A stretch of 64,000 nt of DNA, taken from positions 1,147,068 to 1,211,067 of the forward strand of contig NZ_MPIN01000002.1 in assembly GCF_001887355.1 (NCBI RefSeq), in the 5' to 3' direction. The notes beneath the pieces are model-generated. The model had not been told where the DNA came from, searched no databases, and saw only the letters and a program-made list of their open reading frames with translations. This DNA is from Cystobacter ferrugineus (GTDB lineage Bacteria; Myxococcota; Myxococcia; Myxococcales; Myxococcaceae). Both the position numbers and the translations under genes were made by a program. Every line of letters begins with the position of its first letter. Positions within the stretch are counted from its first letter, which is position 1. Below, in pieces: positions 1-64,000 of the stretch.

Positions 1-242
1 CGGATGCCGTCCAGCGCCAAAGCGCCCAACACGGTGGTGACGGTGCCGCGGTTCCTGGGGACGTATCCCACCACGCGCTCACCTCGTGGAGCACGTCCAT
101 GAGTGCGCGTCATGCTCGTGTGGCAGCCGGTTTCGTCGAGGAAAACGAGCCGTCGCGGGTCGAGCAGGAGCATCAGGAGGAGGAAGACACGCCGCAGTGC
201 CTGGACCCGCGGGGACCGTTGCTCCGAGGCTACGAGCGACTT
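1..242 (-). CDS. IS630 transposase, catalytic DDE part (OrfB), partial
   Basis: Reading in the -1 frame after the A7 tract gives a continuous sequence to the window edge. It contains RRLVFLDETGCHTSMTRTHG, which holds the first catalytic Asp of the DDE triad in the VFLDETG context typical of IS630, followed by PRGERVVGYVPRNRGTVT. No independent start codon with a ribosome-binding site is evident, so it is most likely made only as a fusion with OrfA. The second Asp and the Glu lie beyond the window. Confidence 0.7.
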
Positions 243-592
243 TTTTTGAGTCCCAGTCCCTGGCGCCGTAGTGCCCGCGAGACCGCCGAGGAGCTGGTAT
301 GTACCTGTGTCCGGGCCACCAACGCCGCGAAGTGCTCCTGCACTGTGGCATCGGGTCGTATCCGCACCTGCTCTTTGAGCGTTTCCAGCACCTCTCCCTG
401 GATTGCCGAGAAGTTGCCTCCGCCCCTCGGTCGGGGCTCCAGGCTCCCCGTTCCGTCCTCGAGCTTCAGCCAATGAGCAAGCGTCTTGGAGCACACACTG
501 AATTCGGCGGCAACCTCCTCCAGCGTTCTGCCACCACGCCTGTAGGCCGCAACCGCGCGCTCACGCAAGTCCACCGAATAGGGCCGGGGCAT
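230..592 (-). CDS. IS630 transposase, N-terminal helix-turn-helix part (OrfA)
   Basis: The product is about 120 residues and begins MPRPYSVDLRERAV, a typical IS630 start. It carries the winged helix-turn-helix DNA-binding region that recognises the element ends, including the segment TLEEVAAEFSVCSKTLAHWL. I chose ATG at 592 rather than the upstream ATG at 637 because a strong GGAGGAGGAG ribosome-binding site precedes it. The frame stops soon after a run of seven A residues (minus strand). The catalytic part continues in the -1 frame, so this is probably the zero-frame product of a gene using programmed frameshifting. Confidence 0.75.
   Translation of the reverse strand: MPRPYSVDLRERAVAAYRRGGRTLEEVAAEFSVCSKTLAHWLKLEDGTGSLEPRPRGGGNFSAIQGEVLETLKEQVRIRPDATVQEHFAALVARTQVHTSSSAVSRALRRQGLGLKKSRS
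241..247 (-). other. A7 slippery tract, likely programmed -1 frameshift site
   Basis: On the coding strand CTC is followed by seven A residues and then GTCGCTCG. The zero frame reaches TAG three codons later. A -1 slip on A-AAA-AAA joins OrfA directly to the frame carrying the catalytic motif. Such A-rich slippery sites are well known in IS630 and related families. Confidence 0.65.
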
Positions 593-637
593 GTGACTCC
601 TCCTCCAGCCCTGATTGAGCAGATTTGACCGGAACAT

Positions 638-832
638 TCAACTGACTTCCGTTATCAATCCAAGGAACCGGCGGGCTAAACGAACGGCAGGTACCTCATC
701 CCATATCCCGGAGTTCTCTCCGATGAATTCGATGCCACCGAAAAGCTGTTCAGAGAGCTTGTGGGCGAGCATCATCAAGGGGTCTGGACTGGTGAAGTCT
801 ACATAGACGACAGGAAATTTGAGAGATTTCAT
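638..832 (-). CDS. Small probable immunity protein for orphan tip 1, perhaps truncated
   Basis: This 64-residue protein begins 6 bases after the stop of the adjacent nucleotidyltransferase-like toxin tip, the usual place for a cognate immunity gene. I do not recognise the family. The sequence is soluble and mixed, with SPDPLMMLAHKLSEQLFGG and DEVPAVRLARRFLGL as its most distinctive parts, and has no signal peptide. It stops right at the edge of the IS630 element, and its final residues (TEVS) may be read from IS DNA, so the native C-terminus may be missing. The immunity role is inferred from position only. Confidence 0.5.
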   Translation of the reverse strand: MKSLKFPVVYVDFTSPDPLMMLAHKLSEQLFGGIEFIGENSGIWDEVPAVRLARRFLGLITEVS

Positions 833-838
833 TTGTAA

Positions 839-1950
839 TTACCTCAGCAGATATCTTTCGTCCGCACCAACCTTCTTTTCGAATTCGGCCTCGGAGAAAA
901 CTCTGACCTTGAATGTGTCGGCTTGCCGAACTCCCGGAATTGACTTCACGCTCGCACCGACATCTCCAATAAGCCCCCGGTATTCAGGGAGTCTACCCAG
1001 ATTGCGGAACCCCCCGGCGTTCGCGTCCACCCGAGCCGCCAGCGCGTCACTCACGACGAAAGCGTCGACATCAAAATCCGTTGGGTCGAAGGGCGCCCCC
1101 TTCTTTGTGGGCCCCCTTTGCTCCGCGAGCCAAAGATCCCCGGAATCCTACCTTTGCATCAGGGAACGCCTTCCGGAGTGCAGTGAGTGCAGTTGCCGCA
1201 GCCTCTTGTTTCTTCGCCAGTTCCGGACACCCGGTCAGACCCAAGGGGTCGGTGGCGGAGAGAGGGTCCTCGGGGTAGCCGTAGAGGCTGGGAGCAGCGG
1301 CAAGCCCAAGGGGGTCCTGGCTGAGGTAGCGCCCGGCGTACGCGTCGTAGTAGCGGAAGCGGTTGTAGAGGAGGCCTGTTTCCTCGTCCTCGTACTGTCC
1401 CGGCCAACGCCAGGGGCAGTGCTGGAGAGCCACGTCGGTTTTGCCCACCCCGAAGCTGTCCAACTGCATCCGCCAGGCAAGCTGCCCCAACTCGTCGTAC
1501 ATCTCGGTAGGGGTGCCCAGGTGGTCGGCCACCACGGAATAGCGTCCGGTGGCATCCTCCTTGGCCAGCGGGGAGAAGCTCTCGGGCTCGAACAGCCAGG
1601 TGGTGAGCCCCTCGGACGAGGCCACCTCGTGCAGGGGCACGTGCCCGTCCCATACGAAGTGCACCTCGCGCTCGGGGGCCGAGAGGCCCTCCGCCTCCGT
1701 GCCCAGCACCACCTTCCGGGTGCGGCGGGGCCAGCGCGTCATAGTCCATGCGCACGCGCTGGCCGTCCGGCCGTTGCACCTCGCGCAGCAGGCCCGCTCC
1801 ATTCCAGGCATAGCGCCAGGTGCCCTGGAGCGTGTGCTTCTGCGTCAGGTTGCCGTCGGCGTCATGGGTGTAGTGGATGCCATCCGCCTCGCGCAGGCGC
1901 CCGCCCGGGCCGCAGCTCCTGTCTCTCCGCCCAGGCTGGCCGTCGTCAGT
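839..1950 (-). pseudogene. Orphan Rhs tip 1: Rhs core fragment with nucleotidyltransferase-like toxin, two frameshifts
   Basis: This is the 3' part of an rhs gene with no N-terminal half. It carries the conserved core end (CPWRWPGQYEDEETGLLYNR, then RYLSQDPLGL and ATDPLGL) followed by a unique tip. The tip reads VGFRGSLARG, a short gap, then DPTDFDVDAFVV, which fits the GS...DxD signature of the nucleotidyltransferase fold. Two single-base changes break the frame: an extra G in the G4 run at 1727-1730 (compare 3120-3140) and an apparent extra base in the C5 run at 1096-1100. Removing both gives one frame ending at 839. Core homology starts near 1950. It has no start signal, so it is a silent cassette or a dead remnant. 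Confidence 0.75.
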
Positions 1951-1976
1951 TTTTTGTGAGTAAATATTTGGAAGGA

Positions 1977-2255
1977 TTACTCAGGGGTTGGTTCGAGGTT
2001 TTTTGGTTTGGGGATGATTGAAATGAAGCGTTGGTCTAGTTTCAATAGGGAAGCAATGGTGGTCAATCGCACGTGTGAGGACGGGTCGAGTGAGACTTCA
2101 TCTTCACATAGTATTTCACACAGGTGCTCCATTGCTACTCGACGCTCGCCGGCCATCAGAAGCCCTTCGACTATTTCATGAGCCCTGGGGTGGAGCTTGG
2201 TTCTTATTGAGTTCATCAGCAGCGTGATTTCTTCCGGGATGTCCGATTGCGTCAT
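1977..2255 (-). CDS. MafI-like immunity protein
   Basis: A 92-residue soluble, helical, acidic protein. Its layout (a helix containing HPRAHEIVEGLLMAGERRVA, then MEHLCEILCEDEV and a final short helix) resembles the MafI immunity family that partners MafB toxins in Neisseria. It starts two bases after the stop of the EndoU-like tip, so it is the natural antidote for it. MafB toxins often carry EndoU domains, which agrees with this pairing. The family call is by eye. The immunity role is inferred from context. Confidence 0.6.
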   Translation of the reverse strand: MTQSDIPEEITLLMNSIRTKLHPRAHEIVEGLLMAGERRVAMEHLCEILCEDEVSLDPSSHVRLTTIASLLKLDQRFISIIPKPKNLEPTPE

Positions 2256-2257
2256 GT

Positions 2258-3284
2258 TTATCGCCCTTTGCTGTAGCCTGTGATGATTCCTTCGCCGCCT
2301 GGTTCGACAATGACTTCGATGTTAAGCCCGTGGTCACGGCCTCGGACAGTGAATCGAGTGGGAGCTCCGCTCTTCGTTGTTGCTGGGGCGCTCGTGGAGG
2401 GTGCTCCAATGGTGACTGGTGCTGTCTGGTACCCAGGTCCGGTACTTTGTCGCCAAGTAGATTTCGGGTCGTTGGCTATGCGTTTAATCGCGGCGATTGC
2501 TTGGTCGTCGGTCCATGTGTCTGGAAAGGCTCCTTGCACATTACCTCTTCCAGGACCATGACCTGTGGCAGTACCAACTCCATCTCCTTCTAATATGTGA
2601 GTGCGCCGAGAATCACTGAGTTGATACTTTTCGCATCCATTCAGGCCGAGGGGATCAGTGGCGGACAGGGGATCCTTGGGATAGCCATAAAGGCTAGGCC
2701 CCGCAGCTAGTCTTAGAGGATCCTGACTGATGTAGCGCCCGGCGTACGCGTCGTAGTAGCGGAAGCGGTTGTAGAGGAGGCCTGTTTCCTCGTCCTCGTA
2801 CTGTCCCGGCCAACGCCAGGGGCAGTGTTGGAGGGCCACGTCGGTTTTGCCCACTCCGAAGGCGTCCAACTGCATGCGCCAGGCGAGTTGCCCCAGTTCG
2901 TCGTACATCTCGGTAGGGGTGCCCAGATGGTCGGTCACCACGGCATAACGCCCGGTGGTGTCCTCCTTTGCGAGAGGGGAGAAGCTCTCGGGCTCGAACA
3001 GCCAGGTGGTGAGTTCCTCGGAAGAGGCCACCTCGTGCAGGGGAATGTGCCTGTCCCATACGAAACGCACCTGGCTTCCGGGGGCTGAGAGGTCCTCCGC
3101 CTCCGCGCTCAGCACGACCTTCCGGGTGCGTCGAGCCAGCGCGTCATAGTCCATGAGCACGCGCTGGCCATCCGGCCGTTGCACCTCGCGCAGCAGGCCC
3201 GCTCCATTCCAGGCATAGCGCCAGGTGCCTTGGGGTGTTTGCTTCTCCGTCAGGTTGCCGTCGGCGTCATGGGTGTAGTGGCCA
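2258..3284 (-). CDS. Orphan Rhs tip 2: Rhs core fragment with EndoU-like RNase toxin
   Basis: An in-frame Rhs core fragment runs from HYTHDADGN (near 3280) to the tip. Its only start candidate is an internal GTG at 3184, so it may be silent. The tip after TDPLGL reads RRTHILEGD, then TGHGPGRG, FPDTWTDDQAI and finally GIITGYS. Two histidines followed by a C-terminal Thr-Gly-Tyr match the bacterial EndoU nuclease pattern, a family that cleaves tRNA or other RNA in target cells. The first autocleavage-type motif is DPLRL instead of the DPLGL seen in the other copies. The core part is almost identical to 4112-4664 in effector B. A MafI-like gene follows immediately. Confidence 0.75.
2735..3284 (-). 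repeat. Rhs core direct repeat, copy in orphan tip 2
   Basis: This segment is nearly identical to 4112-4664 of effector B and clearly related to about 1330-1950 in orphan tip 1. Homology with effector B stops abruptly at 3284, where the 3' end of the effector B immunity gene begins. Repeats of this kind give homologous recombination a track for moving silent tips onto a full-length rhs gene. Confidence 0.85.
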
Positions 3285-3707
3285 AGGTGTTTTGAGCATC
3301 GTCGGCTCCGTGCAAATGTGCTCGATGAGGAACGCCCTTTTCTCGTCCAGCGCTCCGGGGTCGATGCCCGCCTGTTGGAATACTGAGCGGATGCCAGTTA
3401 CCAAATGCTCCAGCGCCGCGCGACATCCATCTGCCGCCGAAGCGATGGTGTCGAATGGTAGAAAAACAGTGAATTCTACATCCTTGTCTCTCTTGAAAAT
3501 GGTCGGCCCTTTTATCTGGGGAGCCGATATTTGTGTGTCTGCGCTGATGCGTACCACGAGATTGAAATCAGTGCCATACTTCTTCATGAACTCGGCAGAA
3601 TCATTGGCGGCTGACGATAGTTCTCCCGCCAGCCATATTTGCATTCGATGCGAGAAGGGAAAGCTCACGCCCGGTTTTATGTAGATCTGTCCAACTGATA
3701 CTTTCAT
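3267..3707 (-). CDS. Probable immunity protein of Rhs effector B
   Basis: A 146-residue soluble protein whose ATG overlaps the effector B stop (ATGA), so the two are translationally coupled. I do not recognise the family. It has a beta-rich first half (FNLVVRISADTQIS, VEFTVFLPFDTIASAADGCR) and a helical C-terminal half. Its last four codons and stop lie in the DNA where the Rhs core repeat of orphan tip 2 begins (junction at 3284), so the native C-terminus was probably replaced when the cassettes were joined. The immunity role is inferred from position and overlap. Confidence 0.6.
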   Translation of the reverse strand: MKVSVGQIYIKPGVSFPFSHRMQIWLAGELSSAANDSAEFMKKYGTDFNLVVRISADTQISAPQIKGPTIFKRDKDVEFTVFLPFDTIASAADGCRAALEHLVTGIRSVFQQAGIDPGALDEKRAFLIEHICTEPTMLKTPWPLHP

Positions 3708-6700
3708 GGCTTGAAGCTCTTTTGGTTGCCTGGAGGAACTGTCTTGGTTTTGTCGAAAACAGCTTGGAGACGTGCTGTTTCCGCTGCCTTGGCCTTCGCC
3801 GTCGTGGTCTCGCCCAGATCTTCTACCACCCGGCCCACCACGTTGCCTTTTCCATAGATCTTCTCCAACTTCCTCACTTGTTGATGGAGCCTCGTCGGGA
3901 GTCCAGAACTTATTGTCGTACGATTCAGGTCGGCTTTTCCAATTTTATGCAAATTACCATTGACTTCGATCTCGTAGATTCCAAATTTTGAAGTCGAGGT
4001 ATTGCTGTTCAGGTTACACGACTTGAGCCCCAATGGGTCAGTGACGGATAGGGGATCAGCAGGGTAGCCATAGAGGCTGGGCCCAGCGTCAAGCCCAAGG
4101 GGGTCCTGGCTGAGGTAGCGCCCGGCGTACGCGTCGTAGTAGCGGAAGCGGTTGTAGAGGAGGCCTGTTTCCTCGTCCTCGTACTGTCCCGGCCAGCGCC
4201 AGGGGCAGTGCCGCAGGGCCACGTCGGTTTTGCCCACTCCGAAGGCGTCCAACTGCATGCGCCAGGCGAGTTGCCCCAGTTCGTCGTACATCTCGGTAGG
4301 GGTGCCCAGATGGTCGGTCACCACGGCATAACGCCCGGTGGTGTCCTCCTTTGCGAGAGGGGAGAAGCTCTCGGGCTCGAACAGCCAGGTGGTGAGTTCC
4401 TCGGAAGAGGCCACCTCGTGCAGGGGAATGTGCCCGTCCCATACGAAACGCACCTGGCTTCCGGGGGCTGAGAGGTCCTCCGCCTCCGCGCTCAGCACGA
4501 CCTTCCGGGTGCGTCGAGCCAGCGCGTCATAGTCCATGAGCACGCGCTGGCCATCCGGCCGTTGCACCTCGCGCAGCAGGCCCGCTCCATTCCAGGCATA
4601 GCGCCAGGTGCCTTGGGGTGTTTGCTTCTCCGTCAGGTTGCCGTCGGCGTCATGGGTGTAGTGGATGCCGTCCGCCTCGCGCAGGCGCCCGCCCGGGCCA
4701 TAGCGCCTGTCCTCCCGTCCCGGTTGGCGGTAGAGGTTGCCCACCACGTCCATGGTCCGGTGCAGGAGACTGCCGTCGGGCCGCCGCTCCCCCACCAGCC
4801 GTCCCCGGACGTCATGGAGGTATTCGGTGGAGCCGTGCGCCGCGTCGGACATGGCCGCCAACTGCCCCTCGGGCCGCCAGCGCCAGGTACGTCGGGTCAC
4901 CGAGCCGCCCCCCACCAGCGTGCGTCGCTCGGTCGGGCGGCCAGCCTCATCGTGCTTCCAGGTGGTCTCCACGCCGCCCGGCATCCATCGCGCCACCTCC
5001 AGCCCGCCCGCATCCCGCTCCATGCGTACGGCCCACTCCGGCCTGCCCGGTGAGGAGTAGGTCACCCCTCGCACCGAGCCCAGCGCGTCCCGCAGCAACT
5101 TCTGGTGTGCGCCCAGCGTGCTCTCCACCTCCACCCGGTGGCCCGCTGGCGAGTAGCGCGAGGTCACCTCTCCGTGCGCCTGCTTGTCGGCCACCACCCG
5201 CCCGAGCGCGTCTCGCTCCAGGGCCACCTTGCCCGACTCGTTCTCCGCCTCCACCAGCGCCCCGTCCGCTCGATAGCGGAAGGCGCTGAAGGTGCCATCG
5301 CCGTACTCCACCCGCTTCAATCGCCCGGCCTTGTCATAGGACAGGTGTCGTGTCCGCCCGCTGGGTTGAATGGCCCGCGTCAGCCGTCCACCCGCGTCGT
5401 GCTGGTATTGCCAGGCGGCTCCGTCGAAGCCCTCCTCGCGCACCACCTGCCCCAGGGCGTCCCGGGTGAAGCGGTACACTTCTCCCGCCTCGTTCGTCAC
5501 CTCCACCAGCCGGCCCTCGGCGTCATGGCGCCAGCTCAGGCGGGTACCCGCCTCCTCGCGGAAGGCGGGCCAGTGGAAGCCCTCGTAGCCCAAACGTACC
5601 TGCCGCAGGGGCCCCTTCACCTCCAGCAGGTTGCCCTCCGCGTCGTAACGGCTCTCGAGCACCTCTCCGCCGGGCCCTTCCATCCGTACGGGCCTGTCCA
5701 GCAAGTCGTACTGCACCCGCTCCCCGCCACCGCGCGCGTCTCGTAGTGCCACCCTCCGACCCCGCCGGTCATACGACAGGCGCACCTGTCCTCCCGTGGG
5801 GAGATGGACCCGAGTCAGGTTGCGGTTCTCGTCATACCCATACTCCGTTCGCTCGCCGCCTCCGCCCACCTCCGCCACCTGGAGTCCGTCCGCGTACTCG
5901 TAGCGTCGCGTCTCCCCCAGGGGGTTGGTTTCCTCCAACCGCTGGCCTTGCGCGTCGTAGCGCCAGCGCCACTTGCCCCCGTTGGTGTCGGTCGCCTCTT
6001 CGGGCTGGTTACGGGCGTTGTAGCGCACCGTCACCGTGGCACCGTCCGGCCCCTCCACCTTCGTGCGATTGCCCCGTGCGTCGTATTCGTAGCGCGTGGT
6101 GTGACCCAGCGCGTCCGTCTCCGCCACCAGGCGCAGCGCCTCGTCGTACTCCTTGCGCTTCTCTCCACCCAGGGCGTCCACCTCCCTCACCACCACGCCG
6201 CGTCCATCCGATTCGTACGTGGTGGTGTGGCCCAGCGAATCCGTTACCTCGGTGACGCCGGCCTGTCTGTCGTAGCGCAGCCGGTGGTGGAAGATGCCGC
6301 CGTCCCCCCACGTGCGCAGGCACCAGGCGTCCGGCCCTTGTCCGTCGTACTCGAAGTGGAAGGAGAGTCCCGTCCTGTCCGTCTCCCGGACCAGCAGCGC
6401 GCCCTCGTAGGCGTAGCGCATGGCCTGGTCCAGGGCGTCCCGCGCCTCCAGCAGGTGCCCCGCCTCTGAGTACACATAGCGGTTGTGCGTCACCTGTCCT
6501 GGCTCGCGTGGATGTGGCAGCGCCACCCGGATGAGGCGTCCCGCCGCGTCGCTCTCGAAGAGCACCCGTCGGCCCGCGCTGTCCCTCACCCACCGCAGCC
6601 GGCCCTGTCCGTCATATTCGTATTCCACCGAGTGACCTGCTCGGTTGCGCGTGCGGACCACCCGGCATACGCCCGCCCTCCGCTCCCCAGGCACCTGTCG

Positions 6701-7720
6701 CAGCTCGTGCGTGAGGCCCTCCGCCGCTTCCACCTCCCAGCGCAGCTCGCCCACCCGCAGCAGCGTCAACCTGTCCACGGGGGAGTAGAGCCGTGCGCCC
6801 ACGGGCATCCGCTTCCTGGGAAAGCCCGTGGTGTCGAACTCGAGCTCCCGCCCATCCTCCGCCCGGTACACCACCCGCCCGTCTTCCTCCCACACCGCGA
6901 GGTCCAACGAGTGGCTCCACCCGTAGCCCAGCGCCGTGTCCCGCCACCCCAGGCTGGAGGAGTAGTGGCGGGTGAAGCGCAACGGAATGGGCCCCGGCAA
7001 CTCCCAGTCCGTCGCCTCCGTCACCACCCGCCCCGTCACCACGTCCACCGGGTGCCCCGTCAGCGTGCAGAGGGCCTTGTGCACCCTGTCGCGGGCGCGC
7101 TGGCTCAACCCCAGCTTGTCCATGACGCTGGCCGCCTTGCGGTGGATGCGGTCCGACAGCTTCCTCATCCTCAGGCTGCCCTGCTGCACCCGGCGCAGCT
7201 TCTTCAGGCCCTTGAGCAGGCCCCCCATCGCCAGCCTCATCCCCAAGCCCATCAGGGAGATGGTGGGCGGCCCTCCCACGAACACCGGGGGCCCGGCGGG
7301 AATGGACAGCGCGATGGACAGGGGCAACAGCAGCGTCTTCGCCCCCGGCCCCTTCTTACGCGGTGGCGAGGGCAGGCCGATGTCCTGGCAGCTCAACACC
7401 GGCAGCAGCATGTAGGTGAAGGGCTCGTCCTCCACCACCACCGTGGAGCTGCCCATGAACGTCTCGTTCTCGTTACCCGGGGGCCTGGCGAACACGCCTC
7501 CAATGGGGAAGTGCGGGGGCAGCGTGCGCCCGCCCGTGCCCGCCTGCGCCCGGGGCAGCCCGTTCACCTTCACCGTCGCCCCGATGAGAGGCAGGTAGTC
7601 GAACGGGTCGAACACGATGCCAATATGCGGGTGGGGAATGGGCACCACCGCCCCCGGTGGGGTGATGATGAAGTGGATGTCCACGCCCAGCACGGGGTCC
7701 AGGTGCTTCACCGCGAGCAT
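3704..7720 (-). CDS. Rhs effector B: PAAR-like N-terminus, Rhs core, GIY-YIG-like nuclease tip
   Basis: A full-length type VI Rhs effector of 1338 residues. The first ~190 residues hold a PAAR-like tip domain (HFIITPPGAVVPIPHPHIG) and hydrophobic stretches around LLPLSIALSIPAGPPVFVGG. Then come the DUF6531-type start of the Rhs shell (GHPVDVVTGRVVTEATDWEL) and many YD repeats. The core ends with SQDPLGL and TDPLGL, the paired motif involved in self-cleavage of Rhs tips. The roughly 105-residue tip reads KFGIYEIEVNGNLHKIGKAD and ends with an E-containing helix and PPGNQKSF, resembling GIY-YIG/URI-type nuclease toxins. ATG 7720 follows GGGAGG and overlaps the end of an accessory-gene remnant. 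Confidence 0.85.
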   Translation of the reverse strand: MLAVKHLDPVLGVDIHFIITPPGAVVPIPHPHIGIVFDPFDYLPLIGATVKVNGLPRAQAGTGGRTLPPHFPIGGVFARPPGNENETFMGSSTVVVEDEPFTYMLLPVLSCQDIGLPSPPRKKGPGAKTLLLPLSIALSIPAGPPVFVGGPPTISLMGLGMRLAMGGLLKGLKKLRRVQQGSLRMRKLSDRIHRKAASVMDKLGLSQRARDRVHKALCTLTGHPVDVVTGRVVTEATDWELPGPIPLRFTRHYSSSLGWRDTALGYGWSHSLDLAVWEEDGRVVYRAEDGRELEFDTTGFPRKRMPVGARLYSPVDRLTLLRVGELRWEVEAAEGLTHELRQVPGERRAGVCRVVRTRNRAGHSVEYEYDGQGRLRWVRDSAGRRVLFESDAAGRLIRVALPHPREPGQVTHNRYVYSEAGHLLEARDALDQAMRYAYEGALLVRETDRTGLSFHFEYDGQGPDAWCLRTWGDGGIFHHRLRYDRQAGVTEVTDSLGHTTTYESDGRGVVVREVDALGGEKRKEYDEALRLVAETDALGHTTRYEYDARGNRTKVEGPDGATVTVRYNARNQPEEATDTNGGKWRWRYDAQGQRLEETNPLGETRRYEYADGLQVAEVGGGGERTEYGYDENRNLTRVHLPTGGQVRLSYDRRGRRVALRDARGGGERVQYDLLDRPVRMEGPGGEVLESRYDAEGNLLEVKGPLRQVRLGYEGFHWPAFREEAGTRLSWRHDAEGRLVEVTNEAGEVYRFTRDALGQVVREEGFDGAAWQYQHDAGGRLTRAIQPSGRTRHLSYDKAGRLKRVEYGDGTFSAFRYRADGALVEAENESGKVALERDALGRVVADKQAHGEVTSRYSPAGHRVEVESTLGAHQKLLRDALGSVRGVTYSSPGRPEWAVRMERDAGGLEVARWMPGGVETTWKHDEAGRPTERRTLVGGGSVTRRTWRWRPEGQLAAMSDAAHGSTEYLHDVRGRLVGERRPDGSLLHRTMDVVGNLYRQPGREDRRYGPGGRLREADGIHYTHDADGNLTEKQTPQGTWRYAWNGAGLLREVQRPDGQRVLMDYDALARRTRKVVLSAEAEDLSAPGSQVRFVWDGHIPLHEVASSEELTTWLFEPESFSPLAKEDTTGRYAVVTDHLGTPTEMYDELGQLAWRMQLDAFGVGKTDVALRHCPWRWPGQYEDEETGLLYNRFRYYDAYAGRYLSQDPLGLDAGPSLYGYPADPLSVTDPLGLKSCNLNSNTSTSKFGIYEIEVNGNLHKIGKADLNRTTISSGLPTRLHQQVRKLEKIYGKGNVVGRVVEDLGETTTAKAKAAETARLQAVFDKTKTVPPGNQKSFKP

Positions 7721-7838
7721 CACCGACCTCCCGCGGCCGGAGTCTCCGGCCGCCAGTCCTGGCCCAGCACCGACTCGACTTCCAGCTCCATCTCCCTTGC
7801 CTCCCGAGGCCCCCGCCGCTCGTGGCTCAGCCGCACCA
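6704..7838 (-). repeat. 1.1-kb direct repeat (5' part of rhs B plus accessory tail)
   Basis: Nearly identical to 11877-13011 with a constant offset of 5173 bases. It covers the accessory-gene tail, the PAAR-like domain and the start of the Rhs shell. Downstream of this block (lower coordinates) the two rhs genes diverge strongly, so the edge near 6704 marks a recombination or divergence boundary. Confidence 0.85.
7721..7838 (-). pseudogene. Duplicated 3' remnant of the TPR accessory gene
   Basis: These 118 bases match 12894-13011, the last codons of the intact accessory gene upstream of effector A, almost base for base. They sit in the same position directly before the effector B start. Homology ends at 7838 and unrelated DNA follows. 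This shows that the duplication that made effectors A and B began inside the accessory gene. The remnant cannot make a functional protein. Confidence 0.85.
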
Positions 7839-7884
7839 TGTGGCCTTGAGCACCTCCACGATTTTCAGCGTACTTGTGGGTACT

Positions 7885-8835
7885 TTAGTTTCCCAACGGA
7901 GCAAGTCCCTTCTGGATGCGCTCGGCCCAACGACGGCTCAACCCAGTTGACGTGGAACGCCTCAAGACCTCCGCGGCGCGCAGTCGTGCTTGCTCCATGT
8001 CTGCTGAAAGAGCGGGGACCAGCATCGACATGAGTGAATGCGGAGGATAGTCTGGATCATTCGCGAAAAGCTTCGCACAACGCTCCACCGCGGCGGCGGA
8101 GAGCCGTGCGCCTCTCTTCCCTCGTGCGCGAGCCACCAGTACTTCCGCGATGAAGTGAAAGGACTCATATGCTTCAAAGAGCCGTTCGGCTTCCGGGTCG
8201 GAGAATTGCTGGCGGGATTTCGCCTTCACTCCCAGCTCTTTCAATGATTTGCTGAAAAGTGCGACACCTCGAGGATGGTTCGCCGATAGCTGTTCCGCAA
8301 GCTCGTCTTGCCGGGCTTCCTCTTCATCCGCCTCCGCCATCTCCAGTTCGTTCCTGAGTTCTTCGAAGTTGGCGAACTGCGTGATGGACTCGAAGATATA
8401 CCAGCGAGGACCTTTCTGGCCGGAATCAGGCTCATAATAGACGGTATCCGTCAAGCCGTCTCGTCGGGGGTTGAGGTCGACCAGCCATTGTCCTTCCGGC
8501 GCGAGCGTGTATTCGTGCTCCCAGCAGAACAAGCCGGTGAGGTGCCGCGCCAGCAGCTTGACCGGTTGTTCGTCCACCGGCTTGTTTGGTTCTGGCATGT
8601 CGAGGCGGGCGAACTGCAAACGCCTGGCGACGACGGCCGGATGAGGCCCCTCCTGGAATTCTCCGTCCCAGTGGATATTGTCGCTCAGCAGGTAGGCCAG
8701 CCGCTCCTCGAGCTTCTGCTCCACTTCCTCTTCATCCGTGGTCGCCAGCCTCGCGACGAACTCAGGGGTCTTCGGAAGCGGATACCCGAAGCGTTGCTCA
8801 AGCTGCTCGATCATTTCGCTCTTGGTCATGCTCAT
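7885..8835 (-). CDS. Probable immunity protein of Rhs effector A
   Basis: A 316-residue soluble acidic protein. ATG 8835 overlaps the effector A stop as ATGA, so I prefer it to the upstream ATG at 8853. It starts MSMTKSEMIEQLEQRFGYPL, has a central region with aromatic strands (LAPEGQWLVDLNPRRDG, GPRWYIFESITQF) and a helical C-terminal half. The opening and the central strands faintly recall SUKH (SMI1/KNR4) immunity proteins, but the match is weak and I leave the family open. It is about twice the usual immunity-protein size. Its role is inferred from the coupling to the toxin. Confidence 0.6.
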   Translation of the reverse strand: MSMTKSEMIEQLEQRFGYPLPKTPEFVARLATTDEEEVEQKLEERLAYLLSDNIHWDGEFQEGPHPAVVARRLQFARLDMPEPNKPVDEQPVKLLARHLTGLFCWEHEYTLAPEGQWLVDLNPRRDGLTDTVYYEPDSGQKGPRWYIFESITQFANFEELRNELEMAEADEEEARQDELAEQLSANHPRGVALFSKSLKELGVKAKSRQQFSDPEAERLFEAYESFHFIAEVLVARARGKRGARLSAAAVERCAKLFANDPDYPPHSLMSMLVPALSADMEQARLRAAEVLRRSTSTGLSRRWAERIQKGLAPLGN

Positions 8836-11800
8836 GGGATTCTTCCAGTGCATCCATTCAGCCGCGCGAAGCGTGTCGCTTTTACCTTGAGCTGTCTGGC
8901 GAGCTTGTTTGCTTTTCTTGGATCCATTCCGTCTTTGATCATCTCTTTTTCGAGTATCTCCGCGTTGGTCAGGATGTTCTCCATTGCCGACATCTTCTTC
9001 AATGAGTCAGCATCGTGAAGACCCTTGGCTCTCTGAGCGGCAGTGACCTTGGAATGGAAGTCCGGATCGAGTGCCATGGCGGGATTCTTGCGACCCATGC
9101 CCTTGTCGCGGCCCTTGTAGCCTGAATGGTTGTGCTCGAGCCATGCCGATTGGAGCAGCTCGTGTGCGTCGAATCCATCTTTCTTGTGTAGCGTGGAGGC
9201 ATAAGGAGCGATACCGAATTCCTCGAGAAGACCGAGCGGGTCGATCAGGGTCAGCGGGGTCCGCGTGTAGGCATAGGGATTGAGCCCGCCTGCGAGGCCG
9301 AGAGGATCCTTTGAAATGTAGCGCCCCGACTCCGGGTCATAGTAGCGGAATCTATTGTAGTAGAGACCCGTCTCTGCGTCCTCGTACTGCCCGGGCCACC
9401 GCCATGGGCATGTGGTCCGCGCGACTTCGACATGGGCCTTACCATAGATGTCGAGTACTGCCTTCCATGCGAGCTGCCCGGCCTCGTCAACGAGAGAGAT
9501 GGGGGTCCCGATGGGATCTCCCACGAGGGCGAAGCATTCGTCGCCCTGCGTCTTGGCAAGGGGGCGATGTGAATCGGGCTCGAAGAACCAGGTGGTGAGT
9601 GATCCCTCCTTGCCCTGCTCGTGTAGGAGGACGTCCCGGTCCCATATCCACTGGACCTCTACATCTGCCCAGCGTTTGACGGTCCTCCGGCCCAGGGCGT
9701 CATAGCTGAAGGAGACGCAAGTTCCATCGGGGCGGCGGACCTCCTTCAGCTGGCCAGCGCCATCGTAGTGGTACTTCCACTGAGCACCGGTGGCCGAGTT
9801 CTTCTCGATCAAGTTGCCATCGGCATCATAGCTGTAGTGGGTACCCCCAGCCTCGAGCAGGACTCCCCCGGGACCGTATTTCCGGTCCTGGCGTGAAGGA
9901 CTCCGATAGAGATTGCCCGATGCGTCGGACGCTCGATGCTCGACGGTGCCGTCCGGGTACCGGGCCGCCACAAGGTGTCCACGTTCATCATGATGATACC
10001 GGGTCTGACCATGCGCCATGTCGGAGAGGGATTCCAAGAAGCTACCAGGCTGCCAGGTATAACTTCTGTCGCGCAGGGTTCCTCTCGGGCTCATGAGGCG
10101 TTGTGACACTGGCCGCCCCAGCGCGTCCAGAGCTGTGAGGACCTTCGCTCCTCCCGGGAGATGCCGCTCGACCTCGGTTCCCGCCGCATCTCTGCGGAAA
10201 TCAATATGTCTCGGGCGCCTGGCTGGACCGATGGATATGGAGGCCACGCTCCCCGCATTGTCGTAGACCATGGACTCGCGCATACCCAGCGAAGACTCCA
10301 TCTGGATGCGGCGGCCCATCTTGTCATAGCGGGACTCAATCCATTCTTTGTCCTGCCACTCGCGAAGCAGGCGGCCCAATCCATCACGTTCGAATCGGAC
10401 CACTCCGAATTCGTTGGAGGCCTCGAGGAGAGCGCCATCGATACGATATTTGAAGCAGTGCTGGGCTCCATCGGCGAAACGGATCACGCTCACTCGGCCA
10501 GCGGCATCATACTCGAACCATTCCCGCTTGCCACTTGGTCGCATGGCCTCCAGGAGCCTGCTGCTCCCATCCCAGCGATAATGCCAGATACCACCATCGA
10601 ATCCATGCTCCTCCACGACACGGCCGCAAGCATCGAGGTTCAGGCGTACGCTCTCTCCCCGCCCATTCTTGACCTCACGCAGTTGGCATTCGGTGTCGTA
10701 GTGCAACTCGGACCTGGTTCCGTGTTCTTCGCTCGAGGCCAGTTTGTGGAAACCCCAGTAGGAAAAACGGACATGGCGGTGATGATCTCGTCCCTCGAGC
10801 AGATTTCCCTCGGGATCCCAGGTGAGCCGGCGGCAGTTGCCATCGTCCTCGTTCATCTCGAGCACACGGCCCTGTAGATCATGGCGCAATCGCCTGACCG
10901 CGCCGCGAGGATCCCGTTCCTCGAGCAATCGCCCCATCCGGTCGTGCTTGTAATGGGTCGTGCTGCCGTCTGGCCAATGGATCGAGGCCATATTGCCTTC
11001 GGCATCATGGGTGAATCGGGTGCATGTTCCATCCGGCGAGGATAGCGTGACAAGCAAGCCATCCTGCCAACCATAGGCACTCCGTTCACCCATTGGGTTG
11101 AGCTGGGTCAGGAGCCGGCCACGAGTATCGTACGTCCAGCTCCAGTGCCCGCCGCAGGCGTCCGTGGCACTGGTGGGGTTGTCTTGATGGTTGTATTCGA
11201 TTCTGAGTCTGGCACCATCTGGACTCGTCGTCTCCGTCAGGTTGCCGCGACCGTCATAAGTGTGCCGGTTTTCGTGGCCAAGCGGATCCACGACAGAAAC
11301 CAGGCGCAGGAATTCATCGAATGAATAGCACCATTCACTGCCAAGCGGATCCACCTCCTTCACGACAACTCCGCGCCCATCCGACTCGTACGTGGTGGTA
11401 TGGCCCAGTGAGTTCGTCACCTCGGTGACCCGGCCCTGCTTGTCGTAGCGCAGGCGATGATCGTAGATGCCTCCATCACCCCATGTGTGGACGCACCAGG
11501 CTTTCGAGTCCTCTCCGTCATATTCGAAGTAGAAGCTCAGTCCGGTGCGATCTTGCTCGCGGACGAGCAGATGCCTTGCATAGGCATAGCGCGTGGTGTA
11601 CCCCATCGGGTCGCAAGCCTCTGTCAGGTCTCCCGTGTCCGAGTACGTGTACCGGTTGTAGGGCAATAATCCAGGTTGCGACGGATGCGGCAGCCATGTG
11701 CCCACCAACCGTCCCCGTGCGTCGTGAGTGAAGCGCAGGCGTCGACGCGCGCTGTCTACCACCCACTCCAGCATGCCCCGTGCGTCATACTCGTAGGCAA

Positions 11801-12893
11801 TCGAGTGCCCCACCCGGTCGTACGTGCGGACCACCCGGCACATGCCGGTCTGCCGTTCCCCGGGGACGAGCCGCAACTCGTGCGTGAGGCCCTCCGCCGC
11901 TTCCACCTCCCAGCGCAGCTCGCCCACCCGCCGCAGCGTCAACCTGTCCACGGGTGAGTAGAGCCGTGCGCCCACGGGTATCCGCTTCCTGGGGAAGCCC
12001 GTGGTGTCGAACTCGAGCTCCCGCCCATCCTCCGCCCGGTACACCACCCGCCCATCTTCCTCCCACACCGCGAGGTCCAACGAGTGGCACCACCCGTACC
12101 CCATCGCCGTGTCCCGCCACCCCAGGCTGGAGGAGTAGTGGCGGGTGAAACGCAACGGAATGGGCCCCGGCAACTCCCAGTCCGTCGCCTCCGTCACCAC
12201 CCGCCCCGTCACCACGTCCACCGGGTGCCCCGTCAGCGTGCAGAGGGCCTTGTGCACCCTGTCGCGGGCGCGCTGGCTCAACCCCAGCTTGTCCATGACG
12301 CTGGCCGCCTTGCGGTGGATGCGGTCCGACAGCTTCCTCATCCTCAGGCTGCCCTGCTGCACCCGGCGCAGCTTCTTCAGGCCCTTGAGCAGGCCCCCCA
12401 TCGCCAGCCTCATCCCCAAGCCCATCAGGGAGATGGTGGGCGGCCCTCCCACGAAGACAGGGGGCCCGGCGGGAATGGACAGCGCGATGGACAGGGGCAA
12501 CAGCAGCGTCTTCGCCCCCGGCCCCTTCTTACGCGGTGGCGAGGGCATGCCGATGTCCTGGCAGCTCAACACCGGCAGCAGCATGTAGGTGAAGGGCTCG
12601 TCCTCCACCACCACCGTGGAGCTGCCCATGAACGTCTCGTTCTCGTTACCCGGGGGCCTGGCGAACACGCCTCCAATAGGGAAGTGCGGGGGCAGCGTGC
12701 GCCCGCCCGTGCCCGCCTGCGCCCGGGGCAGCCCGTTCACCTTCACCGTCGCCCCGATGAGAGGCAGGTAGTCGAACGGGTCGAACACGATGCCAATATG
12801 CGGGTGGGGAATGGGCACCACCGCCCCGGGCGGGGTGATGATGAAGTGGATGTCCACGCCCAGCACGGGGTCCAGGTGCTTCACCGCGAGCAT
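8832..12893 (-). CDS. Rhs effector A: PAAR-like N-terminus, diverged Rhs core, unidentified toxin tip
   Basis: A full-length Rhs effector of 1353 residues with the same PAAR-like and hydrophobic N-terminus as effector B. From about 11876 downward the Rhs shell differs strongly from B. The core ends with YRYYDPESGRYISKDPLGL-like sequence and IDPLGL. The ~130-residue tip contains DAHELLQSAWLEHNHSGY and GRKNPAMALDPDFHSKVTAA, giving a spaced set of His, Glu and Asn residues that could be catalytic, but I do not recognise the fold. ATG 12893 follows GGGAGG and shares one base with the accessory-gene stop (TGATG). The frame is open further upstream only because it runs through the accessory gene. 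Confidence 0.85.
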   Translation of the reverse strand: MLAVKHLDPVLGVDIHFIITPPGAVVPIPHPHIGIVFDPFDYLPLIGATVKVNGLPRAQAGTGGRTLPPHFPIGGVFARPPGNENETFMGSSTVVVEDEPFTYMLLPVLSCQDIGMPSPPRKKGPGAKTLLLPLSIALSIPAGPPVFVGGPPTISLMGLGMRLAMGGLLKGLKKLRRVQQGSLRMRKLSDRIHRKAASVMDKLGLSQRARDRVHKALCTLTGHPVDVVTGRVVTEATDWELPGPIPLRFTRHYSSSLGWRDTAMGYGWCHSLDLAVWEEDGRVVYRAEDGRELEFDTTGFPRKRIPVGARLYSPVDRLTLRRVGELRWEVEAAEGLTHELRLVPGERQTGMCRVVRTYDRVGHSIAYEYDARGMLEWVVDSARRRLRFTHDARGRLVGTWLPHPSQPGLLPYNRYTYSDTGDLTEACDPMGYTTRYAYARHLLVREQDRTGLSFYFEYDGEDSKAWCVHTWGDGGIYDHRLRYDKQGRVTEVTNSLGHTTTYESDGRGVVVKEVDPLGSEWCYSFDEFLRLVSVVDPLGHENRHTYDGRGNLTETTSPDGARLRIEYNHQDNPTSATDACGGHWSWTYDTRGRLLTQLNPMGERSAYGWQDGLLVTLSSPDGTCTRFTHDAEGNMASIHWPDGSTTHYKHDRMGRLLEERDPRGAVRRLRHDLQGRVLEMNEDDGNCRRLTWDPEGNLLEGRDHHRHVRFSYWGFHKLASSEEHGTRSELHYDTECQLREVKNGRGESVRLNLDACGRVVEEHGFDGGIWHYRWDGSSRLLEAMRPSGKREWFEYDAAGRVSVIRFADGAQHCFKYRIDGALLEASNEFGVVRFERDGLGRLLREWQDKEWIESRYDKMGRRIQMESSLGMRESMVYDNAGSVASISIGPARRPRHIDFRRDAAGTEVERHLPGGAKVLTALDALGRPVSQRLMSPRGTLRDRSYTWQPGSFLESLSDMAHGQTRYHHDERGHLVAARYPDGTVEHRASDASGNLYRSPSRQDRKYGPGGVLLEAGGTHYSYDADGNLIEKNSATGAQWKYHYDGAGQLKEVRRPDGTCVSFSYDALGRRTVKRWADVEVQWIWDRDVLLHEQGKEGSLTTWFFEPDSHRPLAKTQGDECFALVGDPIGTPISLVDEAGQLAWKAVLDIYGKAHVEVARTTCPWRWPGQYEDAETGLYYNRFRYYDPESGRYISKDPLGLAGGLNPYAYTRTPLTLIDPLGLLEEFGIAPYASTLHKKDGFDAHELLQSAWLEHNHSGYKGRDKGMGRKNPAMALDPDFHSKVTAAQRAKGLHDADSLKKMSAMENILTNAEILEKEMIKDGMDPRKANKLARQLKVKATRFARLNGCTGRIP

Positions 12894-13011
12894 CACCGAC
12901 CTCCCGCGGCCGGAGTCTCCGGCCGCCAGTCCTGGCCCAGCACCGACTCGATTTCCAGCTCCATCTCCCTTGCCTCCCGAGGCCCCCGCCGCTCGTGGCT
13001 CAGCCGCACCA
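11877..13011 (-). repeat. 1.1-kb direct repeat (5' part of rhs A plus accessory gene end)
   Basis: Partner of the repeat at 6704-7838. Here the accessory gene is complete, so this is probably the parental copy and 6704-7838 the derived one, or both derive from an older intact locus. Confidence 0.85.
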
Positions 13012-14194
13012 GGGCCTCTCCCACGTAGGGCAGCGTCGAGGTCTCCCGTGTCCCGGCGTCCATGGTGCGGCCCACCTCCCACGCACGCTGGCCGTGCGCC
13101 CACGCCCGCTCCACCTCCTTCTGGAGCTCGCAGCACCAGCTCGCCATCCGCCAGCACTCCAACTCCATGCGTGCGTCCTTCACCGCGCGCGCCAGGGGCG
13201 CTGTCTCCTCGTACAGCGCCGCCGCCTGGGCGTACTCCTGCGCCGTCACCCGCGCGGCGCCTTGCGCCAGGCGCGCCTTGAGTCGCAGGGGTGTGCCCTC
13301 CGGCTCCCCCTTCGCCTCCGCCTGCTCGGCCGCCGCCTCCGCCTGACGGTAGTGCTCGAGCGCCTCGCGGGGCCGCTGTGCCCCGAGTTGTGCTCCCCCC
13401 ATCACGAAGTGCGCCGTCACCACCAGCGAGTCCAGCCCGTGTTCGGCCGCCACGGCCACCGCCCGAGCCCCCAACTCCTCCACCTTGTCCACGTGCCCCT
13501 TCGTCGCCGCGTTGCCCATGCGCACGAAGAGTTCCCGGAACTGTCCTCCCGGCGTGTCCACGTGCCCGGCCTCCCGCGACAGCTCCTCCAGCGCCCGCCC
13601 CATGTCCAACCTCGCCGGAATCGTCACCACCCGCTCGGGGAACAGCTCCGCCAGCGGTTCCAGTGCCAGCATCCTCGCGTCGTCCAACACCACCAGACGG
13701 ACATGCGGGGCCTCCGCTTTCTCCACCGCGCGCCGCAACCATTCGCGCCATGCGCCCGCGTCCGTTCCCCTCACCGGCAGCAGCACCAGGACGAGGTGCT
13801 CGCACAGGCTCTCGTAATGGCTCCGCAGGGACTCGCATGCGGCCAGGAAGGCTTCCTCGTCCGTCGTGCCCGCCTTCACCGGAGGACACCGCCAGCCCGA
13901 CAGGCCCTCTTCCTCCAGCCCGGCGTGGCTCTCCTCCTCCATCCGTATCAATGCCTCGCGCAGCGCCCGCCCGTACCGCGCCGGCTCGTCGAAGGGCTCC
14001 TCCAGGCGCAGGAAGAGGTCCGGACATTCCCCGAGCCGCTCGTCCTCCTCCTTTCGCAGGAAGGCCTCCACCATGCGCACCTCGTCCGGCTCCACCACCC
14101 AGCGCAACAGGCGTGCCTCGGGAAGCTGGGCGAACTCCGTCCACTGGTCGTGCAGCACGTCCAGCCGCCGCTCCACCGCGTTCTTCTTCACCAT
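12893..14194 (-). CDS. TPR-type accessory/adaptor protein of the VgrG-Rhs locus
   Basis: A 433-residue soluble protein lying between vgrG and rhs A. The first half is acidic and contains LRRAVEKAEAPHVRLVVLDD. The second half is a run of helical pairs rich in Ala and Glu (EALEHYRQAEAAAEQAEAK, AQEYAQAAALYEETAPLARA) typical of tetratricopeptide repeats. The stop overlaps the rhs start by one base, suggesting coupled translation. Position suggests a chaperone or adaptor that loads the Rhs effector onto VgrG, a role usually filled by unrelated Eag or DUF4123 proteins. That role is inference. Confidence 0.65.
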   Translation of the reverse strand: MVKKNAVERRLDVLHDQWTEFAQLPEARLLRWVVEPDEVRMVEAFLRKEEDERLGECPDLFLRLEEPFDEPARYGRALREALIRMEEESHAGLEEEGLSGWRCPPVKAGTTDEEAFLAACESLRSHYESLCEHLVLVLLPVRGTDAGAWREWLRRAVEKAEAPHVRLVVLDDARMLALEPLAELFPERVVTIPARLDMGRALEELSREAGHVDTPGGQFRELFVRMGNAATKGHVDKVEELGARAVAVAAEHGLDSLVVTAHFVMGGAQLGAQRPREALEHYRQAEAAAEQAEAKGEPEGTPLRLKARLAQGAARVTAQEYAQAAALYEETAPLARAVKDARMELECWRMASWCCELQKEVERAWAHGQRAWEVGRTMDAGTRETSTLPYVGEALVRLSHERRGPREAREMELEIESVLGQDWRPETPAAGGR

Positions 14195-14219
14195 CGAGAT
14201 TCCTCCGGTGTGTCCTGGC

Positions 14220-16334
14220 TCACCCGCCGTCCGCGGGCGTCGGCTCGGTGGGCTGCGCGTCCGCGGGCTCCTGCGGCTTGACGGGTTTCACTCCCTGGCC
14301 GTCGAGCGGCGCGCCCCCGCTGTTGAGGTTGAGCACCGTCCCCATCACCGAGATGCTGGCCTGGTTCAGGGTGATGAAGTTGGCCCCCACCTTCAGCGTC
14401 AGCCCCTGGGTCGCTTCAATCACCACCGTGGGGGCGCTCAGGTGGATCTCATTGCCCGCCGACAGCGCGTGATTGACGCCCACCTTCACCTGCAAGTCAT
14501 TGCCGAGGGTGATGGACCAGGTGTCACCCACCTGCTCGTTGCGCTTGCCGACGATCGTGAGGTGGCTGTCCGCGTCCACCTTCTCCTTGCGGCTCGCCTT
14601 GACGTGGATGTCCTGGTTGCCCGCTCCGTCAATGCCCCCCACCAGCAGCTTCGCGTCCCCGCCGATGTGCTCCTGGCGGTGGCGGTGCACCTTGAGGCTC
14701 TGGTCCCGCTTCACCCGCTCGTTTTGATCCCTGCCGATGGTCTGGTGTCTGTCGTTGAGGATGTCTTCCAGGGAGTCGTTCTTGACGTGCACGTCCATGT
14801 TGCGCTGGGCATGCATGAACACCTGCTCGGCGCCCTTCTTGTCCTCGAAGCGCAGCTCGTTGAAGCCCCCTCCGCCCGGCGACGAGTTCGTCCGGAGGCT
14901 GCTCTTCGTCTTCTGATCCGGCAGGGGATGGGGCGGGGGGTTGACCCCGTTGTAGACGCGTCCGGTGATGAGGGGACGGTCCGGATCGCCCTCGATGAAG
15001 TCGACGACGACCTCCTGGCCGATGCGTGGAATGAACATGCCGCCCCAGGATTCACCGCCCCAGGGCTGGCTCACCCGAACCCAACAGGAGCTCCTGTCGT
15101 CGCGCTGGCCCTCCCGGTCCCAGTGGAACTGGACCTTCACCCGGCCATGCTCGTCGACGTGGATCTCCTCGCCCGCGGGGCCCACGACGATGGCCGTCTG
15201 GATGCCTCGCACCATGGGACGCGGTGCGCGCCGGGGCGGCCGGAAGGGCACCTTCGCGGAAATACAGGAGAAGGAGTTGGAGTAGCTGAACGCATCGGAG
15301 GGCGCCTCCTCGTCCAGCACCTGCGGCTGGTGGCCCCGGTGGCTCACGCCCGTGAGCAGATAGCGGGTGTTGAAGTCACTCCGGGCGTGCTCGGCGAGGG
15401 TGAAGAAGGCGCCCGGGAGCAGCCGCTCGCAATCACTCTCGCCCTGGCCCACCTGGCGCCGGGCCTGCAACTCCTCCAGCCGCAGCTTCGCGATGCCTCC
15501 CCCCTTGGCCGAGGAGCCCCGCGCCGGCTCCTGGTACTCGCCCGGATAGTCATACACCTCCAGGTCCGTGTCCCGCTCGGCCTCATGCCCGGCGTCCATG
15601 GCCAGTTGAGGCTTCTTGAAGTTGAAGTCGCGCAGGCTCACCCGCCCCGGCTGGATCTCCTCCGAGAAGCGAAAGCCGACAATCTGCTCCACCTCGGTGA
15701 CGAGCCCACGTTCGTGGCGGAAGACGAGTGCCTCGCCGCCCGCGATGGGCTGGCATGCTCCCGGGGCATCTCCCATGACGAGCACGTGCTTGTCCTCGTG
15801 GTGCTCGAAGAAATGGAAGATGCCGTCCTCCTCCATGAGCCGGCAGAGAAAGTCCCAGTCGGACTCGCGGTACTGCACACAGTAGTTGCGTGGCTCATAG
15901 CTGCTGCTCAGCCGCAGCTCGAAGTGCTCACTGGAGACGCCCGCCCGGCGCAACACCTCCTGGAGGATGTCCGGGGTGGAGAGCTCCTGGAAGATGCGGC
16001 TGTCCCGCCGGTGCTGGAGGCGCCACACCAGGGGCACCAACGTGGCCTGGTAGAGGGTGTGGCGCGGCTTGCTCCCCACCTGCTCGAAACGCGAGACGAT
16101 GCCGTGCAAGTGGCGAGGTGCCCGCTCGCCCTCGATCGTCAGCAGGGCCTGCTGGCCCACCACGTCCGAGAAGCTCAACGCTGGATCCTCGCAGGCCAGC
16201 TCGAGCTGGAACTCATAGAGGTTCGACAGGTGCTCGTGTCCGGAGAAGCTCACGACACGCAGCGGCACCGCGCCGCCAGAGACCTCGAACCGGAACAAGG
16301 ACGTGCTCCCCACCACGGCGGTACGTGAGACCAT
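14220..16334 (-). CDS. vgrG: Type VI secretion spike protein VgrG
   Basis: A 704-residue VgrG that trimerises into the puncturing spike at the tip of the Hcp tube. The N-terminal gp27-like part contains NYCVQYRESDWDFLCRLMEE, a VgrG hallmark, and DGIFHFFEH. The gp5-like OB region contains GRVKVQFHWDREGQ and CWVRVSQPWGGESWGG followed by IPRIGQEVVVDFIEGDPDRP. A long beta-helical tail follows with repeated DIHVKASRKEKV-like strands. The last 25 residues are Pro/Glu/Ala rich. It is the first gene of the minus-strand locus, 25 bases upstream of the accessory gene. No T6SS structural genes lie in the window. Confidence 0.95.
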   Translation of the reverse strand: MVSRTAVVGSTSLFRFEVSGGAVPLRVVSFSGHEHLSNLYEFQLELACEDPALSFSDVVGQQALLTIEGERAPRHLHGIVSRFEQVGSKPRHTLYQATLVPLVWRLQHRRDSRIFQELSTPDILQEVLRRAGVSSEHFELRLSSSYEPRNYCVQYRESDWDFLCRLMEEDGIFHFFEHHEDKHVLVMGDAPGACQPIAGGEALVFRHERGLVTEVEQIVGFRFSEEIQPGRVSLRDFNFKKPQLAMDAGHEAERDTDLEVYDYPGEYQEPARGSSAKGGGIAKLRLEELQARRQVGQGESDCERLLPGAFFTLAEHARSDFNTRYLLTGVSHRGHQPQVLDEEAPSDAFSYSNSFSCISAKVPFRPPRRAPRPMVRGIQTAIVVGPAGEEIHVDEHGRVKVQFHWDREGQRDDRSSCWVRVSQPWGGESWGGMFIPRIGQEVVVDFIEGDPDRPLITGRVYNGVNPPPHPLPDQKTKSSLRTNSSPGGGGFNELRFEDKKGAEQVFMHAQRNMDVHVKNDSLEDILNDRHQTIGRDQNERVKRDQSLKVHRHRQEHIGGDAKLLVGGIDGAGNQDIHVKASRKEKVDADSHLTIVGKRNEQVGDTWSITLGNDLQVKVGVNHALSAGNEIHLSAPTVVIEATQGLTLKVGANFITLNQASISVMGTVLNLNSGGAPLDGQGVKPVKPQEPADAQPTEPTPADGG

Positions 16335-16346
16335 GGGCGGGACCCT

Positions 16347-16380
16347 ATTTCACCAGGGGTGAATCGGTCAGGGGTGAAAT
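16347..16380. promoter_or_regulatory. Repeat-rich candidate operator between vgrG and the oxidoreductase
   Basis: The 99-bp divergent region holds inverted arms ATTTCACC (16347-16354) and GGTGAAAT (16373-16380). It also holds a direct repeat CAGGGGTGAA at 16354-16363 and 16369-16378, spaced 15 bases. It lies 13 bases upstream of the vgrG start. It may bind a regulator of vgrG, the oxidoreductase gene or both. No -35/-10 pair is obvious. Confidence 0.4.
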
Positions 16381-16433
16381 GGAGTCCCACGCGCGCACCC
16401 ACACGGTGCGTGTCGGCTGGTAGGGTCGGGCGC

Positions 16434-17471
16434 ATGAGTGCCTTTCCCTCCGCCTTGCCCGAGCCCGACATCACACCCCTGCGTGGAGGGCCCGTGTTGC
16501 GCTGGGGCGTGCTCGCGCCCGGCCGGATCGCGGGGGCCTTCGTCTGGGCGCTCCACCAGCACACCGATCAGCGCGTGCACGCCGTGGCCTCCCGAGACCC
16601 CGAGCGCGCGCGCGGCTTCGCGGCGACGTATGCCATTCCACGGGCGCACGCCTCCTACGAGCAGCTCGTGGCCGACCCCGACATCGACATCGTCTACGTG
16701 GCCTCGCCCCACAGCGGGCACAAGGCGCAGGCCCTGCTCGCCATCGCCGCGGGCAAGCACGTGCTCGTGGAGAAGCCCTTCGCGCTCAACGCCGCCGAGG
16801 CCCGGGAGATCGCCCAGGCCGCGCGCGCGGCGGGCGTGTTCGCCATGGAAGCCATGTGGTCCCGCTTCCTCCCGCAGGCCGTCCTCATCGACCGGCTCCT
16901 GCGCGACGGCGTGCTCGGGGACCCCCGGCTGGTCGTGGCGGACTTCGGTGTCCGCTTCGACTTCGAGCCCGAGGGCCGCATCTTCAGTCCCGCGCTCGGC
17001 GGCGGGGCCCTGCTCGACCTCGCCGTCTACCCCCTGTGGTTCGCGCACTTCGTGCTCGGTACGCCCGCGCACGTGCTCGCGACGGGAGTGCTCGCGAAGA
17101 CGGGCGTGGATGGGCAGACCGCGCTCGTGCTGACCACGGACTCGGGCGCGCAGGCGCTCGTGCACACCTCGCTCTTCATCGACACTCCCAACGAGGCGGC
17201 CATCAGCGGCACGCACGCCCGCCTCCAGGTGGAGTCACGCTTCATCGCCCCCGGGGGCTTCACGCTGTCGACCCCCACCGGAGAAACGCGGCTGCGCTGG
17301 ACCGACCCCTCCGCCTTGCGCGGCAGCGCTGGCCTCGCCTACCAGGCCACGGCGGTTGCCCGGCACATCGCCGAGGGCCTCACCGAGTCGCCGCTGCATC
17401 CGCTCGCCCGCTCCATCGCCGTGCTCGAGACGATCGACGCGGCACGCCGGCAGGTTGGCTACGCTCCGTGA
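16434..17471 (+). CDS. Gfo/Idh/MocA-family NAD(P)-dependent oxidoreductase
   Basis: About 345 residues. The N-terminal Rossmann fold has LRWGVLAPGRIAGAFVWAL and ends with YVASPHSGHKAQALLAIAAG and HVLVEKPFALN, where EKP holds the conserved catalytic-region lysine. The C-terminal half is the alpha/beta substrate domain (GVRFDFEPEGRIFSPALGG). The pattern is closest to dihydrodiol dehydrogenase-like members. The substrate cannot be told. I chose ATG 16434 because the fold begins soon after it and the upstream extension from 16359 is low-complexity. It lies divergent from vgrG and 11 bases before the HAD gene. Confidence 0.88.
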   Translation: MSAFPSALPEPDITPLRGGPVLRWGVLAPGRIAGAFVWALHQHTDQRVHAVASRDPERARGFAATYAIPRAHASYEQLVADPDIDIVYVASPHSGHKAQALLAIAAGKHVLVEKPFALNAAEAREIAQAARAAGVFAMEAMWSRFLPQAVLIDRLLRDGVLGDPRLVVADFGVRFDFEPEGRIFSPALGGGALLDLAVYPLWFAHFVLGTPAHVLATGVLAKTGVDGQTALVLTTDSGAQALVHTSLFIDTPNEAAISGTHARLQVESRFIAPGGFTLSTPTGETRLRWTDPSALRGSAGLAYQATAVARHIAEGLTESPLHPLARSIAVLETIDAARRQVGYAP

Positions 17472-17482
17472 GTGGGCGGGCC

Positions 17483-18139
17483 ATGGGAGTGACGCGGATG
17501 GTGACGGACGTCGTGTTCGATTTCGATGGGACGCTGGTGGACTCGCGCGCGCTGGTCCTCCGGCTCTACAACGAGATCGCCCGGCGCCGGGGCTTCAGCC
17601 TGTTGACCGCGAGCAACCTGGAGGAGATGCGCAGCCTGCCGCTGCTCGAGCGGGGCCGGCGCCTGGGGGTGTCTCCCTTTCACGTGCCCGGGCTGGTGGG
17701 CGAGTTCCTCCAGAACTACCGCAAGGAGTTGTCCGAGCTTGGCTTCTACGAGGGCATCCCCGAGCTGTTGAGCGAGCTGCGCGCCCGGGGGCTGCGGGTG
17801 AGCATCCTGTCCTCCAACGAGGAGTCGAACATCCGCGACGTGCTGCGGCGGCATGGCGTGGAGGACTGGGTGGCGGGCATCCAGGGCGGCAGCCGCGTCT
17901 TCGGAAAGGCCCGGCCGCTGCGGGCCTTGATGAAGCGGCGCGGCCTGTCGCGCGAGCAGCTCGTCTACATCGGGGACGAGCGCCGGGACGTGGAGGCGTG
18001 CCGGCAGGTGGGCGTGAGGATCATCGCCGTGTCGTGGGGCTTCGACTCCCTCTCCGCGCTGCGGGACGCCGGCGCGGAGGTGATCGTCGACTCCCCGGCG
18101 CGCATCCTCGACTACCTGGAGCGCGCACCGGCGCCTTGA
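17483..18139 (+). CDS. HAD-superfamily hydrolase, phosphoglycolate phosphatase-like
   Basis: A 218-residue HAD hydrolase. Motif I is VFDFDGTLVDS with the nucleophile Asp, motif II is SILSSNEES, motif III Lys is in RVFGKARPL, and motif IV is VYIGDERRDVEA. The helical cap between motifs I and II marks subclass I, as in phosphoglycolate phosphatases. ATG 17483 is the likely start; ATG 17498 is an alternative. It follows the oxidoreductase by 11 bases and is probably cotranscribed. The substrate is unknown. Confidence 0.85.
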   Translation: MGVTRMVTDVVFDFDGTLVDSRALVLRLYNEIARRRGFSLLTASNLEEMRSLPLLERGRRLGVSPFHVPGLVGEFLQNYRKELSELGFYEGIPELLSELRARGLRVSILSSNEESNIRDVLRRHGVEDWVAGIQGGSRVFGKARPLRALMKRRGLSREQLVYIGDERRDVEACRQVGVRIIAVSWGFDSLSALRDAGAEVIVDSPARILDYLERAPAP

Positions 18140-18168
18140 GGCGGGGGCGGGCTACTCCAGCATCAAGG

Positions 18169-18188
18169 GCGTGACGGCGCCGTGACGG
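18169..18188 (+). promoter_or_regulatory. 20-bp motif GCGTGACGGCGCCGTGACGG, copy 1
   Basis: The motif contains a direct repeat of GTGACGG with 11-bp period around a perfect palindrome ACGGCGCCGT. It lies 99 bases upstream of the FN3/FG-GAP lipoprotein start. An identical 20-mer occurs at 26238-26257, about 97 bases upstream of the ELWxxDGT/HYR protein. I read it as a regulator-binding site. Confidence 0.5.
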
Positions 18189-18198
18189 CTCAATGCAG

Positions 18199-18227
18199 TT
18201 GACGCACCTGGGAACGTCGTGGAGATA
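18199..18227 (+). promoter_or_regulatory. Possible sigma-70 promoter of the FN3/FG-GAP gene
   Basis: TTGACG at 18199-18204 is a good -35 element. GAGATA at 18222-18227 (spacing 17), or GATAAC two bases on, is a weak -10. It lies just downstream of the 20-bp motif and about 60 bases before the start. This is by eye only. Confidence 0.3.
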
Positions 18228-18287
18228 ACGCCGTGCCTGCTTCCGCGGCGCACGCCGCTGCTTTCACTCTCAATCGGGGGGATTGTC

Positions 18288-21200
18288 GTGTCACGGCACC
18301 TGTATTCCTTGCTTGTCGTTTGGATGGTGGTGGGGACTGCCTGCCAATCTGGGAATGGGCCCCAGCCGCCTCCGCCCAACCCACCCGCGCGGCCCGTAGC
18401 GCCCTCTGCCCCGGGGCCGGTGGAGGCCGTCGCCGAGGTGGGCGGCGCCACGCTCGCGTGGAGCGCCCCGGCCCAGGAGGGTGGGAGCCCCATCACCGGC
18501 TACCGGGTGGACAGCGAGCCCCAGGAGGCCACGCTGTCCGTCCAGCTCGAGGGAACCACGGCCCGTGTCACGGGCCTGCACGCGGGTGTCACCTACCGCT
18601 TCTCCGTGGCGGCGGTGAACGTGGTGGGAGCCGGGCCGGCCACCTCATCGGCGGCCGTCACCCTTCCCGACGTCCCCGGAGCCCCTGCCCTGCTGTCCGC
18701 GAGGCGTGGCGATGCGAAGGTGGAGGTGACGTGGAAGGAGCCCGCGTCGGACGGAGGGCGTCCCATCACCGGCTACCTCGTCACCGCGCATCCCCAGGGC
18801 GTGCGGGTGAAGGCGGAGGCCGAGGCACGCTCGGCCGTGGTGGGGGGGCTGACCAATGGCGAGCCCTCCACCTTCACGGTGCGCGCGGTCAATGCCGTGG
18901 GTGAGGGACTCGACTCCCCCGCTTCGGCGCGCGTGGTGCCCGCGACCGTGCCCTCGGCGCCCACGGAGGTGAAGGCCACCGCGGCCATCCGCGAGGCCAC
19001 CGTCACCTGGAGCGAGCCCACGAGCACCGGCGGGCTGCCCGTGGAGGAGTACGTGGTGACGGTCGAGCCAGGTGGCACTCGCCTGCGCGAGGGCGCCGAG
19101 GCCCGGAGCGCCACGGTCACCGGGTTGAGCAACGGCACGGAGTACACCTTCACCGTGACGGCGAGGAACGAGGTGGGCGAGGGCTCCGGAGCGAGCGCGT
19201 CCAGGCAACGCACGTTGAATGTGCCCCTCGCCCCCGGCGCGGTGAAGGCCACCGGGGGCGTGCGCTCGGCCACGGTCTCATGGGAGGCCCCCGCCGGGGA
19301 CGGTGGCTCCGCCATCATCGGCTACACCGTGGAGGTCCATCCCACGGGCACGAGCGTGCGGGTGGGCGCGGAGCAGCGTGAGGTGACGTTGCCGGAGCTG
19401 CCGAGCACGCGCGCCTACACCTTCACCGTGTCCGCCACCAACGCGGTGGGAACCGGCGCCGTGTCGTCCGCTTCCTCCGCGGTGCGGCCCCTGCCGGCGC
19501 CCGTGCAGGTGACGGCCCTCACGGTGCCCTCCACCCAGGAGGGGTGCCTCTCCATCTCCTACACACTCCGGCAGCAGGACGGGGAGCGCGCCGACGTCAT
19601 CGTGGAGGTGGACGCGAAGGGAGACGGCGCCTTCCAGCGCGTCACCCAGGCTGGCTCCACCGACCACGAGGGCCTGCTCGCACGCGCCACCTCGCCGGCG
19701 GGCGCTCCCCACCGCTTCCTGTGGAACCGCGCCGTCGACGTGCCCGGTGCCACCTCGGCCCGCGTGCGCGTGAGCGCCCGGGTAGGCCGCACCGGGCAGG
19801 ACTCGAGGACGGTGGCGCTGTCGCTGCCCGCCGCCGGTCCCCGCTGCGAGCAGCGGATGGACACCGGCCGCGTCAGCACGACGCTGGCCCATCCCCGCTC
19901 GGGCACGGTGGGAGACTTCGACCGGGATGGCAAGCTGGACCTCGCCATCGTCCAGCAGCCCAACAGCTCCGCCCTGGTGCTGTTGATGGGACTGGGCAAC
20001 GGTGGCTTCCAGCCGGCCCGCCAGCACGAGCTCGGCTCCTTCCTGAGTGCGAACACCCAGCCCGTCGCCGCGGACCTGGACGGAGACGGCTCGCCGGAAC
20101 TCATCTGGGCGGACATGTCCTCGGGACTGAGCGTGGCGAGGGGCCTCGGCAATGGCGCGTTCGACACCGTCCGCGCCTATCGCTTCGGATTCAGCTCGTG
20201 GAACGAGAACATGCACCAGGGCGTCGCCGTCGCCGACTTCGACCGCAACGGCACTCCCGACGTGGCCGCGGTGGCGGGTGATGGCACCCTGGGTCTGCTG
20301 TTCAACCAGGGAGACGGGACGCTCGGCGACTTCAAGCCCCTGGGTCTCATGGGCTCCTCGGGCGCCAGGCTGACCCTGGCCGATCTCGACGAGGATGGCC
20401 ACCCGGATCTGCTGGCCGCGGGCAGCGGTGCGGCCTTCGCCGTGCTGTCCAACGGGGAGGGCCCCTCGCGCATCCAGCAGGTGGAGGGGGCGTTCCTGAC
20501 GCACGACCAGGCGCTGGGGGACTTCGACAAGGACGGCCACGTGGACCTGATCACCGCCGCGTCGCGGGACAACACCACCCAGCTCTCCCTCTTCCGGGGA
20601 GACGGCCTGGGCGGCTTCTCCGTGGCGGAGCGCGTGGCCACGCTCCAGGATGACACCTTCTTCTGGGAACATGCCTCCCTGGCGGCGGCGGACCTGGACG
20701 GTGATGGCCAGTTGGACCTCGCGGTGAAGGTCGAGGCGGACAACACCCTCGCCCTGCTGCGGGGATTGGGGGATGGGACCTTCGCGCCCGGCCCGCGGCT
20801 GCCCGCGGGACGCAGGCCCTACTTCGTCACCGCCGGAGACTTCGATGGGGACGGCGTGTCCGACGTGGCGACGCTCCAGCAGGCAAGCGACGACGTGCGC
20901 GTGTGGCTCGGGGGCCCGGGCCGCACGACCCAGGCGCTGCTCACCGGGCCTGGCAGTCACTTCGCCACGGGAGACTTCAATGGGGATGGATGGACGGATG
21001 CCGTCACCTCCACGGGGCCGGAGCTGGACCAGGTGGGAGTGAGCCTCGGTGGCCCCGGGGGCCTGTCGCCTCGGCCAGCCGTGGCGGTGGGGTCCCTCGT
21101 ACACGAGCTGCTGGTCGCGCGTGTGGACGCGGACGCGGCGCTGGACGTGGTGGTGGTGCGCGGTTCCACCGACGAGACCGTGGGGCTCCTGCTGGGCAAC

Positions 21201-21983
21201 GGCGACGGCACCCTGCGTCCCGGCCCCGACCTCTCTCCTGGAGGAGTCGTGATACACGCCGATGCTGGCGACGTGAATGGGGACGGAAGACTGGACCTCG
21301 TCTTCCTCACCCTGCGCGGGGAGGACGACTTCTACCTGCACGAGGTGCGGCTGCTGCTCGGCAGGGGGGATGGCACCTTCGCGCCTCCCGTCGTCCTGAG
21401 TGCCGGAGACAGCCCGACGCGAGCGCTTCTGGGAGACCTGGACCACAACGGCACGCTGGACCTGGTGGTGCCGCAGGATTCGTATGGCCAGGTCACGAAG
21501 GTGCTGATGGGCCGCGGTGATGGCACCTTCACGGACGGACCCTCGCTGATGCTCGGGTATGACGTCTACCTGGACGAGCTGCGCCTGGCCGACCTGGACC
21601 ACGACGGCTTCCTGGACGCCGTGTACAGCGTTCACGGCGCTGGCATGCCGTACAGCCTCTACGTGATGAAGGGCACCGGCTCCGGTCAATTCGTCCGTGT
21701 CGGCACGTACCCCGCGGAAGGAAACTGCTCCAGCCTGGACGTGGTGGACTTCGACAAGGATGGATGGCGGGACGTGCTGTGCGCCAACCCGGGCATGGAC
21801 TCGGTGTCCCTGCTGCGGGGCGTGGGCCAGGGAGTGCTCGCTCCGGCTCAGGTCTTCGGGGTCTACGAGTACGCCGCCGTGAATCTCGCGGTGCTGGACG
21901 CGAATGGGGATGGCCTGCTGGACCTGCTCCTCGGCAGTGGCCTGGGCCTCTTCGGGAAGACCGCGCTGCTCCTCCAGCGCTGA
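18288..21983 (+). CDS. Large FN3/FG-GAP repeat lipoprotein
   Basis: A secreted lipoprotein of about 1230 residues. From GTG 18288 (preceded by GGGGGG) it reads a signal peptide with lipobox VVGTAC, then a Pro-rich linker. Four fibronectin type III domains follow, each with the P-x-G-x-I/V-x-G-Y core (for example GGSPITGYRV). After a short domain around ARVRVSARVGRTG, about a dozen FG-GAP/VCBS repeats begin, with calcium-loop-like DFDRDGKLDLA, DLDGDGSPEL and DVNGDGRLDL. These should form a beta-propeller. Possible roles are adhesion or matrix binding. The start is chosen on signal-peptide position. The downstream gene converges on it across a hairpin. Confidence 0.85.
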   Translation: MSRHLYSLLVVWMVVGTACQSGNGPQPPPPNPPARPVAPSAPGPVEAVAEVGGATLAWSAPAQEGGSPITGYRVDSEPQEATLSVQLEGTTARVTGLHAGVTYRFSVAAVNVVGAGPATSSAAVTLPDVPGAPALLSARRGDAKVEVTWKEPASDGGRPITGYLVTAHPQGVRVKAEAEARSAVVGGLTNGEPSTFTVRAVNAVGEGLDSPASARVVPATVPSAPTEVKATAAIREATVTWSEPTSTGGLPVEEYVVTVEPGGTRLREGAEARSATVTGLSNGTEYTFTVTARNEVGEGSGASASRQRTLNVPLAPGAVKATGGVRSATVSWEAPAGDGGSAIIGYTVEVHPTGTSVRVGAEQREVTLPELPSTRAYTFTVSATNAVGTGAVSSASSAVRPLPAPVQVTALTVPSTQEGCLSISYTLRQQDGERADVIVEVDAKGDGAFQRVTQAGSTDHEGLLARATSPAGAPHRFLWNRAVDVPGATSARVRVSARVGRTGQDSRTVALSLPAAGPRCEQRMDTGRVSTTLAHPRSGTVGDFDRDGKLDLAIVQQPNSSALVLLMGLGNGGFQPARQHELGSFLSANTQPVAADLDGDGSPELIWADMSSGLSVARGLGNGAFDTVRAYRFGFSSWNENMHQGVAVADFDRNGTPDVAAVAGDGTLGLLFNQGDGTLGDFKPLGLMGSSGARLTLADLDEDGHPDLLAAGSGAAFAVLSNGEGPSRIQQVEGAFLTHDQALGDFDKDGHVDLITAASRDNTTQLSLFRGDGLGGFSVAERVATLQDDTFFWEHASLAAADLDGDGQLDLAVKVEADNTLALLRGLGDGTFAPGPRLPAGRRPYFVTAGDFDGDGVSDVATLQQASDDVRVWLGGPGRTTQALLTGPGSHFATGDFNGDGWTDAVTSTGPELDQVGVSLGGPGGLSPRPAVAVGSLVHELLVARVDADAALDVVVVRGSTDETVGLLLGNGDGTLRPGPDLSPGGVVIHADAGDVNGDGRLDLVFLTLRGEDDFYLHEVRLLLGRGDGTFAPPVVLSAGDSPTRALLGDLDHNGTLDLVVPQDSYGQVTKVLMGRGDGTFTDGPSLMLGYDVYLDELRLADLDHDGFLDAVYSVHGAGMPYSLYVMKGTGSGQFVRVGTYPAEGNCSSLDVVDFDKDGWRDVLCANPGMDSVSLLRGVGQGVLAPAQVFGVYEYAAVNLAVLDANGDGLLDLLLGSGLGLFGKTALLLQR

Positions 21984-21985
21984 AC

Positions 21986-22037
21986 CCCGGGCCAGGGCGG
22001 GAGCCGCGCGGACGTGCCGCGGCTCCCCCTGCCCGGG
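21986..22037. terminator. Bidirectional hairpin between two convergent genes
   Basis: The 54 bases between the two stop codons are almost wholly an inverted repeat. CCCGGG at 21986-21991 pairs with CCCGGG at 22032-22037, and the inner GGAGCCGCG pairs with CGCGGCTCC. There is no T run, as is common in very GC-rich genomes. It probably ends both transcripts. Confidence 0.6.
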
Positions 22038-25000
22038 TCAGTGCACCGGCCGCCGGCGCACGGCCAGCCACGCCAGCAGGGCGAGCATGCTCCAGGCCAG
22101 GCCCGAGCCCACCGGGACGGTGGAGCAACCTCCCGGCTCCACCACCCCGGGCAGCACGCGGACCGGGAGCGAGCACGTCGCGGTGTTCCCGGCCTCGTCG
22201 CGAGCGGTGAAGGTGACGGAGTGCTCACCCACCGCGAAGACGCCGCCGGGCCGGTCCGCCACGACGGTGGGCGCGGGGGTGATGCCGTCCCGGGCGACCG
22301 CGTCCGGGAACGTCACCTGGGCGCCCCAGTCGGCCGTGGCCTGGACCTCCACCGGCTCGGGGCACGTCACCTGGGGCGCGGTGGTGTCACGCACGGTGAC
22401 GGTGAAGCGGCAGACGGCGGTGTTGCCCGCCTCGTCCCTCGAGGAGACGCTCACCCGGGTGGTGCCTCGTGGGTAGAGCGCGCCCGAGGCGTGGCTCACC
22501 TCGAGCGTGGCCGCGGAGACGGTGTCCACGGCGGTGGGCGTCGGGAAGCTCACCGGGGTGCCCTGGGCGCTGGTGGCCTCCTCCTGGACGTCCTCGGGGC
22601 ACGTCAGCCTCGGCGCGGTGGTGTCCCGCACCGACACCCGGAAGGAGCAGGTGCTGTGCAGCCCGGCCAGATCCGTGGCGGTGACGGTGACGCGGTGGAC
22701 ACCGGGCGCCAGCGTGCTGCCCGAGGCGGGCTGGGACGTGAGCGTGGGCGCGGGCCGGACGCCATCCGAGGCCGTCGCGGGAGGGAAGTCCACGCGCGCG
22801 CCCTCGGGGCTGGTGGCCTCGACGGCGAGGTCATCCGGGCAGGCGAGCGAGGGCACCTGGGTGTCGCTGACGGTGACGACGAAGGAGCAGGAGGACGTGT
22901 TGCCCGCCGCGTCCGTGGCCGTCGCCGTCACGGTGTGCGAGCCGAAGCCGAAGAGGCTGCCCGGCGCGGCGGAGAGCGTCACGTGCGGTGAGGCCATGCG
23001 CCCGTCGGTGGCCGTCGGGGACCGGAAGTCCACATGGGCACCCGCGGCCTCGGTGCCCTCCACCGTCACGTCGCCCGGGCAGAACACGGCCGGGGACGTG
23101 GTGTCGCGCACGGTGACGTGGAAGGAGCAGGAGGCCTGGTTGCCGGCCTCGTCCGAGGCGGTCGCCGTCACCTCGGACGTGCCGAGGGGGAAGAACCCTC
23201 CGGACGTCCGGCTGAAGGTGACGGAGGGGGAGGCCGTGACGTCGTCGTGGGTCTCGAGGGCGGGGAAGAAGACGGGCGCGCCCGCGGGTTGGAGGGCTTC
23301 CACCACGAGGTCCTCGGGGCACGTCAACGTGGGCGGCTCACGGTTGGTGAGGGCCGCGACCTCCAGCAGCCAGGGCTCCCGCCCGGTGCGCCCGTCGTCC
23401 GCGGCGAAGGCGACACGGTCGCCCAGCCGGACGAAGCCACGCGGCATCGCGCTGTGGGCGCCGGGGAAGAGGTCCACCAGCCGGCGCGTGCCCTCCCGGG
23501 TGCCATCCGACAGCCACAACTCGTTGCCGGAGCCCGGCGCGGATGCGGCGAAGAGCAACAGCCCCTCGGACTCGAGCCCGAACAGACGCGAGCCCTGGAT
23601 GAGCTGGCTGTCATCGTCCTTGAAGGACGAGCCGGAGCCGGGATGGATGTCCGCCAACCGGAAGGTGCCCTCCCCGGTGCCGTCGCTGCGCCACAACTCG
23701 CGCCCGCTGACGCCGTCCTCGGCGGTGAAGAAGAGCAGCCCGCCCACCGCCACGAGCTCCTTCGGCAGCGACTCCCCGGTTCCAGGCCAGAGGTCACCCA
23801 CCCTGCGCGTGCCTCCGGAGGTGCCATCGCTCGTCCACAGCTCGGCGCCGTGCTCTGGGTCCTTGGCCACGAAGAAGAGGCGGCCCGCCGCCGCGGTGAA
23901 GCTGGTCGGCGCCACCGTGCTCGACCCGGGAGGAGCGAGCACCGCGACGAGCGCGGGTGCCTCCTGGGGCCCCCCCACGCGCCAGAGTCCCAGGCCCACG
24001 TCCGTGGTGGCCACGAAGAAGAGCGCGCCGCCCACGTCCGTGAGACCCGACGGATTGGACGAGCCACTTCCCGGCATGAGGTCCGCCACCCTCGACGTGC
24101 CCTCGGGCGTGCCATCGGTGCGCCACACCTCGCGTCCGCTGACCCCATCCTGGGCGGTGAAGTACAGCCACTGCCCCACGGGCGTGAACGAGCGGGGAAC
24201 GCTCGAGCCCCAGCCCGGCACGAGGTCCATCACCACGCGGGTGCCCTCGGGCGTGCCGTCGGTGCGCCACAGCTCCTCGCCCAGGCCGCTCTGCGTCCCG
24301 TAGAAGAAGACCTGCCCGCCGGCCGTCTCGAGGGCTCCGGGATAGGCGCCCGTCCACAGCTGCACCACGTCTCCGGAGGCCGCCCCCGCCGTCTTCCACA
24401 GGGCGCCCTGGGACCCGTAGGTCGAGAAGATGAAGTCCGAGCCCAGGGAGGCCCCCTCGGGCAAGGGCAGATCGGCCCAGTCGGAGTCCAGGGGCATCAC
24501 CGCGAACGTGCCCGCCTCCGTCCCGTCCGTACGCCAGAGGACCTGGGTGGTGAGGTAGGCGGAGCCGCCCTTCCGCTCGCGCGCATGGAAGAACCAGAGG
24601 CCTCCCGCGGTACCGAGGATGTACGGGTTGGTGCCCCCGGCGCTCCACCACTCGCGGTGGATGTCCTTCACGCGGACGGTGTTCCACGCCTGGCCCTGGG
24701 ACTTCCACAGCTCGTAGCCGGAGTGGCCGTCGTCGGCCGTGAAGTACAGGGTGTCCCCGACGGCGGACAGGTCGAGGGGCCCCGACGAGGGAGACGTGCC
24801 CGCGGCATCCCTCGGGTCGATGTTGCGCACGAGCACCGTGCCCCGCTCCGAGCCATCGCTGCGCCACAGCTCCACGCCGACGGTGGGGTCCTCGGCGACG
24901 AAGTAGAGCATGTCATTGACGGCCGTCAGCCCGCGGGCCGCGGCATCCCAGTAGGAGGTGGTGCTCTTGTACTGCTTGACGCGCACCGTGCCGGACACCG

Positions 25001-26141
25001 TGCCATCGCTGCACCACAGCTCGTCGAAGTAGGGGTAGCTCCAGGCGGCGTCCGCCACGACGAAGAAGAGCCTGTTGCCCACGGCCGTCGGCGACACCAG
25101 CCCGTCGTTCGAATAGGACAGGGTGAACTCCTTGAGGCGCACCGTGCCCGGCGCGGTGCCGTCGCTCCACCACAGGCTCCACCGGGTGGAGGTCTCCTCG
25201 ACGAGGATGGCGAGCGCGCCCTCCACCCGGGTGAGGCTCATGCTCGGGGAGGAGGTGCCAGCGGGGTCGAGCCGAAGCACGGGCCGCGTCCCGGCCGCGG
25301 TCCCATCGCTCCGCCAGAGCGACTGGCCGGAGGAGTACGACTCCCGGGCGAGGAAGTAGAGGGCGCCATCGAGTGACACCAGCCCGGGCTCGCCCGGGCG
25401 GAAGTCCACCGGTTGCGCCTCCGAGACGCGGACGGTCCCCGCCTCCGTCCCATCACTCGTCCACAGTCCGGAGCTGGTCGAGTCGCCCTCGACGGTGAAG
25501 TACAGGCGGCCCGCGTGCACCACCAGGTTGCTCACCGAGCAATACGGTTCGCACATGGAGCGCAGGGACGTGGTGACGCCGGTGGCCGGGTCGTACCGCC
25601 AGAGGGCGCGTGTGCCGTATTCGGTGAAGAAGTAGACGGCTCCGGCCAGTCCGGTGAAGCCCTTGGGTGAGGAGCCATCGGCACCGGGTCGGAGGTCCGC
25701 CAGCCGGAAGGTGCCCTCGGGAGTTCCATCGCTCCGCCACGGCTCCTGGTCCGACGCAGGGCTCCCGCCCGAGAAGTAGAGCAGCCCATCCACCTCGGTG
25801 ATCGCCCCCGGGCCGCGCACGGGCACATAGACGCTGGCCACGCGGACGGTGCCCTCGTCGGTGCCGTCCGTGCGCCACAGACCGTTCCCCAGTTGCGCAT
25901 CCGTCGCGGCGAAATAGACGAACGGCCCCATGCGGACGAAGCCGGCGGGACTGGAGCCGGAGGTCTTGTCCTCCTCGGGATGGATGTCCCGGATGGGGCG
26001 GATGGGGCGGGTGTCGGCCGTCGCGAGCGCGGCCTGGGCCAATCGCGCCGGCGCCCGCGAATCCGCGCCACCGCCAGGCGCACAGGCGGACAGCACGAGG
26101 CACAGGATCGCCAGACGCATGGGCGCTGGTTTCATCATCAT
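22038..26141 (-). CDS. ELWxxDGT/HYR repeat surface protein with MYXO-CTERM tail
   Basis: A 1367-residue exported protein. The N-terminus MRLAILCLVLSACAPGG is a signal peptide with lipobox LSAC. Residues ~60-950 are more than fifteen repeats of the ELWRSDGTxxGT type, expected to build beta-propeller blades. Five HYR/hyalin-like domains follow, each opening with a Cys-Pro strand such as PTLTCPEDLVVEA and PQVTCPEPVEVQA. The end, GGCSTVPVGS then a hydrophobic helix and RRRP, is a MYXO-CTERM sorting signal. Having both a lipobox and a MYXO-CTERM tail is unusual. ATG 26141 has GAGGGGG upstream; ATG 26132 or 26120 are alternatives. Confidence 0.9.
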   Translation of the reverse strand: MMMKPAPMRLAILCLVLSACAPGGGADSRAPARLAQAALATADTRPIRPIRDIHPEEDKTSGSSPAGFVRMGPFVYFAATDAQLGNGLWRTDGTDEGTVRVASVYVPVRGPGAITEVDGLLYFSGGSPASDQEPWRSDGTPEGTFRLADLRPGADGSSPKGFTGLAGAVYFFTEYGTRALWRYDPATGVTTSLRSMCEPYCSVSNLVVHAGRLYFTVEGDSTSSGLWTSDGTEAGTVRVSEAQPVDFRPGEPGLVSLDGALYFLARESYSSGQSLWRSDGTAAGTRPVLRLDPAGTSSPSMSLTRVEGALAILVEETSTRWSLWWSDGTAPGTVRLKEFTLSYSNDGLVSPTAVGNRLFFVVADAAWSYPYFDELWCSDGTVSGTVRVKQYKSTTSYWDAAARGLTAVNDMLYFVAEDPTVGVELWRSDGSERGTVLVRNIDPRDAAGTSPSSGPLDLSAVGDTLYFTADDGHSGYELWKSQGQAWNTVRVKDIHREWWSAGGTNPYILGTAGGLWFFHARERKGGSAYLTTQVLWRTDGTEAGTFAVMPLDSDWADLPLPEGASLGSDFIFSTYGSQGALWKTAGAASGDVVQLWTGAYPGALETAGGQVFFYGTQSGLGEELWRTDGTPEGTRVVMDLVPGWGSSVPRSFTPVGQWLYFTAQDGVSGREVWRTDGTPEGTSRVADLMPGSGSSNPSGLTDVGGALFFVATTDVGLGLWRVGGPQEAPALVAVLAPPGSSTVAPTSFTAAAGRLFFVAKDPEHGAELWTSDGTSGGTRRVGDLWPGTGESLPKELVAVGGLLFFTAEDGVSGRELWRSDGTGEGTFRLADIHPGSGSSFKDDDSQLIQGSRLFGLESEGLLLFAASAPGSGNELWLSDGTREGTRRLVDLFPGAHSAMPRGFVRLGDRVAFAADDGRTGREPWLLEVAALTNREPPTLTCPEDLVVEALQPAGAPVFFPALETHDDVTASPSVTFSRTSGGFFPLGTSEVTATASDEAGNQASCSFHVTVRDTTSPAVFCPGDVTVEGTEAAGAHVDFRSPTATDGRMASPHVTLSAAPGSLFGFGSHTVTATATDAAGNTSSCSFVVTVSDTQVPSLACPDDLAVEATSPEGARVDFPPATASDGVRPAPTLTSQPASGSTLAPGVHRVTVTATDLAGLHSTCSFRVSVRDTTAPRLTCPEDVQEEATSAQGTPVSFPTPTAVDTVSAATLEVSHASGALYPRGTTRVSVSSRDEAGNTAVCRFTVTVRDTTAPQVTCPEPVEVQATADWGAQVTFPDAVARDGITPAPTVVADRPGGVFAVGEHSVTFTARDEAGNTATCSLPVRVLPGVVEPGGCSTVPVGSGLAWSMLALLAWLAVRRRPVH

Positions 26142-26237
26142 GGTGCGTATTTCCCCCTCTGGAGAGCGCGGGCACTCCGGCCGGAGCGCGCTGACGCCCT
26201 TCTACCGCAAGCGAGGGGCGAACGTTTAGCGAGGCAT

Positions 26238-26257
26238 GCGTGACGGCGCCGTGACGG
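26238..26257 (+). promoter_or_regulatory. 20-bp motif GCGTGACGGCGCCGTGACGG, copy 2, with adjacent dyad
   Basis: Identical to 18169-18188. It lies about 97 bases upstream of the ELWxxDGT/HYR gene (minus strand) and 165 bases upstream of the XRE gene (plus strand). Directly next to it, GCAGTCGG (26258-26265) and CCGACTGC (26283-26290) form a perfect 8-bp inverted repeat. The 280-bp divergent region holds no gene. Confidence 0.5.
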
Positions 26258-26384
26258 GCAGTCGGGCGTGTGGGGCGTGCCGCCGACTGCTCGACGCGCG
26301 CGTTCGACGAGAGGGCCGGGTGCGCGAGCGCCCTACTTGAAACGGCGGGAAGTTGGCAAGTGACCGCCAAAATAGGATGACCTG

Positions 26385-26412
26385 TTGACTTGACGTCCAG
26401 GGTCGGTAGGGT
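26385..26412 (+). promoter_or_regulatory. Possible sigma-70 promoter of the XRE regulator
   Basis: TTGACT at 26385-26390 and TAGGGT at 26407-26412 are spaced 16 bases. The start codon at 26423 would be only about 10 bases from the -10, so the transcript would be leaderless or nearly so. There is no clear ribosome-binding site, which fits. Confidence 0.35.
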
Positions 26413-26422
26413 TCGTGCCACC

Positions 26423-26914
26423 ATGCCAAGTCACCTGCCCGCCGATGTCCGGAAACGATTGGCCCAGAGGCTTCGGGGAACGCTGCGCACCGCCCGCCAG
26501 AGCGCGGCGCTCACCCAGGAGCAGATGGCGCGGCGGATCGGCCTGGCCACCTCCACCTATGGGCGCCTGGAGCGGGGGACGCTGGCCCCGGGACCCGCCA
26601 CCCTGCGTCAGCTTTGCGAGGTCCTGTGCCTCACCCTGGAGTCCCTCGTCGGCTCCCGGTGCGCCGAAGCCGTGAACCGCGCCGCGCGCCCCTCCCGGCG
26701 CCGGCGCCCCGCGCGCCCGGCCGTCTCGCGCGCGCGCGCCCCCTCCCGTGCGGCGTACGCCCCGGCACCACCTCCCGCGTCTCCCCTCTATCCGCTCGGC
26801 GCCACGGACCCCTGGGGCATGTTCGGCGCTTCCCGGCCGCCGCCGCCCGAGGTGCTCGCGTTGCTGCTCGTGCGGCGCGGCACGCCCCTGGCCTTCGTGG
26901 TGGACATGGGATGA
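26423..26914 (+). CDS. XRE-family DNA-binding regulator with Pro/Arg-rich tail
   Basis: A 163-residue protein. Residues ~10-70 are a Cro/C1-type helix-turn-helix: RTARQSAALTQEQMARRIGL, then ATSTYGRLERGTLAPGP. The middle is a basic Arg/Pro/Ala linker, probably disordered. The C-terminus PPPEVLALLLVRRGTPLAFV is a short hydrophobic segment of unknown role. I chose ATG 26423 because the fold starts right after it. The stop overlaps the next ATG (ATGA), so the pair is translationally coupled. The target is unknown; the divergent ELWxxDGT/HYR gene is one possibility. Confidence 0.8.
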   Translation: MPSHLPADVRKRLAQRLRGTLRTARQSAALTQEQMARRIGLATSTYGRLERGTLAPGPATLRQLCEVLCLTLESLVGSRCAEAVNRAARPSRRRRPARPAVSRARAPSRAAYAPAPPPASPLYPLGATDPWGMFGASRPPPPEVLALLLVRRGTPLAFVVDMG

Positions 26915-27303
26915 ACCGGCGCTTCCTCTACTGTGTCCTCCAGGGCCCCGCCTTCTCTCCCGCCCTCGCCGCCGAGCGCACCGGGCTCGTCCTCGTGGAC
27001 GCGAACGAGCCCGGAGACGTTCCCCCCTCGGGGCGCTATGCCGGCAAGGCCCTGGCCGAGGGAAGTGCCCTGCTCGTGCTGCTCGATGACGACCTCATCC
27101 CCGGTGGCTCCGTCCTGGAGCCCCTGCGCGAGTTGAAGAGCGCGCTGCCGAGCCTCCGGGCGCTCGGCGCCACCCAGGTCACCCTCTCGCTCGTGGTCGC
27201 CTGGACGGGGGACTGCCACTTCTCGCTGTCCCCCGGGGAGCTGGCGGAGATCGCCGCGCTCGGGCTACCGCTGGAGGTGTCCTGCCACCCGGCCGCGACG
27301 TAG
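26911..27303 (+). CDS. Conserved-looking hypothetical protein coupled to the XRE regulator
   Basis: A 130-residue soluble protein I do not recognise. It reads as alternating strands and helices (GLVLVDANEPGD, ALLVLLDDDLIPGG, VTLSLVVAWTGDCHFSLSPG) with acidic loops. It has no signal peptide. Its ATG overlaps the XRE stop, and it lies 40 bases before the histidine-kinase gene, so it may be part of the same unit. It could be an effector-sensing partner of the regulator, but nothing in the sequence proves that. Confidence 0.55.
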   Translation: MNRRFLYCVLQGPAFSPALAAERTGLVLVDANEPGDVPPSGRYAGKALAEGSALLVLLDDDLIPGGSVLEPLRELKSALPSLRALGATQVTLSLVVAWTGDCHFSLSPGELAEIAALGLPLEVSCHPAAT

Positions 27304-27343
27304 CCCGGCGCCCGGGCTCCTGGCACACTCGGGGCCTCCCGCC

Positions 27344-29453
27344 ATGAACCGCAACGCCGCCGTCTCCGTGCTCCTGCTGTGCATCGCGCTCGCGAGCGTG
27401 GTGGTGGGCGTGGTGCACCTCATCCGGAGGGACCGGGCGGCGCTCGTGGAGCAGTTCGCCGCCGAGCGCACCGCCCAGGTGGACGCCGCGGCGCGCGAGG
27501 TGTCCGATGCGCTCGACGACGCGGCGGATGACCTGCGCTTCGCGGGCGAGCTGCTGTCGCGCCCCGGCTCCGTCACCGAGCACCGGCGCGAGCTGCTCGC
27601 GCTCCTGGAGGTGGTGGGGCAGTTCAAGGCCATCGTCGTGCTGGACGCCCTGGGGCAGTCGCGCTTCACCATCGTGGACCGGCGCGCGGGCTCGGCCGTC
27701 ACGCGGGGCGCGGTGAGCACCTCCCTCACGGAGAAGGCCCGCGAGGCGCTCACGCGCGCGCCCGGTGACATCCTCACCTCGCTGCCCGTGGCCGCCGCCG
27801 CGCCCGGGGACTGGTATCGCATCTTCGCCACGGCGTACGCACCCGGTGAGGACGGGCCCGGGGGCGCCCTGGCGGTGCTGGTGGACACCGAGGCCTTCTT
27901 CGCCCCTCTCAAGCTCGTCACCACCCAGCCCGAGGTACGGCTGTTGCTCATCGGCACGCACGGCCTGCCCATCCGCGCGAGCGCGCCCACGTTGCTGGAG
28001 TGGGTGAACCGGGTGGACCTGGCGTCGGACGCGGTGCCGGGCTTCGCCACCCTGTTGCGGCGCCTGCGCGCGGGCGAGCGCGGCACGGTGCGGCTGCCCG
28101 AGGGCGAGGCGGCGCTGCTGGGCCTGGGCGCGGCGGACGCCATCGCCGCCTATACCCCCGTGCGCATGCGCGGTGGCCCCTTCTGGGGCGTGGCCCTGTT
28201 CGCCTCCACCGAGGAGCTGCGCGCCCACGAGCGCGGCGTCATCCTGCGCGTGGCGCTCGGCGCCTTGCTGGTGACCTTCTTCCTCGTCGTCTTCGGCGCC
28301 TACGTCATCATCGCCTCGCGCCGCGCCCTCGCGCTCCAGGAGAGCCGCCGCCACGCGGACCAGCTCGCCCACCTGCACGAGAAGACGCAGAAGATCCTCG
28401 ACAACATCCCCACCGGCGTCCTGGCGCTGTCGGCCGACGGGCACATCACCGCGGTGAACCAGGCCCTGCGCGAGCGCCTGCCGCCCACCGCCGTGGGCGC
28501 CAGCCTGCGCGAGTCCTTTCCGGACGCGCCCGCCGCGGTGGTGGACCGGCTCGAGTCGCTCGTGAAGGAGGCGTGCGCCACCGAGCGCGTGCTCAGCCTT
28601 CATGGCGAGCCCCTGCCGCTCTTTGGCGCCGAGGGCCAGTACCGCATCCACGCCGTGCCCCTGGAGCGGCACGACGCCGAGGTGCGGGTGCTGCTGGTGG
28701 TGGAGGACCTGAGCGACGTGCACGCGCTCGAGTCGCAGCTCTTGCGCGCGGAGAAGCTGGCCACGGTGGGCATCCTCGCCGCGGGCATCGCGCACGAGAT
28801 TGGCACCCCGCTGGGCGTGGTGCGCGGCCGGGCCGAGTACGTGGTGGGCAAGCTCGGCGCCCAGCATCCCCAGGCCGCGGGCATCCAGGTCATCATCGAG
28901 CAGATTGATCGGGTGAGCCGCACCATCCGCCAGCTCCTGGACTTCTCGCGGGTGCAGCCGGTGGCGGTGCGGGGCGTGGCGCTCGGGGCGCTGTTGCACG
29001 GCGCGCAGGAGTTGCTGCACGGCGAGGTGGAGCGGCGCCGCGTGCGGCTGGAGGTGGAGGTGCCCGAAGAGCTGCCGCCGCTGCTCGCCGAGCCGGATCA
29101 ATTGCAGCAGGTGGTGCTCAACCTGGTGCTCAACGCGTGTGATGCGTGTGAGCCCGGGGGCACGGTACGGCTGGCGGCACGGTTGGAGGCGCCGGGGACG
29201 CCGGGGGCGTGGAGCGGGGTGCGCCTGACGGTGCGGGATGATGGGTGCGGCATTCCCCCGGGGAGCCTCAACCGCGTCTTCGATCCCTTCTTCACCACGA
29301 AGAAGCGCGGCCAGGGCACGGGGCTGGGCCTGACGATGGTGGCGCAGATCGTCCGCAACCACGGGGGCCGCATCGAGTTGGAGAGCGAACCAGGGCAGGG
29401 CACGTGCGTGACGCTGTGGTGGCCCGTCACGCCCGCGCCGAGCGAGGAGCGGC

Positions 29454-29464
<11 letters not shown>
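27344..29464 (+). CDS. Membrane sensor histidine kinase
   Basis: A 706-residue kinase. Residues 5-27 are a transmembrane helix (VSVLLLCIALASVVVGVV). A periplasmic sensor region of about 270 residues follows, then a second membrane helix near 305-325 (LGALLVTFFLVVFGAYVIIA). A PAS-like region (ILDNIPTGVLALSADGHITA) precedes the phospho-acceptor box IAHEIGTPLGVVRGRAEY, with His near 483. The catalytic domain has NLVLNACDACEPGG, DDGCGIPPG and GTGLGLTMVAQIV. It overlaps the following response-regulator gene by 11 bases, so the two form a two-component pair. The signal is unknown. Confidence 0.93.
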
Positions 29465-30815
<1,351 letters not shown>

Positions 30816-30828
30816 CGGATGTGTCTGT

Positions 30829-31569
30829 CTATGAATGGGGCCGCGCGGCGCGGAACTCCGCCGCGAACCCGAGCAGCCGATGGATGGCCTGCTCATCGTC
30901 TCCCTGGCACGCTTGGAGGAAGGGCTGGGGCCACGCCTGACCGGCGGGGAGGGATTTCTCCTCGTGCAGCCAACGCACGAAGAGAGGATATTCCTCATCC
31001 CGAGCACCCGCGAGGGCAAGGCACAACCGGTAACCATCCACGAAGCCCGCCATCCGCCGCACGTCGATGGTGCCGATGAACATTCCCAGCCGCCCCGGCA
31101 CCGTACCCACCTCCTGGCGGATGTTCAGCAAGACATCCAACGTGAGTAGAGGCGGGCGCGAGAACGTCCAGGAGGGCGTCCGGATCGCGGGGTGCTGGCC
31201 CTGGTAGCGCCAACGAAGGGCCACCAGGGATTGAGGCGGAAGGGCGCGGAACTCGGCGACGAAGTCCAGATACTTGCGGAGGGCCTGCTCCTGATCGCCG
31301 TGGAACTCCGCCAGATAGGCCGCGGCCCAACCCTGACCCGGCAACGCCTGCTTGACGTCGCGCAGCCAATCCCTGAACAACGCATCCGTCGCCACCTCGA
31401 CTTCGAGGTTGTCAAGGCCTTCGCTGTAACCCACGATGAAGCCTGTCACGTGCTCCACATCGGGCATGCCGATGTATTGATAGGGTCCCCGGCCGCGAGC
31501 TGTCATGTCCTCGCGGAGGGTCATGAGCACATCCAGCAAGGGAACGGCGGTCTTCTCCTGGGAAGACAT
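30829..31569 (-). CDS. Probable immunity protein with two internal repeats
   Basis: A 246-residue soluble protein made of two related halves. The first has LLDVLMTLREDM, IGMPDVEHVTGFIVGYSEGL and ALRKYLDFVAEFRAL. The second has TLDVLLNIRQEV, IGTIDVRRMAGFVDGYRLCL and AIHRLLGFAAEFRAA in the same order and spacing. There is no signal peptide. It follows the secreted papain-fold-like protein by two bases on the same strand, which is the usual layout of toxin and immunity genes, so I infer an immunity role. The family is not one I can name. It converges on the response-regulator gene. Confidence 0.6.
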   Translation of the reverse strand: MSSQEKTAVPLLDVLMTLREDMTARGRGPYQYIGMPDVEHVTGFIVGYSEGLDNLEVEVATDALFRDWLRDVKQALPGQGWAAAYLAEFHGDQEQALRKYLDFVAEFRALPPQSLVALRWRYQGQHPAIRTPSWTFSRPPLLTLDVLLNIRQEVGTVPGRLGMFIGTIDVRRMAGFVDGYRLCLALAGARDEEYPLFVRWLHEEKSLPAGQAWPQPFLQACQGDDEQAIHRLLGFAAEFRAARPHS

Positions 31570-31571
31570 GA

Positions 31572-32123
31572 TCAGGGCACCCTCGTGATGGTATCGACCA
31601 CTGTCTGTTTGATTTCCAGGCGAGAGCCGGCTCTGCTCATGTACTCAGCCCAGGGCATCCCCGCGGACCCTGTATACGCGTCGTAGGCTTGGCCATTCAT
31701 CCGAACCAGGACATGGTAGCCCGTCTCGGTGAGTCGCATGTCTCGCCCACCTGGCATCTTGAACATGATGAAGTGCGTCTTGGTCGTGAGTTCCACGAAC
31801 TCGGGCTTGCCCCCCAGTTGGGTGAACGCCGTGTGGATATTCCTCGCCACATCCTGGCAGGCTCCAGCCACCTGCTTGCTGGTTTCGAAGGCCGTCTTGG
31901 TGGCCAGCAGCCACGTGGGGGCGTCCTTTCCGGTTGCCAGCACCCAGTAGTCAATGGCTTCTGATACCTGCCCGCGAGCGAGCAGTTGCAAGGTCTGGGA
32001 TTGGATCGAGTCTACCGCCAGTACCTGCCCGGCCACGAGTCGGGGGATGGCTGGAGCACCCATCGCCGTCCCTACCCAGCCGCAAAGTACCAACAAGCAA
32101 AACAGCGATCTGATATTTGGCAT
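31572..32123 (-). CDS. Secreted papain-fold-like toxin
   Basis: A 183-residue protein. From ATG 32123 it has a Sec signal peptide (SLFCLLVLCGWVGTAMGA, cleavage after Gly22-Ala23 or nearby). The C-terminal ~100 residues show VAGACQDVARNIHTAF with Cys 89, TGYHVLVRMNGQAYDAYTG with His 137 and Asp 148. This Cys...His...Asp layout and the HVxV...YDxxTG pattern match papain-fold polymorphic toxin domains, which act as proteases or amidases. Earlier in-frame starts exist but would bury the signal peptide. There is no strong ribosome-binding site. The cassette is bounded by repeats of the neighbouring regulator gene. Confidence 0.65.
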   Translation of the reverse strand: MPNIRSLFCLLVLCGWVGTAMGAPAIPRLVAGQVLAVDSIQSQTLQLLARGQVSEAIDYWVLATGKDAPTWLLATKTAFETSKQVAGACQDVARNIHTAFTQLGGKPEFVELTTKTHFIMFKMPGGRDMRLTETGYHVLVRMNGQAYDAYTGSAGMPWAEYMSRAGSRLEIKQTVVDTITRVP

Positions 32124-32248
32124 ACAAGAGCGTGCTATACCACGCTCCGAGATCAACCAGGGAACCCTCCGGTACGGCTTTGTCGAGGCCATGACTCCAC
32201 CTGTGTGCACGGCTCCATCGCGCGCTGGGGCCAGACAGGAGTGGCCCG

Positions 32249-32346
32249 GTGGTGGCGCAGTGTGGCGGCAACAAGACACGCGCAACGGAAATCTTGGCAT
32301 CGACGTGTCCACCATCCATCGCCGCGAGCGTGAGCGAGGAGGCTAG
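32249..32346 (+). repeat. Decayed second copy of the response-regulator 3' end
   Basis: Ninety-eight bases matching 30717-30815. One base is missing near 32295, which breaks the frame, and several CGC/CAC codons have drifted to CGT/CAT. It ends with the same GGCTAG. It lies 126 bases upstream of the toxin start and 34 bases before the next gene. It is probably the displaced original 3' end of the regulator gene or an incoming duplicate. Confidence 0.9.
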
Positions 32347-32379
32347 ATTCCTGGCCTTCTTCTCCAGGAGGTCGCCCGC

Positions 32380-33726
32380 GTGTCGTCGACGAGAATCTCC
32401 GCTGTTCCCTCCCTGCTCGTTGTGCCGTTGCTGAGCGCGTTGTGTCTGTTCTCCTCGGCGTGCGTCGATGAGCCGAGGCCTCCTCCGCAAGTCGGCGATA
32501 ATCCGGGAGGTGGTGGGCCGGGGACTCCGGGAGAGCCGGGGCCGGGCGGCAATGCGGATGGTGGCCTCGTGCTGGCCAGTGATGGAGGCACCTTGGCGGC
32601 GAAGCCCTCGTGCCCGGGGGGCTCCACGTCGTGCCAGGGCGCTTGTTCGGACGGTGGTATCGTCTGTCTGGGCAACTGCGGCTTCCTGCCCCCGGTGCGC
32701 TATCCGCTCGGAGGAGAGCAGGCGGATCTGGCGGTGGGCGACCTGCAGGGCGATGGCACCGATGATCTCGTCACGGCGGACACCCAGGGCCACGTGCTCC
32801 ACGTCCTGCTCAATCGCGGGCGGGGGCTCTTCCAGACGCCCAGCCAGTGGCGCGCCAGCACTCCCTCGTCCGTGGCGCTCGCGAGGCTCGATGCGAACGC
32901 CTCGCTGGACGTGCTCGTCGCCAACAGCGGGTCCTCCTCGCTCGGGGTGTACCGGGGCCGGGGAAATGGCTCCTTCGAGCCGTCCATCACCGCCAGCTCC
33001 GGCTCCTCGCTCCGGGGCCTGGTGGCGTGGGAGTCCAACGGGAGCCGGCACGTGGCGGTGACTCGCGGGGACACCAATGAGGTTTCCGTCTACCCGGTGA
33101 ACGGCGACGGCTCGCTGGGCACCGTGGCGTCCTACAAGGCCCTCTCGTCGCTGCATGACCTGGTGGTGGCGGACTTCAACGGGGATGAACGCCCCGACAT
33201 CGCCGGCACCTATGTCAACACCTGTCTCTCGGACGCGGACGTCGCATGCCAGGCCGTGGGCGTGTTCCTGGGCAAGAGCGATGGCACCTTCGAGCCGCCG
33301 CGCATCACTCCCACGGGCGGCACGCCGCTGGGGCTCGTGGCGGCACGGCTGGATCCGGATGCCCTGATGGATCTCATCGTCGCGGATTCGCACCGCCATC
33401 AGGTGCTCGTGCTCAGTGGACGGGCCGATGGCAGCTTCTTCGTCCAGGCGTCCTATCCCACGGTCCGCTCTCCGGCGCGCCTGGCCCTGGTGGACATCAA
33501 TCGGGACACGGTGCCGGATCTGGTGGTGGGCTCGTTGGGCAACGAGGTGGGGGTGATGCTCGGTCAGCCCGGAGGCTCCTTCGCGGCGCACGTGCCCCTC
33601 ACCGCCAGCACCCAGGAGGCGGGCATCCGGGCCCTGGCCGCGTCGGACTTCGACAAGGACGGCATCAACGACGTGGCCGTCCTCACCAGCTCGGGCGTGC
33701 AGATGCTCTGGGGCATCTGCCGTTGA
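32380..33726 (+). CDS. FG-GAP repeat lipoprotein
   Basis: A 448-residue lipoprotein starting at GTG 32380 behind a strong AGGAGG (32366-32371). The signal peptide ends in lipobox FSSAC. A Gly/Pro linker and a Cys-containing stretch (PSCPGGSTSCQGACSDGG) follow. Then come about seven FG-GAP/VCBS blades with motifs such as DLQGDGTDDLVTAD, DFNGDERPDIAG and DFDKDGINDVAV. They should form one seven-bladed beta-propeller. The function is probably cell-surface binding. It is a smaller relative of the protein at 18288-21983. It nearly abuts the kup stop on the opposite strand. Confidence 0.85.
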   Translation: MSSTRISAVPSLLVVPLLSALCLFSSACVDEPRPPPQVGDNPGGGGPGTPGEPGPGGNADGGLVLASDGGTLAAKPSCPGGSTSCQGACSDGGIVCLGNCGFLPPVRYPLGGEQADLAVGDLQGDGTDDLVTADTQGHVLHVLLNRGRGLFQTPSQWRASTPSSVALARLDANASLDVLVANSGSSSLGVYRGRGNGSFEPSITASSGSSLRGLVAWESNGSRHVAVTRGDTNEVSVYPVNGDGSLGTVASYKALSSLHDLVVADFNGDERPDIAGTYVNTCLSDADVACQAVGVFLGKSDGTFEPPRITPTGGTPLGLVAARLDPDALMDLIVADSHRHQVLVLSGRADGSFFVQASYPTVRSPARLALVDINRDTVPDLVVGSLGNEVGVMLGQPGGSFAAHVPLTASTQEAGIRALAASDFDKDGINDVAVLTSSGVQMLWGICR

Positions 33727-33736
33727 TTCCCTCCCA

Positions 33737-35713
33737 CTAGAACTCCACCTGCGCGCCCAGCTCCATCACCCGCCGGGCGGGCAGCCGGAAGTGGTCCGTG
33801 GTGGGCGGTGCGTTGCGCAGCATCAGCCGGAACAGCCGCTTGGCCCATAGAGGCGCCCCGCGGCCACGCCGCACGCTCAACGTCACCCGCCCGATATAGA
33901 AGGTCACCGGCTCGGTCAGGACCTCCAGCCCGAGCTGGCGCGCCTGCTCCAGCACCCGCGGCACGTCCGGGTGCTCCATGAAGCCGTAGCGCGCCGTCAC
34001 CCGTGTGACGCCCTGGCCGTGCGACTGCCAGCTCACGCGCTCGGAGGGCTCCACCGAGGCCTCGTTCTCCGTGACGACCGTGAGCAGCACCACCTGCTCG
34101 TGCAGCACTTGGTTGTGCGCCAGATGATGCATGAGCACGAGCGGCGCGCCGTGTCTCGTGCCGGTCAGGAACACCGCCGTGCCGCGCACCCGGGGCAGGG
34201 GGCTGCGCGAGAGCGTCTGGAAGAGCTTCTCCATGTCCACGGTGTGCGTGTCGCGCTGGTCGAGCAGCAGCTCCAGTCCTCGCCGCCAGACGGCCATCAG
34301 CAGGAAGACGCCCGAGGCGATCACCAGCGGCAGCCAGCCGCCCTCGGAAATCTTGAGCAGGTTGGCGCCCAGGAAGGAGGCATCCACCAGGAGGAAGCCG
34401 GCCACCGCGAGCCCGAGCGCCCACGGTGGCCAGTGCCAGCGCCGCCGGGCCACCGAGCCGAAGAGGAGCGTGGTGATGAGCATGGTGCCCGACACCGCCA
34501 GGCCGTAGGCCGAGGCGAGGGACTGGGAGGAGCGGAAGTTCAGCACCACGGCGACGCACGCCGTCATCAGCGCCCAGTTGATGGCGGGCAGGTAGATCTG
34601 CCCCTCGTGCGTCGGAGACGTGTGGCGCAGCGTCAGCCGCGGGCAGTAGCCCAGTTGGGTGGCCTGGTGGGTGAGGGAGAACACCGCGCTGATGAGTGCC
34701 TGGGACGCGACCACCGTGGCCAGCATGGCCAGCACCACCATGGGGTAGAGCGCCTGGCCAGGCAGCGAGCGGTAGAAGGGGGCGTCGGCGGCCTCGGGGT
34801 GGTGCAGGAGGAACGCGCCCTGGGAGAGGTAGCTCAGCAGGAGCGCGGGCAGGGCGAGCGAGAACCACGCGAGCCGGATGGGCCGCCGGCCGAAGTTGCC
34901 CAGGTCCGCGTAGAGCGCCTCGGCGCCGGTGAGGCACAGGATGACGGAGCCGAGCACCCGGAAGCCGTGCCAGCCCGACTCCTGGAAGAAGCGCACCGCG
35001 TGCCAGGGATTGAAGGCGGCGAGCACCTCGGGGGCGCGCAGCACGCCCCAGGCCCCGAAGGCCCCGATGCTCAGGAACCACAGCGCCACGATGGGCCCGA
35101 ACACCACGCCCACGCGCCCCGGGCCCCAGGGCTGCACGAAGAAGAGCGCCAGGAGGATGAGCACCGTGAGCGGCACCACATAGGGCTCGAAGACGGGCGT
35201 GGCCACCTTCAGCCCCTCCACCGCCGAGAGGACCGAGATGGAGGGGGTGATGACGCCATCCCCATACAGGAGCGCCGCGCCGAACAGCCCGAGCCCCACC
35301 AGCATCGCGCGTCCTCCGCGCGAGCGGGCTGGCCGCAGCATCGCCACCAGCGCGAGGATGCCGCCCTCTCCCTCGTTGTCCAGGCGCAAGAGGAGCGTGA
35401 GGTACTTCAGGCACACCACCACGAGCAGCGACCAGATGATGAGCGACAGCACCCCGAGGATGTTGCCGGACGTCACCTCCACCGCGTGCGGTCCGTGGAA
35501 GCTCTCCTGGAGCGAGTAGAGGGGGCTCGTCCCCAGGTCCCCGAACACCACGCCCAGGGCGGACAGGGTGAGCAGCGCGAGCCCCTGGGGCGCCGCCCGG
35601 CGCGTCTGTCCCAGGCGGGACGGCCCCCGCTTCGTGGGAAGGTCGCGCCTGGCGCCCGCGGCCCCACGGGGAGAGTCCTCTGCTCGGTGTCCCACGGCTC
35701 CGAGCGTGGTCAT
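33737..35713 (-). CDS. kup: Kup-type potassium uptake protein
   Basis: About 658 residues. The first membrane segment carries LGVVFGDLGTSPLYSLQESF, the family signature. About twelve hydrophobic helices follow, with LRLDNEGEGGILALVAM between helices, a conserved Kup segment. A cytoplasmic C-terminal part of ~180 residues ends LFRLMLRNAPPTTDHFRLPA. Kup proteins import K+ with H+. I chose ATG 35713; earlier in-frame residues are Pro/Arg-rich and unlike the family. It is divergent from the 35945 gene across 231 bp with no other gene. Confidence 0.93.
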   Translation of the reverse strand: MTTLGAVGHRAEDSPRGAAGARRDLPTKRGPSRLGQTRRAAPQGLALLTLSALGVVFGDLGTSPLYSLQESFHGPHAVEVTSGNILGVLSLIIWSLLVVVCLKYLTLLLRLDNEGEGGILALVAMLRPARSRGGRAMLVGLGLFGAALLYGDGVITPSISVLSAVEGLKVATPVFEPYVVPLTVLILLALFFVQPWGPGRVGVVFGPIVALWFLSIGAFGAWGVLRAPEVLAAFNPWHAVRFFQESGWHGFRVLGSVILCLTGAEALYADLGNFGRRPIRLAWFSLALPALLLSYLSQGAFLLHHPEAADAPFYRSLPGQALYPMVVLAMLATVVASQALISAVFSLTHQATQLGYCPRLTLRHTSPTHEGQIYLPAINWALMTACVAVVLNFRSSQSLASAYGLAVSGTMLITTLLFGSVARRRWHWPPWALGLAVAGFLLVDASFLGANLLKISEGGWLPLVIASGVFLLMAVWRRGLELLLDQRDTHTVDMEKLFQTLSRSPLPRVRGTAVFLTGTRHGAPLVLMHHLAHNQVLHEQVVLLTVVTENEASVEPSERVSWQSHGQGVTRVTARYGFMEHPDVPRVLEQARQLGLEVLTEPVTFYIGRVTLSVRRGRGAPLWAKRLFRLMLRNAPPTTDHFRLPARRVMELGAQVEF

Positions 35714-35944
35714 TGGTGGGGCGTGGGGCAAGGCACCCCGGGGAGGAGGGGTGGAAATCCGCCAGGGCACCCTGGCACCTTGCCACGCTCCGGCCGGGGC
35801 ATGGCGCGTCCTCCGAGGGGCGGGGCTCGGGCATGTGGCTTGCTGAAGCCTGGCGCCGAGGAGCCCGCGCGCCCATGCCTTGCGTCTTGCCTTGTCGCGT
35901 CATGCCGATGGCCGTCCGCGTCATGACGGGCGGGAGGTGAGCGG

Positions 35945-36313
35945 ATGGAGGGCGTGCTGCCAAGGACGGTCCGGTTGCTCGGTGCGGACGAGTCGCTGCG
36001 CTCGCTGCTGAGCGACGTGTTGGGGGACATGGGCATCCCATTGGAGGAGGACGGCGGGGAGGCGCGTGCGGACGTGGTGCTCGCGCTGGTGGAGCGCGAG
36101 GACAGCGTGCGCGGGGTGCTGCGGGAGGTGTCGGGCGCGGCGCCCGTCATCGTGCTGTTGCCGTTCGAGGACGAGCGGTTGCGGTGCCTGGCGATGCGCC
36201 TGGGCGCCCGGAGTTGTTACGCGCTGGGCACTCCGCTGGAGGCACTCAAGCGGCTGCTGCGCGAGGTGGGCCTGTCAAGCGCTCCGGGCGGCTGGGGCGG
36301 GGAGGCACGATGA
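35945..36313 (+). CDS. Degenerate receiver-like (pseudo-receiver) protein
   Basis: A 122-residue single-domain protein with a response-regulator-like pattern: TVRLLGADESLRSLLSDVLG at the start, APVIVLLPFEDER where strand 4 would be, and LGARSCYALGTPLEALKRLL where GAxxYxxKP would be. The usual phospho-acceptor Asp is not clear (ADVVLALV) and the conserved Lys is replaced, so it is unlikely to be phosphorylated. GGAGGTGA precedes ATG 35945. Its stop overlaps the next start as ATGA. It may work as a protein-interaction module for the genes downstream. Confidence 0.6.
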   Translation: MEGVLPRTVRLLGADESLRSLLSDVLGDMGIPLEEDGGEARADVVLALVEREDSVRGVLREVSGAAPVIVLLPFEDERLRCLAMRLGARSCYALGTPLEALKRLLREVGLSSAPGGWGGEAR

Positions 36314-36828
36314 GGCAGCATGAATCCGGGCAGGGGACACGGGCGCGGCCCGTGTTGCGGTTGGTTCCTTCCTTGCCCCCTCCTGCCCTGACGGGCGAGC
36401 AGGTGCTGGTGGAGGGCGAGGGCTTGCGGCTCACCAGCGAGCGGCTGGAGGCGGCGGGCCGCTCGTGGCGGTTGGAGGAGCTGCGCGGCTTTGGCACGCG
36501 GCGCGAGTCCCCGGGGCTGTGGCTGCCGCTCGGCGTGGGGGGGAGCGCGGCGCTGCTGGTGCCGGGACTGCTGTTGCAGCCGGGCTCGTTCCGGGTGACG
36601 GCCGCGCTGGTGGTGGCCACGCTGCTCGTCTTCGCCGCCATCGCCCGGGTGGTGGCCGCCGCGGACACCTACCGGCTGCTGGTGCGCACCGCCGAGGGGG
36701 AGCGTCAGGTGTGGTGCGGACAGGATCACCAGCTCCTCGCGCGGGTGGTGCGCGAGCTGGGCGAGAAGCTCGCGTGTTCCGAGCCCCCGCGCCCGGCACC
36801 GGTGCCCCGGCTCGTCCTCGTGCGCTGA
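36310..36828 (+). CDS. Two-helix membrane protein, DUF6232-like
   Basis: A 172-residue protein. After a polar start, a short beta-rich part (VLVEGEGLRLTSERLEAAGR) leads into two hydrophobic helices (LPLGVGGSAALLVPGLLL and TAALVVATLLVFAAIARVV). A C-terminal PH-like stretch follows (YRLLVRTAEGERQVWCGQDH). This resembles the small DUF6232-type membrane proteins found near signalling or conflict genes. The call is tentative. It is translationally coupled to the pseudo-receiver. No enzyme motif is visible. Confidence 0.55.
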   Translation: MRQHESGQGTRARPVLRLVPSLPPPALTGEQVLVEGEGLRLTSERLEAAGRSWRLEELRGFGTRRESPGLWLPLGVGGSAALLVPGLLLQPGSFRVTAALVVATLLVFAAIARVVAAADTYRLLVRTAEGERQVWCGQDHQLLARVVRELGEKLACSEPPRPAPVPRLVLVR

Positions 36829-36846
36829 CACGGGCCGCGCGAAGGC

Positions 36847-36921
36847 GTGTCGGGTGGGCGGCGCGGGGCGTGCCCTCCGGGGAGGGGTCTCGTCGAGGCG
36901 CTCCGGTGCGCCACCCGACAC
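36847..36921. repeat. 11-bp inverted repeat between membrane protein and EIIA-like gene
   Basis: GTGTCGGGTGG at 36847-36857 and CCACCCGACAC at 36911-36921 are perfect inverted copies 53 bases apart. They lie in the 246-bp gap after the membrane-protein gene. It could be a weak terminator stem or an operator pair for the downstream gene. Nothing else is evident in this gap. Confidence 0.4.
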
Positions 36922-37074
36922 CCGAGCCGGGGAAGCGTGCATCCTAGCGGTGGGGGGCTTGCCGATGCGCGGCTTCGTTTCGAGCATGTGCGGCGGGAGG
37001 GCGGCGGCCGCCGCGGTGCGAGGCGCGCTCTCCAGGCGTGAGCGATTCGCCGCCGCGCCGTGAGGGGGTGTGCG

Positions 37075-37581
37075 ATGCGATTCACGGAGCACCTGCCAGA
37101 AGGTGGCATCATCCCCGCGTTGTGGGCGAGGGATCGGCGCGGCGTGTTGCACGAGCTCGCCCAGACGCTCTCGACGCATGCCCACGCGCCGGTGCGCCAC
37201 ATCGAGGAACGGCTCGAGGTGCGCGAGCGCATCTGCAGCACGGCGATTGGCGAGGGAGTGGCCATACCCCACTGCCGGGTGGAGCGGTTGAAGCACACCA
37301 CGGTGTGTGTCGCCGTGCACCCGGTGGGCGTGGACTTCGGCGCCCGGGATGGGCGGCCCGTGCGGCTGCTGGTGACGATCGTGTCGCCGGAGAACGCCGC
37401 GGGCCTGCACCTGGGCCTGCTCACCCGCATCGCGGCGCTGCTCCGGGATGCCCGCCTGCGTGAGGCGGTACTGGAGACGCCCTCGGCCGGGGCCATCCGC
37501 TCGCTGTTCGTCCGGGCCGAGGACGCCTACCTGTCCTCCCAGCACGCCCGGCAGGGCTTCCACCTGCCGGCGAACCTGTAG
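37075..37581 (+). CDS. PTS EIIA-Ntr/fructose-type phosphocarrier domain protein
   Basis: A 168-residue protein with the PTS EIIA type 2 fold. The phosphorylated His 66 lies in TAIGEGVAIPHCRVERL, the family signature. VTIVSPENAAGLHLGLLTRI matches the later conserved helix. Members include PtsN, which in other proteobacteria regulates potassium uptake and stress responses instead of moving sugar. A kup gene lies 1.3 kb away, divergent. The C-terminal extension (YLSSQHARQGFHLP) is not typical. ATG 37075 is chosen as the start next to the family N-terminus. Confidence 0.85.
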   Translation: MRFTEHLPEGGIIPALWARDRRGVLHELAQTLSTHAHAPVRHIEERLEVRERICSTAIGEGVAIPHCRVERLKHTTVCVAVHPVGVDFGARDGRPVRLLVTIVSPENAAGLHLGLLTRIAALLRDARLREAVLETPSAGAIRSLFVRAEDAYLSSQHARQGFHLPANL

Positions 37582-37592
37582 CCGCCCGCTGC

Positions 37593-38006
37593 TCAGGGGG
37601 TGGCCGGGTCGAGCGGCGCCGTCACGATCTCGATGGTGGTCGAGGTCATGAGCTTGTGGATGGGGCAGCGCGCGACGGCGTCGTGGAGCTTCTGCTTCTC
37701 CTCCGGGGAGAGGGCGCCGTGGAAGGCGAGCTTCACGTTGAGCACATAGGTGCCCTGGCGCTCGCGCGAGTCGTCGCGCTCGACGACGGTCTCCACCCGC
37801 TCCAGGGCCATGCCGTACTTCTTCGCGTACCACATGGCCGTCAGGGCCTTGCACGACGCGAGCGCGGCATCGAAGTAGTCATGGGGCCCCGGGGCGGAGG
37901 CCTCGCCGCCCGGAGTGGTCGGCGTGTCGGCGTGGAAGGTGTGGGCGCCGACATGGAGGACCTGACGGAACGCGCCGCTCTGCTCGGTTTGACTCTGGAT
38001 GGCCAT
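37593..38006 (-). CDS. OsmC/Ohr-family thiol peroxidase-like protein
   Basis: A 137-residue OsmC-type protein that should reduce organic hydroperoxides. The two catalytic cysteines are present: Cys 52 in ALASCKALTAMWYA and Cys 114 in VARCPIHKLM. The strand FHADTPTTPGGEASAPGPHD precedes the first Cys, as in the OsmC subgroup. It is convergent with the EIIA-like gene, 11 bases apart. No regulatory site is evident in the 224-bp gap shared with pirin. Confidence 0.88.
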   Translation of the reverse strand: MAIQSQTEQSGAFRQVLHVGAHTFHADTPTTPGGEASAPGPHDYFDAALASCKALTAMWYAKKYGMALERVETVVERDDSRERQGTYVLNVKLAFHGALSPEEKQKLHDAVARCPIHKLMTSTTIEIVTAPLDPATP

Positions 38007-38230
38007 GGGAAGTCGTCCTTCTTGGGTGGGGTTGAGTGGCTGACCCGAGACAAACTAGCGGGGGACGGCATCGGGGATTAGCGGGAACGGTCTGGATGAA
38101 CTGTTCCATGAGTGGGACGATGCTTCCCGCCCGCGTCGGCTAGTGCCAGAGGGCTCCAAGCGCCAGGATGTGTCCATCGAACAGCGGGGAGCACGCCGCT
38201 CGCGAGTCCGAGGACTCCAGGGAGCCGTCC

Positions 38231-39160
38231 ATGAACAGCCAAGACACGATGGAACTCAAGTCGCACCCCGAGCTGGAGACGCTGATCGTCGCCCCGACGA
38301 AGGACCTGGGGGATGGCTTCGAGGTGCGGCGGGCGCTGCCCTCGGCGAGGCGCCGGATGGTGGGCCCCTTCATCTTCCTGGACCAGATGGGGCCGGCGCT
38401 GTTCGAGCCGGGCAAGGGGCTGGACGTGCGGCCGCACCCGCACATCGGCCTGGCCACGGTGACCTATCTCTTCGAGGGCTCCATCCTGCACCGGGACAGC
38501 CTGGGCATGGTGCAGCCCATCCAAGCGGGAGCGGTGAACTGGATGACGGCGGGCCGCGGCATCGTGCACTCCGAGCGCACGGCGCCCCAGACGCGCGCGG
38601 CGGGCGGGAAGCTCTTCGGGCTCCAGGCGTGGGTGGCGCTGCCCAAGGCGCATGAGGAGACGGCGCCCTCCTTCGTGCACCACCCCGCCGAGACGATGCC
38701 CTTCCTCGAGGGCGAGGGCGTGCGCATGCACCTGCTGGCGGGCTCCATGCATGGCAAGCGCTCGCCGGTGAAGACCTTCTCGGACATGTTCTACGCGGAC
38801 GTGGCGCTGGAGAAGGGGGCGCGCTTCGTCATCCCGGCCGAGCACGAGGAGCGGGGGCTCTACCTCGCCGAGGGCTCGGTGGAGGTGGATGGCACCGAAT
38901 TCGGCGTGGGCGAGCTGCTCGTGCTGCGTCCGGGCAGCGAGTTCGTCGTCCGGGCCACCCGCGCGACGCGCCTGGCGGTGCTCGGGGGCGAGCCGATGGA
39001 CGGTCCGCGCTACATCTTCTGGAACTTCGTCTCCAGCTCGAAGGAGCGGCTGGAGCAGGCCAAGGCGGACTGGCGCGAGCGCCGCTTCGCCGCCGTGCCC
39101 GAGGAGACGGAGTTCATCCCGCTGCCCGCGGAGCCGCCCGCGCCCGTGCGCTATCCGTGA
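38231..39160 (+). CDS. Pirin-family protein
   Basis: A 309-residue cupin-fold protein. The first cupin has [25 protein letters not shown] and [12 protein letters not shown], where His and Glu residues bind a metal, typically iron. The second, degenerate cupin includes [14 protein letters not shown] and [15 protein letters not shown]. Bacterial pirins can act as quercetinases or as redox-sensing regulators; the sequence does not decide. AGGGAG precedes ATG 38231, which I prefer to the earlier in-frame ATG at 38168. Confidence 0.9.
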
Positions 39161-39176
39161 GTGTTCCATCAGGTGC

Positions 39177-39196
39177 CTTTTCGATTTCTCGAAAAG
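39177..39196 (+). terminator. AT-rich hairpin after the pirin gene
   Basis: CTTTTCGA (39177-39184) and TCGAAAAG (39189-39196) form a perfect 8-bp stem with a TTTC loop, 17 bases after the pirin stop. It stands out in a GC-rich genome. It could end the pirin transcript. Confidence 0.45.
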
Positions 39197-39224
39197 AAAG
39201 AGGAGCACGCTTGTTGTCCGGCTG

Positions 39225-39247
39225 TTCACGGACAGAAAAGACATTCA
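39225..39247 (+). promoter_or_regulatory. Shared upstream element, copy 1 (TTCACGGA-N3-AAAAGACATTCA)
   Basis: The element lies 96 bases upstream of a small lipoprotein gene. The same two blocks, with a 4-base gap, occur at 44493-44516 on the minus strand upstream of another small lipoprotein. It sits in an unusually AT-rich stretch and partly in a dyad TGTCCG...CGGACA (39215-39234). I read it as a binding site or promoter shared by the two genes. Confidence 0.5.
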
Positions 39248-39343
39248 TCGCGCGGCCGTTGGAATAAAAACCAACAGTCCGGTAATTCTGGTAACCGTGG
39301 GTAGGCTTGGATTCCCGAGCCCACAACGAGAGGAATGCGACGA

Positions 39344-39781
39344 ATGCGAAGGAATGGACTGCTCATCGGGATGCTGTCGGGACTTGCGCTCACCGCCTGT
39401 GGGATGTCGGCGGAAGAGGTGGCCGGTACGGAGGAGACCTCCGAGTCCCAGCGTGAGCTCGCCAGGTACCCGACGAAGTGGACGCTCACGAACGGCACGA
39501 CGCAGGCGCTCACGTTCAGCTGTACCTGCCCCACCCCTTATGGACTCCCCTTCGCCGTCAACATGACCACCACGACGGTTGGCGCGGGGCAGTCCACGGT
39601 CCTTGCGTGGTCGAGCTTCTTCAATGACGGTCTGGGATTGAACGCCTGTACGGGTGGTGGCTGGAGTTGCCGCACGACCACCGCGGGGGGCTCCGTCTAC
39701 GCCACCGCGACCTTCCCCACCTCCTGGGGCCAGCACCTCACGCTGACTGCCCAGCCGGGTGGTCAGCTCGTCAAGCAGTAG
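39344..39781 (+). CDS. Small secreted lipoprotein of unknown function
   Basis: A 145-residue lipoprotein. The signal peptide ends in lipobox LTAC. The mature part is Thr/Ser/Gly-rich with four Cys residues (LTFSCTCPTPYG, LNACTGGGWSC) and beta-rich sequence throughout. I do not recognise a family. GAGAGG at 39328-39333 sits about 10 bases before ATG 39344 and only one base before the in-frame ATG at 39335, so 39344 is the likely start. It shares an upstream element with the Cys-rich lipoprotein at 44006-44428. Confidence 0.7.
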   Translation: MRRNGLLIGMLSGLALTACGMSAEEVAGTEETSESQRELARYPTKWTLTNGTTQALTFSCTCPTPYGLPFAVNMTTTTVGAGQSTVLAWSSFFNDGLGLNACTGGGWSCRTTTAGGSVYATATFPTSWGQHLTLTAQPGGQLVKQ

Positions 39782-39793
39782 TGCTTCCGGCCA

Positions 39794-39817
39794 CCCCGGG
39801 CACGCCAGAGCCCGGGG
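39794..39817. terminator. GC-rich hairpin between convergent genes
   Basis: CCCCGGGC (39794-39801) and GCCCGGGG (39810-39817) form a perfect 8-bp stem with an 8-base loop. It lies 13 bases after the lipoprotein stop and 48 bases before the end of the convergent ADP-ribosylglycohydrolase gene. It probably serves both. Confidence 0.55.
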
Positions 39818-39865
39818 CGGCGAGGCGGCGGGGTCGGCTCGCGCGGCCTCGTCGCCGGTTCCTCC

Positions 39866-40927
39866 TCAATAGGGCGGCAGCAGCCGCCGGAACCCATGCC
39901 CCAGCACGAGGCCGAGCACGAGCAGGTTGCGCGGCAGGAGCGCTGGCCAGAAGAGGGGCAGGGCACCCGGCGCCGCGAGTGCTTCCGGCCCCGAGAACCG
40001 GGTCGCGAGCCGCTCCCCGAGCCGTCGCAGCCACCCCACCGAACGGGGCCACTCGGCGAGGCCCTCGAGCCACCGGGGAGGAATGGCCCCCGCGCCCGTG
40101 GTCGCGCCCGCCAGCGCTCCGACGATGGCGCCCGTGGTGTCGCTGTCGCCGCCGAGCAGGATGACCTCCTCCACCGCCCGCTGGAAGTCCGTGCCGTGCC
40201 GCAACCAGGCGTAGAGCACCACCGGCACGGTGTGCATCACGTAGCCGCTCACCCCCTCGGCGAGCCCCAGCTCCGCGGCGAACTCCGGCACGCTCGCGCC
40301 CCGCTCCCAGGCCGCGCGCAGCCGGGCGAGGGCCTCGCGCAACGAGGGCTCGTCGATGCGGGCCGCCCACTCGCGCATCATCTCCTCCGCGTCCACGCCA
40401 CCCCGCCGGGCGCCATGGGCCGCCGCCAGCGCGACGGCCAGCGCGCCCTGCTCGGCGCGGGCATCCCGGTGGGTCATCCGGCTCGAGGCCCGGACGAAGG
40501 CCTCCAGCCGCTCCGGGTGCTCGGCGAGACACACGCCCAGCAGCGGCGCGCGCATGGCTGGACCATTGCCCGCGGACACTACCCCGCTGCGGCCGGGTGG
40601 GAAGCCGAGCCATAGCTTCACCGTGGCGCGCAGCGTGGCCCAGCCAATCCCCGCGGGCAGGCCCAGCAGCCAGCCCCGCAGCCGCCAGGCGAGGTTCCGG
40701 GCGAAGTGCTCGGGGGAGTCCGGCGCGGCGAGCAGGGTCTGCGCCACCATGCAGGCGTGTTCCGTGTCGTCGCTGCCCACGCCCCGGCCGAGGAAGAAGC
40801 GGTGGTGCAGCGGCGCTCCGCCGAACATGCGCAGCGCTCGCCTCCGGGACAGTCCCTCGCGCGGCAGCCCGAGCGCGTCTCCCACCACCGTCCCCAGGAG
40901 CGCTCCCAGGATGGCGTCCTGCTTCAT
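39866..40927 (-). CDS. ADP-ribosylglycohydrolase (DraG/ARH-like)
   Basis: A 353-residue all-helical hydrolase that removes ADP-ribose from proteins or other molecules. The start GALLGTVVGDALGLPREGL and GSDDTEHACM (51-60) form the first half of the dinuclear Mg site. The second, GGDSDTTGAI, is at 259-268. The spacing fits the family. It has no signal peptide, so it is cytoplasmic. No ADP-ribosyltransferase partner is visible nearby, so the substrate is unknown. Confidence 0.92.
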   Translation of the reverse strand: MKQDAILGALLGTVVGDALGLPREGLSRRRALRMFGGAPLHHRFFLGRGVGSDDTEHACMVAQTLLAAPDSPEHFARNLAWRLRGWLLGLPAGIGWATLRATVKLWLGFPPGRSGVVSAGNGPAMRAPLLGVCLAEHPERLEAFVRASSRMTHRDARAEQGALAVALAAAHGARRGGVDAEEMMREWAARIDEPSLREALARLRAAWERGASVPEFAAELGLAEGVSGYVMHTVPVVLYAWLRHGTDFQRAVEEVILLGGDSDTTGAIVGALAGATTGAGAIPPRWLEGLAEWPRSVGWLRRLGERLATRFSGPEALAAPGALPLFWPALLPRNLLVLGLVLGHGFRRLLPPY

Positions 40928-40990
40928 GTGTCGTGCCTCCCTCTGGTTCGACGCGCGCCCGGACGAGCGGGTCCGGGCGCGCGCGGGGTG

Positions 40991-43705
40991 CTACGGGCTC
41001 ACGGTGAGGGCCATGAGAGCCAGGGACCACAGTTCCCGGCCGTACACCCCGTCATCGGCGACGAAGAAGAGGTTCGGCCCCGAGAGGGTGAGTTGCTTCG
41101 GGGAGGCGCCGAGGTAGCCGCCCGCCAGATCGAGGAGTTGCCGCGTGCCCTCGGAGGTGCCGTCGGACAGCCACAGCTCCATGCCGCCCAGGCCGTTCGA
41201 GGCCGAGAACACGAAGGCGCCTTGCGTGCCGACGGGGACGAACGCCGTGGTCCCGACGCTACTGCTGTCCGGGCCGGGCATGATGTCTCGGACGAGCACC
41301 GTGCCCTCGGCCGTGCCGTCGCTCTTCCACAGCTCCTGCCCATGCACGCCGTCATTGGCCGCGAAGTAGAGGCTGCCGCCGATGGCGTACAGCGGCAAGC
41401 GGCCATCACCGGTGTTGGACAAGTAGAAGGCGGACTTTGAACCCGGAGCGATGTCGGCGACCCGCACCGTGCCCTCGGCGGTGCCATCGCTCTTCCACAG
41501 CTCGGAGCCGTACAGGCCATCGTTGGCGAAGAAGAACAGGGTGTCCTCCACCACCGTCAGACCCGCGGGGTTGCTGCCCTCCGCGCCGGGGCGGAGGTCC
41601 TTGACGAGGACGGTGCCCTCGGCGGTGCCATCGCTCTTCCACAGCTCGCTCCCCAGCCCCCCACCCGCGGCGCTGAAGAACAGGGTGCCGTGGAAGTTCG
41701 CGGCGTGGGAGGGCGCGCTGCCCAGGGCGCCGGGGTGGAGGTCCTTGACGAGGACGGTGCCCTCGGCGGTGCCATCGCTCTTCCACAGCTCGCCACCGTG
41801 GATGCCGTCGTCGCCTTGGAAGAAGAGGGTGTTGCCCACGGAGTCCAGGAAGCCATGGACGCCACTGAACTGGCCGGGGCGGATGTCCTTGACGAGGACG
41901 GTACCGGCGACGGTGCCATCGCTCTTCCACAGCTCACTGCCCCGGGCGTATTCGAAGTGGCTGAAGAAGAGGGTCGAGCCCACGCCCCTCATGCTCCCGG
42001 CGCCCAGCCCACTGCTTTGCTGGAGGGCGAGGAGCTGGCGCGTGCCGGGTCCGGTACCATCCGATCTCCAGAGCTGGTAGTCGCTTCGCCCGTACCGCGA
42101 GAAGCTGAAGAACACCGCGTTCCCAGCGGGGACGATGTCGTACGGACGTTCGAGGCCGCACGGGCCGGTGGTCATCACGGGCTGCGTGCCCGCGGGGGTG
42201 CCATCGCTCTTCCACAGCTCGCGGATGCTGCCGAATTCGCAGGCGGAGAAGAACAGGGTCCCCTCCACATCCACGAGGGACGAGGGGTTGGAGGAGTTGG
42301 CGGGCTGGAGGTCGCGCAGTTGCCGGGTCCCCGCCTGCGTCCCATCCGTCACCCACGGCTCCTCCGTGCTCGAGTTCACGAAGGTGAACACGACGCGCCC
42401 GCCCACGCTCACGTAGCCGCGGGGCTGCCCGTTCAGTTCCACGAGCCGGGTGGTGCCCGCCGGGGTGCCGTCGCTCGCCCAGAGCGCCCAGCCGTTGTAC
42501 GTGGCCGGGAAGATCACGCGGTGGCCGAGGACGGTATACGCCTGGTAGCCCTCGACGGGGCCGTCCTCATGGGGCACGACCTGCCCCAGCGGCAAGGTGC
42601 CCTCGGTGGTGCCATCGCTCCTCCAGAGCTGCCGGGAGCCATCCGTTCCGCTCGCGGCGAAGAGCAGGGTGTCCCCCAGGGCCATGAAGGCCGAGGGATT
42701 GGAGCCGCTCGCTCCGGCCGCCAGGTTCCCCACCATCTCCGTGCCCTCGGGCGTGCCGTCGCTCCTCCACAGCTCGCGGCCATGGAGGCCATCGTTCGCG
42801 GCGAAGAACAGCGTCTCACCGACGCCGGTGAGCGAGCTGAAGTGGTAGGTGTTCGGGTTCGTCAGGGGGACGGTGCCGGCGGCGGTGCCATCGCTCCGCC
42901 ACAGGGCGGTGCCCAGGACGGGGTCGAAGGAGGGATCGAAGGCGGCGAAGAACAGCTTGCCTCCCGCGACGACAGGGGGGGACTGCGGTTTCGGGACCCG
43001 CGCGACCTGGACGGTGCCGACGGTGGTGCCATCGCTCTTCCACAGCGTGGAGCCGTTCATGCCCGAGGTGATGAGGAACAGCGTGCCCTCCACGCAGGAG
43101 ATGGATTCCGGGGGGCCACCTTCGAGGGGCAAGGCCGCGACCTGGACGGTGCCCGCGGAGGTGCCATCGCTCTTCCACAGCGTGGGCTGGGTGCCATTGT
43201 CCGTCGCGGCGAAGTACAGGGCTCCGTTGCACGGCGTGAACTCGAACAGCCTGCTGGAGGTGAAGTGCTTGATGGCGACGGTGCCCGTGGGGGTGCCATC
43301 GCTCTTCCACAGTGCGGTGGTCGCGTTCAGGAACGCGGTCTCGCCCAGGGTGACGAGCTCCTCGATGGGCGCGCCGTCCGGGCCGGGAATGAAGTCCCGG
43401 ACGAGCGTGGTGCCCGCCTCCGTGCCGTCCGTCTTCCACAGCTCGTAGCCCGTGTTCTCCGTGGCGGCGATGAAGAACGACGTGGTGCCCGTGGAGACGA
43501 ACTTCCGAGGATAGGAGTTGCCCCCGTTCGTGGTGGTCTCGTTGATGTCCTTCACCAGCCAGGGCGCGGCTGCGAGGGGCTGGGCTCGCGTCGGCGTCTG
43601 GGCTTGCTCCGGCGCGGACTGTTCCGGTGCCGGGCTGGCGCAGCCGAGGAGGAGCGAGAGCCACAGGGTTCTACTGAAAGGGATTTGTTTGATGGGAATG
43701 TTCAT
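40991..43705 (-). CDS. ELWxxDGT repeat lipoprotein
   Basis: About 904 residues from ATG 43705. The signal peptide (FSRTLWLSLLLGCASP) has lipobox LLGC. After a short Pro/Gln linker the whole protein is a chain of roughly eighteen ELWKSDGTxEGTVLVKD-type units, expected to form beta-propeller blades. The C-terminus ends in the repeat and has no HYR domains and no MYXO-CTERM tail, unlike the larger relative at 22038-26141. Several central repeats are almost identical at the DNA level, so slippage or recombination could change the count. The function is unknown. Confidence 0.87.
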   Translation of the reverse strand: MNIPIKQIPFSRTLWLSLLLGCASPAPEQSAPEQAQTPTRAQPLAAAPWLVKDINETTTNGGNSYPRKFVSTGTTSFFIAATENTGYELWKTDGTEAGTTLVRDFIPGPDGAPIEELVTLGETAFLNATTALWKSDGTPTGTVAIKHFTSSRLFEFTPCNGALYFAATDNGTQPTLWKSDGTSAGTVQVAALPLEGGPPESISCVEGTLFLITSGMNGSTLWKSDGTTVGTVQVARVPKPQSPPVVAGGKLFFAAFDPSFDPVLGTALWRSDGTAAGTVPLTNPNTYHFSSLTGVGETLFFAANDGLHGRELWRSDGTPEGTEMVGNLAAGASGSNPSAFMALGDTLLFAASGTDGSRQLWRSDGTTEGTLPLGQVVPHEDGPVEGYQAYTVLGHRVIFPATYNGWALWASDGTPAGTTRLVELNGQPRGYVSVGGRVVFTFVNSSTEEPWVTDGTQAGTRQLRDLQPANSSNPSSLVDVEGTLFFSACEFGSIRELWKSDGTPAGTQPVMTTGPCGLERPYDIVPAGNAVFFSFSRYGRSDYQLWRSDGTGPGTRQLLALQQSSGLGAGSMRGVGSTLFFSHFEYARGSELWKSDGTVAGTVLVKDIRPGQFSGVHGFLDSVGNTLFFQGDDGIHGGELWKSDGTAEGTVLVKDLHPGALGSAPSHAANFHGTLFFSAAGGGLGSELWKSDGTAEGTVLVKDLRPGAEGSNPAGLTVVEDTLFFFANDGLYGSELWKSDGTAEGTVRVADIAPGSKSAFYLSNTGDGRLPLYAIGGSLYFAANDGVHGQELWKSDGTAEGTVLVRDIMPGPDSSSVGTTAFVPVGTQGAFVFSASNGLGGMELWLSDGTSEGTRQLLDLAGGYLGASPKQLTLSGPNLFFVADDGVYGRELWSLALMALTVSP

Positions 43706-44005
43706 GAGGTGCGTGGGGTGTAATGGAGAGCGGCCTTGTGCAAGGACCGTTCTCGCCACGCGCCGACGTCCTCTCGCCTCGTCTTCTGACATCCTCTCTC
43801 GGGGAGGCGCCGCCCAATAATGACACAATGTCCGAGCCGCTCGGCTTCTCACCCGGACAACCTGTCATCCGGGGCTCGGCGGCCCCCCTCCCCCGGGCCC
43901 CGATGCATGGACGCCCGGGGGAGGGGGGCCGCACGAGGCCCTGGCGGCGCTCCCGGGCGCCTTCGAGCGGGTGGGATGGTCCCAACCTGCGCGGCTCCCC
44001 GCGGG

Positions 44006-44428
44006 CTAGATGCAGCCGCTGCTGGTGTAGCTCTTGCCGTACGGGCAGCAGTAGATGGCGGTCGTGTTGCTCGGGTTCTGGACGCAGACGTTGGAACCCG
44101 AGACGTAGTTCCAGCCGCAGTACAGGCCGGTCCCGCAGGGCGGCACGCACGAGCCATTGATGAGCCCATAGCCGCTCGGGCAGCAGTAGATGGTCGGCCC
44201 GCCCGTGTACTGCTGACACCCCGTGGCGCCATTCGCGGCGCTCGCGGAACAGTAGAGGCCGGTGCCACACAGCGCCATCGCCGACACGCGGCCCTCCTCC
44301 TGTCCTCCCTTGCCCGCCACCTCGTTGTTCGTCGTCTGCGTGTCCGTCGTGAGGATCTCCTCGGACGGCTGACCACAACCCATTGCCAGCAACGCGACCG
44401 CAAAAGCAGACAAGAGCGACCTGGTCAT
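44006..44428 (-). CDS. Small Cys-rich lipoprotein with two repeats
   Basis: A 140-residue lipoprotein with lipobox LAMGC. The mature part has two similar Cys-rich units: CGTGLYCSA...TIYCCPSGYG and CGTGLYCGW...AIYCCPYGKS. The eight or more Cys suggest disulphide-bonded knots outside the cytoplasm. I do not recognise the family. The start ATG 44428 is behind AAAGGTAATGAG. It is followed downstream by the ELWxxDGT lipoprotein. It shares an upstream element with 39344-39781. Confidence 0.75.
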   Translation of the reverse strand: MTRSLLSAFAVALLAMGCGQPSEEILTTDTQTTNNEVAGKGGQEEGRVSAMALCGTGLYCSASAANGATGCQQYTGGPTIYCCPSGYGLINGSCVPPCGTGLYCGWNYVSGSNVCVQNPSNTTAIYCCPYGKSYTSSGCI

Positions 44429-44492
44429 CTCATTACCTTTCGTCAGGGCCGGAGTCCGGCCGTGGAGAGTCTAAGACAAATTTTCCTTTTAG

Positions 44493-44516
44493 TGAATGTC
44501 TTTTCACTTCCGTGAA
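44493..44516 (-). promoter_or_regulatory. Shared upstream element, copy 2 (TTCACGGA-N4-AAAAGACATTCA)
   Basis: On the minus strand this lies 64 bases upstream of the Cys-rich lipoprotein start. It matches 39225-39247 in both blocks. Here the first block is part of a dyad TTCACGGAAGTGAA. The surrounding 200 bp between this gene and rnhA is AT-rich for this genome and holds no gene. Confidence 0.5.
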
Positions 44517-44630
44517 GTATGTGTTCAAAGCGGTGAGTGGCGTGGGAGGGTGTCTCGCTTCACCACGCCCCACGAGTTCCGGTGGTTCGTCGTCCTGGCG
44601 GTGGGAGGCGGGGCCGAATAGGGTGCCGGT

Positions 44631-45395
44631 ATGGAGAGCCGTCCCACCCTGGTCTTCGCTGATGGTGCATGTTCCGGCAACCCCGGCCCGGGCGGCTGGG
44701 GGACCATCATCGTCACGCCCGCGGGCGAGGTGACGGAGCTGGGGGGCCACGAGCCGGAGACCACCAACAACCGCATGGAGCTCACGGCGGTGGGCAAGGC
44801 GCTGCGCCACCTGGAGCGCACGCCGGGGCCACTGCTCATCCACACCGACTCCACCTACGTGATTCAGGGCATCACCCGCTGGGCGTTCGGGTGGAGCCGG
44901 CGCGGGTGGAAGACGGCCGAGGGCGGCGAGGTGGCCAATGCCCTCTACTGGAAGCGCTTGATGGCGCTCCTGGCCGAGCGCAAGCAGTCCTTCCCCCCCG
45001 AGGCCGCCGCCGTGGAGTGGCGCTACGTGCGAGGACACGCGGGCGTGCCGGGCAACGAGCGGGTGGATGAGATCGCCGTCGCCTTCTCCAAGGGCCGGAG
45101 CGTGCGGCTCTACGTGGGCCCGTTGTCGGGCTACGGCGTGGACGTGTTCCAGGTGCCCGAGGACACCTCCCTGCCCGAGGAGAAGCCCCGGCAGCGCGAG
45201 GGCTCGGCCAAGGCGTACTCGTACCTGAGCGAGGTGGGCCGCAGCGTGAAGCGGCACGCGACCTGGGCCGCGTGTGAGCGCCGGGTGAAGGGCGTGCCGG
45301 GGGCGCGCTTCAAGAAGACGCGCAGCGCGCAGGACGAGGCGAAGGTGCTCGAGGAGTGGGGCTTCACGCCAAAGGACGTCCAGTCGGAGGACTGA
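44631..45395 (+). CDS. rnhA: Ribonuclease HI with C-terminal viroplasmin-like domain
   Basis: A 254-residue RNase HI that cuts RNA in RNA-DNA hybrids. The catalytic residues are visible: Asp 11 (VFADGACSGNPGPGGWG), Glu 50 (NNRMELTAV), Asp 73 (LIHTDSTYVI), His 136 and Asp 146 (RGHAGVPGNERVDEIA). After a linker, residues ~190-245 (SYLSEVGRSVKRHATWAACE, GARFKKTRSAQDEAKVL) look like the viroplasmin/hybrid-binding domain found at the N-terminus of eukaryotic RNase H1. Here it is C-terminal. The extra domain likely strengthens hybrid binding. Confidence 0.92.
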   Translation: MESRPTLVFADGACSGNPGPGGWGTIIVTPAGEVTELGGHEPETTNNRMELTAVGKALRHLERTPGPLLIHTDSTYVIQGITRWAFGWSRRGWKTAEGGEVANALYWKRLMALLAERKQSFPPEAAAVEWRYVRGHAGVPGNERVDEIAVAFSKGRSVRLYVGPLSGYGVDVFQVPEDTSLPEEKPRQREGSAKAYSYLSEVGRSVKRHATWAACERRVKGVPGARFKKTRSAQDEAKVLEEWGFTPKDVQSED

Positions 45396-45401
45396 GCACG
45401 C

Positions 45402-46370
45402 TCAGGTGCCGGGCGGCTCCTTGCGCGCGGTCAGCGCCTTGGCCAGCTCGAGCACCTCCACCGGTACGGCGAGCAGCACGGTGTTGGAGGGCGAGGAGCC
45501 CAGGCCGTCGATGCTCTGCAGGGTGCGTAGCTGCATGGCTCCGGGGCTCTGCGCCATGGTGGTGGCCGCGGCGGCGAGGTTCACGGCGGCCTCACGGTCT
45601 CCCTCGGCCTTGGTGATGGTGGCGCGCTTCTCGCGCTCGGCGGAGGCCTGCCGGCTCATCATCCGCTTGAGATCCTCGGGCATGTTGATGTCCAGCAGGC
45701 GGATGGAGTCCACGTGGATGCCCCAGGCGCGGCTGCGCTCCTCCACCACCTGGGCGATGCGCGCCTGGATCTGATCCCTCTCGGACAGCAGCTCGTCGAG
45801 CGTCATGCTGCCGATGACATCGCGCAGGCTGGCCTGGGCATACTGGCTGATGGCGTGGCGGTAGTCCTGCACGGTGACGACGGCGCGCTGCGGATCCTGC
45901 ACCAGGAAGAAGATGACGCCGTCGACCTGCACGGGCACGTTGTCGCGGGTGATGACCTGCTGGTGGGGGATGTCGAGCGTGAGCAGGCGCGTGTCGACGA
46001 AGCGCGCGTAGTCGGCCACCGGGAAGACGACGAGCAGGCCCGGGCCCTTGAGGCCGTGAAAGCGGCCGAAGCGCAGGATGACGGCGCGCTCCCACTGGGC
46101 GGCCACGCGGACGATGCGGCTGAGCAGGAACGCGGGCACCAGGGCGACCACCACCCCCACGGGCAGCGCCGCGCCCGCGCCCACCGGCCCCGCCAGCGCT
46201 CCTCCCGCGAGCACGAAGAGGCCGGAGAACACCAGCCACATCACCAGGAACATCACCAGGCGCAGCGGCTTTCCGAGCGACACGTGCTCGCCACTCGAGG
46301 ACGTCCGTGGAGGCGTGGCCGCCCTGGCACCGGCATACTCCGCCATCTGCTTCATCTGCTCGATGTTCAT
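45402..46370 (-). CDS. SPFH/stomatin-like membrane protein
   Basis: A 322-residue protein. Two hydrophobic helices (about 38-90: LVMFLVMWLVFSGLFVLAGG and LPVGVVVALVPAFLL) anchor it. The SPFH domain follows: AAQWERAVILRFGRFHGLKG, GLLVVFPVADYARFVDTRL and LRDVIGSMTLDELLSERDQI. The C-terminal helix AEREKRATITKAEGDREAAV is typical of slipins. It should oligomerise in the inner membrane. GGGAGGGG precedes ATG 46370. No NfeD partner gene is next to it. Confidence 0.9.
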   Translation of the reverse strand: MNIEQMKQMAEYAGARAATPPRTSSSGEHVSLGKPLRLVMFLVMWLVFSGLFVLAGGALAGPVGAGAALPVGVVVALVPAFLLSRIVRVAAQWERAVILRFGRFHGLKGPGLLVVFPVADYARFVDTRLLTLDIPHQQVITRDNVPVQVDGVIFFLVQDPQRAVVTVQDYRHAISQYAQASLRDVIGSMTLDELLSERDQIQARIAQVVEERSRAWGIHVDSIRLLDINMPEDLKRMMSRQASAEREKRATITKAEGDREAAVNLAAAATTMAQSPGAMQLRTLQSIDGLGSSPSNTVLLAVPVEVLELAKALTARKEPPGT

Positions 46371-46575
46371 GTGGATCCCCTCCCGAGAGCTGGCGTGCTT
46401 GTAGCACCTGGCGGGCCCGGGAATTCGAGGCCGGATGCGCCCCCTCAGCATCCTGTGCTCGAAAATCCGAGGCTCCCTCCGCCAGCCGACCGCCAAGTCC
46501 TTGAAGTCTCTCATTCCCGCCACGCGCACGATCCTTGCTCTACCGGCGCGGGGATACGCTTTCGAGGAACGAGAC

Positions 46576-47838
46576 ATGACTGCACTTCGCCGTTGGCTGA
46601 TTCCCTCCCTCGTCGTCGCGCTGGGGTTCGTGGGCAGCGCGTGCTCGGCCGCGCCGCCGGGAGAACGCATCGCCTCGGACAAGGCGCGGGTGACGAAGCC
46701 GGACGTTCCGGCCGAGGACTTCGCGGCGCTCGTCTCCGGCAATACCAACTTCGCCGCCTCCCTGTACCGGCAGATCTCCAAGCCGGGGAGCAACCTCCTC
46801 TTCTCGCCCTTCAGCATCAGTCATGCCTTCGCGATGGTGTACGCGGGGGCGCGCGGCGACACCGAGTCCCAGATGGCCCAGGCGCTCCACTTCACCCTGC
46901 CGCGGGAGCGGCTCCACCCGGCCGTGAACGCACTGAACCTGGCGCTCCAGGCCCGTACCGAGGCCAAGGTGGAGGGCGGAGCGCCGCCCTCGTTGCGCGT
47001 GGTGAATGCCGCCTGGGGTCAGAAGGGGCTCGCGTTCGAGTCGCCCTTCCTCGACGTGCTCGCCCAGCACTACGGCACGGGGATGTACGCGGTGGACTTC
47101 ACCACGAAGGCCGAGTCCATCCGCGAAGACGTCAACGCCTGGGTCGAGAAGCAGACGATGGGCCGCATCCAGGATCTGCTCTCGGAAGGCATGGTGACCG
47201 TCGACACGCGCCTGCTGCTCGCCAACGCGCTCTATTTCAAGGGGGAGTGGCAGGAGTCCTTCGAGAACACCCGCGACGCCCCGTTCCACACGCTGAACGG
47301 TGGCACGCGGCAGGTCCCCATGATGCGCGGCCTGAGCAAGGTTTCGTTCCTCGATGGCGAGGACTTCGATGCCGTTGCCATCCCATACAAGGGGCAGGCC
47401 TTCCGCATGCTCGTCATCGTTCCCGATGCGGGCCGGTTCGCCGAAGTCGAGTCACGGTTGTCGGCGGACTTCCTGGACAGCGTCCGGGCGGGACTGCGAA
47501 GCAGCCCCATCTCCCTCGGGTTGCCCAGGTTCAAGGTGACGCAGGCCACCCGCCTCGACGAGGCGCTCAAGGCGCTCGGCATGGTGGACGCCTTCTCGGA
47601 GGACGCCGACCTGTCGGGCGTGAGCCAGCAGGAGGAGCTGCTGATCTCGGCCGCGCAACACCAGGCCTTCATCGCCGTGGACGAGAAGGGCACGGAGGCG
47701 GCCGCCGCCACCGCGGTCGTCATCATCGAGGAGTCCGCGCCCCCCCCGCCGTATCTCGTGGACCGTCCCTTCCTCTTCCTCATCGAGGACGTGGAGACGA
47801 AGAGCGTGCTCTTCCTCGGCCGCCTCGTGAATCCCTGA
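46576..47838 (+). CDS. Serpin lipoprotein 1
   Basis: A 420-residue serine-protease-inhibitor family protein with a lipoprotein signal peptide (VGSAC). Serpin hallmarks include LFSPFSISHAFAMVYAGARG, LLLANALYFKGEWQESF and the end DRPFLFLIEDVETKSVLFLG. The hinge EKGTEAAAATAVV is of the inhibitory type with small residues. Counting from the hinge as in alpha-1-antitrypsin places Glu at P1 and Ser at P1'. It is the first of two tandem serpins. It is divergent from the SPFH gene. Confidence 0.9.
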   Translation: MTALRRWLIPSLVVALGFVGSACSAAPPGERIASDKARVTKPDVPAEDFAALVSGNTNFAASLYRQISKPGSNLLFSPFSISHAFAMVYAGARGDTESQMAQALHFTLPRERLHPAVNALNLALQARTEAKVEGGAPPSLRVVNAAWGQKGLAFESPFLDVLAQHYGTGMYAVDFTTKAESIREDVNAWVEKQTMGRIQDLLSEGMVTVDTRLLLANALYFKGEWQESFENTRDAPFHTLNGGTRQVPMMRGLSKVSFLDGEDFDAVAIPYKGQAFRMLVIVPDAGRFAEVESRLSADFLDSVRAGLRSSPISLGLPRFKVTQATRLDEALKALGMVDAFSEDADLSGVSQQEELLISAAQHQAFIAVDEKGTEAAAATAVVIIEESAPPPPYLVDRPFLFLIEDVETKSVLFLGRLVNP

Positions 47839-47986
47839 CAGCACTGGGTCCCACTCAACATCCCATGCTCGGAAATCCGAGGCGCTCGCCGCCGCTGCGC
47901 CTCTCAAGTCCTTGAAGTCTCTCACTCCCGCCGCGCGCACGCTCCTTGCTCTACCGGCCAGCGAACACGCCTTGGGGGAACAAGAC

Positions 47987-49249
47987 ATGCCTTCACTTCG
48001 CCGTTGGTTGATTTCCTCACTCCTCGCCACGCTGGGGCTCGCGGGCTGCTCCTCGGACGCGCCACCCGGAGAACGCATCGCCTCGGACAAGGCGCGGGTG
48101 ACGAAGCCCAACGTCCCGGCCGAGGACTTCGCGGCGCTCGTCTCCGGCAACACCGACTTCGCCGCCTCCCTGTACCGGCAGGTCTCCAAGCCGGGAGAAA
48201 ATGTCCTCTTCTCGCCCCACAGCATCAACCAGGCCTTCGCGATGGTGTACGCGGGCGCGCGTGGCGACACCGAGTCGCAGATGGCCCAGGCGCTCCACTT
48301 CACCCTGCCGCGGGAGCGGCTCCACCCGGCGGTGAACGCGCTGGACCTGTCGCTCCAGGCCCGTACCGAGGCCAAGGTGGAGGGCGGAGCGCCGCCCACG
48401 TTGCGCGTGGTGAACGCCGCCTGGGGTCAGAAGGGACTCGCGTTCGAGTCGCCCTTCCTCGACGTGCTCGCCCAGCACTACGGCACGGGGATGTACGCGG
48501 TGGACTTCACCAGGAAGTTCGAGTCCATCCGCGAAGACATCAACACCTGGGTCGAGAAGCAGACGATGGGGCGCATCCAGGATCTGCTCCAGGAAGGCAC
48601 GGTGTCCCGCGACACGCGCCTGCTGCTCGCCAACGCGCTCTATTTCAAGGGGGCGTGGCAGGAGCCCTTCGATGAGACGGGAACCCGTGAGGCCCCGTTC
48701 CACACGCTGGAGGGTGGCACGCGGCAGGTCCAGATGATGAGCGCCACGATCTCGGTTCCGCTCCTCGAGGGCGCGGAGTTGGATGCCTTGGCGCTCCCGT
48801 ACAAGGGGGAGGCCTTCCGCATGCTCGTCCTCGTTCCCCACGAGGGCCGGTTCGCGGAAGTCGAGTCGCGGCTGTCGGCGGAGTTCCTGGACGGCGTCCG
48901 GGCGGGACTGCGCAGCAGCCGCGTTGCCCTGGGGTTCCCCAAGTTCGAGGTGAAGCAGTCGTTCCCCCTCGATGAGTCGCTCAAGGCGCTCGGCATGGTG
49001 GACGCCTTCACGCCGCTCGCCGACCTGTCGGGCGTGAGCCGGCAGGAAGCGCTGTTCATCTCGGCCGCGCAACACCAGGCCTTCATCGCCGTGGACGAGC
49101 AGGGGACCGAGGCGGCCGCCGCCACCGCGATCGTCGGCTCGGTGACCTCCATGCCCGAGCCGTATGTCGTGGACCGCCCCTTCCTCTTCCTCATCGAGGA
49201 CGTGGAGACGAGGAGCGTGCTCTTCCTCGGCCGCATCGTGAATCCCTGA
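47987..49249 (+). CDS. Serpin lipoprotein 2
   Basis: A 420-residue paralogue of the preceding serpin with lipobox LAGC. The body is very similar (LFSPHSINQAFAMVYAGARG, LLLANALYFKGAWQEPF). The inhibitory hinge EQGTEAAAATAIV is retained, but the reactive loop after it differs (GSVTSMPEP), which places Thr at P1 by the same count. About 120 bp upstream of the gene resembles the DNA upstream of serpin 1, so the duplicated unit included the promoter. It may inhibit a different protease. Confidence 0.9.
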   Translation: MPSLRRWLISSLLATLGLAGCSSDAPPGERIASDKARVTKPNVPAEDFAALVSGNTDFAASLYRQVSKPGENVLFSPHSINQAFAMVYAGARGDTESQMAQALHFTLPRERLHPAVNALDLSLQARTEAKVEGGAPPTLRVVNAAWGQKGLAFESPFLDVLAQHYGTGMYAVDFTRKFESIREDINTWVEKQTMGRIQDLLQEGTVSRDTRLLLANALYFKGAWQEPFDETGTREAPFHTLEGGTRQVQMMSATISVPLLEGAELDALALPYKGEAFRMLVLVPHEGRFAEVESRLSAEFLDGVRAGLRSSRVALGFPKFEVKQSFPLDESLKALGMVDAFTPLADLSGVSRQEALFISAAQHQAFIAVDEQGTEAAAATAIVGSVTSMPEPYVVDRPFLFLIEDVETRSVLFLGRIVNP

Positions 49250-49257
49250 GTCGGGCC

Positions 49258-49269
49258 GGCACGCGTGCC
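49258..49269. other. 12-bp palindrome between serpin 2 and GH3 stops
   Basis: GGCACGCGTGCC is a perfect palindrome in the 21-bp gap between two convergent stop codons. It could be the core of a short terminator stem. It has no loop, so the structure would be weak. Confidence 0.25.
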
Positions 49270-49270
49270 C

Positions 49271-51541
49271 TCACTCCAGGGTGAAGGACGCGTGCTGGGT
49301 GGCCTCGGAGCTGTCACCCACCCAGAGGTCGTAGCGGGTGCCGGGCTCCACCGTGCGGGTCGCGCGAGCATCGAAGAAGGACAGCTCCTGGAAGCCCAGG
49401 GGGAACTCCAACTCGCGCGACTCGCCGGCGGCGAGCGTGACGCGCTGGAAGCCCACGAGCTGGCGCACGGGCTGCGCGGTGCTCGCGCCCAGGACGCGCA
49501 GATAGAGCTGCGCCACCACCGTGCCCGGGCGCGTGCCCGTGTTTCGCACCCGGGTCTTCACGCGCAGCACCTCCCCCCGCTGACCGCGCACGGCGCGGGC
49601 CTGGAGCGACGGGGCGCTCGGCTGGGGTGGGGAGAAGTCGAACGTGGTGTAGGAGAGCCCGTGGCCGAAGGGGTAGAGCGGCGTGTTGCGCTCGTCCAGG
49701 TAGCGCGAGACGTACTTCTCCGCCCCGTTGGAGGCGGGGCGCGTCAGGTCCGTCTGGCTGGCCGGGCGTCCGGTGTTGAGGTGGTTGTAGTAGAGGGGCA
49801 CCTGCCCCAGGCTCCGGGGGAAGGTGATGGGCAGCCGGGCGCTGAAGTCCACGTCGCCCCACAGCAGGTTCACCAGGGCGGGACCGGCCTCGATGCCGGG
49901 CTGCCACGCCTGCACGAGGGCCGCCACGTGGCGCTGGGCGTCCGTGAGGGCCAGCGGGCGGCCACTGAAGACAATCAGCACGACGGGCTTGCCGGTGGCG
50001 GCCAGGGCCTCGAGCAGTTGCAATTGATTGCCGGGCAGATCAATCCGCGTGCGGGAGGCGGCCTCGCCGCTCATGTTCGTGTCCTCGCCCAGGGCGGCGA
50101 TCACCACGTCCGAGGCCCTGGCCGCCGCCACCGCTTCCGCGAAGCCCGAGCTGTCCGCCGAGAGGACGTCGGTACCCCTCGCGTGGCGCAGGGCCCCCGG
50201 GGTGCCGCGCAGCCGGTGCTCCAGGGCGGCGCGCAGGGTCACCGCGTCCCTGGGGTCGCCCTTGCCGTTCCACGTCCCCAGCATGTCGACGGGCGCGTCC
50301 GCCAGGGGGCCGACGAGGGCCACCTTCCGGCCCGGGGCGAGGGGCAGCACACCGCCCTTGTTCTCCAGCAGGACGATGGACTCCTCCGCCATGCGCCGGG
50401 CCAGCTCTCGCTTCTCGGGGGTGGCCACGTAGGCCGCCGCCTTCTCGTCCACGTAGGGGTTCTCGAACAGGCCGAGCGCGAACTTCACGCGCAGCACGCG
50501 GCGCACCGCCTCGTCCACCACCGCCATGGGCAGCTTCCCCTCGCGCACCAGCCGGGGAAGCTCCGGCGCGTAGAGATGGGATTCCATGTCCATGTCGACG
50601 CCCGCGCTCAGCGCCTTGAGCGCGGCGGACGGGCCATCCAGGGCGATGCCGTGGTTCTTCAGCTCCGCCACCGCCGTCCAATCACTGACCACGAAGCCGT
50701 TGAAGCCCCACTCCTCGCGCAGGATGGCCGTCAGGAGGTGGGCGTTGGCCGTGGCGGGCACCCCGTTGAGCGTGTTGAATGCGCTCATCAGGGTCGCGCT
50801 GCCCGCCTCGATGGCGGCCTGGTAGGGCGGCAGGTACACCTGCCTCAGGCTCACCTCGGACATGTCGACGGTGTTGTAGTCCCGGCCCGCCTCGGCCGCG
50901 CCATAGGCGGCGAAGTGCTTCACGCTCGCCGCCACCGACGTGGACTCCGACAGGGAGGGGCCCTGGTAGCCCCGGACGTACGCGCGCGCCATGGCGGCGC
51001 CCAGGAAGGGATCCTCTCCCGAGCCCTCGGCGACGCGGCCCCAGCGCGGGTCGCGCGCGATGTCGACCATGGGCGAGAAGGCCCAGCGGATGCCCTCGGC
51101 GGCGGCCTCGGTGGCGGCCAGGTGCATGGCCTGCTCCACCAGGGCCGGGTCGAAGCTCGCCGCCATGCCCAGGGGAATGGGCATCGTGGTGCGGTAGCCG
51201 TGGATGACGTCGAAGCCGAACAACAGTGGAATCTTGAGGCGGCTCTGCTCGACCGCGATGCGCTGGTAGCGATTGGTCTCCTGGGCGCCCACCACGTTGA
51301 GCATCGAGCCGGCGGCGCCGGTGCGCACCAGCGTCTCGTAGTCGCTGCGGCCGGTGCCGGGCCCCGTGGGCGTTCCCACCGAGTACTGCGCGAGCTGTCC
51401 CACCTTCTCCTCGAGCGTCATCCGCTCGAGCAGGGCCTCCACCCGGCGCTGGAGCGCGCTGCCGGCGAGCTGCTCATTCGAGGGCGCCGGACTCCGGACG
51501 CCGCGCCGCACCTGACTCCATTTCCTCAACCCCTGGGCCAT
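49271..51541 (-). CDS. Glycoside hydrolase family 3 beta-glucosidase-like enzyme
   Basis: A 756-residue GH3 enzyme. The N-terminal TIM barrel has VGQLAQYSVG, FGFDVIHGYRTTMPIPLG, FSPMVDIARDPRWGRVAEG and KHFAAYGAAEAGRDYN. The nucleophile Asp 287 is in GFNGFVVSDWTAVAEL. The second domain includes VALVGPLADAP and VVIAALGEDTNMSGEA, and a fibronectin-like domain follows at ~650-740 (VRNTGTRPGTVVAQLYL). The layout matches BglX-type beta-glucosidases. No clear signal peptide is seen, so it may be cytoplasmic or exported another way. GAGGGG precedes ATG 51541. Confidence 0.92.
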   Translation of the reverse strand: MAQGLRKWSQVRRGVRSPAPSNEQLAGSALQRRVEALLERMTLEEKVGQLAQYSVGTPTGPGTGRSDYETLVRTGAAGSMLNVVGAQETNRYQRIAVEQSRLKIPLLFGFDVIHGYRTTMPIPLGMAASFDPALVEQAMHLAATEAAAEGIRWAFSPMVDIARDPRWGRVAEGSGEDPFLGAAMARAYVRGYQGPSLSESTSVAASVKHFAAYGAAEAGRDYNTVDMSEVSLRQVYLPPYQAAIEAGSATLMSAFNTLNGVPATANAHLLTAILREEWGFNGFVVSDWTAVAELKNHGIALDGPSAALKALSAGVDMDMESHLYAPELPRLVREGKLPMAVVDEAVRRVLRVKFALGLFENPYVDEKAAAYVATPEKRELARRMAEESIVLLENKGGVLPLAPGRKVALVGPLADAPVDMLGTWNGKGDPRDAVTLRAALEHRLRGTPGALRHARGTDVLSADSSGFAEAVAAARASDVVIAALGEDTNMSGEAASRTRIDLPGNQLQLLEALAATGKPVVLIVFSGRPLALTDAQRHVAALVQAWQPGIEAGPALVNLLWGDVDFSARLPITFPRSLGQVPLYYNHLNTGRPASQTDLTRPASNGAEKYVSRYLDERNTPLYPFGHGLSYTTFDFSPPQPSAPSLQARAVRGQRGEVLRVKTRVRNTGTRPGTVVAQLYLRVLGASTAQPVRQLVGFQRVTLAAGESRELEFPLGFQELSFFDARATRTVEPGTRYDLWVGDSSEATQHASFTLE

Positions 51542-51587
51542 TCACCCCTCGTGCCGTCGTTGTGGCGCGGCACAGTAGCCAATGGGG

Positions 51588-52619
51588 TCAGAAGGTGCCC
51601 ATGCCAATCAGCCCGAAGGTGTGCTTCACGCGGTCCTGACTGCCGACGAAGATGCCGGACATCATCTGGCCGGTGCGCAGCGTGGCCGTGGCCATGAGGC
51701 GCACGCGCGCCGTCTCCCATTGGTGGCTGAGCACGGTGTGCACGGCGAAGCTTTCACGCTGCACGCCCGTCTCGAGCACCGTCCACAGCGCCGGCTCGGC
51801 CTGGCTGGAGTGGACGCCCAGGCAGAACTCGAGCCAGGACAGCCGGCCCCGCAGGTTCGCCCACCGCGTGTCGAGCAGCAGTCCCTCGGGCGTGCGCGCG
51901 GCGGCGCCTCCCAGCTCGAGCTGCTCGAGGCGCAGGGTGAGCTGGGGGATCTCCGGCAGTTGCACCCGCACCGCGATGTCCGCGCGGGCGTTCTGGAAGT
52001 GACGCCCGGAGCTCAGGCGGACGGAGGTGTGCAGGCGCCCCCGGAGCAGGGTGCCGCTGAGCGAGAGGGGTATGCCCAGGTCGTTGACGGGCCTGGTCCC
52101 GAACTGGTGGAGGAGCCCGATCGCGGCCGCGCTCGCGGCGAGCACCGCCACCGGCTTGGGCACGCGCAGGTAGCCGAGCGTCGAGTTGAGTCCTCGCTGC
52201 AGCAGGCTGTCGGGTCCGCTGAGCCGCGGGCCCAGGTCGCGGATGCGCAGTTGCTCTCCATCAGGTCCAAGGGCGAGCAGGGAGACGAGTTGCCGTCCCG
52301 CCGGAAGCTCGGCCATCGTCAGGTTCTTCATGGGCTCGGAGAGCGAGTCCAGGGCCGCGCGCTGCTCGTACTGCGTCGCCGGGATGAAGCCCCAGGCCCG
52401 GGCGCGGATGGCGAGGTCGAGCGAGGGCGCGATCAGTCCTCCCGCCAGGGCCCGCTCGGGATCGGCGAACGCGAAGAGCAGCTCCTCGAAGGCGGGATGA
52501 TCCGGCAAGGTTGGAGGGGGAGCGAGCGGCCGATGAAGTTCGAGGACTGTCGCTCCAGCAGGGAGCGCCCAGAACGTCACGGTGAGGATCACCGCCCATG
52601 CTGAGGCGAATCGGCCCAT
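51588..52619 (-). CDS. Exported protein of unknown function
   Basis: A 343-residue protein with a signal peptide (FASAWAVILTVTFWALPAGA) from ATG 52619. The mature part has a soluble first third (PDHPAFEELLFAFADPERAL) and a long beta-rich end with alternating strands (LRGRLHTSVRLSSGRHF, GRLSWLEFCLGVHSSQ, ARVRLMATATLRTGQ), suggestive of a small outer-membrane beta-barrel or periplasmic protein. I do not recognise a family. It follows (in transcription) nothing close and precedes the GH3 gene by 46 bases, so the two may be cotranscribed. Confidence 0.65.
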   Translation of the reverse strand: MGRFASAWAVILTVTFWALPAGATVLELHRPLAPPPTLPDHPAFEELLFAFADPERALAGGLIAPSLDLAIRARAWGFIPATQYEQRAALDSLSEPMKNLTMAELPAGRQLVSLLALGPDGEQLRIRDLGPRLSGPDSLLQRGLNSTLGYLRVPKPVAVLAASAAAIGLLHQFGTRPVNDLGIPLSLSGTLLRGRLHTSVRLSSGRHFQNARADIAVRVQLPEIPQLTLRLEQLELGGAAARTPEGLLLDTRWANLRGRLSWLEFCLGVHSSQAEPALWTVLETGVQRESFAVHTVLSHQWETARVRLMATATLRTGQMMSGIFVGSQDRVKHTFGLIGMGTF

Positions 52620-52847
52620 TCCTCTTACAAGGTGTTCAGACCTCCGCTTGCCAGCAAGCAAGGCACCGGGGATAGCTGCCTCCTTGCTGACATCCATCCC
52701 GGGCATCACCCGCCCGGCCCCTTGGGTACTTGCCTCGACCTGCCTGTCTGGTGGTGTGTCCGTTCATCCCCCATGTGCCCGCGGGTCGATGTGAGTCTGG
52801 AGAATCGAGTCACCCGGGCACGGAGCCGGGTGCCGTATCCTGCGCCG

Positions 52848-54104
52848 ATGCATGCTCTGTTGATTGGCTCCGGCTCGCGCGGTGACTTCCAACCGATGCT
52901 CGCGCTCGCGGTGGCGATGCGTCGGGCCGGTCACACGGTGACGCTGCTCAGCTCCCCCGGGTTCCAAGGGGAGGCCGAGGCGTTCGGCATCCCCTTTCAT
53001 CCGTGCGGGCACGACTCGCGGGAGATGCTCTCCGAGACCCGTGAGCGCACGCGCACCCCGCTCGGCTTCGTCCGGACGCTCCATGAGATGGTCGCCCGCG
53101 AGTTCGAGTTGCAGGTGGCGCACATCGAGCCGCGGCTCCGGGGCGTGGACCTGGTGGTGGGTGGGGGCGGGGTGATGGCGGCGCACCTGCTCGCGGACGC
53201 GGCGGGGGTGCCCTACCGCTACATCGGCTACACGCCGCAGATCCTCCCCTCCGCGTACCATCCGATGCTGATGGTGCCGCTCTCCCGGTCCCCGCGTGGG
53301 TTGAACCGGTTGATCTGGCGGGCCGCGAGGGGCTTCTACAACCGGATGATGGACGAGCCCTACAACGCGCAGCGCGCGCGGCGGGGGCTGCCGCGCGACG
53401 AGGATCTCTTCGGCTCCATCTTCCCCCCTGGGAAGACGCTGCTCGCCTGCGATCCGGAGCTCATGCCCGCGCCGCCCGACCTCGCCCATGTGCCCCAGGT
53501 GGGCTCCTTCGCGCTGCCGGATGATCGGCCGCTGCCGCCCGAGGTCGAGGCGTTCCTGAGCGCTGGGCCTCCGCCCATCTACGTGGGCTTCGGGAGCATG
53601 CCGGACGACGATCCCTCGGGCACCACGCGGCGGGTGCTCGAGGCCGCGAGGAAGGCCGGGGTCCGGCTGCTCCTGTCCGCGGGGTGGGCGGGGCTCGGGG
53701 AAGGCGAGGCGCTCGAGCCCTCCGTGCACGTGCTGGGCCCCGTGTCGCATGGGCTGCTCTTTCCGCGGCTCGCGGGCGTGGTGCATCACGGAGGGGCGGG
53801 GACCACGGCGGCATCGGCGCGCGCGGGCGTTCCCCAGTTGGTGGTGCCCCACGCGTTCGATCAGTTCATGTTCGCCCGCCACGTCCACGAGCGCGGCCTG
53901 GGCCCGAAACCCCTTCCCAAGCGGGCGCTGACGGTGGAGCGGCTCGCCGAGGGACTCCGTGCGCTCGCGAGTGACGGAGCGGTGCGGGAACAGGCCCGAG
54001 TCACGGGCGAGCGCATCCGGAGTCGGGAGCCCTTGCGCGCCGCCGTCACCTGGCTCGAAAGCGCCCTGCCTGGACGCGAGGAGCGGGTGGCCCGGGCGGG
54101 CTGA
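52848..54104 (+). CDS. UGT/MGT-type glycosyltransferase (GT1)
   Basis: A 418-residue GT-B glycosyltransferase. The N-terminal acceptor domain starts HALLIGSGSRGDFQPMLALA and contains GVDLVVGGGGVMAAHLLADA. The donor domain has IYVGFGSMPDDDPSG and the nucleotide-sugar motif GVVHHGGAGTTAASARAGVP followed by VVPHAFDQFMFA. Members glycosylate sterols, antibiotics or lipids. No obvious biosynthetic neighbours point to an acceptor. I chose ATG 52848, where the fold starts. Confidence 0.9.
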   Translation: MHALLIGSGSRGDFQPMLALAVAMRRAGHTVTLLSSPGFQGEAEAFGIPFHPCGHDSREMLSETRERTRTPLGFVRTLHEMVAREFELQVAHIEPRLRGVDLVVGGGGVMAAHLLADAAGVPYRYIGYTPQILPSAYHPMLMVPLSRSPRGLNRLIWRAARGFYNRMMDEPYNAQRARRGLPRDEDLFGSIFPPGKTLLACDPELMPAPPDLAHVPQVGSFALPDDRPLPPEVEAFLSAGPPPIYVGFGSMPDDDPSGTTRRVLEAARKAGVRLLLSAGWAGLGEGEALEPSVHVLGPVSHGLLFPRLAGVVHHGGAGTTAASARAGVPQLVVPHAFDQFMFARHVHERGLGPKPLPKRALTVERLAEGLRALASDGAVREQARVTGERIRSREPLRAAVTWLESALPGREERVARAG

Positions 54105-54119
54105 CCAGACCGCGGCGAC

Positions 54120-55871
54120 TCAGCGCCGCCCCAACCCGGTGCGGCTCGGCTCCACGTGCTCGGGCGAGAGCAGGGCCAGGGCTTCGCCTCGCGCGGCCAG
54201 GGGGAAGAGGGTGAAGCCGAAGTCCTCGGGGTTCGCCAGGAAGGAACGGAAGAGGGGGTCGTCGCGGAAGCGTGGATACCGGCGCAGCGCATCGGTCAGG
54301 AGAATCGCCGCCACCTTGTGCTCGCGCAGGAGCGCATCGAAAGTCACCCCGGGGGTGTAGTGCAGGACCGGGTAATAGGAGCGAGGCCCGAGGTAGGCAT
54401 CGTAGCCGCCCTCGGCCTCCAGCAGCGGCAACTGCTCGCCCGGTGGCAGCCGCTCCACCAGCCCGAGCGCCTCGATGGCGCGCACCCGCTGCAGGTGCAC
54501 CTGCCGCGCCGGGGCGCCGCCCGTTTCCGTGGAGAGGCGCTCGGCGAGGTTGGGGGTGAGCAGCGCGAGGCCGAGCGTCAGCAATCCGCCCACGGCCCCC
54601 TGCACGCGGCGCGGTACCGCCGCCACGCCCACCTGGGAGCCGAGCAGCATCAACAGGGCGAGGACGAACACCCCCTGGATGATGAGGTAGTGGGCCCTCG
54701 GCATGAGCAGCAGGGAGGACAGCACGGTGGGCACCTCCACGACGGCCAGCACCCAGAGCATCCGCTGGAGTCGCGGCTCGGCCAGCGTGCTCCGCCACCG
54801 CCGCCACCGCCAGAGCAGGCCCAGTCCCAGAGCCCCGAGGGCCGCCAGCAGCAGCACCCGCTCCACCCGCGCCAGGTCCCACGGCCCCCGCGTGGCGGAG
54901 AGGCCGCCCGGGCCCTGGGCGAAGAGTGAGAGGGAGGCGTCGGCGAAGGCCTTCACGTTGGTGCCCACGTGCCAGAGGAAGGCCTTGGGGTTGGCGCGCA
55001 GGGCGGCCCCCACGCTGTCCACCTCGCCGAAGACGGAGCGGATCACCCGTGGGCACTGGTTCCAGGGGTCCACCGGGCTGGGGTTGTGCCGCACGTGCTG
55101 GTAGGCGAAGTGCTGGCAGAAGGCATAGAAGCGGCGGTTCTTCGTGTCGCCGAAGGGGTTGCCGAGCCCCTGGAGCAGCAGCACCACCCCGAGGGTGAAC
55201 CCGGTGGCCACGGCTCCCGTCCGACCGCGCCAGGTGTGGCGCTCGCGCACGGCTCCGCGCACGAGCCACCCGAGGAAGAGGGCCGAGGCGAGCAGGAAGG
55301 CCAGGAAGAACTCCGGGCGCGCGAACGAGGCCACGAGCAGGCCCGTGGCGATGACGGCCCAGAACTCCTCCTTGGACTCGAGGAAGGAGGCCACCACGAG
55401 CGCGGCCTCCAGCACGAGCAGCGCGAGCAGCGTCGGCCGGGGCGGGACGTGCGGCGCCGCGGACAGCAGGTAGACAGCGGCGCCCAGGAGCGCGAGCAGC
55501 GGCCGCGCGCCCATCCTCCGCATGAAGACGTAGGCGCCCACGGTGGTGAGGACGCAGAGCACCTGGAGGTTGGCGTAGTGGAGCGCGACCGGCTCCGGCC
55601 AGAGGCGCGACAGGGCGGTGTACCAGAGGGAGTACAGCGGTCCCCACTCGGCGGCCGGCAGGTGGGACCAGGACAGCGTCAGCCCTCGGCGCAGGTAGTC
55701 CGCCTCGTCCCACATGGCCAGGTCCACGCCGTGCTCCAGCCCATGGAGCAGCTTCCAGCTCGTCACGAGCAGGAGCGCCAGGCAGCCCGCGTCCACGAGC
55801 CACGAGGGCCGGGCGCGAGCCGGGGGCTCCAGGGCTTCCAGCGAGGTTCCAGGGGGCGGGGGATGATGCAT
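54120..55871 (-). CDS. Multi-spanning membrane glycosyltransferase (PMT/ArnT-like)
   Basis: A 583-residue integral membrane protein with roughly ten hydrophobic helices (for example AGCLALLLVTSWKLLHG, ALVVASFLESKEE, VATGFTLGVVLLLQG). In the first periplasmic loop LAMWDEADYLRRGL carries the acidic DE pair (Asp 55-Glu 56) typical of lipid-linked-sugar transferases of the GT-C/GT39 class. The C-terminal ~150 residues are soluble and periplasmic. It probably transfers a sugar from a polyprenol carrier. It converges on the UGT gene, 15 bases apart. Confidence 0.75.
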   Translation of the reverse strand: MHHPPPPGTSLEALEPPARARPSWLVDAGCLALLLVTSWKLLHGLEHGVDLAMWDEADYLRRGLTLSWSHLPAAEWGPLYSLWYTALSRLWPEPVALHYANLQVLCVLTTVGAYVFMRRMGARPLLALLGAAVYLLSAAPHVPPRPTLLALLVLEAALVVASFLESKEEFWAVIATGLLVASFARPEFFLAFLLASALFLGWLVRGAVRERHTWRGRTGAVATGFTLGVVLLLQGLGNPFGDTKNRRFYAFCQHFAYQHVRHNPSPVDPWNQCPRVIRSVFGEVDSVGAALRANPKAFLWHVGTNVKAFADASLSLFAQGPGGLSATRGPWDLARVERVLLLAALGALGLGLLWRWRRWRSTLAEPRLQRMLWVLAVVEVPTVLSSLLLMPRAHYLIIQGVFVLALLMLLGSQVGVAAVPRRVQGAVGGLLTLGLALLTPNLAERLSTETGGAPARQVHLQRVRAIEALGLVERLPPGEQLPLLEAEGGYDAYLGPRSYYPVLHYTPGVTFDALLREHKVAAILLTDALRRYPRFRDDPLFRSFLANPEDFGFTLFPLAARGEALALLSPEHVEPSRTGLGRR

Positions 55872-56091
55872 GGCGCGGCGCGTTACAGCGCCCGCCGGAC
55901 GAAGTCACTTCCTTCTTCACCGTGAGCGTTCGCTAGTGCACCCCAGGTCCGTCGTGGACGGTGCCCTCGAAATGCTGAAGACGCGGTCGCGGTCCCTCGG
56001 AATTCCGAGGCCCGCGGGGCCTTCGTCCGGGCGCCGGGCATCGGAAGCGGGGAGCAGGGGAGGAGGCTCGTGCTTTGCACGATGCCCCGCC

Positions 56092-56865
56092 ATGCGAATG
56101 CTTCGTCGATGCAAGGTGATGGGAGCCGTTGCCCTCGTTTCCCTCGTGAGCGCATGCTCGCCAGACCCGGAGCCACCCCCTCGAGCCCGAGTGGGCTTCT
56201 GGCGTCCCGATGACCAACAAATCACCCTCCATGCCTTCGGCTTTTTTGGAGGCAGCTTCGAGTGGGTGGGGCGTCGCGATGTGCTGACGGGCGAGCAGCT
56301 CGAGGCGCTCTCCGGTTTGAAGTTCATCCCAAGCGCCGAGGGATGCGCGCAGGACATCATGGAGTACTCCCTCGTGGTCGTGGATGCGGCGGGCCAGGAG
56401 CGCGAGGCCACCGCTCGCGAGGACAACTCCTCCTGTGGGCCGGGCCGTGACGTGATCGATATCGAGACCCTGAAGCCGCTGCTCGCCACGCTCGAGTGCG
56501 GGGCAACGGGTTTCTCCAGCACCGAGCTCTCCAAGGCGAAGACGGTTCGTGCCGACAACGGTTGCCAGCACGCCTTCTTCTCCTACTCGGACGAGCCCTC
56601 GAAGTGGCTGAAGGTGGTGGCCTCGCGACCCGACCGGCCGCACACCTTCCAGGTGTCACAGTGCGAGGGCAAGACGACCGGACTCGTGCTGTTCGATGAG
56701 TCGGGCACGGTCCTGCTCGCCAGGGGCAGCGCGCAGGGCACGTCCAGCTCCGACTGCGCCACGCTCACCCATCCGCTGGAGGCCGGACGCGTCTACGCCC
56801 TCCAGGTGACGAGCCAGGCGGTGACGACGGGCGGCCACGTGTATCTGGAGATCCGCGGCGACTGA
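56092..56865 (+). CDS. Lipoprotein of unknown function
   Basis: A 257-residue lipoprotein with signal peptide and lipobox (VALVSLVSAC). The mature part has Cys residues probably in pairs (SAEGCAQDI, NSSCGPGRDV, LECGATG, DNGCQHAF) and two beta-rich halves. The end (AGRVYALQVTSQAVTTGGHV) resembles bacterial pre-peptidase-type beta-sandwich strands. I do not recognise a family. ATG 56092 is the likely start; ATG 56098 is an alternative. The 220 bp upstream, divergent from the membrane glycosyltransferase, hold nothing clear. Confidence 0.65.
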   Translation: MRMLRRCKVMGAVALVSLVSACSPDPEPPPRARVGFWRPDDQQITLHAFGFFGGSFEWVGRRDVLTGEQLEALSGLKFIPSAEGCAQDIMEYSLVVVDAAGQEREATAREDNSSCGPGRDVIDIETLKPLLATLECGATGFSSTELSKAKTVRADNGCQHAFFSYSDEPSKWLKVVASRPDRPHTFQVSQCEGKTTGLVLFDESGTVLLARGSAQGTSSSDCATLTHPLEAGRVYALQVTSQAVTTGGHVYLEIRGD

Positions 56866-56884
56866 AGGCGTTCCCCGTCGGGGC

Positions 56885-57826
56885 TCACGTTTCCTCCAGG
56901 ACCGTCTCGCCGGGAGCGCCACCCGTGGGCGCCTGCCCCAGGCCCTCGCGCACCCAGCGGGCCAGCTCGGACGGTCCGCCCTCGGGGCGCGCGCGCCGCG
57001 GGGGGGAGAGCATCCGCCGCAACACCTCGGCCGAGGCCACCCGGTCCTCGGGCGCGCGCGCCAGACACGCCCGGAGCACCGGCCGCACGTCCTCGGCCAC
57101 GTCCGACAGCGGCCCCACCCGGGCCTCGCGGATGCGCTCCATGGTCTCCAGCGGCGTGTCCCCATCGAAGGGCCGGCGCCCGGTGAGCAGCTCGTGCAGG
57201 GTGATGCCCAGCGAGAAGAGATCGCTCGCGGGCCCCAGCGCGCCACCGCGCACCTGCTCCGGCGACATATAGGCATACGTGCCCTTGCGCACCCCGGCAC
57301 GCGTCTGGTCGCGCAGCAGCGTGGCCTTGGCGATGCCGAAGTCCGCCAGCTTCACCTCGCCCAGCCGGGACACCAGCACGTTGGAGGGCGTCACGTCCCG
57401 GTGCACGAGCCCCAGCGGCCGGCCCGCCTCGTCCTCCAACCCGTGCACCGCGGCGAGCCCCAGCGCGAGCTCGTCCGCCACGAAGAGCGCCAGCGCTTCT
57501 CCGGGGAGCGAGCGCGTCAGGAGACTCGCCAGATCCGCGCCCTCCACGTAGTCCAGCCGCACGTAGTAGACGCCCTCGGCGAAGCCCAGGTCGTGCACGC
57601 CCACGAGGTTGCGGTGGCTCAGCCGCGCGCCCAGCCGGCCCTCCTCGAGGAACATCCGCTCGTAGGTGGGATTGCCCACGTGCTCGGGGCGGAGCACCTT
57701 GAGCACCACGCGCTTCTCGAAGCCGCTGGCCCCGAAGGCCAGGGCGAGGAACACCTCGGCCATGCCTCCCGCGCCCAGCCGGCGCACGAGGCGGTAGGGG
57801 CCCAACTGTCGCGGCAACTCCCTCAC
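56885..57826 (-). CDS. Soluble Ser/Thr protein kinase
   Basis: A 313-residue Hanks-type kinase consisting almost only of the catalytic domain. Gly loop LGAGGMAEVFLA, catalytic Lys 43 (VVLKVL), Glu 62, HRDVTPSNV with Asp 144, and DFG at 162-164 are all present, followed by GTYAYMSPEQVRGG. The last ~40 residues are a Pro/Gly-rich tail with no membrane helix. It is divergent from an FHA-domain sigma-54 activator only 23 bp away. FHA domains bind phospho-Thr, so the activator is a likely substrate or partner. Confidence 0.93.
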   Translation of the reverse strand: MRELPRQLGPYRLVRRLGAGGMAEVFLALAFGASGFEKRVVLKVLRPEHVGNPTYERMFLEEGRLGARLSHRNLVGVHDLGFAEGVYYVRLDYVEGADLASLLTRSLPGEALALFVADELALGLAAVHGLEDEAGRPLGLVHRDVTPSNVLVSRLGEVKLADFGIAKATLLRDQTRAGVRKGTYAYMSPEQVRGGALGPASDLFSLGITLHELLTGRRPFDGDTPLETMERIREARVGPLSDVAEDVRPVLRACLARAPEDRVASAEVLRRMLSPPRRARPEGGPSELARWVREGLGQAPTGGAPGETVLEET

Positions 57827-57849
57827 CCGGCCTAGACTAGCGCGGCCCC

Positions 57850-59184
<1,335 letters not shown>

Positions 59185-59278
59185 GACGGCGTTATGCCCG
59201 GATGGGTGTCTTGGTGTGCCTGGGTTGTGGGCTTGTTCGCTCGCCGCATAGGGGCCTTCGCGGTTCGTGAGCGGTCGT

Positions 59279-60403
59279 TTAGCGCTTGGGGGAACGTCCT
59301 TTGCTCCGAACGGTCCGCGTGCTGGACTTCTTGCGTGCTGGGCGCTTGGGTGGAGTGGTTCTGGCGACAACCTCCACGCTTCCTGGTCCATGGGCTATCC
59401 GCGGCGGGCCGGCTTCAGGCGGAAAGCTCAGCGTGACGTAGCAGTCCGGGAACCCCGGTGCGGGTGGATCGAACTCCAGATCGTTCGAGCGCCTTGCGAG
59501 TTGAGCGCGCGTCAACCGCTGTGGTGTACCAGCCTGTTCGCCATATCCTCGCGGCAATGCTGTCAGGTGGACGGCCGATGCATGCTGGAGGAGGAGATGC
59601 ATGCCCTCGCCAGTATTGAATCGGGGCAGGTTCTGGCTAGCAAAAGGAGTGGCGATGAACATCGACTTCCTCCCCTTCGCCCCTTTCAACACGCCTCGGT
59701 GCTGGGCATCCCACGAACCATGATGGGCCACCTTGTAGATGGCGTGTTTGGCGAGAGCGGGCGTTCGCTTCAATGCTTCACTCCATCCGTTCCCGGGCTT
59801 CTCGACCAGATCGGAACCCAGGAGTATGGAATGTCCACGCCACTCGATGAGGAGCGCTGATGCTGCGCGGTTCCAGTCGAAATGGGCAGTCTTTCCTTCC
59901 CATGCGGCGAAGGCATCCTGGCGGGCGGCCTCTTCAGGCGAAAGCACCCGGATGGTGGCTTCGCCGAGCGTTTCGGTGCTCTCGGTCTCAAGGAGCCAGC
60001 GACAGGGTGGATGCGTCTGCCAACGCTGGAGGATGGTGGCCACGGCTTGTTCGGTCACTCCCGCGTCGAAGTAATGCTGCAGATCATCGAGAGATGTGCC
60101 GCGCCGGGGAGAGGGAAAGAGCAAGCCGATCTTCGGCCAGTCCTTCTTGGCGCCCTGCGTCGCATGCTCGAGCACCTGAGCCACTCCTCTCGAGTGGTCG
60201 AGATGGGGATGTGTCAGGATCACGAGCTTCGGTCGGATGCCGTAGTGGGTGACCAGCTGGGGGCCGTATGGCGTGCGGCTCGCTGCACAACCATCGACGA
60301 GAAGCCAGTCATCGGGCGGCGCTCGAACCGCCACGAGTTCTCCGACTCCGGGACCGAATAAGAAGATCTGGAGATGATCAGGTTGTAGAGGAGGTAAAGG
60401 CAC
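59279..60403 (-). CDS. Metallo-beta-lactamase-fold hydrolase (ComEC-C-terminal-like)
   Basis: A 374-residue MBL-fold protein. The metal motif VILTHPHLDHSRG is complete (His 65, His 67, Asp 69, His 70). LLGSDLVEKP and VAHHGSWDAQHRG are the later metal-binding motifs. This spacing is like the nuclease domain of ComEC and stand-alone conflict-system MBL proteins. The last ~30 residues are very basic (Lys/Arg/Ser), perhaps for nucleic-acid binding. It starts at GTG 60403 and overlaps the end of the NTPase gene by 26 bases, so the two are translationally linked. It may be the effector of the pair. Confidence 0.85.
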   Translation of the reverse strand: MPLPPLQPDHLQIFLFGPGVGELVAVRAPPDDWLLVDGCAASRTPYGPQLVTHYGIRPKLVILTHPHLDHSRGVAQVLEHATQGAKKDWPKIGLLFPSPRRGTSLDDLQHYFDAGVTEQAVATILQRWQTHPPCRWLLETESTETLGEATIRVLSPEEAARQDAFAAWEGKTAHFDWNRAASALLIEWRGHSILLGSDLVEKPGNGWSEALKRTPALAKHAIYKVAHHGSWDAQHRGVLKGAKGRKSMFIATPFASQNLPRFNTGEGMHLLLQHASAVHLTALPRGYGEQAGTPQRLTRAQLARRSNDLEFDPPAPGFPDCYVTLSFPPEAGPPRIAHGPGSVEVVARTTPPKRPARKKSSTRTVRSKGRSPKR

Positions 60404-62435
60404 TGAGAATATATCGGTCGGGAGGTGGGAAGATAGCAGGGCCGAGCGAGAAGTCCTCTTTGCGGCTCCCAGTGTGACTCAGGATGAGTTCCTGTGGTGC
60501 CCTCTTTCCGGTCACTGGACGTAAGACCACCAGCTCGACAAAAGTACCGGCTGGGAGCTTCAAGCTCGCGGCGTGGGAGCTCAGGCGATGGAATTGTTCC
60601 ATGGTTAGATCTCGCCAGCCGTAGCGCTCATGACCTGTTTGGGGGTCCCGCTTCGCGATCCGGATGTGGACTCCTCGTGCGTCGACACTGGCAATGCGGC
60701 CGGGGTACCAGTCTTCGATGCGGGCCGCGTCGGCGGGATCGAGAATCAGGTGAGGGCCGTGCCAGCGTTGCTCGACAGGGATGAAGGGCGGGAAAACCAA
60801 CTTGTTCTCCTCAGCCTCCTGCAAGACCCTCATGAACCGGATGAAATTCCGATACCAAGGAGCAGTTTCCTGCACGGAAGAAGGTACGTCCGCGAGCACA
60901 CGCTCCGCGAACTCCAATTGACCGCGATGCAGCAACAACCAAGCCACCTGCCTGTGCAACTCGTCGTAGATCCAGCCTCGCTCTCCGGGTTCGCCCGGAA
61001 TCAACTTTGCCAGAGCAGTCCCCCATGCCTTCTTGGCATCCAGTAGACGGCCTGTGGTGATCAGAAAGCAGATCAGACGTCCGTGAAACCAGACCTGGTC
61101 AGAGCGCAGGGCCAGGGCCTCACGATACTCGTCCTCGACCCGTTGCGGCTCCGTCGCTAGGATGTCCAGGTTGTAGGCCAAGTAGTGATGGGCGTACCAG
61201 TCGCCTGAATTGTGCTCGAGCGCCCTCTCGTAGGCGCGGACCGCTTCAGGATAGCGCTCTTTCAGACTCAAGGACTTGCCCAACGCATCGTATTGTTCCG
61301 AGAAGAAAATGGAGAACTTCTCCGAGAAGAGCGTTTCGGCATCGCCCGCTTCGGTGAGGTGATAGACGCACTCCATTTCCTGTCGCAATGCAATGGAGAG
61401 GTCTTCCGTGTTCCGAGCCTTCTCGAACCGGGTTTGGTGGTAATGAGCCGCTTGGCGGTGGGCCTCGATGATCTCCTGTCTCGTCAGCCAGTTGTGGTCG
61501 CGTGCCTCTCGAGCCAGCAGATCGTGCAGTACCCAGCGCCCGTTCTCTTTGAAGAGCAGCGCTTGTCGGAGAATGGTGGCACTTTGTTGTTCGAGTTGCT
61601 CGGCCCCTGCCATGCGCAAGAACGTTTCATCGAACGGTTCGCGTAGCAAGGACAGCCGGCCGATGACTTTCTTCAGTTGTTCTGGCCCCGCCCACGCGGA
61701 TAGCAGTCGGCGCACGAGTTCCCGGTAATGCCAACCGTTCGCCAGTACTTCGGCCGGATCCACGCCCTTGACCACGAGTGCCACGGCGAGGCGCAGTTCG
61801 AAGGGGGAGTACTCGTTCCACTGCTCTCCACCAGCATTCAAGAGCCGTTCCGCGTATGCTCCGAGCCCGTTCCATCGCTTCGGTTGGAGTACTTCTGAGG
61901 CAATGCAACGGGTTGGTAGTACGACCTCCGTCGCATCAACGAGTGGTGCGGAGGATGACGCCGTCACAACCTTCTGGAGGTCCCTCACGCCAAGTAGCTT
62001 CTGCGTCAGTTCGTAAGCTTCGAGCGCAAAGAGGGTCTGCGGGAATCCTCGGGGGAGCTCAAGCCTGGGATTGTCGAATACCAGGACTGTCCCGGGCTGC
62101 CTTGCGAGTGTCTCCGCCACCAACTCGAGCTTCTGGCTCCAAGCCCTTTTCGGAGATTTGATCTCCGGCAGAACTTGAGGGGCCAAATCATTCAGTTGGC
62201 TGGCCGCGTGCAAGAGCGCGACGGCCGCCGCATCATCCCCGTTCCGGGGTATCGAAATGAAGACGACGGGTTGTTTTCTTTCTTCGGCGAGAACCCGCGC
62301 CAGCTTGGCAGCCGCTGCGCTCTTGCCTGCGCTCCGCTGCCCCTTCAGCGCCAGCATTGTTGCACCGGAGCCAAGGGCCGCGCGCATCTCGGCGACGGCT
62401 TCGTCGACGCCTGGTAAGGAGATCGTAGAATCCAC
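60378..62435 (-). CDS. STAND-type NTPase with TPR region
   Basis: A 685-residue protein. Walker A GQRSAGKS is at 32-39. VLVFDNPRLELP, with Asp 121, is a Walker B candidate. A winged-helix-like region follows (ILRQALLFKENGRWVLHDLL), then helical TPR-like repeats at ~380-520 (YPEAVRAYERALEHNSGDWY). The C-terminal ~130 residues are beta-rich (YPGRIASVDARGVHIRIAKR) and of unknown fold. This layout fits STAND NTPases that sense a ligand through repeats. It starts at GTG 62435 without a clear ribosome-binding site. Linked to an MBL-fold protein, it looks like a two-gene defence module. Base composition is visibly less GC-rich than its neighbours. Confidence 0.75.
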   Translation of the reverse strand: MDSTISLPGVDEAVAEMRAALGSGATMLALKGQRSAGKSAAAAKLARVLAEERKQPVVFISIPRNGDDAAAVALLHAASQLNDLAPQVLPEIKSPKRAWSQKLELVAETLARQPGTVLVFDNPRLELPRGFPQTLFALEAYELTQKLLGVRDLQKVVTASSSAPLVDATEVVLPTRCIASEVLQPKRWNGLGAYAERLLNAGGEQWNEYSPFELRLAVALVVKGVDPAEVLANGWHYRELVRRLLSAWAGPEQLKKVIGRLSLLREPFDETFLRMAGAEQLEQQSATILRQALLFKENGRWVLHDLLAREARDHNWLTRQEIIEAHRQAAHYHQTRFEKARNTEDLSIALRQEMECVYHLTEAGDAETLFSEKFSIFFSEQYDALGKSLSLKERYPEAVRAYERALEHNSGDWYAHHYLAYNLDILATEPQRVEDEYREALALRSDQVWFHGRLICFLITTGRLLDAKKAWGTALAKLIPGEPGERGWIYDELHRQVAWLLLHRGQLEFAERVLADVPSSVQETAPWYRNFIRFMRVLQEAEENKLVFPPFIPVEQRWHGPHLILDPADAARIEDWYPGRIASVDARGVHIRIAKRDPQTGHERYGWRDLTMEQFHRLSSHAASLKLPAGTFVELVVLRPVTGKRAPQELILSHTGSRKEDFSLGPAIFPPPDRYILSAFTSSTT

Positions 62436-62990
62436 AGGCAGTACTTAACACAGGTGAAAGTGCAGGCGCGAACGTGAGAATCAGGCTCCGTCATATGTTC
62501 GGTGCCAACAGTGCCTTGCTCGCCCATCGAGCGCGGGCGAAGCATGGGTGATGGACCGGACGGAATTTCCCTCCGCTCTCGATACGCCCAGCCCCCACCG
62601 TCGAACCAGCTTCGGTCCCCGAGCGCGAGCGCATGGGTCGGATGAGGGCCCGGTTGAGGGAGGCGGGTTTGTTGCGAGAGGGCGGCGAAGGGGTCTGGCG
62701 GGGCAAGAGAAGCGTGTGTCGCGTCGGGTGTATCGGCCTGTAGTTCCCTTGGGGCTCGCCCGGAGTTGCTGCACCGCTGGGACTTCGGGCCGGGAGCAGT
62801 GCGAGGCCCTGGCCCGCCGTCATGGCCGCTGCCCGGGGAGCGCGCTCCCTGACGCGTCCGCGCGCGAAGCGTGCCCGGCATTGTCTTTGTTTCATGAGTC
62901 CGGTGGGGAGCGCAATCCATCCACCGACGGATGGGTTCTAGCGCGCGGTGCCCCCATATAGGGCGCCCCTTTCTCGTGGAGGTCGCGCGG
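62436..62990. other. 555-bp intergenic region with a possible decayed gene end
   Basis: The region separates the divergent NTPase and ATP-grasp genes. I find no convincing gene in it. At 62800-62841 it holds a short degenerate match to the 3' end of the FHA activator gene. The part next to the NTPase start is AT-richer (TTAAGTACT at 62442-62450 on the minus strand could serve as a promoter element). The rest shows nothing clear. Confidence 0.5.
62800..62841 (+). repeat. Degenerate copy of FHA-activator 3' end
   Basis: Partner of 59135-59176. Within the best 22 bases the two differences are CGC to CGT and CAC to CAT, both synonymous in the ALARRHG frame. The flanks do not match well and no stop codon is shared. 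Confidence 0.35.
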
Positions 62991-63878
62991 ATGCCCCAGA
63001 CCGAGATTCTCTTTTGCCGTCCCGTGACGGCGCAGGCGCTGGATGACCGGATGGACCTCGAGGCCGAGGCCGCGGAGGAACTCGGGATCGCCCACCACCC
63101 GGTGGTGCTCGAGGACGTGGTGGACGGGGAGTTCGAGCGGGCGCTCGAGCTGCTTCCCCAGCGGGGACGGAGGCTGCTGTACCGCGGCTGGATGCTCACG
63201 GAGGACGAGTACTCCGCCCTGTACGAGGCGCTGCTCGAGCGGGGTCACACGCTCGTGGTGTCCCCTGACGAGTACGCGGCCGCGCACTACCTGCCCAACT
63301 ACCACCCGGAGCTCCAGGACCTGGCGGTGCCCGCGCGCTGGACGTTCGGCACGGACCTGGACGAGGCCTGGGAGGCGGCGCGGGAGTTGGGGGAGGGGCC
63401 CTGGGTGCTCAAGGACCATGTGAAGTCGGTGAAGGAGCGCTGGCATCACTGCTGCTTCGTGCCCGGAGGCGCCTCCCGTGAGCGGTTCATCGAGATCTGC
63501 GAGAACCTCATCGAGGAGCGAGGGGAGCGCTTCGAGAGGGGGCTCGTCATCCGCCCCTACGTGCCGCTTCGGCGCGTCGCGCAGACGGAGGAGCGCCCGC
63601 TGCACTACGAGTTCCGTCTGTTCTTCGCCAGCGGCCGGCTCATCGCCTCCGAGGTCTACGACGACGTGGACGTGCTCAAACCGGACCTCTCGCGGTTCGC
63701 CTCCCTGGGCCGGCGGATCGACTCCCCGTTCTTCACCGCGGATGTCGCGATGCTGGAGTCCGGTGACTGGGTGGTGGTGGAGCTGGGCGATGGGGGCGTC
63801 TCCACGCTCCCGCCCCTCATGGATCCCCGTGACTTCTACCGCTCGCTCCAGGGCTCGGACCTCTGGGACGAGGGCTGA
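62991..63878 (+). CDS. ATP-grasp (R2K clade) domain protein
   Basis: A 295-residue protein. It opens with a short pre-ATP-grasp part (ILFCRPVTAQALDDRMDLEA). The ATP-grasp core has GPWVLKDHVKSVKERWHHCC with the nucleotide-binding Lys, HYEFRLFFASGRLI and the metal-binding end WVVVELGDGGVSTLP. This matches R2K-type ATP-grasp proteins often found alone or near phage and conflict genes. The substrate is unknown; these enzymes join an amine to a carboxylate. GGAGG precedes ATG 62991. Confidence 0.8.
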   Translation: MPQTEILFCRPVTAQALDDRMDLEAEAAEELGIAHHPVVLEDVVDGEFERALELLPQRGRRLLYRGWMLTEDEYSALYEALLERGHTLVVSPDEYAAAHYLPNYHPELQDLAVPARWTFGTDLDEAWEAARELGEGPWVLKDHVKSVKERWHHCCFVPGGASRERFIEICENLIEERGERFERGLVIRPYVPLRRVAQTEERPLHYEFRLFFASGRLIASEVYDDVDVLKPDLSRFASLGRRIDSPFFTADVAMLESGDWVVVELGDGGVSTLPPLMDPRDFYRSLQGSDLWDEG

Positions 63879-63912
63879 AGACGGACGTGGAGCCCGCTCC
63901 GCTCGGAGGGGC

Positions 63913-64000
63913 TCACTCCCTCACGGAGACGAGCACCGCGGTGATGTTGTCCCGGCCTCCCAGCTCGTAGGCCTCCTCCACCAGCCGCTCGGCGAGTCCC
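63913..64000 (-). CDS. PP2C-family Ser/Thr phosphatase, C-terminal end only
   Basis: The last 29 codons of a gene entering from the right edge. They read LAERLVEEAYELGGRDNITA then VLVSVRE and stop. GGRDNITAVLV is the conserved last motif of PP2C phosphatases, where Asp binds metal. The rest lies outside the window. It converges on the ATP-grasp gene, 34 bases apart. Confidence 0.8.
   Translation of the reverse strand, partial: GLAERLVEEAYELGGRDNITAVLVSVRE

Follow-up and report, generated by a model that had tools for sequence, protein, structure and literature searches.

A G+C-rich Pho-box-like repeat upstream of two giant surface-protein genes in Cystobacter ferrugineus: a candidate PhoB-dependent promoter and a probable promoter relic

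Two convergent giant genes share an upstream 20-mer

The window analyzed here, a stretch of 64,000 nucleotides from Cystobacter ferrugineus, contains two convergent genes for giant exported proteins, each preceded by a copy of the 20-mer GCGTGACGGCGCCGTGACGG (Table 1). The initial annotation had described both products as beta-propeller proteins, which is fair for P0001 with its FG-GAP repeats; P0002 instead shows 12 ELWxxDGT stretches and 5 HYR stretches, and its C-terminal tail, to which no model matched, was called MYXO-CTERM-like by eye. P0001 starts with GTG here and with ATG at the same codon in the sister genome G002, and the TTGACG element of its putative promoter is identical in three genomes.

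Table 1. Features of the locus, in window coordinates
Feature	Position	Strand	Basis or remark
Copy 1, Pho-box-like CCGTCAC-GGCG-CCGTCAC, facing away from the 18288 gene	18169..18188	-	Probable relic of a divergent promoter
Sigma70-like promoter of the 18288 gene: TTGACG, 17-nt spacer, GAGATA	18199..18227	+	Sequence; putative assignment
Two-gene block shared with G030 (another genus), ~83% DNA identity	18199..26217		Alignment ends at both flanks
P0001, giant exported lipoprotein-like protein, fn3 and FG-GAP repeats	18288..21983	+	Domain matches; export read by eye from the N-terminus
P0002, giant exported protein, ELWxxDGT repeats, HYR domains, MYXO-CTERM-like tail	22038..26141	-	Lipobox and tail named by eye
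-10-like CTAAAC, exactly 10 nt downstream of the repeat	26224..26229	-	Spacing as in E. coli phoA
Copy 2, Pho-box-like direct repeat (18-bp core 26240-26257), facing the 26141 gene	26238..26257	-	Motif, conservation
XRE-type helix-turn-helix gene, not the favored regulator	26423..26914	+	Domain match

At four loci with P0001 paralogs, of which three belong to this genome and one to G003, there is no pair of half sites spaced by 11 bp, and searches of genome contigs with P0002 (28 candidate stretches) and with alignment A1 (80) confirmed no relative. A P0001 paralog at L055 (G000:C1:826076-828643) is interrupted by a single in-frame TAG stop, and another paralog lies nearby at C1:821514. Elsewhere in the window, a VgrG-like gene with Phage_GPD, Gp5 trimerisation and baseplate V domains (14220-16334, minus strand) raises the prospect of a type VI secretion-type cluster next to the region. 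The stretches 1301-4671, 6704-12953, 30082-58636 and 46494-49213 have many exact 20-mers in common and are probable tandem or dispersed duplications.

The 20-mer is rare and has the layout of a Pho box

Both exact copies read on the plus strand of the window, copy 1 being separated by 99 bp from the GTG at 18288 and copy 2 by 96 bp from the ATG at 26141, in agreement with the initial description of identical motifs about 100 bp before two convergent genes. No further match with up to three mismatches was found in the window, where shuffled sequences gave a mean of 0.09 matches. As many as 1739 distinct 20-mers occur more than once in the window; most of the places listed belong to long repeated runs, and the GCGTGACGGCGCCGTGACGG pair is among the few isolated cases. 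The whole genome (12,049,792 bases, 42 contigs) holds 16 matches with up to three mismatches, made up of the 2 exact copies, 1 that differs at two positions and 13 that differ at three, with no single-mismatch copy among them; a reversed-pattern control gave 2. A dispersed repeat element was rejected on these counts, and the 20-mer is not the common sequence that would have spoken against a regulatory site. A coincidence of composition could draw on the G+C-rich, partly palindromic character of the 20-mer and on the 1 in 100 shuffles that held two or more matches with up to three mismatches. However, the scarcity of exact and near copies in 12 Mb and the presence of the motif at both corresponding places in G002 make this explanation extremely improbable, as the initial annotation had supposed.

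On the minus strand the 20-mer reads CCGTCAC-GGCG-CCGTCAC, that is, two 7-bp direct repeats separated by a 4-bp spacer with a period of 11 bp. This is the layout of a Pho box (PMC4415409). The half site differs at 2 positions from CTGTCAT and at 1 from CTGTCAC, where the E. coli consensus is CTGTCAT-A(AT)A(TA)-CTGT(CA)A(CT) (PMC3465305), and it fits YGTNAC, the form of the repeated (c/t)GT(n)AC motif of Desulfovibrio vulgaris PhoB, with no mismatch (PMC3333781). The direct repeat pointed out in the initial annotation is thus borne out. The palindromic core noted alongside it, GGCGCC, is also real, but it is probably incidental since related sites retain the direct repeat and lack the palindrome. 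Both copies point in one absolute direction although their genes converge, so that relative to these genes they face opposite ways.

Sites of the same kind accompany phosphate genes

The pattern YGTCAC-N5-YGTCAC has 24 matches in the genome, compared with 1 for the reversed pattern. Three of the 24 lie in a single phosphate cluster (pstS, pstC, pstA, pstB, phoU and phoB-phoR): the phoB-phoR promoter carries a triple repeat, counted as two overlapping matches, and a double repeat lies upstream of pstC, just 19 nt before its start; pstS has no box directly upstream. A PhoU_div gene is also preceded by the pattern, in the reversed direction. Sixteen of the 24 matches are intergenic and 8 lie inside genes, counts that, like those below, are approximate outside the window, where genes were called with a simple codon-score script.

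The 11-bp period was compared with other spacings. Among the first 100 listed of the 288 matches of an initial search, 22 were at 11 bp and the other eight spacings had 4 to 15. When pairs of CGTCAC 8 to 14 bp apart were collected, 12 of the 69 were spaced by 11 bp, and 8 of these 12 were intergenic as opposed to 10 of the 57 at other spacings (p 0.0014 in a one-sided Fisher test; the 57 control stretches have a coding density of 0.87). The difference persists without copies 1 and 2 (6 of 10 against 10 of 57, p 0.009). Spacings of 9 and 12 bp, both in frame, are commoner than 11 bp, with 19 pairs each; 35 of these 38 pairs lie inside genes, and we therefore read the excess as an effect of the coding frame. 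Counterparts in G002 exist for 8 of the 16 intergenic and 5 of the 8 coding matches, a count that leaves out the partial alignments of loci L067 and L071, so conservation between these two genomes does not separate real sites from coding matches to the pattern.

Several individual matches have features of their own. The reversed repeat at the PhoU_div (DUF47) gene lies just upstream of it (L059, 1455-1517), and reversed repeats of this type could mark repression. The repeat at L069 (1501-1517) lies 82 bp upstream of a GH18 chitinase-like gene, and its 17 letters recur unchanged at the corresponding position in G002. Boxes 81 to 85 bp upstream precede genes for similar proteins of about 300 amino acids with Gly/Cys-rich tails at L071 and L078 in this genome and at L114 in G001. 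Near position 1501 of L074 three TTTGTCAC-like units form a short array with steps of 11 and 14 bp, and no gene is clearly located downstream.

Taken together, the Pho-box layout and the sites of the same kind before phoB, pstC and the PhoU_div gene make it likely that the 20-mer is a regulator site, and copy 2 is very probably a G+C-rich Pho box. No myxobacterial Pho-box sequence was found in the literature surveyed, although one for Myxococcus xanthus may be in print.

Copy 2 has the geometry of a PhoB-activated promoter

In the E. coli phoA promoter, 10 nt separate the box from TATAGT. The same distance recurs in the phoB promoters of five genomes (G000, which is the genome studied here, G002, G003, G001 and G010), where GTCAY repeats end 10, 21, 32 or 43 nt before a conserved CTGnTAG, each distance being 10 plus a multiple of 11. 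A search for YGTCAC-N5-YGTCAC followed by N11-TA gave 15 matches, spread over 9 of 34 genomes; the remaining 25 had none, and the control gave 0. These matches fall at phoB in three genomes of the genus (G000, G002 and G003), at a gene for a PhoB-like response regulator (G046), a Porin_O_P gene (G035) and an acyl-CoA dehydrogenase gene (G010), at copy 2 in both G000 and G002, at four other intergenic places and at 3 places inside genes. Among 13 phoB-like loci, 5 have upstream repeats; the other 8 (64 to 88% identity) have none in the 140 bp upstream that were examined.

Copy 2 has a -10-like hexamer exactly 10 nt downstream towards its gene, and copy 1 does not. The CTAAAC of copy 2 is called -10-like purely on spacing and conservation. 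In G002 all 20 positions of copy 2 are kept, and 57 of 60 positions agree across 26198-26257, beyond which the flanks diverge on both sides. In G030, the third genome with both giant genes, no full box was found at the P0002 start, so PhoB would not control P0002 in every genome that has it.

PhoB is a likelier regulator than the neighboring XRE protein

The phoB gene that follows the triple repeat encodes a protein with 39% identity to E. coli PhoB. Among NCBIfam models this protein scores best with PhoB, at a value below the curated cut-off (246 vs 296 bits). It keeps T194, R201 and R219, which are stated to contact bases in the PhoB-DNA crystal (PMC3973317), while V197 is replaced by T and E191, in the activation loop, by H. 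The same phosphate cluster encodes a second PhoB-like regulator, and either of the two may act at the 20-mer.

XRE operators are usually inverted repeats. The initial annotation had suggested testing the neighboring XRE protein, whose gene starts 165 bp beyond copy 2, as the regulator. An operator for this protein is very improbable: the feature kept in the 20-mer is a direct repeat, and similar motifs stand before phoB, pstC and other genes that lie at a distance from the XRE gene. PhoB is the more likely regulator.

Copy 1 resembles the promoter of a lost divergent gene

Copy 1 faces away from P0001, and in this genome CTGGAG occupies its -10 place. A possible origin is seen in G030, where the genes for P0001 and P0002 lie together in a block and a divergent acyl-CoA dehydrogenase gene adjoins P0001. 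The promoter of this gene reads GTCAC, 11 bp, GTCAC, 10 nt, CTAAAC. Among the dehydrogenase orthologs, those of G030 and G010 carry the box, and those of G000, G003 and G002 have ATCAC as the second half, the G002 box having been read by eye.

DNA left of copy 1 in G002 retains a trace of such a gene. It matches the G010 dehydrogenase leader at 33 of 39 columns, including AGGAG, and 0 of 1000 shuffles was as good for either this leader or that of G030. It is unlike the leaders of G000 and G003 (257 and 807 of 1000 shuffles as good), and unlike the G002 dehydrogenase leader, shortened in this comparison (654 of 1000); all of these are simple letter shuffles. Since the relic in G002 is unlike the dehydrogenase leaders found within its genus, it must have come, or been kept, from another type. 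The corresponding DNA of G000 holds no significant leader relic (best comparison, 76 of 1000 shuffles as good).

The divergent promoter in G030 and the leader relic in G002 point to copy 1 as a former dehydrogenase promoter. It most likely arrived as such, attached to the block, and on balance copy 1 is rather likely to be a relic.

A different reading takes both copies as functional, with the reversed copy 1 controlling the 18288 gene from upstream of the TTGACG -35 element, as an activator or repressor site, so that the two genes would form one phosphate-responsive surface module. Copy 1 does end 10 nt before the TTGACG, it keeps 19 of 20 positions in G002 even though the DNA to its left has been reworked (18 of 114 columns identical), and the PhoU_div gene likewise has a reversed box near its start. 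On the other hand, the DNA to the right of copy 1 shows almost the same degree of conservation (34 of 40 positions), and retention of copy 1 therefore may not reflect selection; in G030 the box stands 47 nt away from the TTGACG, as part of the divergent gene; and the known activation by PhoB proceeds from forward-facing boxes. We consider this reading unlikely. Slightly less likely still is a variant in which the reversed box was co-opted as a second switch of the 18288 gene after loss of the divergent gene, a regulatory capture of an orphaned promoter that would place both proteins in a phosphate-starvation surface module.

The 20-mers could also be direct repeats left by insertion of the two-gene block, as a target-site duplication or as attachment sites, since they enclose an 8-kb block that has different surroundings in G030. 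The two genes of the block encode no recombinase, though, the block of G030 lacks a pair of this kind, and single sites of the type occur at phoB, at pstC and at the dehydrogenase gene, which leaves this origin with only a slim chance. A mobile cassette, considered on the ground that the ends of the block lie near the motifs, was set aside after the comparison with G030 and G002, which favored promoter ancestry, although transfer of the block from one lineage to another may have taken place.

A model for the locus

We consider it probable that copy 2 is a PhoB-activated promoter with a G+C-rich Pho box and that copy 1 is the relic of a divergent promoter. What is observed is the sequence, its conservation and the phosphate genes next to sites of the same kind; from this we infer PhoB binding, a phosphate response and its direction, the descent of copy 1 and a role for the giant proteins, which would fit together as follows. 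When phosphate is scarce, phosphorylated PhoB would bind side by side on the two CCGTCAC half sites. At copy 2 the box would take the place of a -35 element, with CTAAAC as the -10 element at 10 nt, and phospho-PhoB would recruit sigma70 RNA polymerase, so that phosphate starvation would switch on the gene of the ELWxxDGT surface protein. Copy 1 would descend from the promoter of the divergent acyl-CoA dehydrogenase gene, which is still present in G030 and may have left its leader in G002, and would have lost its -10 element here; the 18288 gene would use its own TTGACG promoter and have no need of copy 1. The initial proposal of a shared regulator site would thus hold as to the site, given its Pho layout and the company of phosphate genes. 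Joint control is only half supported, as copy 1 faces away from its gene: such control is predicted to be likely for P0002 and may or may not extend to P0001.

Comparison with known Pho systems

As in the E. coli Pho box and phoA promoter, the 20-mer, a putative PhoB site, has 7-bp direct repeats with a 4-bp spacer and an 11-bp period, and copy 2 has its -10-like element at 10 nt. It differs in its G+C-rich CCGTCAC half sites and in a GGCG spacer where that of E. coli is A+T-rich. D. vulgaris belongs to a lineage distant from this organism. Its DVU1083 motif, with a 4-bp spacer as printed, has the form (c/t)GT(n)AC, which the half site CGTCAC fits; its targets are others, and those named in the sections of that report drawn on here include none like giant surface proteins (PMC3333781). 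The Pho regulon of M. xanthus (PhoP1-3 and PhoP4) answers phosphate through two-component regulators (PMC4415409), as is predicted here from sequence. Genome size and the MYXO-CTERM-like tail of P0002 are in keeping with a myxobacterial origin of the window. Literature searches on ELWxxDGT proteins, and on Pho boxes combined with surface proteins, found nothing.

For this organism and its close relatives, the analysis offers a concrete pattern for a G+C-rich Pho box, YGTCAC-N5-YGTCAC with a -10 element at 10 nt. It also illustrates how an identical motif pair can mislead, one copy being probably functional and the other probably an orphaned promoter. The prediction for the biology of the organism is that the giant ELWxxDGT surface protein would be made upon exhaustion of phosphate.
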